From: a virus
Strand: one strand, 5' to 3'
DNA: 24,183 nt
IMG/VR virus record: IMGVR_UViG_3300017728_000111
Span: 1-24,183 of that record
The position numbers and the translations under genes are program-made. The notes beneath the pieces were generated by a model. It was not told the origin of the DNA and ran no database searches. It saw only the letters and a program-made list of their open reading frames with translations. Shown piece by piece: positions 1 through 24,183 of this stretch (its first letter is position 1; each line of letters opens with the position of its first letter).

Positions 1-647
1 ACTTCTTTGTCTTTCATGCCATGAATGTCCATTCCATCGCTAACAAAGCCCCGTATTCCATTGACATCCTTCTTTTCAACAGCAATATTGATACCCTGCT
101 TCATCAAGTCTACAAAATAGTTAGCATCCATAAAGTTATCTGCTAGTAGTTTTTGCGATTCTTCTCTCTTCATTGTCTTAAAGGTCTCCGTTCTCATATG
201 TCTACGTAGTTTTCTACGCTTACCTGCACTAACAGGTCCAAATACTTGGTCAATAGCAACGTCCCTATCTTCAGATATTGCTGCCCATGTAGCTAATGCT
301 TGGTATTTATCGCTCTTGCTAATAACCTCTAACCATTTCTTCCCAGTCATCGTGTTATTAGCCTCCCTACCCCCACAATTAAACTGCTTTGTAGGATATT
401 TAGGATTCCACATGATATAACCGAAAGGCATTCGATAATAGAGACTAGTTCTCTTAGTCTCCTTATCCTCATATTCCTTTCTTTTTATTACTTTTGCTAC
501 ATATCCGTCATCAGTCAGAGCCCATTCACCTTCCTGAGCTTTCTGCCAATGTTTAAAATCTATCTTTTCGACAAGTGCTTCTTCTTTAGAATATATAGGA
601 TAGTCTGTAGAGCCTATATCGTTATGATTTATCGTTATTGTAAACAT
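1..647 (-). CDS. Partial phage protein, possibly terminase small subunit
   Basis: The frame is open on the minus strand from an ATG at 647 to the left edge with no stop, so at least 215 residues are present and the C-terminus is missing. An in-frame stop lies five codons upstream of the ATG, which supports this start, although no good SD precedes it. The N-terminal part is mixed beta/aromatic. The middle has a basic patch (residues about 142-155, with GKRRKLRRHMR). The C-terminal part visible here is helical, with a pattern like DVNGIRGFVSDGMDIHGMKDK. A short helical, basic protein ending in repeated Ala/Lys/Asp helices followed by 'GLxDK' resembles phage terminase small subunits, but I do not recognise it with certainty. 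It lies downstream of another minus-strand gene and could be the first module of the late operon, with the large terminase beyond the edge. Confidence 0.6.
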   Translation of the reverse strand, partial: MFTITINHNDIGSTDYPIYSKEEALVEKIDFKHWQKAQEGEWALTDDGYVAKVIKRKEYEDKETKRTSLYYRMPFGYIMWNPKYPTKQFNCGGREANNTMTGKKWLEVISKSDKYQALATWAAISEDRDVAIDQVFGPVSAGKRRKLRRHMRTETFKTMKREESQKLLADNFMDANYFVDLMKQGINIAVEKKDVNGIRGFVSDGMDIHGMKDKE

Positions 648-694
648 AAGAACGAATCTTTAAAATCCAAATACCGACCTTTAGTTTAACAACC

Positions 695-871
695 TCACAA
701 CTTAACTCCAGAACTTTCTTTATTTTGTTTAATATGCTCATACCAATCAGTTACCTCTTTATACAGTTTATCCCTATTAACTTTCTTATTAAAACCCGTA
801 ATCCTATACATATCGTTATACAATGCTTGGTAATCTAATGTATTATCTTCTTTTAAGTATTTACTAAACAT
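695..871 (-). CDS. Small hypothetical protein, 58 residues
   Basis: An ATG at 871 opens a 58-residue minus-strand frame ending at TGA 695-697. A weak AAGG lies about 7 nt upstream of the ATG. The product starts MFSKYLKEDN, is charged and rich in Tyr and Lys (DYQALYND, NRDKLYKEVTDWYEHIKQ), and appears helical with no membrane segment. It ends 47 nt before the next minus-strand gene and is probably co-transcribed with it, making it the first gene of a leftward operon that starts in the 872-1326 divergent region. No family recognised. Confidence 0.55.
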   Translation of the reverse strand: MFSKYLKEDNTLDYQALYNDMYRITGFNKKVNRDKLYKEVTDWYEHIKQNKESSGVKL

Positions 872-1113
872 ACGAAAACCTTGTTATTGATGTATATTAA
901 TAAGAGTATTACAAGCATAGCGTACTCAAATATTACTAAAAATATAAAACATAAATCAAGCTAATGCAAGTATTAATTATAAATTTATATTAAACCCTAA
1001 GAACAGCAATATCAAAATTTAAATTAAAAAATAAAATACAGACTAGACAAGTCTCTGTAAGAAAATGGGGTGGGGGGTCAATCCAAAAAAGGTTTGAAAA
1101 ATTACTCTAGAAT
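872..1113. other. AT-rich divergent intergenic region
   Basis: This stretch separates the leftward genes (start 871) from the rightward operon (first gene 1327), so promoters for both directions are expected here. I could not assign convincing -35/-10 pairs. It is strongly AT-rich up to about 1040. A perfect 5-bp inverted repeat with a 5-nt loop follows (AGACT 1040-1044, AGTCT 1050-1054), then a G-rich run at 1067-1077. No coding frame with an SD was found. A replication origin or operator is possible but not demonstrated. Confidence 0.4.
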
Positions 1114-1281
1114 GGGAGTACGTGGTATACATTGCACCGTACCCGTCGGTTTTACGGCTAGTGGGGTCCCGGCAGGTTGAACATCGAAAGAACACCGAGT
1201 TCTGCCCTCCTCTTAAACCCTAGGACTAGCCTGCTAATGCAAAACCTATGGGTAGATGCATCCCCTGTACTCTTTGAGTAT
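1114..1281 (+). ncRNA. Structured leader RNA upstream of the 97-residue gene
   Basis: A non-coding, clearly more GC-rich block with several inverted repeats: GTACG 1118-1122 with CGTAC 1138-1142, extended by GG 1115-1116 with CC 1143-1144; GGCTAGT 1156-1162 with ACTAGCC 1225-1231; nested GGGT 1164-1167 with ACCC 1217-1220; nested GGCAG 1171-1175 with CTGCC 1202-1206; and a terminal hairpin GTACTC 1267-1272, loop TTT, GAGTAT 1276-1281. The nesting of three helices between 1156 and 1231 argues for a folded RNA. It ends 45 nt before the first plus-strand gene, so it is probably its 5' leader or a separate small RNA. No known riboswitch class recognised. Confidence 0.45.
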
Positions 1282-1326
1282 ATTAGTACAATCAATTAAT
1301 CATTAATAAAATAGGACAACAGCATT

Positions 1327-1620
1327 ATGAAAGATAAATTAATCAAACTAATCCAGTCAGTAGGTCCCTCCTTCGAGACTTACACCATCGCAGGCTCAGA
1401 TGCAAAGAAGTTTTCTTTGGCTAAAGCTAAGGCTAACGAAATGGTTTCACAATTTGTTCCATTCAATGGCGAAGAAGTGACTATGAGTGACGGTGTCACC
1501 TACACACTGTCCGCTAAGCCGATAGGTACCCTCTACATCTCTAACGGAAACCAACAATCAACAAAAACGAACTCCGTTCAATTGATTCCTGTTGCCGAAC
1601 GAGTTGCCATCGAGTTCTAG
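1327..1620 (+). CDS. Hypothetical early protein, 97 residues
   Basis: This is the first gene of the rightward operon. The ATG at 1327 has AGGA about 11 nt upstream. The 97-residue product has a short helical N-terminus (MKDKLIKLIQSV), a central Lys/Ala helix (residues about 26-40) and a beta-rich second half (VTMSDGVTYTLSA, IGTLYISN, SVQLIPV). There is no membrane segment or Cys cluster. Codon choice is richer in C- and G-ending codons than in neighbouring genes, which may indicate high expression or a different origin. A strong hairpin plus U-rich run lies directly after it, so it is likely transcribed as a monocistronic, abundant early message. I do not recognise the family. Confidence 0.75.
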   Translation: MKDKLIKLIQSVGPSFETYTIAGSDAKKFSLAKAKANEMVSQFVPFNGEEVTMSDGVTYTLSAKPIGTLYISNGNQQSTKTNSVQLIPVAERVAIEF

Positions 1621-1638
1621 CGACTTCGACAAATCATA

Positions 1639-1670
1639 TGCCCTGCACATACGTGTAGGGTATATATTTT
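1639..1670 (+). terminator. Intrinsic terminator after the 97-residue gene
   Basis: The stem is TGCCCTGCAC (1639-1648), loop ATAC, GTGTAGGGTA (1653-1662), then TATATTTTAT. Two of the pairs are G-T, which form G-U only in the plus-strand RNA, so the hairpin is oriented with the upstream gene. Confidence 0.75.
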
Positions 1671-1702
1671 ATCACACCTACATATAAATTATTCAACAAA
1701 TT

Positions 1703-1783
1703 AGGAAGCATTAAGTATCTAGAGGTCTCGCAGTAATCTGTTGTATCAGCGAGTATAACAACAGTACCTACTAGTAACTTCCT
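1703..1783 (+). ncRNA. Structured leader RNA before the 49-residue gene
   Basis: Nested helices span 81 nt: AGGAAG 1703-1708 with CTTCCT 1778-1783; CTAGAGGT 1719-1726 with ACCTaCTAG (1766-1774, one bulged A); and CTGTTGT 1738-1744 with ACAACAG 1758-1764. A competing pairing exists between CTCGC 1727-1731 and GCGAG 1749-1753, and the same GCGAG can also pair with a second CTCGC copy at 1793-1797, just upstream of the SD of the next gene. This looks like a regulatory 5' leader with alternative folds. The length and closed ends recall a tRNA, but no T-arm or anticodon arm is present. Confidence 0.45.
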
Positions 1784-1812
1784 ATTAACATTCTCGCATT
1801 AAAGGAGGCAAT

Positions 1813-1962
1813 ATGCCTAAGACAATAACAACAGTTGTATCTCGTAATGCTACTATGGAAATGGTAGTTATAAAGACACCACTTGAGGGTGTCAAGAATA
1901 GAAGAGGCGAACAAGCCTATTCTAGTGTTACCAAGCATCGTAAGATAGCTAAAGATAAGTAA
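1813..1962 (+). CDS. Small basic hypothetical protein, 49 residues
   Basis: An ATG at 1813 preceded by a near-perfect SD (AAAGGAGG at 1801-1808) opens a 49-residue frame ending at TAA 1960-1962. The product begins MPKTITTVVSRNATMEMVVI and ends in a Lys/Arg-rich tail (KHRKIAKDK). The N-terminal half is beta-prone and there is no membrane segment. Its strong ribosome site and the structured leader upstream support a real, regulated gene despite its size. No family recognised. Confidence 0.65.
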   Translation: MPKTITTVVSRNATMEMVVIKTPLEGVKNRRGEQAYSSVTKHRKIAKDK

Positions 1963-1981
1963 CATATTTTTACACTCCGCA

Positions 1982-2078
1982 GTCTTTGTGTTTACTATCA
2001 AAAAGTGGTTCTATCAACCGAAGAGTCCTCCCACATTTAAAGGGTAATGATAGACAGTAATGAAGTAAACACAGAGAC
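1982..2078 (+). ncRNA. Structured RNA module A
   Basis: A 15-bp closing helix joins 1982-1996 (GTCTTTGTGTTTACT) to 2064-2078 (AGTAAACACAGAGAC), with a single G-T pair (1986/2074) that is allowed only in plus-strand RNA. Inside it TCTATCA 2010-2016 pairs with TGATAGA 2048-2054. Between them lies a short GTCC-containing loop. The module is non-coding and repeats in diverged form as module B. It is not a terminator because no T-run follows. Confidence 0.6.
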
Positions 2079-2088
2079 AAGTTCTGTT

Positions 2089-2186
2089 TTAGTGTTTGTT
2101 TACAGAGAATGCTTCTATCAACATAGCACGAAAGCGTCGTCCGACGTAGAAAGGATAATGATAGATAGTAATGTAGCAAGCACTAA
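2089..2186 (+). ncRNA. Structured RNA module B (diverged copy of A)
   Basis: The closing helix TTAGTGTTTG 2089-2098 with CAAGCACTAA 2177-2186 has one G-T pair (2095/2180). The inner helix TCTATCA 2114-2120 with TGATAGA 2159-2165 is identical to that of module A. An extra hairpin CGTC-GTCC-GACG sits at 2135-2146. The blocks TTCTATCAAC and AAAGG(G/A)TAATGATAGA(C/T)AGTAATG are shared with module A, while the closing helices differ in sequence yet both pair. That pattern is expected of a duplicated RNA under structural selection. Confidence 0.6.
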
Positions 2187-2214
2187 GATAGAGCTAGGAA
2201 TATTTTGGTACCAA

Positions 2215-2292
2215 GTGGTGGGGATTATGACCATCTATTGACGGATAGATGAAACGTGGATATTTCCGAAACGGTCACCACGAACCCACCAC
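2215..2292 (+). ncRNA. Structured RNA module C (branched)
   Basis: The closing helix GTGGTGGG 2215-2222 pairs with CCCACCAC 2285-2292. Inside, TGACC 2228-2232 pairs with GGTCA 2273-2277. Directly adjacent is a hairpin ATCTAT 2233-2238 / ATAGAT 2245-2250, and there is a small GGA/TCC hairpin (2258-2260/2265-2267). This is a compact multibranched fold with no open reading frame that has an SD. Confidence 0.55.
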
Positions 2293-2320
2293 ATTAATTA
2301 GAGTAAAATTTTTATTATAC

Positions 2321-2427
2321 TTCCGTGTCTACAAACATATTACATAATAAATGATTTAAGTGTCTAAAAAATATTATGTAGTAAGCTTTTGTACGGTCTG
2401 GTGTGAGACGCACGGAAAGATTTTTAT
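2321..2427 (+). ncRNA. Structured RNA module D with 3' U-run
   Basis: The closing helix TTCCGTG 2321-2327 pairs with CACGGAA 2411-2417. A 12-bp helix joins 2338-2349 to 2372-2383 (one G-T pair, 2340/2381), and a hairpin GTCT/AGAC (2396-2399/2406-2409) completes a three-way junction. A T-run at 2421-2425 follows the closing helix, so the module could end the RNA transcribed through modules A-C. Confidence 0.55.
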
Positions 2428-2449
2428 TAACAGTAAGTAGGAGTAAGTA

Positions 2450-2587
2450 ATGATGATAATCCAATTACATGAATGGATATTTAATTTCCTAGCATTTGGC
2501 TTAGGAGTATTCTTTCTAGGATGTGGTGTATTTGTACTAACATTGTTGTTTAGTGTAATAAAGACACCTAAAGGAGATAGTATATGA
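2450..2587 (+). CDS. Small single-pass membrane protein, 45 residues
   Basis: The ATG at 2450 follows TAGGAG (2438-2443) at normal spacing; an adjacent second ATG codes residue 2. The 45-residue product is almost entirely one hydrophobic helix: residues about 10-37 include WIFNFLAFGLGVFFLGCG and VFVLTLLF, followed by a short charged tail (KTPKGDSI). It likely sits in the inner membrane. Its stop overlaps the next start as ATGA. Function is unknown. Small membrane proteins of this kind in early phage operons can be host-interaction or superinfection-exclusion factors, but nothing here shows that. Confidence 0.65.
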   Translation: MMIIQLHEWIFNFLAFGLGVFFLGCGVFVLTLLFSVIKTPKGDSI

Positions 2588-2793
2588 GTCTATTGAATAA
2601 GTTAGAACGCAAAGTTAAAACTCTTGAGAAAGAGAAATTACAGCTAGAAAAAGGTATTATGCGATATTATCGTACAACACCACCTCATGCAGAAGTAATG
2701 ACTTTGAGAGTAAAACGTAGCGAAGTAACAAAAGCTAGAAAAGAACTTTATGAACATTGTGAAGATATGGTAAGTAACCATGTGGGAGTTTAA
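2584..2793 (+). CDS. Coiled-coil hypothetical protein, 69 residues
   Basis: It starts inside the stop of the previous gene (ATGA), with its own strong SD AAAGGAGA upstream. The first 25 residues form a heptad-like Leu/Lys/Glu coiled coil (LLNKLERKVKTLEKEKLQL), and a second charged helix follows at about 43-62. No Cys cluster or membrane segment. It is translationally coupled to the membrane protein before it and sits directly before another small membrane protein, so the three may act together. Family unknown. Confidence 0.7.
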   Translation: MSLLNKLERKVKTLEKEKLQLEKGIMRYYRTTPPHAEVMTLRVKRSEVTKARKELYEHCEDMVSNHVGV

Positions 2794-2794
2794 T

Positions 2795-2959
2795 ATGGTT
2801 CAAACTATAGCATTATGCATATTAGGTTATATAGGTATGATAATGGTAAGCATTAGTTACATAAGTACTTACCAAAAAGAGATAGAGTTTTGGAAAAGTA
2901 ATTGTTACGATTTACAAGAAAGATATAACAGACTACTCAATGAAACAGAGAAACAATGA
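2795..2959 (+). CDS. Small membrane-anchored protein, 54 residues
   Basis: The ATG at 2795 lies 1 nt after the previous stop, with GGGAG about 6 nt upstream. Residues about 3-25 form a hydrophobic segment (TIALCILGYIGMIMVSISYI). The rest is a charged, coiled-coil-prone tail (QKEIEFWKSN, LQERYNRLLNETEK). An N-terminal anchor plus coiled coil is a layout seen in small spanin-like proteins, but the position in an early operon makes a lysis role doubtful. Its TGA overlaps the next ATG (2956-2959). Confidence 0.65.
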   Translation: MVQTIALCILGYIGMIMVSISYISTYQKEIEFWKSNCYDLQERYNRLLNETEKQ

Positions 2960-3162
2960 GTTTTCCGGTTATGCCAATAAGCGGTGATGCAGCAGGGGTC
3001 TTATGCCCCTGTTGTGACCGTGAAATGATAATAGAAGAATACATGGTTGGAGGCATGCCTACTAACGATGATTCTGAGACAGGCGCGTATTGCGAAGATT
3101 GCACTTATATTTTAATGCCAGATGAATATAAGGAAGCACTAATGGATACATTTGGCGAATAA
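2956..3162 (+). CDS. Small zinc-ribbon-like protein, 68 residues
   Basis: It is coupled to the previous gene by ATGA. The 68-residue protein carries CPCC (Cys17, Cys19, Cys20) and CEDC (Cys46, Cys49), two knuckles about 25 residues apart, as expected of a small zinc ribbon, embedded in an acidic chain. Two genes upstream of the ubiquitin-like protein, it could be a binding adaptor for that cassette (some bacterial ubiquitin-like systems contain treble-clef or RING-like partners). That is only a possibility: a lone ribbon is also common in unrelated phage proteins. Confidence 0.7.
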   Translation: MSFPVMPISGDAAGVLCPCCDREMIIEEYMVGGMPTNDDSETGAYCEDCTYILMPDEYKEALMDTFGE

Positions 3163-3179
3163 AGAGGTAAAACAATGAT

Positions 3180-3299
3180 ATGGTAAAATATATTAAAAGA
3201 AGAATAAGAAAAGCTTTGTTATCTGGAGTATATCGTAGATTAACAAAATTAGAAAGATTATTTAAAACAACGTCATACAACACCGTAGGAGGTAAATAA
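3180..3299 (+). CDS. Short, very basic peptide ending GGK, 39 residues
   Basis: An ATG at 3180 opens a 39-residue frame to TAA 3297-3299, which abuts the ATG of the ubiquitin-like gene at 3300. The product is strongly basic (VKYIKRRIRKALLSG, RRLTKLERLFK) and ends in VGGK. GAGG lies about 11 nt upstream, so initiation is plausible but not strong; a nearer ATG at 3175 gives only three codons. The terminal Gly-Gly is encoded by the GGAGG of the next gene's SD and so need not have functional meaning. Confidence 0.45.
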   Translation: MVKYIKRRIRKALLSGVYRRLTKLERLFKTTSYNTVGGK

Positions 3300-3524
3300 A
3301 TGGCTAGAACACCAAACACAATAAAAGTAACAGTACAAGCAAACAGCACAGTCCAATCAGTAGAAGGACCGGGTTTAACGCCAGCAACTGTTGCAGAAAT
3401 GCGTAACATCAATGTAAGTAATGTTGTTGTTATGATAAATGCTAATAAAGCAGAGATGAACACTCCACTAAAAGATGGAGATTTTCTACACTTTAGTACA
3501 TCTAAAGTAACATCGGGTAGTTAA
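3300..3524 (+). CDS. Ubiquitin-like beta-grasp protein (MoaD/ThiS type), 74 residues
   Basis: The ATG at 3300 follows a strong SD (TAGGAGG). The 74 residues fit a beta-grasp fold: strand about 7-13 (TIKVTVQ), strand 16-21, helix about 26-36 (TPATVAEMRNI), strand about 40-47, then the MoaD/ThiS signature 'pLkDGDflhF' at about 56-65. The C-terminus is TSGS rather than the GG of free MoaD/ThiS/ubiquitin, so either a non-canonical tail is used or the last Ser is trimmed to expose Gly. It is followed by E2-, JAB- and E1-like genes, the expected partners: E1 would adenylate the C-terminus, E2 carry it, and JAB process or remove it. The similarity is by pattern and context. Alternatively it could be a sulphur carrier, but no sulphur-pathway gene is nearby. 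Confidence 0.7.
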   Translation: MARTPNTIKVTVQANSTVQSVEGPGLTPATVAEMRNINVSNVVVMINANKAEMNTPLKDGDFLHFSTSKVTSGS

Positions 3525-3545
3525 ATAATTACTTGATTAAATAGT

Positions 3546-3621
3546 GTTAAAGCGTTGTATTTTGTCCGCTGATTGTGTCGATTAACTTCGGTTGTGTGAG
3601 CTTCAAAATCAGCGCTTTAAC
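3546..3621 (+). promoter_or_regulatory. Structured RNA between ubiquitin-like and E2-like genes
   Basis: GTTAAAG 3546-3552 pairs with CTTTAAC 3615-3621, CGCTGATT 3567-3574 pairs with AATCAGCG 3607-3614, and a C(UUCG)G tetraloop hairpin AAC-TTCG-GTT sits at 3584-3593. No T-run follows, so it is not a classic terminator. It ends about 10 nt before the SD (AAGGAGAT) of the E2-like gene and could set the ratio between the small modifier protein and the enzymes. Confidence 0.5.
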
Positions 3622-3643
3622 CTTAACTAAGGAGATATAAATA

Positions 3644-5470
3644 ATGATAAAGTTTAAAAGTGTAACAGCTATTCGTAAAATAGTTAATATATTTTACATA
3701 GCACAAAATAAGTTTAATAATGTGATTTTAGGAGACGATATTCCATTTGACGAAGATAATGTTAAAAAACAAATGGAAGAAGAATCTTATGATTTTATTA
3801 AATATGTAACTTCTAATTCAGCAGGGTCATTCTTTTCAATAGTCATAGAATTACCAAATCCACGGCTTCAGGGTTCTAGAAAATACATCATGCCTAAAAT
3901 GGATTTTATATTAAGGTTTAGTAAAGATGGTACATCTATGGGTAAAAGATTTGTTTTAGAAGATTATGACGGACCATCTCTTAGTGTTCATCCTCATGTA
4001 AATGCAGAAGGTGAACCATGTTTAGGCGGTCATGAACGAGGTATGAATTTTTACCTTCAAAACAACTCACTAACATTGATACGTAAATATGCTATTATGT
4101 TTCAAAATACATGGACTAGAAATGACGCATACTGGGATATTAATAATATGCACGATTCTTACAGACAGATGACACAAGAATTATCTTTTTTACAGGCAAG
4201 AATAGATAAAGACAATCCAATACAATTAAAAGAGATAGTAGGCGAAAATACTTCTTATTATTCTTATGTAATTTGGTATAAAAAGCTTCATGAAAAATAT
4301 CATAGAGTTTTTAATAGCAATAATCATGGACTAAGATTTAGGCAATTTCTTTATCCCTCAAGAGACGTAATGAAATGTTATGAAGATAGATTAAAACAAG
4401 GCTATATCCAAGATTATTTTAAATTTTGCAACATGTGTGTAGATGTGTTAATCTGGGTTAAGTTAAATCAATACAATACTGTTTATTCTAACATAGAAGA
4501 TAAATGGAGAAATATTAATTCTATTAATTTCAGTAAAGTAAACGCTTTAACAGTAGGAACACAAACCTTTAATCAGTGTTTTTACATTGGAAGTTCTGGA
4601 AAGCAACAGTTACAAAAAGACTTTGTTGTGGACTGGTTAGATATTCCAAAATTTAACTCAAATAGCGTTTCAAATAAATTAATGTTATCAACTACAGGAC
4701 TAATGCCATCTAATAAACGAAGATTATCGAGCGAAAGCGATATATCTATATCTTTAATAACAGATACGACTATATCATTTTCAAAAAGAAATGAAGTTAT
4801 GTCTATTAATAATAATCCAACTGATATGGATAAATTAGCTTGGATTTTCGTTAATGTGCTTGGCTGTCGAGCTGATAGAAAAAACATTATTTGTTATGAT
4901 GATGCTCCAGAACATATTCAACAGACAAACATGACATATTGGGCAGGTAATGTAGGTGGTATTAGTAGAGAATCAGCACCATTGTTCTTCAAATTAGAAA
5001 CTAATCATGAAGTAATAACAGAACTTATTATTCATAATCCTCATTATATATGTGAAAATATAATTAAAGCATTAGTTAATCTTAAAATTCTAAATAAACT
5101 AGGATTTCCAAAGAAATTCAAAGATTTATTATGCTTAATTAAAGTTAATGAGAATCATGGTTATCTTGCTAATGGAGACTTTAATGTGGTTTTTGCCAAA
5201 GATAGATGCATAGAGCTGTATGATTGGATAGAAAATGAGTTATTAACAGAAGATGATGTGTTTAATCTAGAAGCAAAAGCAAACATAATATGTTATGATT
5301 TAACAATAGCATATAATGATTTTATTAATAATAAGTTACTTAATATGACAAGGAGACATAATGTTATCAAAGAAGAAGCAACAAGAAAAAAAGAAAGCGA
5401 AATGCGAAGAAACGGGTTCTCTATTAATGATACGGAAGGACATGCAAGACAAAGTGAGCTTTTTGCTTAA
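3644..5470 (+). CDS. E2-like ubiquitin-conjugating domain protein, 608 residues
   Basis: The start at 3644 has SD AAGGAGAT at 9-nt spacing. Residues about 50-170 fit an E2 (UBC) fold: strands with FFSIVIELPNPR, then YIMPKMDFILRF, then the active-site region HPHVNAEGEPCLGG (116-129), matching the E2 pattern 'HPnv...G.iCl'. Cys126 would carry the thioester; His116 and His118 replace the canonical HPN. The pattern resembles PRTRC protein B. Residues about 175-608 form a long extension I do not recognise: Tyr/Asn-rich and helical, with a Ser-rich stretch near 360-385 and a very charged C-terminus. Typical E2s are about 150-200 residues, so this extension may supply substrate choice or an E3-like role (inference). 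Its last 110 nt overlap the JAB gene in another frame. Confidence 0.75.
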   Translation: MIKFKSVTAIRKIVNIFYIAQNKFNNVILGDDIPFDEDNVKKQMEEESYDFIKYVTSNSAGSFFSIVIELPNPRLQGSRKYIMPKMDFILRFSKDGTSMGKRFVLEDYDGPSLSVHPHVNAEGEPCLGGHERGMNFYLQNNSLTLIRKYAIMFQNTWTRNDAYWDINNMHDSYRQMTQELSFLQARIDKDNPIQLKEIVGENTSYYSYVIWYKKLHEKYHRVFNSNNHGLRFRQFLYPSRDVMKCYEDRLKQGYIQDYFKFCNMCVDVLIWVKLNQYNTVYSNIEDKWRNINSINFSKVNALTVGTQTFNQCFYIGSSGKQQLQKDFVVDWLDIPKFNSNSVSNKLMLSTTGLMPSNKRRLSSESDISISLITDTTISFSKRNEVMSINNNPTDMDKLAWIFVNVLGCRADRKNIICYDDAPEHIQQTNMTYWAGNVGGISRESAPLFFKLETNHEVITELIIHNPHYICENIIKALVNLKILNKLGFPKKFKDLLCLIKVNENHGYLANGDFNVVFAKDRCIELYDWIENELLTEDDVFNLEAKANIICYDLTIAYNDFINNKLLNMTRRHNVIKEEATRKKESEMRRNGFSINDTEGHARQSELFA

Positions 5471-6233
5471 TGAATTTCCAGACACAGAATGGTCAGGACC
5501 TGCTTGGTACGAAATAATGAAAAGTGATGGTGATTTTCCTGAAAAAGTTATGCTTGTATATTTTAAACCTATTGATTTAGGTGACAGTACAAGCACAGAG
5601 CTAGATGGAGAAGAACTAGGTAAATTATTACCTGATTTGTATAAAGATAAGCCAGAGTTGAAAGACTGCGCTTTAGGCTTAATACATAGTCATCATACAT
5701 TAGGTGCTTTCTTTAGTCAAACAGATAAAGATACAGCTTTAGACAATGCTAGTGCTACTGGTTTATATTTTTCAACAGTAGTTGCAAGTGAAAAGACAAA
5801 ATGTGTTTTTGGTTTTAGTTATGAAGATAGACTAGGATTTAATCATTTTGTAGAAGGAGATGTATACAAACCAAAAGAGAAAATAGTTATAAATCCTGAA
5901 TGGAAGAAAGAAGCTAAAAGCATAGCTAAAAAAGCCAAAGAGAAAAAGAAATCTTATTTTGGTAGTTTTAACTATAAATATTACAATGGTGAATCAAGTC
6001 AAAGAACTATGTTTGACTCATATTTGTCACCAGCAAGTAAGCTTCTAAATGCTGATATTGTTGAAGAAGAAGATGAAGAAGATATGATTTTAACAGCTAT
6101 TGATGCTTTTATAATTAATAGAAACTTTAATCAATTCGCTTCAGATATACGAGCAATTAATTCTGGTTTAGATGCGTCTAATGTCTTAAAAGAATATTAT
6201 AAGGAGAATAGTATAAATTCTTTAAGAATATAA
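5361..6233 (+). CDS. JAB/JAMM metalloprotease, 290 residues
   Basis: The ATG at 5361 lies within the 3' end of the E2-like gene and has its own SD (AAGGAG, 6 nt upstream), which favours it over the later Met23. The JAMM zinc motif is complete: His109-Ser-His111, seven residues, Ser119-Gln-Thr-Asp122, with Glu43 (TEWSG) as the likely catalytic glutamate. His replaces the usual Pro after HxH, and the AFFS context resembles PRTRC protein A. The family cleaves isopeptide or C-terminal peptide bonds of ubiquitin-like proteins, so its probable job is to mature the 74-residue protein or remove it from targets. The first 15 residues and residues about 182-208 are very Lys-rich; an acidic EEEDEED tract lies near 237. 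Cytoplasmic, no membrane segment. Confidence 0.85.
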   Translation: MLSKKKQQEKKKAKCEETGSLLMIRKDMQDKVSFLLNEFPDTEWSGPAWYEIMKSDGDFPEKVMLVYFKPIDLGDSTSTELDGEELGKLLPDLYKDKPELKDCALGLIHSHHTLGAFFSQTDKDTALDNASATGLYFSTVVASEKTKCVFGFSYEDRLGFNHFVEGDVYKPKEKIVINPEWKKEAKSIAKKAKEKKKSYFGSFNYKYYNGESSQRTMFDSYLSPASKLLNADIVEEEDEEDMILTAIDAFIINRNFNQFASDIRAINSGLDASNVLKEYYKENSINSLRI

Positions 6234-6240
6234 TGAAAAA

Positions 6241-6288
6241 GCCCCTTACATACAAATCAAGTCATCTCCTCCTTGGTATGTAGGGGGC
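6241..6288 (+). promoter_or_regulatory. Strong intra-operon hairpin with anti-SD-like loop
   Basis: GCCCCTTACATAC 6241-6253 pairs with GTATGTAGGGGGC 6276-6288 (13 bp with one G-T at 6246/6283, valid in plus RNA). The 22-nt loop contains TCTCCTCCTT, close to the 3' end of 16S rRNA and complementary to SD sequences. The plus side lacks a T-run (AATAAATT follows). On the minus strand the stem is followed by TTTTT, but no minus-strand gene lies here. It sits between the JAB gene and the 77-residue gene, just before SD AAAAGGA. Confidence 0.6.
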
Positions 6289-6308
6289 AATAAATTAAAA
6301 GGATATTA

Positions 6309-6542
6309 ATGAAAATAAGCAAATTTAGAGCTCAAGAAGCTCTTCAAAGATTAGAAAAAGTAATCGATGAAGAATTATGGAGTATATCTTTTGAATTAGA
6401 AAGTGAATATAATATAGATAAACCTCATGAAGAAGAAATAAATAACCGAGAGCATCCTGTTTATTTATTAGGCTATTTTGAAGCTTATACTAGAATACGT
6501 AATCAATTAAAAAATAAATTAAAAGAGGTAGTTAATGAATAA
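6309..6542 (+). CDS. Acidic helical protein of the conjugation cassette, 77 residues
   Basis: The ATG at 6309 follows AAAAGGAT. The 77-residue product is almost entirely helical and acidic in its centre (FRAQEALQRLEKVIDEELW, KPHEEEINNREH) and ends in a basic coiled-coil-like helix (RIRNQLKNKLKEVVNE). It overlaps the E1-like gene by 8 nt. Placed between JAB and E1, it could be a scaffold, regulator or substrate of the system. I do not recognise a family, and no enzymatic motif is visible. Confidence 0.75.
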   Translation: MKISKFRAQEALQRLEKVIDEELWSISFELESEYNIDKPHEEEINNREHPVYLLGYFEAYTRIRNQLKNKLKEVVNE

Positions 6543-7320
6543 TACAAGATTTTTAAGAAACAAAGACCTTATTAATGTTGAAAACCTTAAAGAAGTTACA
6601 ATTATAGGTTTAGGAGGCATAGGTTCTTTCCTAGTGCAAACATTAGGTATCATGGGATTTCAAATTGTAAGAGGTTATGATGATGATGTTATGGAATCAC
6701 ATAATTTATCTAGCACTGCTTATGACTTTGATGACGTTGGATTACCCAAAGCTAATTGCGCAATAAAATTGTGGAATAGAGTTACTTCTCCAGAACAAAT
6801 ATTCTATGGAATAGAAGAACGTTTTGGCGTAAATAATAATACTAGTCCCAATATGATAATATGCACTGATGACATGGAATCTAGAAAAATTATATATAGA
6901 ATGTGGTGGAATAGACATGGTAAATCAAATCCTAATGCTTGGCTTATAGATGCTCGTATGGGTGCTACAAGTATAGAAGTAGTCACTTGTAAAGGTATTG
7001 TTAAACAAAATTACTTTGAACATTGGATACCTACAAGTTCAGTACCTTCAGCACCTTGTTCTATGAAACACACAGTATTTGCTACGACAAACGTAGTAAG
7101 TATTGTAGCTAGTCAAGTGCATTCTTTAGTTGCAAATTTGTCTTATTATGATTACATTTGGTCCAGCTTGAGTCCAATAAATATCCATTATGGGACATTA
7201 ATAGTACCTAACATCAACAACAAGGAAACAAATGGTAAAAGTACGCAAAGTGCAGACGGACTGGGGGATAATGCCCTCAGGACTGACTTACTTCTTCATT
7301 GGTCAGCCAAAAACAGGTAA
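6535..7320 (+). CDS. ThiF/E1-like ubiquitin-activating enzyme, 261 residues
   Basis: The start at 6535 has AGAGG upstream and overlaps the previous gene. The Rossmann-type adenylation domain shows GLGGIG (25-30), an acidic strand end at 49-51 followed by Asn57 (YDDDVMESHNL), and Asp112/Asp113 with Arg117, matching ATP-binding and Mg-binding positions of ThiF/MoeB/E1 enzymes. Cys175 (SAPCSMKHT) is the likely thioester cysteine, placed as in ThiF-type proteins of PRTRC cassettes; no CxxC zinc pairs are seen. It would adenylate the C-terminus of the 74-residue protein and pass it to Cys126 of the E2-like protein (inference). The last 29 codons overlap the recombinase gene, including part of its Walker A region. 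Confidence 0.85.
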   Translation: MNNTRFLRNKDLINVENLKEVTIIGLGGIGSFLVQTLGIMGFQIVRGYDDDVMESHNLSSTAYDFDDVGLPKANCAIKLWNRVTSPEQIFYGIEERFGVNNNTSPNMIICTDDMESRKIIYRMWWNRHGKSNPNAWLIDARMGATSIEVVTCKGIVKQNYFEHWIPTSSVPSAPCSMKHTVFATTNVVSIVASQVHSLVANLSYYDYIWSSLSPINIHYGTLIVPNINNKETNGKSTQSADGLGDNALRTDLLLHWSAKNR

Positions 7321-8092
7321 AACAACTGCAACTAGTCAATGGAGTGAAAAAGGAGCTGAGGGAGTGTTAATGATTGACACAGACCTTGGCTCTGATTTTA
7401 CTAATAAAGCTAATGTAGTTACAGTAACCGAACTAAACCCTCCGATGAGAGAACAGATGATTGACGGCAAGCAAGTCGTTAAAAGTGGTAAGCCACAATT
7501 CGAAATCGTGCCTCCTGAAGAAAGAGGTTATAGGTTTAGAACGGGTAAAGAAGCAGGTAGTCCTATGCCTGTTTATAGCATGATAGAAGTTTATCAATGG
7601 CTAGAAAAAGAATGGGATAGTTTGCCTTATGATACTATTGTTATAGATACAATAGGGCAAGTAAACGAATGGGTAGAAACAATAGTTATTCGAGAGTTAG
7701 GAATAACAGCTATGGGCGAAGGTTCATGGGGCGCAGACTGGGGAAAAGCTAGACGTAAAAATCTAGACGTTATCAAACGTTTCCAAGGTCTAACTAAAAA
7801 GATGGGTGCAAACCTTATTCTTATTAGTCATAGTAAAACAACGAATGTAGTAGATGGTAAAGCTCAACTAGGACCAGAATTACCAAGGGGACTAGGATAT
7901 AGTTTAGCCGCTAAAGCAGACGTTATAGGCTATTGTACAGCAGATAAAGATGGTGGTAAATATTACATATCTTTTGAAGCTTATGATGAAAGAGTAGTAG
8001 GAAGCAGACTTAAGCCACTTGCTCAAAAGAGACTTCCGTTTAATTACGAAAGTATAAGAAAAGAAATACTAAACTACAAAAAGGAGGACTAA
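7232..8092 (+). CDS. Sak4-like RecA-fold recombinase/ATPase, 286 residues
   Basis: The start at 7232 has SD AAGGA about 8 nt upstream, inside the end of the E1-like gene. Walker A is GQPKTGKTT (24-32); Walker B is YDTIVIDT ending at Asp139-Thr140; a sensor-like stretch ILISHSK follows near 199. This layout is that of phage single-RecA-domain ATPases (Sak4/AAA_24), which anneal or exchange DNA strands together with a phage SSB. An SSB-like gene follows immediately (TAATG overlap), supporting a recombination/replication role. Insert residues 70-110 are charged and lack a recognised motif. Confidence 0.85.
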   Translation: MVKVRKVQTDWGIMPSGLTYFFIGQPKTGKTTATSQWSEKGAEGVLMIDTDLGSDFTNKANVVTVTELNPPMREQMIDGKQVVKSGKPQFEIVPPEERGYRFRTGKEAGSPMPVYSMIEVYQWLEKEWDSLPYDTIVIDTIGQVNEWVETIVIRELGITAMGEGSWGADWGKARRKNLDVIKRFQGLTKKMGANLILISHSKTTNVVDGKAQLGPELPRGLGYSLAAKADVIGYCTADKDGGKYYISFEAYDERVVGSRLKPLAQKRLPFNYESIRKEILNYKKED

Positions 8093-8682
8093 TGTCCGAG
8101 AGATTCAGACCAAGTGAAATAGAAACATCATCAGGAACAGGAAGTTACTTAGGTATAATTCCAGTTACCATTACAAACTTCGAAGATAGAACAAGTGAGT
8201 TTGATTGGGCTGATATGTTTATTGATATAACATTAACATCTCCAAATTCACAATATCCTTATACAATGTCAGTATTGGGTTCATATGATAAAGAACCTAA
8301 TGGAAACATCAAGACATGTTCATTGTTAAAGAGAGTTTATAATTTGTTTGACTCTATAGGATTCGAAGGTGGACCTAACAAAGAAGGTACATTAGTGGAT
8401 AAAGAAGGTAAGGTTATTGATAATTTTGAGAAATATCTACATGATAATTTCTTAAAACAACTAGGTAACAAAACACTTTATGCTTATGCTTATAAAGAAC
8501 AAGCTAAAAATGGTAAGGTTTACACTAAGGTGTATCCTAAATTTGGAACTAGTGAATCTGATTTAGAGGGTTATGTTAACTTTCTAAAATCAAAGAACCT
8601 TATAAAGGAAGTCTCAGAAAGTGGAAATGTTGTCCCTACAATAGACAGCAATTCTGACTCAAGTGAGTCAATGCCCTTTTAA
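8092..8682 (+). CDS. Single-stranded DNA-binding protein, 196 residues
   Basis: It starts in the stop of the recombinase gene (TAATG), with AAAGGAGG upstream. The N-terminal about 150 residues are beta-rich with aromatic residues spaced as in OB-fold or DUF669-like phage SSBs. The C-terminus is an acidic Ser/Asp tail ending in SESMPF, very like the acidic tip ending in hydrophobic Pro-Phe that SSBs use to recruit partner proteins. Its position between a Sak4-like recombinase and a primase-helicase fits. No zinc motif. The exact family is uncertain, but the role is well supported by tail and context. Confidence 0.7.
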   Translation: MSERFRPSEIETSSGTGSYLGIIPVTITNFEDRTSEFDWADMFIDITLTSPNSQYPYTMSVLGSYDKEPNGNIKTCSLLKRVYNLFDSIGFEGGPNKEGTLVDKEGKVIDNFEKYLHDNFLKQLGNKTLYAYAYKEQAKNGKVYTKVYPKFGTSESDLEGYVNFLKSKNLIKEVSESGNVVPTIDSNSDSSESMPF

Positions 8683-10463
8683 TGTATGTAGAAATAGCAA
8701 TCGGGAGTCCTTCGTCAAGAGGGGCTCTCGTTTCTGAACACGATTATATGGCTACTTTATATGAATTAAAGCCCGGATTACAAATGTACAGAAGTGTATT
8801 TTTATATGATGAGGATGCATTAAAATTCATAAATAAAAGTGGAAGTATCAAAAACTTTGTAGGCAAAAGATATATTGATGAAGTACCTATTGATATTGAT
8901 AAAGGTCAACAAACAGATGAGTATACTTTGCAACAAGCTCAATTTGTGTTATTCGAATTACAGGAACTTGGTTTAAATGAAGAGAACTTTCAAATATATT
9001 TTAGTGGTACAGGCTATCATATAAATATATCTGGAGAATGTTTTAATATTGAACCAAGCTCTGATTTACCGTTTATACTTAAACAAACTATGAAAGACTT
9101 AATAGATTATAAAATAGACTTAAGTGTATACACAAAATCAGCAATAATTCGCTCTCCTTATTCATATAACACAAAATCTGGATTGTACAAAGTTCCATTA
9201 AGCGTTACAGAACTAAACACAATGAATGTTCAACAAATACATGCTAAAGCTAATTTTGAAGTTGGTAAACATCAAAAATCGTTAAAAACAATATCAGGTG
9301 ATGGGAGTCTAGAATCATACGTAAATAAAAATGTTCCTGAGATAAGGTCAATGCAAGCAGTGCAAGAACCAAGGAATGTAGTTCCATGCGTTCAAACAAT
9401 GTATAAAAATGGACCAACACAAGGAAACAGAAATAACACCGTATTGAGAATGGCTAGTCATTTTAGAAGACATGGTATACCAAGCGATGCAACTAAAGCA
9501 AGTTTGTTACATTGGAATAATAATCAATTAAATCCTCAAGTAATTATAGACAAAGTAGAAGCTACATACAATCATGGCTATCAATATGGTTGTAAAGATT
9601 CTATTATGTCTGAACATTGTGACCCTAAATGCGTCTATTATAAACGTAAAGATTATTTAATAGATGTGCATACAAGAGAGCAATTACAAGAGCAATTAGA
9701 AGAAAGATTATCTACTGATTACACTGGTAAAAGTATAGATTTAGCAAAAAGTTTCGGCTTAAGAGACAAAGATTGCGTTATATACCCCGGTGAATTAGTT
9801 ACAATATTCGGTCCTACAGGTAGCAATAAAACTACATTAGCTCAAAATATTGTTTTAGGATATGATTTCAAGCAGGATATAATACAACCTGAGTGGCAAT
9901 TACCAACATTGTTTTTGTCATTAGAATTATCAGGTCATTATATGCATAGAAGAAATCTACAAATAGTATCAGGATTAAATAAAGATGCAGTCAATGAAGA
10001 TGTACATCAAATAGGTCAAGATTATGCAGACCAATTATCACATCTAACAATACAGACTATAGCAACCCAGCCAGATACTATTGCTAAAAAGATTAAAGAA
10101 ATGCAACCAGCAGTAGTTGTAATAGATTACATTGACTTGTTAGAATGTCCACCGCACTTACGTGGAGAATATGAACAAGTACGATATATCAGTCATTACC
10201 TATCAAACCTTGCTGTAAATATGGATATAATCATTATACAAATCTCACAAGTATCAAGAGATTATAGTAGAAATGAAATACTAGACATATATGCTGGTAA
10301 AGGTTCAGGTGCTATAGAAAATGCATCAAGAAAAGTTATAGGTATTAATGGTAGACAAGATAATACAGCTAAAGAAGTATCTCTATTTAAAAACTCAGAT
10401 GGTGATTTATTTGATGTAAATTTAAATTGGACGCCATCATTCAGATTACCAAGGACAACGTAA
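8682..10463 (+). CDS. AEP primase fused to DnaB-like helicase, 593 residues
   Basis: Coupled to the SSB gene by TAATG. Residues about 1-175 carry archaeo-eukaryotic primase motifs: acidic pair Asp71-Ile-Asp73 (VPIDIDKG), S-x-G-x-H (Ser108, His113 in YFSGTGYHINI) and a basic third motif (Arg157, Lys165). Residues 236-317 hold Cys236, Cys304, Cys313 and Cys317 with GNRNN between, as in PriL-C-terminal/PriCT-like modules that bind a metal or Fe-S cluster. Residues about 365-560 form a RecA-type helicase core: Walker A GPTGSNKTT (377-385), Walker B AVVVIDYIDLLE (around Asp482), then IIIIQISQVSR and a Gly-rich KGSGAIENASRK segment. One protein could therefore prime and unwind DNA. No DNA polymerase gene lies in this window. 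Confidence 0.85.
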   Translation: MYVEIAIGSPSSRGALVSEHDYMATLYELKPGLQMYRSVFLYDEDALKFINKSGSIKNFVGKRYIDEVPIDIDKGQQTDEYTLQQAQFVLFELQELGLNEENFQIYFSGTGYHINISGECFNIEPSSDLPFILKQTMKDLIDYKIDLSVYTKSAIIRSPYSYNTKSGLYKVPLSVTELNTMNVQQIHAKANFEVGKHQKSLKTISGDGSLESYVNKNVPEIRSMQAVQEPRNVVPCVQTMYKNGPTQGNRNNTVLRMASHFRRHGIPSDATKASLLHWNNNQLNPQVIIDKVEATYNHGYQYGCKDSIMSEHCDPKCVYYKRKDYLIDVHTREQLQEQLEERLSTDYTGKSIDLAKSFGLRDKDCVIYPGELVTIFGPTGSNKTTLAQNIVLGYDFKQDIIQPEWQLPTLFLSLELSGHYMHRRNLQIVSGLNKDAVNEDVHQIGQDYADQLSHLTIQTIATQPDTIAKKIKEMQPAVVVIDYIDLLECPPHLRGEYEQVRYISHYLSNLAVNMDIIIIQISQVSRDYSRNEILDIYAGKGSGAIENASRKVIGINGRQDNTAKEVSLFKNSDGDLFDVNLNWTPSFRLPRTT

Positions 10464-10642
10464 TGAGAGGCTCAAATAAACGACATCATATAATCAAAGC
10501 TGAATTGACTACAATGCAGAAGTTTTTTCTACAAGATATGGCTAAAGAAGAAAAGCGTTCAGTAAAAAAACAAACTGAATACTTACTAGTTTCAGCTATA
10601 GAAAAGTATGAAAAAAGAAAACAGAAGGAGCAAAATGGCTAA
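10463..10642 (+). CDS. Ribbon-helix-helix-like protein, 59 residues
   Basis: The preferred start is the ATG at 10463, which overlaps the previous stop (TAATG) and has AAGGA 8 nt upstream. A Met 12 codons earlier lacks an SD and lies inside the helicase gene. The 59 residues show a basic N-terminus (RGSNKRHH), a short strand (IIKAELT) and two helices (MQKFFLQDMAKEEKRS and KKQTEYLLVSAIEKYEK), the layout of Arc/MetJ-type DNA-binding domains. It may regulate the operon or act as a nucleoid-like factor. The gene ends 8 nt inside the next one. Confidence 0.6.
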   Translation: MRGSNKRHHIIKAELTTMQKFFLQDMAKEEKRSVKKQTEYLLVSAIEKYEKRKQKEQNG

Positions 10643-11162
10643 AGAAACAACAAGAGACCTTATTAACGAGTTTATAGACGTAGAAATAGACAAAGAAAGG
10701 GGGATATACCCACCTGATGATATAAGCTACAAACTATCAACTGTTAAAGGTAAGATTAAAAAGAAAACAGAAGGTATTGACCGCTATATGGTAGAACTTA
10801 ATAGAAAAGAACATCTTATTGATGCTGAAATTGAAGCTATCAAAGATGAAATGAATAGACTTAAGTTCCGAAGAAAAGCGATTGAAAGTATGAAAAAATA
10901 CTTTAACAATGAGTTAATACCTATGATTGTTGAACAACTTGGTGATGAAAATGGAGTTTATGAAACAAACACAGCAAGGTATAAAATGTACGAAACGTGG
11001 GGTCCTGTTGTAATTCATAATGAAGAAATAATTCCAGATGAATATAGGGTTGTAAAACAAGTCGAAAGCATTGACAAACTAAAAGCTAAAGAACAACTTA
11101 AAGCTGGTAAAAGTATACCGGGTATAGGGTTCTATAAAGTTAAGCGAGTAAGAAGGTCATGA
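10635..11162 (+). CDS. Gp157-like (Siphovirus Gp157 family) protein, 175 residues
   Basis: The start is at 10635, where AGAAGGAG lies at ideal spacing. An ATG nine codons upstream is within the previous gene and has no SD. The protein has an N-terminal helical region, a long charged coiled coil (about residues 45-95, including EIEAIKDEMNRLKFRRKAIE), and a C-terminal beta-rich part with YETNTARYKMY, WGPVVIHNE and IPDEYRVV, then a Lys-rich helix and PGIGFYKVKRV. This order is that of the Siphovirus Gp157 family, a phage protein usually encoded beside recombinase and SSB genes and suspected to act in recombination or resistance. It ends in ATGA with the next gene. Confidence 0.7.
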   Translation: MAKETTRDLINEFIDVEIDKERGIYPPDDISYKLSTVKGKIKKKTEGIDRYMVELNRKEHLIDAEIEAIKDEMNRLKFRRKAIESMKKYFNNELIPMIVEQLGDENGVYETNTARYKMYETWGPVVIHNEEIIPDEYRVVKQVESIDKLKAKEQLKAGKSIPGIGFYKVKRVRRS

Positions 11163-11359
11163 TTAATTTTGCTGTAGGTAAAAATGGTTTTGGTTTAAAT
11201 ATACTAAAAACATTTGAAATAACTATTTTTACAGTAACGGATAAAGACGTAACACATCTTTGTTTAGACTTGTTTTTATGGAAAATAGGTTTTTCACAAC
11301 AATTAACATTAGGAGAAGTAAATCTATGTCACGCAGTAAGAGAAGCCAAAAAGAACTAA
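11159..11359 (+). CDS. Hypothetical protein, 66 residues
   Basis: It starts in the stop of the Gp157-like gene (ATGA), with AGAAGG close upstream. The 66-residue chain contains hydrophobic beta-like stretches (LKTFEITIFTVT) and an aromatic helix (LCLDLFLWKIGFSQ) but no clear membrane helix or catalytic motif. The last 34 nt overlap the following HTH gene in another frame. Coupling to the upstream gene supports it; the overlap and lack of homology in memory leave some doubt. Confidence 0.55.
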   Translation: MINFAVGKNGFGLNILKTFEITIFTVTDKDVTHLCLDLFLWKIGFSQQLTLGEVNLCHAVREAKKN

Positions 11360-11538
11360 TATTAGAACATTTAAAACATGGAGATAGCATTAATCCAATG
11401 TTAGCCTTACATAAGTTTAATTGCTTTAGATTAGCCGCTATAATACATCAATTAAGAAACGAAAGACATAATATTGTTACAAAAAAAATAGAAGCTCACA
11501 CAGGTAACAAATATGCAGAATACAGCTTAATTGCTTAA
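11326..11538 (+). CDS. Small winged-helix-like DNA-binding protein, 70 residues
   Basis: The start chosen is the ATG at 11326 (MSRSKRSQKELILEHLK), which has AGGAG about 10 nt upstream; an earlier in-frame ATG at 11260 lacks one. The 70 residues form a helix-turn-helix pattern common in phages: helix about 5-16, GDSINPMLALHKF, recognition-like helix CFRLAAIIHQLRN, and a wing (NIVTKKIEAHTGNKYAEYSL). It probably binds DNA and may regulate the middle genes. It is followed by a structured intergenic RNA. Confidence 0.7.
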   Translation: MSRSKRSQKELILEHLKHGDSINPMLALHKFNCFRLAAIIHQLRNERHNIVTKKIEAHTGNKYAEYSLIA

Positions 11539-11550
11539 ATAACGATTAAC

Positions 11551-11641
11551 TTTAAGGAGTGTACAACAAAGAAAAGTGAGTGACACTTAAATTGTATCCT
11601 ATTACTGGTTGGCGCTAAGTAATACCCGTACACTCCTTAAA
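11551..11641 (+). ncRNA. Three-way-junction RNA between small genes
   Basis: A perfect 14-bp closing helix joins TTTAAGGAGTGTAC 11551-11564 to GTACACTCCTTAAA 11628-11641. Inside are two hairpins: AAGTG 11574-11578 / CACTT 11584-11588, and TATTACT 11600-11606 / AGTAATA 11618-11624. The AAGGAG in the 5' arm looks like an SD but is paired, and no ORF starts after it. No T-run follows. It may be a small RNA, an mRNA-processing element or a translation control device for the gene at 11656. Confidence 0.6.
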
Positions 11642-11655
11642 TAACAAGGAAAACT

Positions 11656-11838
11656 ATGACAAAAGAAAGATTCGACAAAGATGTAATAAGAGTAGCTAAG
11701 CATATTTGCTATTTAACAGATGAAGAAAGACTCGATGAAATAAAATGGGTTATAAATAGTCTTTATTCTAAAAATAAAAAAAATATGTATAATGAATATC
11801 CTGAAATAGTTAAAACATCTGAGTATTCAAATGAATGA
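11656..11838 (+). CDS. Hypothetical protein, 60 residues
   Basis: The ATG at 11656 follows CAAGGA. The 60 residues are charged and helical (RFDKDVIRVAKHICYLTDEERLDEIKWV is split here as FDKDVIRVAKHIC and TDEERLDEIKWVINSLY), followed by a Lys/Asn-rich linker. No motif recognised. It overlaps the next gene by 8 nt, so both are probably translated together. Confidence 0.65.
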   Translation: MTKERFDKDVIRVAKHICYLTDEERLDEIKWVINSLYSKNKKNMYNEYPEIVKTSEYSNE

Positions 11839-12073
11839 AGAAATAATAAAATTAATTCAATCAAGGTTAGAAAAAGGTAAAAAAGAATATGGTCAACAAC
11901 TTGACCCTTTTGATGGCAGAGATTGGAATGTAGAAGCTTTAGAAGAAATATTAGATGGTATGGTGTATATAGCTACTGCAATTTTAAAAATAACTGAAAC
12001 AAAAACTATTCTTAATAATAACGTACAAAATAAAATAAGAGAGGTTATGAATGGCACGAAAAAAACCAGATAA
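11831..12073 (+). CDS. MazG-like NTP pyrophosphohydrolase-like protein, 80 residues
   Basis: It overlaps the previous gene by 8 nt. The helix IIKLIQSRLEKGKKEYG is followed by DPFDGRDWNVEALEEILDG and MVYIATAILK. The E-A-L-E-E-x-x-D-G-x-x-Y pattern is that of the all-alpha NTP pyrophosphatase (MazG-like) superfamily, where Glu and Asp bind Mg. At 80 residues it is shorter than MazG domains, so it may be a minimal or degenerate member. Phage versions are thought to adjust nucleotide or alarmone pools. Assignment rests on one motif region. Confidence 0.5.
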   Translation: MNEEIIKLIQSRLEKGKKEYGQQLDPFDGRDWNVEALEEILDGMVYIATAILKITETKTILNNNVQNKIREVMNGTKKTR

Positions 12074-12230
12074 TTACGGAAAAAGAAGTTGGAAAAATAA
12101 ATTTGAAAGAAGAACATGTATTATTGCAGCTTATACTGATTTAATAAAAAGAGGTGTAATAAAAGAAGGTAGTGTTGCTATGAATAGATGGAACTATTTA
12201 AGATTAAATGATTATTTATTAAATACATGA
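12051..12230 (+). CDS. Small basic hypothetical protein, 59 residues
   Basis: An ATG at 12051 with GAGG at 12041-12044 opens a 59-residue frame overlapping the end of the MazG-like gene by 23 nt and the start of the HNH gene by ATGA (12227-12230). The product is basic at the N-terminus (MARKKPDNYGKRSWKNKFERR) and ends in a helical, Leu/Asn/Tyr-rich stretch (MNRWNYLRLNDYLLNT). No family recognised. The tight coupling on both sides supports it as real. Confidence 0.6.
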   Translation: MARKKPDNYGKRSWKNKFERRTCIIAAYTDLIKRGVIKEGSVAMNRWNYLRLNDYLLNT

Positions 12231-12667
12231 GCATAACTAAAGAAGAATTTAAAAAAGTATTGTATCCAGTTCATAAAACGTTTTGGAAAAAAGCATATAC
12301 TAAATTGACAAGAAAAATGTCAGGAGTAAAATCTTCTTTAAAAATAAGGTCTAAAGAAAATAATGTTAAATTTGACATTACACTTGATGAAATAAAACAA
12401 ATGTTCTATAAAGAATATGGAAAAGAATGCAAGTATTGTGAAAAAAAACTTAACATTAGAACTATAGCCTGTGACCATATAATCCCCCTTGTTAAAGGTG
12501 GAGATTCCGTAATTAGTAATTTACAACTAATATGTAGAACGTGTAATACACGAAAAGGTCCTCTAGATGAAGATGACTTCTCAATATTAATACAATTAGT
12601 AAGTGAATTACCAGAAGAACTTAATAAATATGTAATGCGTAAACTTGCTAAAGGAGGTAGGTTTTAA
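12227..12667 (+). CDS. HNH endonuclease, 146 residues
   Basis: It is coupled to the previous gene by ATGA. The C-terminal half has a complete HNH signature: Cys68-x2-Cys71, Asp83-His84 (CDHIIPLVKGGD), Asn98, Cys103-x2-Cys106 and Asn107 followed by RK. The two Cys pairs bind structural zinc, and His84 is the likely general base for DNA cleavage. The N-terminal 60 residues are basic and helical, perhaps for DNA binding. It could be a free-standing homing-type nuclease or a nuclease used in replication or packaging; no intron is seen around it. Confidence 0.85.
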   Translation: MSITKEEFKKVLYPVHKTFWKKAYTKLTRKMSGVKSSLKIRSKENNVKFDITLDEIKQMFYKEYGKECKYCEKKLNIRTIACDHIIPLVKGGDSVISNLQLICRTCNTRKGPLDEDDFSILIQLVSELPEELNKYVMRKLAKGGRF

Positions 12668-12840
12668 TGAAAGCCACACCAAGAGATATAAAAATCATTG
12701 TTTCAGGATTAGATAAGTTGCAAAAAACAATGGAATTTCAAAATCAGCACGGAATAGCTATAGAAGTTCAAGATTTAATGGCTAAGATAAAAACAGAATC
12801 TAAATGGACTGCTGAAGACGAAAAGAAAATCATAAGATAA
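12667..12840 (+). CDS. Small hypothetical protein, 57 residues
   Basis: It starts in the stop of the HNH gene (TAATG), with a strong SD AAAGGAGG nine nt upstream (which also encodes the tail of the HNH protein). The 57 residues form amphipathic helices (RDIKIIVSGLDKLQKTME, AIEVQDLMAKIKTESK, TAEDEKKIIR) with no visible motif. Last gene before the hairpin at 12846. Function unknown. Confidence 0.65.
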   Translation: MKATPRDIKIIVSGLDKLQKTMEFQNQHGIAIEVQDLMAKIKTESKWTAEDEKKIIR

Positions 12841-12845
12841 AACAC

Positions 12846-12890
12846 TGTAAACGGCTATATAACACTTGATTTATTGTATAGCCGTTTATA
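12846..12890 (+). terminator. Strong hairpin at the end of the plus-strand operon
   Basis: TGTAAACGGCTATA 12846-12859 pairs with TATAGCCGTTTATA 12877-12890, 14 bp with one G-T (12847/12889) valid in plus RNA. There is no long T-run on the plus side, so termination efficiency is uncertain; it may instead be a processing site or transcript end stabiliser. Confidence 0.5.
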
Positions 12891-12900
12891 AACTACATAC

Positions 12901-13101
12901 ATGAAAACACTAAAATTAAAAAACGCACAAAAACATTGTTGTAATTGGGATAGCGGTAAATGCATAGGAGTAATGTTAAGTTCAAAAGAAGGAGAACTTA
13001 AAGTATTCTTAGATAGCGATAAAGAAAATAAACCCTGTACTGCTGATACTAAATGCAACTATTACGATAATATAGTTAAAAAAATAATAAGTTATTTATA
13101 G
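12901..13101 (+). CDS. Small Cys-rich protein, 66 residues
   Basis: The ATG at 12901 has no SD and lies 11 nt after the hairpin. The 66-residue product has five Cys residues: Cys13-Cys14 and Cys21 (HCCNWDSGKCIG), then Cys46 (KPCTAD) and Cys52 (TKCNYYDNIV). The C-x-x-W-x-x-G-x-C pattern with a second Cys pair is, from memory, seen in small uncharacterised proteins of aquatic phages and suggests a metal-binding or disulphide-knotted fold. It is the last plus-strand gene; the late genes converge on it 3 nt away. Confidence 0.65.
   Translation: MKTLKLKNAQKHCCNWDSGKCIGVMLSSKEGELKVFLDSDKENKPCTADTKCNYYDNIVKKIISYL
13074..13097 (-). terminator. Possible weak terminator for the leftward late operon
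   Basis: Reading the minus strand past the 645-residue gene, AAATAA (13097-13092), loop CTTA, TTATTT (13087-13082) is followed by more T residues. The stem contains only A-T pairs, so this is weak evidence. Confidence 0.3.
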
Positions 13102-13104
13102 TAT

Positions 13105-15042
13105 TCAGTTTTTAGATGGCATATCGTCATCATCGTCTGACATATTAAAAAGGTAAGGTGTAAGTGCGCCAGACATTTCTTTAGCTATATACGCTAAGCT
13201 AGTAGCATCCATAGCTAATCCAGCAAGTTTAAACACTTTTCCCGCTGTACTTTTACTAGTAAATAGTTTAATTATCTCTTTACTTGCTTTAGATGGATTA
13301 TTCTTTATGTAATTAACAAGCATTTTCTTTCTACCACCTCTTTCAAACACGTTTATATCTTCTAAACTAGAACCTCTTGCACGATTAGGTAACCTGCTTT
13401 GCCATTCAAAAGATTTTGAAGGTTGAGATGCTTGAGAAGTATTAGTCCATATACCTTTATTATTTATATAATGTTGATGGTAAAACTCATCAATAAGCAA
13501 AGGTACGTTATTTTGCACTTTACTACTTTTAAATATATCATGAACATCTGTTTTAATTCTTCTTGAATACACTTTATTATTTTTAGAGTCGAATCTGTAT
13601 TCACCCATCATATTAACTCCACCTTCAAAATATTGAGCAGTAACACCGCCTAAATTTTTAAGTTTAAATGAACCATCCCATTTTTTTCTTACACCACCCC
13701 ATAATATCTTCCCATTTTTTTCACCCTGTTTAAGAAAAACTTGAGGTTTAATTTCATTAGCAATATTGTCAACAGCGAACCTATTGAATTTTCTAAACTC
13801 ATTATTCTTTAAAATGTATGGTCTGTTTTTTCCATCATTTAAATATTTACCATATTTTTTTCCACCAAGGGCTGCATATTGCCTTCTTCCTAATTTAAAT
13901 TCATCTATATCGCTTCTACCGACCATTTGCCTTAAAAAAGCATTCATACTGCGTATATTATTAACTTCTCCAGTTCCTAGACCATGAGAAAGTTTAGCGG
14001 CTATATTGTGAAAATTTTTATTAGTTTTATTAAAAAGCATAGCATCGCCACGATGAGTATTTTTAAATACAACAACTTGTTTATCGACACCCTCTCTAAT
14101 AATTTTACCACCTTTATGAAAAACAATATCTTTATCTAAAGATAACTTTTTACCTAATTTGCTTTTTTTCTCTATTTGAATTTTTGGAGTTGCTATATCG
14201 ACATCACCTTTCCAAGGTTTTAAAAAACCTTCAGGAAGTCCCGGTAATTTAGCTTCTAGGTCATTCCACCTAGCTGTAATTACAGGAGAATAACCAGCTT
14301 GTTTAAGTCGTTTTGTACTATATCTTTTATTAGCTAAAAATCCATTTTCTATTTCATTCTTAGCTATTTCAGAACGATAATATCTACTAGCTTTACCTAA
14401 TTTAGAGCTTTCTTTATCTAATTTATCTAATTCAGCCTCTAAGTAAGGTATTCTTTCAGGATTTTTATTTTTAGAAATAGCAATTTCATTGTAAACTTCT
14501 TGAGTTCTTTTATCAATAGTATCCTGTAATTGCCGAGCATCGTTACTAGCTATGTAATGTCTAAATTCTTCAGGTGTTACAGTAAAACCAGATTTATTTT
14601 CTTTTGCAACATTGGAAATATATGTTTTATAATCTTTTCTCCAACTTCTATCTTTTAGTTTATCATTACCAAGGTAATATTTATCTAATTTATCTTCAAC
14701 TTCACCTCTAAGATTTGCTTCGAAACTTTGTTTACTAGCAAGTCCTTCATTTTTACCAATTCTAAACGCTAATTTATCGCCTATTTTTTCATAAGGTAAA
14801 TTTTTATATTTTTCTATAGTCGCTTTGCCATAAAAATTATCTACAGTATTTGTTTGTTTATTCATAGCCCAAACACCTGCTTTTGGAATTGCGTTAGCAA
14901 TACCAACACCTATACTATTGGCTATACCCCTAGTACCTGTAAACCTAGCTTCTTGAGCTTCGTTATCGTCATAATCGGCAGATAAATATCTGTTATATAC
15001 TTCTTCACCAAGGTAAACACCAAGCGCACTTCTTTTAATCAT
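13105..15042 (-). CDS. Late virion-type protein, 645 residues
   Basis: The start at 15042 has AAGGAAG upstream and overlaps the 2881-residue gene by 8 nt, so the two are translationally linked. The protein is basic and Lys/Tyr/Asn-rich, with a small Gly/Ala hydrophobic stretch near residues 38-58 (GTRGIANSIGVGIANAI) and a second near 605-635 (VFKLAGLAMDATSLAYIA), ending in an acidic DDDDD tail. No enzymatic motif seen. Placement at the end of a late operon after a giant internal-type protein suggests a virion or ejection protein that may accompany the polymerase. Family unknown. Confidence 0.75.
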   Translation of the reverse strand: MIKRSALGVYLGEEVYNRYLSADYDDNEAQEARFTGTRGIANSIGVGIANAIPKAGVWAMNKQTNTVDNFYGKATIEKYKNLPYEKIGDKLAFRIGKNEGLASKQSFEANLRGEVEDKLDKYYLGNDKLKDRSWRKDYKTYISNVAKENKSGFTVTPEEFRHYIASNDARQLQDTIDKRTQEVYNEIAISKNKNPERIPYLEAELDKLDKESSKLGKASRYYRSEIAKNEIENGFLANKRYSTKRLKQAGYSPVITARWNDLEAKLPGLPEGFLKPWKGDVDIATPKIQIEKKSKLGKKLSLDKDIVFHKGGKIIREGVDKQVVVFKNTHRGDAMLFNKTNKNFHNIAAKLSHGLGTGEVNNIRSMNAFLRQMVGRSDIDEFKLGRRQYAALGGKKYGKYLNDGKNRPYILKNNEFRKFNRFAVDNIANEIKPQVFLKQGEKNGKILWGGVRKKWDGSFKLKNLGGVTAQYFEGGVNMMGEYRFDSKNNKVYSRRIKTDVHDIFKSSKVQNNVPLLIDEFYHQHYINNKGIWTNTSQASQPSKSFEWQSRLPNRARGSSLEDINVFERGGRKKMLVNYIKNNPSKASKEIIKLFTSKSTAGKVFKLAGLAMDATSLAYIAKEMSGALTPYLFNMSDDDDDMPSKN

Positions 15043-18000
15043 CTGTTTCTTCCTTTTTAGAACCTAAATATGGGAATATAGGTTTTAAATCTGCGGCTAC
15101 ATCAATTAAAGGAAGTCCAGTCATTTTATTTACGGCATAATATGGATTTTCAATAATGCCACCCTTACCTAATACATCTCTACCAATTCTACCAAATGGA
15201 AATAAACTCCAAGCTACATACTCAGTCATCATTTCTTGGTCTTTATTTAGCATCCATTTAAATAATTGTGGCATAGCTCTAAGAAACGGAGGTGTTACTA
15301 TTTGAAACGGTCCAAGAGGACTACCAAAAAAAGCTCTATCTTTAGTTTTTTCATCTCCAAAGAAATAATCTGCTGTATCTTGTAACCAGTTATATGGTGC
15401 AGGTAATGCTGATTCAAACAAAGAGTATGTATATACACTAGCCATTCCTAACATAAAAGCATCTGCTTGCATCATTCTAATAGCTCCATCATGAGCTTCT
15501 GTTCCCGGAACAAAGCCATATATTTTAGCTCTTCTAAGAGTGTCTCTTCTAAATCTTACTGAGTTCCAACTCCATAACTGAAATCTTGAAAATATTTTAC
15601 CCATACTACTCGTTGTCCATGCTGGTCTATATGGAGCAGAGTATAAAAACTGAGTAGCCTTAACACCTTTTTTAGCCATTTCTATTAAAAATGGATGGTC
15701 ATGGTCTTTTATACTATTGCCAAATCTTTCTCTTGCTTGTAAATAATGAGCCATAAAAGCATCTCTTCTTAAAGCTCTTTCAGGAACTCTCATAAAAGAA
15801 CTAGCAAATTTAAATGCACTAGCAGATAAATTATATTTTCTTTTTATTTCTAACAGTTCTTTAGGTCCTACTTTTTTACCAGTTTTTAACATATTGCTAA
15901 CGTCGTTAGCCATTTTAGATAAATTATTGTCTTTTTGTGCTGGATTTAAGCCAACTTCGTATTGTAAGAAATCTTCAGTAACTCCTAATTTTTGCAACCA
16001 GTCTTCTACGTCAGACATACTATTCCATTTAGGGTTTACTTTAGCTTTTAGATACTCAATACTTCTAGCATTTTTAAATGTACTCCATCCAGTATTTATA
16101 ACAGTATGAATACTTCCACCATAAAAGTTAGCTACTGCGCTTTTAGGGTGAGCAAGTAATGATGCTAACTGCCATTTAGCTTCTAAGGCACTCATACTTT
16201 CTAATTGAGCGTAACTAACACCAGTCATTTCATCTATAACATCTTCACTTAAATTAAATTCTTTTAACTGTTTCCTGTCTATATTTAATTTTTTTCTTAT
16301 AAAATCAACTCTTTTTTTAGTTTGACTATCAGAAAAAAACTTATAAGGAGTGTATTTAATTTTCATTAAGGGGTCATTCATTACTTCTTTTGGTATATGA
16401 GTAGGGTAACCCATAGCTTGTTGAGCGTATAAACCAAAAAATCTTCTCCAAGCTGTAGTTAAATTAGCGTCTTTAGTTTTTCTAAAAAACTTTTCTCCAA
16501 ATTCATGAATTGTAGACCTATTTGCTGTTTGCATAGCTTGTCTATAAAATGTATCAATAATATTTTTCATATATGCATCATAGGCTTCTGGAGTTCTAGA
16601 CCATCCACCAATATGACTTTCTCTACTAAATTGATTTCCAACTTTAACAAGTCCGCTACTCATAATTTCCTTAGCGTGTGAAATATTATTTTGAGCAACT
16701 GCTGTAATAATGTCTTCTACTCTATCATAATTTTCACCCATCATATCTTTTGACATATAATCACCAGTCAATCTTTTATACTGAGTAAATACTTTTTTAA
16801 TCTCTACATCTTTTTCTTTTTTTGTTAAATCTCTTTCATTTAAAGTTTTAATAGCATATTCATACCTTTCTTTAGCTTTCTTTTTATCTAGCCCTATATG
16901 GGGAAAATACTCACTATAATCATACTTACTAGTATACTCTGACTGCTCAAAGTCAAGCTTTCTATTTATTTCTTTTAATTTTTTCCAACCATCTTGTTTA
17001 ATCCGTTTTAAAGGCATATGGCTTTGGATAATATGTTTACTAATAAGTCTAATTCCATCTACTCCATATTTTTCTATCGGAATAGGTTTACCATTTCTTA
17101 ACAAGTTAGCGACTTCTCTATTCCAAGCTCTTCTTAAAACAACAAGACCACCATATGTAATCCTACCTTGTTTATTTCGTGCCATCTCTAAAAATCTTTG
17201 AGCAGACTTACCATCACCAGTTAACCATTGATGAACTTTTTCATTCTGTATTGTAATAGCTCTATTAATATTATCAACAACATCAGCACCTTTCATAATC
17301 TGAACACCTGTTTTTAAAGGCACTCTATATGTGTTGTTACGCAACTTATTCCAAAGAGGTTTAACTTCATTCCAGTTTTCTATATACTCAGAAAGAAATA
17401 TTTTATCATTTTTAAATCTTTTATTCGCTATTGTTTTTTCTCTCATAGCAACAGCTATATCATATAAATCTCTTCCATTATCTATTCCATCAAGGTAAGG
17501 TAATAGCTTATCTCTAAGTTCACTTTTTTCATTTTGAATTACTTGTTGTGAAACTTCAGTAGCTTTAGCACTAAATTGCTGTATTAATCCCATAGGTGTT
17601 ATGGGTGTTAGGTTTTTACCCATTACAGTGTTACCAAGTCTATCTTTATATGGACTTATACCTTCTTGTAACTGTCTAAATGCAGAACTAGTAGCTAAGT
17701 CTTTATCAATAGTAGCTGGGAACTGCATATAATAAGCTCTTTTTATTTCAGTTTTATTTTTACCAATAATATAATCCCAACTTCTTCTCCAAAAACTAGG
17801 AGTATTCATATCATCTAAATAATTCTTAAATGATTGTAAATCAATTTTATTTGCAGTGTTTATATCTTTACCAGCAACAGTCCTAAATAACCAGTTAATG
17901 TTTTTAGCATCTACATTATGCATATTGTCAAGATGTCTTTTTATATCAAGATATAATTCATTCATCTCAGGGTCTTTAATATCAGGTTTACCTAACCCTA

Positions 18001-21000
18001 TGAAAGGAGCTAGTTCGTCTAAAAACCTACTTTGAGCCTTGTTTAAATCAGATTGCTCTATTATACTACCTTCAACTCTTTTACCGTTAGCGGTTAATAA
18101 ATTAATTATTTTATCAGAACCTTTATCGGGAAGCAATGATTCTTCAATGCTTTTTATTTCAACATCTGTTAACTTGGTAGATGCTTTTTTAAATAATTTC
18201 TCATATTCATCAAAGTATTTTTTTATATTACTATTGCTTACTACTTTACTATTTAAACCTACTTTCATCAAGGAAGTACTTTCAGCATCTCTTTCTAAAT
18301 CTTTTAATAAAGCTTCTTGATATTGAGCTTTTTTACCACCCCAAGCTCTACCTTTTTTTAATTTTTTAATATTTTTTCTTAGTGTTCTTTCTTTTTGTAA
18401 ATCACCCCTTGTTAAGCTACCTAATAACATTGTGTCAAAAAGTTCTTTTTCTTTACTGTTCAATTCTTTGTCTTTTATAAAATCGTTTATCATTTTATCT
18501 ATAAGAACATTATCAGCACCAGCACTAACTTTATCGCTACTACTTGTAAAATCAGATATATCGTTTATAGTTCTTTCATTGTGACCTATAAAATCAAATT
18601 CTAATTTATCAACTTGAGATTTTCTGTTTTGCATTTTATGGTAACTTTGGTTCTTAATATACTCAGCTCTTTTAAAAATTTCATCTATTCTAGCTGGATT
18701 AATATTACCTTCCTTAACAACGTTTACAATTCTATTTATAGTCGTAATATCGCTCATATCGTTTACTAAAAAGTCTTCAGACTTTAAAACCATATAATCT
18801 ATCCATGAACTTCTCCACTCAGGACTAATAGCTTTTACTATACTTTTTTCATCCATACCGTTTTCTAAAACTCTTTTATATGTAGTATTTACTTTTAAGT
18901 TATAGGGAACGTCTAATTGATTGTTTTTAGTTTTAGGACTGTTTAAATATAATTCTGCCCAAGCTTCATCATTTTCTAAATATTTCTTTAGGTGAATGTC
19001 ACTCCACATATTTTTACCAAAAACATACTCAGCAAGTTTACTTTCTTTTACAACAAAAGTTGTTCTATTTAAAATAGGTTTCAACCATTCAAATTTAGCA
19101 AGATTATCTTTATGCTCTTGATACATTTGACCTAATGCTCTTCTATCTACTCTTCTAAATAAATTATCACTCCAATTAATGTCGTTAATATCTTTAGCTA
19201 AATTTACCATAACATTATTCTCTGCACTTTTTGGTAATTTTGTTAGCTTAGAAAGTATAGATTTAATATCTGAATAAGTATACCTTAATCCAGTGGCGCT
19301 ATTTTTCCCATACAATGCTGAATTAACACTTAAAAAGTCGCCTATAATAGTTTTAGATAAATTATTCATTGGGTCAGGAGCAAACGTATCAGTTTTATAT
19401 TTACCTCTATCATAAACTTCTTGTTTAATGTCAAATAGAGGTTCCATCAACATTTGTTTAAAAACATTTTTAGGCATAACTCCAGCTTCATCCATAGGGT
19501 CGGAACCTATTGCTATCGCAGCTCTAGACCTTTGTTTAAACATATCCATATTTTCAGGGTTTAAATTTATGACCATTCTTTTAGAAAAATAACCTACAGA
19601 ATTATCTTTTTTATTATAACTTTTTTTATAGTTTAATATATAAGTTATATTACCTTTCTTGTCCTTCTTTATTATAGATTTACCTTTACTACCATCTTCC
19701 ATCAATCTAAATAGTTCTACTCTATTTGTCTTGCTAACCATGTTTGTAATAGCATTGTATGCTCCTAATATAGCACTACGTGTATTAACAGCAGTACCAA
19801 GTACGTCTCTTCCGGAACTTGCCCCATTACTCATTGCTTGTCGCCATATTGGATTATAGTAGTTAGCATTGTTACTGGCACTTCTTAGATAATCTTCATC
19901 GCTTACAGTAAATAACTCCCGAACTTTTAAAGGTTTACCACCATCAGCTCTAGCAACTTTATCTAATTCATCCTTATTGTGCATTTCTCTTTTATTATCA
20001 AAAAATTCATCTCTAGCTTCATCGTACATTTTTTTATATTCAGGCTTCATACCTCCTTCACCACCAAAGAATACAAATGCTTTATCACCGTCTAAATCAG
20101 CACCACCAAGAGCTCTCATAACCCTAGGGTGCATTAACACTCCATAACCATCTATCCCAGTAAAACCACCTAGCCTAAGAACATTTGCGCCACTCATACT
20201 ATCCATAGGGACTCTTGTCAAAACTCCCCTAATCATCTCTTTATAATCTTCCACATCATCTTTGTTTAAATTTTTATCCTTAGACATGTTAAACACTTCT
20301 TCTAAGGTAGCCTTACCATTTTTAAATCTAGAGTCGTATAAAGGTATTTTTTTATGACCTTCATCGAGGTAAAAAACTTTATTGTTGTCATCATTTATAT
20401 CGTCCATAGAGCTCTTCATACCCTCATCCCAAGGTCTAATACGAGCTACAGCACTTCCTTTTAACTTAGGTCTAGTTGCGCTATGTACAGCATAATTTTT
20501 CAAAGCAACCATTCTAAAGTCTCTAATAAATTTATGCATTAACCCACCAGTACTACCTTTTGGGTATATAGAAGCCAATCTTTCAACTATAGTATTATAT
20601 TCTTCTAGGCTAATTCTCTCTTCAGCCATTTCATCTCTACTGTATTCAGATTCTTCTGCTGTATTCCTATAATGGTCATCTTGTATTTTAAGTATTTTCT
20701 GCATAAGACCAGCTGACGCACTTTCATAATCAGGATTTCTTATAATTTCAAATAATTTATTTATAGGTATTTCATCATATTTTTCTATTAAATCTTTTTC
20801 ATTTTTAGTAGGGTCAAGTTCAAATTTTTGTAATATATTTCTACCTTCTTCTGTGCCATTTTTACTTTTTCCACTAAAATCTTCGTACATTTGTTTAAAT
20901 AAATCAGAATTATTCCCATCAATAGCACTCAACACTGTCATCATTTGCTTAGGAAGTCTTTGAGGCTTTATATATTTCTTACTTGTTATTTCAGACATAG

Positions 21001-23680
21001 TAGTTCTGATATGCTCTATAGGTAAATCATAAACAATGTCAAATTTTCTAAAACCCATTTGCTTAACCGCTGATTCAGGTAGTAATAAATGTACACCTTC
21101 TTTTTTCATTCTATCAGAAGTTTCCTTACTGGGTTCGTGTATCATATACTTACCAAGAAGTGCTCCAAGGTTTTCGTCAGGACTCACTATAAAACTTTTA
21201 TTTACATTACCGTCAGTAGGCATTCCTTTATCAACGTTTAACGCTTTTATTACATCTTTTAAGCCTAGTATAGCACCATCTGTAAATTCTGTTTGAGTAT
21301 CACCTCTACCATAAAGGTTGCCTTTTTTATCATCATCAAATATTTTTATTTTTAAATTACCATTTTGAACAGGCACGCTCTTTATCATTTTGCTTACATT
21401 ATTTGCATCACTACTTATGCCAGTATTAAACCATATCTGAGCTCTTTTATTATAAGCTTTTGCGCTGTTTAAAAACTTACCATCTTTTCTCATTGCAGTT
21501 AAAAAATTTTTAACTAATGTAGTTGTTCTAATATCACCTGATTTTAAATTTTGAGAAACATCAAAACCATTCCAAGTAAGGTCATATAAAACATTACTTG
21601 CTACACTGTCTTTTAAGTATTGACTATCTAATTTTAACTCTTTAATAAAAGCATCAACATTAGGTCTTTTTGTAAAACCGTTTGCTTTAGAATGCTGATA
21701 TAAAGCTTTTAATATTTGCCTAGTGCCAATACCGTCCTTGTTCTTTTTACTCGCTACAAAGGGATGTTTTTGTATAAAATACATAGCGTCTTTATCGCCC
21801 TTACCACCTACATAGTAATACCCTTCTTTATTAAGTCGCTCATGAACCTTATCTATACTAGATTTAAATTCTCCTTCTGCTCGGTCTCTTAAATTTTCTC
21901 TTTCAAATGATGATAAAGGTCCTTCGTTTTCATTCTCAGCTTTTTGAAGTAAATCTCTATAAATACTTTCCTCAGCACTTCTTAATGTATATTCTTTTCC
22001 ATTAAAAATCATATGGTCAAGATAGGTAAAGAAGTTTTTACTTTTTGTTTCTGGATATTGAAGATGTAAAACGTCCCCAATGATAGGTCTTTGAAAATGC
22101 ACATCTTTCTTACTGCCTACTGCATTAATATTCCCACTTAAAAAACTAGCTTTTCCATCTACTACAGTTAATTGAGGTACAAAAATTCTTTTTCTTTGTT
22201 CTTCCGCAAATCTTCTCCACCAGCCTTTTCCAATATCATCTAATTTTGTATTATATTTTTTAAAAATATATTTATACATTCCATCTTCAGCGCCAACTTT
22301 AGGTCTAATACCATCAGGACCTTTTTCAAAATATCTTTTCCATTCAGCAAATAAATCTGCGCTCATACCTATTTTTTCAAATTCACTTTTAGGTTTTAAG
22401 TGAGATGTTACCCAGTTAACTACGGGTTGTCCTTTTCCAACAAGGTCTCTTACATCGCTAATGTGCATGTCTAGGTCGTCTAAATCTTTAGTAGCACCAT
22501 TATCCGTATATTCTTTTACATACTCATCTACATCTTTATCACTAAGTTTTTGTATTGGTACACCATCAGGTCCAATTTCAAACTCTAACCCTAATCTTTT
22601 CCCAATGCTTTTGTAAAATTCTTCCTCAGTTACCATACCTCTATCTTGTAAAAGTTTAGCAACAACACCTCTAGCTTCTTGTGGACCGAAATAAAAATCA
22701 AAATCCTTTTTAATAATCTCATGCATTTCTGGGGTGTATTTATCCCAATCAGGGTGCAACTCAGGGTCCTCAATAGTTTTATCTCTTATGCTTTTCCATA
22801 TAAAATCTTGACTAGTTCTTGTTGATAAAGGTAAATCTCTCCATCCTAGAAATCCACCCATAACAAAGTTGTACACTTGCTCAGGTGTTGTTTGACCTTG
22901 CATTTTAGCGCTTAAAGCGTCAAAAGCTCCATTAGCCAATACTCGCATAGACAAATCAGCTTTCTGTCCGTCAGACAGTTTAGATAATTTTGGGGCTCCA
23001 GTGCTTTTGTCTAATTGATTTACTGTAATTCTTTTACCAAACCCTGTCATGTTACCTATACCACGAGCAACACCACCATACAAAGCTCCATAACCAGCAT
23101 TTTCAAGTATAGTACCAACACCTTGTTTCCATTCACCCGATACGGCAGATGCTACACCCATTTGAAAGCCACCTTGGGCAACATCAGAGATGACACTACC
23201 AGTTAAAAACTCTTTAGTTTCTTTAGTAGCTTGTCTTAATAATGGGTCGATTGCTTTACTAACAGCTTTAGTTGCTTTAGAAGAAGCGTACATAGGTAAA
23301 CTGAGATTCTTTACCTTACCTAACATAGGAAGATATTTTTTACCGGGGACGTAACCCATAAAACCAGCAACAGAACCAAGTTGTCTAGCTATTTTAGCTA
23401 CGTTATCACGAGGAGGTGGTGAATCTATAGGTATTAAATTAGCACTTATGCCTTGAGCAAAACCTTTCCCTAACTCACCTATAGTTCTAGATATTAAACT
23501 ATCTTGATGTTCTTTGCTTCTTGCAAATGGTATACCATAATGAGATGCATGTAATTCTAAATCATCAAGCGTGCTATCGTCTTCAAAATTCTGAGGATTT
23601 ACATTGTATTGATAGATTGTTTCAGAAATTTTCTCTCGTTCAGCACTAGGTTGCCAACCTTCAGGTGTAAATCTTGCCAT
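15035..23680 (-). CDS. Giant virion RNA polymerase-like protein, 2881 residues
   Basis: The start at 23680 has AGAGGA upstream and overlaps the previous stop (TAATG). Residues about 1100-1205 match the catalytic barrel of RNA polymerase beta-prime: a basic strand (KLKGSAVARIRP), Arg1156-x-Pro1158, LRLG (1168-1171), His1184-Pro1185, then GADLDGD with Asp1195, Asp1197 and Asp1199 as Mg ligands, versus NADFDGD in bacterial beta-prime. A candidate beta-like barrel lies upstream (Asp801-Gly in TDGAILG; Lys828, Lys844). Further on, GRDVLGTAVNTR and AIAIGSDPMDEAG are reminiscent of conserved segments downstream of the barrel in single-chain polymerases (YonO, RNAi-type, crAss-like phages). The N-terminal 250 residues are Gly/Ala-rich and hydrophobic; C-terminal residues about 2735-2765 are hydrophobic. 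This suits a protein packaged and injected with DNA for early transcription (inference). Confidence 0.75.
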   Translation of the reverse strand: MARFTPEGWQPSAEREKISETIYQYNVNPQNFEDDSTLDDLELHASHYGIPFARSKEHQDSLISRTIGELGKGFAQGISANLIPIDSPPPRDNVAKIARQLGSVAGFMGYVPGKKYLPMLGKVKNLSLPMYASSKATKAVSKAIDPLLRQATKETKEFLTGSVISDVAQGGFQMGVASAVSGEWKQGVGTILENAGYGALYGGVARGIGNMTGFGKRITVNQLDKSTGAPKLSKLSDGQKADLSMRVLANGAFDALSAKMQGQTTPEQVYNFVMGGFLGWRDLPLSTRTSQDFIWKSIRDKTIEDPELHPDWDKYTPEMHEIIKKDFDFYFGPQEARGVVAKLLQDRGMVTEEEFYKSIGKRLGLEFEIGPDGVPIQKLSDKDVDEYVKEYTDNGATKDLDDLDMHISDVRDLVGKGQPVVNWVTSHLKPKSEFEKIGMSADLFAEWKRYFEKGPDGIRPKVGAEDGMYKYIFKKYNTKLDDIGKGWWRRFAEEQRKRIFVPQLTVVDGKASFLSGNINAVGSKKDVHFQRPIIGDVLHLQYPETKSKNFFTYLDHMIFNGKEYTLRSAEESIYRDLLQKAENENEGPLSSFERENLRDRAEGEFKSSIDKVHERLNKEGYYYVGGKGDKDAMYFIQKHPFVASKKNKDGIGTRQILKALYQHSKANGFTKRPNVDAFIKELKLDSQYLKDSVASNVLYDLTWNGFDVSQNLKSGDIRTTTLVKNFLTAMRKDGKFLNSAKAYNKRAQIWFNTGISSDANNVSKMIKSVPVQNGNLKIKIFDDDKKGNLYGRGDTQTEFTDGAILGLKDVIKALNVDKGMPTDGNVNKSFIVSPDENLGALLGKYMIHEPSKETSDRMKKEGVHLLLPESAVKQMGFRKFDIVYDLPIEHIRTTMSEITSKKYIKPQRLPKQMMTVLSAIDGNNSDLFKQMYEDFSGKSKNGTEEGRNILQKFELDPTKNEKDLIEKYDEIPINKLFEIIRNPDYESASAGLMQKILKIQDDHYRNTAEESEYSRDEMAEERISLEEYNTIVERLASIYPKGSTGGLMHKFIRDFRMVALKNYAVHSATRPKLKGSAVARIRPWDEGMKSSMDDINDDNNKVFYLDEGHKKIPLYDSRFKNGKATLEEVFNMSKDKNLNKDDVEDYKEMIRGVLTRVPMDSMSGANVLRLGGFTGIDGYGVLMHPRVMRALGGADLDGDKAFVFFGGEGGMKPEYKKMYDEARDEFFDNKREMHNKDELDKVARADGGKPLKVRELFTVSDEDYLRSASNNANYYNPIWRQAMSNGASSGRDVLGTAVNTRSAILGAYNAITNMVSKTNRVELFRLMEDGSKGKSIIKKDKKGNITYILNYKKSYNKKDNSVGYFSKRMVINLNPENMDMFKQRSRAAIAIGSDPMDEAGVMPKNVFKQMLMEPLFDIKQEVYDRGKYKTDTFAPDPMNNLSKTIIGDFLSVNSALYGKNSATGLRYTYSDIKSILSKLTKLPKSAENNVMVNLAKDINDINWSDNLFRRVDRRALGQMYQEHKDNLAKFEWLKPILNRTTFVVKESKLAEYVFGKNMWSDIHLKKYLENDEAWAELYLNSPKTKNNQLDVPYNLKVNTTYKRVLENGMDEKSIVKAISPEWRSSWIDYMVLKSEDFLVNDMSDITTINRIVNVVKEGNINPARIDEIFKRAEYIKNQSYHKMQNRKSQVDKLEFDFIGHNERTINDISDFTSSSDKVSAGADNVLIDKMINDFIKDKELNSKEKELFDTMLLGSLTRGDLQKERTLRKNIKKLKKGRAWGGKKAQYQEALLKDLERDAESTSLMKVGLNSKVVSNSNIKKYFDEYEKLFKKASTKLTDVEIKSIEESLLPDKGSDKIINLLTANGKRVEGSIIEQSDLNKAQSRFLDELAPFIGLGKPDIKDPEMNELYLDIKRHLDNMHNVDAKNINWLFRTVAGKDINTANKIDLQSFKNYLDDMNTPSFWRRSWDYIIGKNKTEIKRAYYMQFPATIDKDLATSSAFRQLQEGISPYKDRLGNTVMGKNLTPITPMGLIQQFSAKATEVSQQVIQNEKSELRDKLLPYLDGIDNGRDLYDIAVAMREKTIANKRFKNDKIFLSEYIENWNEVKPLWNKLRNNTYRVPLKTGVQIMKGADVVDNINRAITIQNEKVHQWLTGDGKSAQRFLEMARNKQGRITYGGLVVLRRAWNREVANLLRNGKPIPIEKYGVDGIRLISKHIIQSHMPLKRIKQDGWKKLKEINRKLDFEQSEYTSKYDYSEYFPHIGLDKKKAKERYEYAIKTLNERDLTKKEKDVEIKKVFTQYKRLTGDYMSKDMMGENYDRVEDIITAVAQNNISHAKEIMSSGLVKVGNQFSRESHIGGWSRTPEAYDAYMKNIIDTFYRQAMQTANRSTIHEFGEKFFRKTKDANLTTAWRRFFGLYAQQAMGYPTHIPKEVMNDPLMKIKYTPYKFFSDSQTKKRVDFIRKKLNIDRKQLKEFNLSEDVIDEMTGVSYAQLESMSALEAKWQLASLLAHPKSAVANFYGGSIHTVINTGWSTFKNARSIEYLKAKVNPKWNSMSDVEDWLQKLGVTEDFLQYEVGLNPAQKDNNLSKMANDVSNMLKTGKKVGPKELLEIKRKYNLSASAFKFASSFMRVPERALRRDAFMAHYLQARERFGNSIKDHDHPFLIEMAKKGVKATQFLYSAPYRPAWTTSSMGKIFSRFQLWSWNSVRFRRDTLRRAKIYGFVPGTEAHDGAIRMMQADAFMLGMASVYTYSLFESALPAPYNWLQDTADYFFGDEKTKDRAFFGSPLGPFQIVTPPFLRAMPQLFKWMLNKDQEMMTEYVAWSLFPFGRIGRDVLGKGGIIENPYYAVNKMTGLPLIDVAADLKPIFPYLGSKKEETDD

Positions 23681-24183
23681 TAGTCCTCTGCTAAAAATTT
23701 AACTAAATTATAAGCTTCGTAAGCTGTGAAACCTAAACTAGCCACAGCTCCAATCCAAGAACCAAAACCAGCTCCTTTTGCTGCGTTACCTCCAGCTGCT
23801 AAAAGAAATTTAGATATAGCCATCCTAGTTGCTGGTTTAGCTATTTTAACTTTAGCTATCATCTTTTTTTGTTTTAATACTTTTTCAAGCCATGAAGTAG
23901 GTTTATTGACTGTTCCCGGAGGTAGTTTTTTTATTTCTACATTCATTTTTTTACCAAGTTCAGGTTCTTTACTAAATAAAGATTTTATAGATTCGGTAAC
24001 TGTCATCGGTTTTCTTTTAGGTTTTTTAAAATCTGGTTCAAAATCTTTAGGTGCTTGAGGCGCTCTTGATTTATCAAATTTTTCATTAGCTTTAATTGCT
24101 TCTTTTATATTTACAGTTTTTCCATAAGTTCTATCACGTGCATTAGCAAACTTTCTTGTTTCCTCTAATACAGCTTGTGCGCC
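23680..24183 (-). CDS. Partial late protein with hydrophobic C-terminus
   Basis: The frame is open from the right edge (24183) to the stop at 23680-23682, so the gene is cut at its 5' end and at least 167 residues are visible. The first ATG inside the window, at 24006, has no SD and in-frame coding continues for 59 codons upstream without a stop, so it should not be taken as the start. The visible part begins charged (LEETRKFANARDRTYGK), has a Pro/Lys-rich linker (APQAPKDFEPDFKKPKRKP) and ends in an Ala/Gly-rich hydrophobic helix pair (LLAAGGNAAKGAGFGSWIGA and SLGFTAYEAYNLVKFL). It overlaps the polymerase gene by one base. Likely an internal virion or ejection protein. Confidence 0.7.
   Translation of the reverse strand, partial: GAQAVLEETRKFANARDRTYGKTVNIKEAIKANEKFDKSRAPQAPKDFEPDFKKPKRKPMTVTESIKSLFSKEPELGKKMNVEIKKLPPGTVNKPTSWLEKVLKQKKMIAKVKIAKPATRMAISKFLLAAGGNAAKGAGFGSWIGAVASLGFTAYEAYNLVKFLAED

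Follow-up and report, generated by a model that had tools for sequence, protein, structure and literature searches.

The window analyzed here is an entire IMG/VR virus record (IMGVR_UViG_3300017728_000111), a genome fragment of 24 kb (24,183 nucleotides). Its genes run in the order modifier, 608-aa E2-like protein, JAB peptidase, E1, Sak4, SSB-like protein, and primase-helicase, and the relevant features are as follows.

3300..3524, + strand: ubiquitin-like modifier, 74 aa, predicted beta-grasp fold; LKDGD at residues 57-61
3644..5470, + strand: E2-like protein, 608 aa; predicted UBC domain at about residues 1-190 (HPH-x7-C), then about 400 aa that are mostly helical
3989..4021, + strand: putative E2 active-site motif HPHVNAEGEPC (residues 116-126; HPHV-x6-C), read from the sequence and invariant among relatives
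5361..6233, + strand: JAB/JAMM metallopeptidase, 290 aa; HSH-x7-S-x2-D at 109-122; predicted modifier protease/deconjugase
6309..6542, + strand: ORF of 77 aa with no family match, confined to close relatives of the window virus
6535..7320, + strand: E1-like ThiF-family adenylyltransferase, 261 aa; GLGGIG at 25-30, candidate catalytic cysteine C175
7232..8092, + strand: Sak4-like RecA-fold ATPase (PHROG 124, 4.9e-25), directly 3' of E1 and syntenic among relatives
8092..8682, + strand: probable SSB, based on its acidic C-terminal tail ending MPF and its position; syntenic
8682..10463, + strand: primase-helicase (PriCT-1 plus DnaB-like helicase; DnaB_C 4.1e-15, PriCT_1 2.7e-5, PHROG 19 4.4e-27)

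The original prediction described four consecutive genes forming a complete, phage-borne modifier/E2/JAB/E1 cassette inside a replication operon. The cassette and its setting are borne out, and the four ORFs and every motif named in them agree in position with the sequence. Their invariance among relatives rules out coincidence. The four genes are not all consecutive, since the 77-aa ORF (dN/dS = 0.65) intervenes between JAB and E1; in most relatives, an unrelated ORF of about 145 aa replaces it in this gap. The E2-like and JAB ORFs overlap by 110 bases, and the E1 and Sak4 ORFs overlap by 89 bases. Family searches with the SSB-like protein gave no match.

Two of the predictions concerned protein folds, and both passed a structural check. 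The AlphaFold model of the 74-aa protein (pLDDT 81.9) has its secondary elements in beta-grasp order, and the best structural neighbors by fold comparison are Mth1743 (Z 9.6), MoaD, TtuB, and SAMP1. The protein terminates in KVTSG-S, i.e., the conserved glycine and one further residue, and KVTSG followed by 0-3 residues forms the C-terminal end in 21/21 relatives. The locus thus holds the first generic component of a ubiquitin-like (Ubl) pathway, a beta-grasp modifier with a C-terminal glycine. Comparison of the window with relative L006 gives a modifier dN/dS of 0.11. Divergent family members carry the terminus NNKTGG plus a tail and an E2 motif of the form HPY...C, and keep all parts of the cassette.

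For the 608-aa protein, the claim was that the N-terminus folds as a UBC domain. The predicted structure follows the order alpha-beta4-[HPH..C]-alpha, and all of the top 50 structural matches to residues 11-216 are E2, UEV, or RWD domains (best match Z 5.6, rmsd 4.5 over 118 residues, for a model of modest confidence). Residues H116, P117, H118, P125, C126, and G128 are invariant in 29/29 relatives. Dozens of relatives keep the catalytic residues unchanged, even with E2s that share only about 15% identity with the window protein. The histidine-to-cysteine spacing of 10 is the same as in UBE2D-type E2s (HPNINSNGSIC). A UBC-fold E2 with a catalytic cysteine, the second generic component, is therefore present insofar as the fold is taken from a modest-confidence model. 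Sequence-only searches with this protein found no match in Pfam, PHROG, NCBIfam, PADLOC, or isolated phages, and its profile found no E2 in the PDB, so its identity as an E2 is visible by folding only.

The remaining two proteins belong to known families. The JAB protein matches Prok-JAB (PF14464) at 3.7e-6, over the family cut-off; PF14464 was also detected in 16/16 relatives, and the JAMM residues E43, H109, H111, S119, and D122 are kept in 36/36. The E1 matches ThiF (PF00899) at 3.6e-11. Its GxGGxG motif (G25-x-GGIG), D49, K72, D112, and C175 are invariant among all 43 relatives, and the sequence thus supplies the third generic component, an E1 with a nucleotide-binding motif and a candidate catalytic cysteine. 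The phage E1s lack the arginine of the N-x-x-R-Q motif typical of ThiF, MoeB, and PRTRC proteins, for which the invariant arginine of their IDxR(M/L) motif may substitute. In the E1 tree, all phage E1s fall into one phage-only clade (support 97/94), separate from plasmid PRTRC ThiF. A search of plasmids with the JAB protein gave no match, and a scan of 84,980 cellular genomes for conserved E1 and JAB peptides, which detects close relatives only, found none.

A ThiS/MoaD-like modifier and a ThiF-type E1 would also suit a sulfur carrier, with a thiocarboxylate made for RNA or cofactor thiolation and JAB cleaving the adduct as in CysO-type pathways; JAMM enzymes occur in sulfur pathways, too. However, the linked genes in every case include one for a UBC-fold protein whose HPH...C site is invariant, and adjoining rhodanese, sulfurtransferase, or thiazole/molybdopterin genes were seen neither in the window nor in the loci of the other phage groups. 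On these two grounds we rejected the sulfur-carrier reading, which we consider quite improbable.

Co-occurrence was counted in loci collected with the helicase as bait. The E1 was present in 56/56, JAB in 45/45, E2 in 33/33, and the modifier in 28/28, totals that include 7 E2s and 5 modifiers assigned by inspection; their apparent absence by HMM (7 and 5 loci, respectively) proved to be divergence, not loss. Presence in these helicase-seeded loci is universal, and the cassette is therefore a core part of these phages. In every phage group it is adjoined by replication genes, which are primase and UDG in the crAss-like phages and ligase and topoisomerase in the 227-kb phages.

These data bear on whether the phage pathway might block a host Ubl defense (Bil or CBASS Cap2/Cap3) through a decoy modifier, hijacking of E1/E2, or tag removal by JAB. 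Conjugation by Bil and CBASS acts against phages (PMC11354881; PMC10449767), which speaks for such a role. So does the rapid divergence of the E2 outside its active-site motif (29% identity, dN/dS 0.62; Sak4 is 92% identical), as in host-facing proteins; it might reflect a changing host target instead of conserved phage replication proteins. However, every member keeps the whole active pathway, when a decoy would need no full cascade, and the location is a replication operon, not an accessory region. Counter-defense genes, moreover, are usually patchy. We consider counter-defense unlikely and, given the universal presence and the replication setting, favor tagging during infection. Exclusion of superinfecting phages is very improbable. 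It would draw on a Bil-like set of modifier, E2, JAB, and E1, and Bil modifies phage structural proteins, but the cassette is core and universal in its family and sited among replication genes, and the defense-family search matched only the generic ThiF domain.

The same cassette, in the same order, occurs in crAss001, DAC15, FpV4, and Dulem 41. Crassvirales (Steigviridae) and related Flavobacterium and gut phages share the four genes, their order, and the E2/JAB overlap; in crAss001 the cassette corresponds to gp79-gp78-gp77-gp76, annotated as hypothetical, hypothetical, metalloprotease, and ThiF. Cassette genes have previously been labeled "thiamine biosynthesis protein" and "hypothetical." This group shares the JAMM motif, an H-x-H...C-x-G motif in the E2, and a K-x-x-SG motif in the modifier, its profiles match those of the window family (E1, 5e-32; JAB, 4e-28), and its E1 lies in the same phage clade as that of the window. 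It differs in the tail past the modifier glycine, a C-terminal extension of about 130-200 aa versus 0-8 residues in the window's phage family, in the longer E2 spacing (HSH-x15-18-C), and in having no adjoining Sak4. When E2 profiles are compared between groups, the statistical support is low (marine-crAss, E 0.0041; marine-PRTRC, 0.12), and the single aligned stretch in both comparisons is the active-site motif. The modifier profiles gave nothing significant between groups, so the case for modifier homology across them relies on position, size, fold, and terminus.

The 227-kb phages Xanthomonas PhiXhv-12 and Erwinia Ep032 carry a modifier (ending SGG), an E2 (HPHM...CLG), and an E1 in a row. 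Their E1 belongs to the phage clade; their E2 differs in being 892 aa long with the UBC motif close to the C-terminus. Prok-JAB (PF14464) was not found in these genomes, whose modifier already ends in GG.

The original prediction also saw a resemblance to the PRTRC system, which corresponds to operon type 6d in Iyer et al. 2006 (PMC1779556). The resemblance stands as to gene order, chemistry, and distant homology of E1 (5.8e-10) and JAB (2.1e-5): both systems have a modifier with a C-terminal glycine, a separate E2, a JAB, and an E1, and the modifier-E2-JAB-ThiF order is identical (PRTRC C-F-B-A-ThiF). Some PRTRC plasmids have SSB adjoining ThiF, and the B, A, and ThiF genes of Burkholderia phage BgVeeders33 are genuinely PRTRC-like. 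The resemblance fails, however, at the E1, which the tree places outside the PRTRC ThiF clade, and at the E2 active site, since PRTRC protein B is without the HPx histidine (PMC1779556) that the phage E2 keeps. PRTRC has ParB, E, and F proteins besides; family search of the genes scanned in the window, a 24-kb fragment, showed none of them. NCBIfam scores are far under the cut-offs (PRTRC_A, 15.7 versus 101.8 bits; PRTRC_ThiF, 27.2 versus 144.75), the window had no NCBIfam match to PRTRC B or C, and PRTRC_B was not found in the window, crAss001, FpV4, or PhiXhv-12. That the cassette is a phage-carried PRTRC system is extremely improbable, and we rejected membership on the E1 clade, the NCBIfam scores, and the E2 active site.

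Other known systems overlap only in part. BilABCD likewise comprises a modifier, E2, JAB, and E1, with a role in defense, but its modifier has two domains, its E2 is of the CEHH type, and its E1 combines an inactive with an active adenylation domain (PMC11354881), whereas the phage cassette has a one-domain 74-aa modifier, an HPH...C E2, and a single-domain 261-aa E1; identity with Bil was rejected on this architecture. CBASS Cap2/Cap3 and other E1-E2 fusions have E2, E1, and JAB chemistry in common with the cassette, whose E1 gives a weak profile match to PADLOC E1-E2 models. They differ in the fused E1-E2, the lack of a separate modifier gene, and the CD-NTase partner; the phage E1 and E2 are separate, and the cassette has no CD-NTase match. 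TAPI and TAPK of lambda/T1 tail assembly (Iyer 2006, row 5) are a phage modifier-like protein and a JAB peptidase in a tail module, without E1 or E2.

We conclude, with a probability of roughly 0.78, that the four genes encode a working phage ubiquitin-like conjugation pathway. AlphaFold models together with structural comparison support the folds of the modifier and the E2, and the catalytic chemistry is suggested by the conserved active sites. JAB would trim tailed modifiers back to the C-terminal glycine, which the E1 would adenylate with ATP and then bind through a thioester at C175. From there, the modifier would move to C126 of the UBC domain, and the E2 would attach it to a protein amine, with the long helical part perhaps selecting the substrate; JAB could also detach conjugated modifier. 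Most likely, this reversible conjugation is used during phage DNA replication, with phage or host replication/recombination proteins as the most likely targets because the pathway is produced alongside the replication module. That the target is specifically a replication protein is a guess to which we give somewhat less than even odds.

In the papers covered, mostly open access, we found no description of a phage E1/E2/modifier/JAB pathway, and two main papers on crAss-like genomes do not mention the cassette. A phage-encoded pathway of this kind thus appears new relative to the searchable literature. Bacterial Ubl pathways have so far been found in hosts (several of them anti-phage), plasmids, or mobile elements. 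In the present case, the entire cascade is a core asset of phages, both marine phages and the widespread crAss-like gut phages. With the phage E1 clade, the history of ubiquitin signaling gains deep, independent branches, and the contigs supply a clear example of a modifier whose terminal GG is followed by a short tail. We tentatively suggest, while leaning against it, that reversible Ubl modification is an ancestral core of DNA replication and recombination in several phage groups, including crAss-like phages, with a phage-specific E1/E2 lineage. If true, this would be a viral counterpart of the ubiquitin/SUMO control of the eukaryotic replisome. As crAss001, DAC15, and FpV4 are cultured, what these phages tag, and why, is testable now.

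Among the 24,183 bases of the window, a single IMG/VR virus record, the argument concerns the following features:

3300-3524, plus strand: 74-residue modifier
3644-5470, plus strand: 608-residue E2-like protein
5361-6233, plus strand: 290-residue JAB protein
between the JAB and E1 genes, plus strand: 77-residue ORF
6535-7320, plus strand: 261-residue E1 (ThiF) protein
downstream of the 261-residue ORF, plus strand: Sak4, SSB-like protein and primase-helicase
15035-23680, minus strand: 2881-residue ORF

Each motif that the original prediction had cited for a complete ubiquitin-like conjugation pathway is found in the window where it was placed. Family searches assigned the 261-residue protein to ThiF (3.6e-11) and the 290-residue protein to Prok-JAB (3.7e-6, exceeding the family cut-off), and gave no significant match for the 74- and 608-residue proteins. 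Structure models bear out the folds proposed for both. The modifier is predicted to be a beta-grasp protein (pLDDT 81.9), with Mth1743 (Z 9.6), MoaD, TtuB and SAMP1 as best structural neighbors and SUMO and ubiquitin ranking lower. The E2 model is confident only over the first ~190 residues (helix, four strands, active-site loop, helices), with low confidence across the C-terminal ~400. Its top Foldseek match is an E2 (E 0.15), and the top 50 rows from a second aligner are all E2, UEV or RWD domains, the best having a Z of 5.6 over 118 residues (rmsd 4.5), which is middling taken alone. As all rows share one fold and the active-site motif lies in the right loop, we consider the modeled N-terminal E2 (UBC) assignment convincing.

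The cassette is a core feature of this phage group rather than a passenger, because no gene loss was found, by profile or inspection, in loci collected independently of it. An E1-seeded scan of viral contigs yielded 59 loci, and 196 relatives were counted in an alignment-seeded scan; the order modifier-E2-JAB-E1-Sak4-SSB-helicase is held wherever the contig extends far enough. E1 and Sak4 scan loci gave E1 in 68/68, JAB in 56/56, E2 in 42/42 and modifier in 33/33, counts that are not fully independent, as some loci are one contig fetched twice. The helicase was next used as the seed to avoid bias, and profiles then recovered E1 (56/56), JAB (45/45), E2 (26/33) and modifier (23/28). By inspection, loci without an E2 match carry a 533- to 666-residue ORF in its position with HPYI...LCL(S/G) or HSH...CACYG, and the 5 without a modifier match carry an 88- to 110-residue ORF ending in NNKTGG or NKRGG plus 2 to 8 residues. 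A divergent branch (L195-L204) has HPY...LCL(S/G) in E2, GCGAIG replacing GLGGIG in E1, and the same two modifier endings, followed by 2 to 8 residues.

Two other genes are also conserved. Most relatives have a ~145-residue protein between JAB and E1 (L012:9555-9995, L018:5533-5967, L053:9421-9855 and others), with the motif M-x-TxPQKKYFxxRIDE...EATxIKDxAMFG, where the window has its 77-residue ORF. The 2881-residue ORF is kept in 8/8 large relatives tested (37-87% identity); it gave no match in a PDB sequence search and no convincing family, and contains ADLDGD, recalling the RNA-polymerase catalytic motif of crAss-like/YonO proteins.

Catalytic residues are preserved throughout. Although the window E2 shares only about 12-29% identity with those of relatives, H116, P117, H118, P125, C126 and G128 are invariant (n=29), and 6 of 11 invariant alignment columns fall inside the 13-residue active-site stretch (H116-G128). 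UBE2D-type enzymes have a His-to-Cys spacing of 10, and the E2s of the window and these relatives have the same. The JAMM residues are invariant (n=36); GxGGxG, D49, K72, D112 and C175 of E1 are kept (n=43). The modifier ends in KVTSG plus 0 to 3 residues (n=21), or, in distant members, in KVESG, KVKSG or NNKTGG and then a tail. When the window is compared with L006, its nearest sister, dN/dS rises from 0.11 (modifier) through 0.25 (JAB) and 0.36 (E1) to 0.62 (E2); thus, the small modifier is a real, constrained gene and E2 outside its motif changes fast. With the active-site motif fixed, E2 still changes much faster than the genes around it, showing 29% identity to L006, compared to 92% for neighboring Sak4.

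Phage crAss001 carries this cassette with its gene order unchanged, as gp79 (modifier-like domain at the N-terminus, with KKIKSG, followed by an extension), gp78 (E2-like, MHSHV...PCTG), gp77 (JAMM) and gp76 (ThiF). All four genes are also present in the crAss-like phages frurule, DAC15, bajarodcaudo and cr126_1 and in Flavobacterium FpV4 and Dulem 41; cr106_1 has E2-JAB-E1, with no obvious modifier among annotated upstream ORFs. The 227-kb Xanthomonas and Erwinia phages encode a modifier ending in SGG, an 892-residue E2 with HPHM...CLG, and E1, and Prok-JAB was not found in them. The trimming enzyme is missing where the modifier is made with a GG end, a pairing that a maturation role for JAB in the other phages would predict and that rests on two near-identical phages. 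In one of them, Xanthomonas phage PhiXhv-12 (L067:4238-6916), the ends of the E2, next to the UBC motif, are rich in Cys (CxxC repeats) and may bind zinc; they could be a built-in E3-like part.

The original prediction likened the E2 and JAB motifs to those of PRTRC proteins B and A. The resemblance stands for gene order, chemistry and distant profile matches (marine-phage E1, 6e-10 to PRTRC versus 5e-32 to crAss; marine-phage JAB, 2e-5 versus 4e-28), whereas membership in PRTRC is contradicted by the E1 clade, curated scores and the E2 active site. In a maximum-likelihood tree, all phage E1s form one group (support 97/94) and PRTRC ThiF another (100/99). IDxR(M/L) is confined to phage E1s, the PRTRC counterpart being (I/L)DxxN, and phage E1s lack the arginine of N-x-x-R-Q. 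Plasmid PRTRC B proteins have NV-x-x-x-G-x-x-C-x-G at the E2 active site, while the phage E2 retains HP, with His replacing Asn. Among five bacterial operon types reported by Iyer et al. 2006 (PMC1779556), type 6d, which we read as PRTRC, comprises modifier, JAB, E1, a helical protein and an E2 without the classical histidine; the phage entry there is limited to a tail modifier accompanied by JAB. The antiphage Bil system has another type of modifier, E2 motif and E1 architecture (PMC11354881). We found no description of the phage set in the open literature; priority is not certain, as subscription literature lay outside the search. Burkholderia phage BgVeeders33 is a separate, true PRTRC-type case: its 33-kb genome encodes PRTRC-like B, A and ThiF proteins (L083:2240-6726), along with candidate E, C and F genes. 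In two plasmid PRTRC loci (L068:6974-8626 and L081:5854-7582), ssb directly follows the cassette, echoing the phage setting.

Judging from the conserved residues, the cassette most likely works by conjugation: JAB would expose the modifier's C-terminal glycine, E1 would adenylate it and form a thioester on C175, and the modifier would pass to C126 of E2 for attachment to a target amine, which JAB could undo. The main rival to a target among replication proteins is counter-defence: the fast-changing E2 may indicate that a host protein is tagged, and no other fact weighs more against a replication-protein target. However, in all groups the cassette neighbors DNA-replication genes: Sak4/SSB/primase-helicase in marine phages; crAss-like phages have a primase and a uracil-DNA glycosylase next to it, the 227-kb phages a ligase and topoisomerases, and two PRTRC plasmids an SSB gene adjacent to ThiF. 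Therefore, we tentatively propose, at a probability of about 0.4, that the targets are proteins at work on replicating phage DNA.
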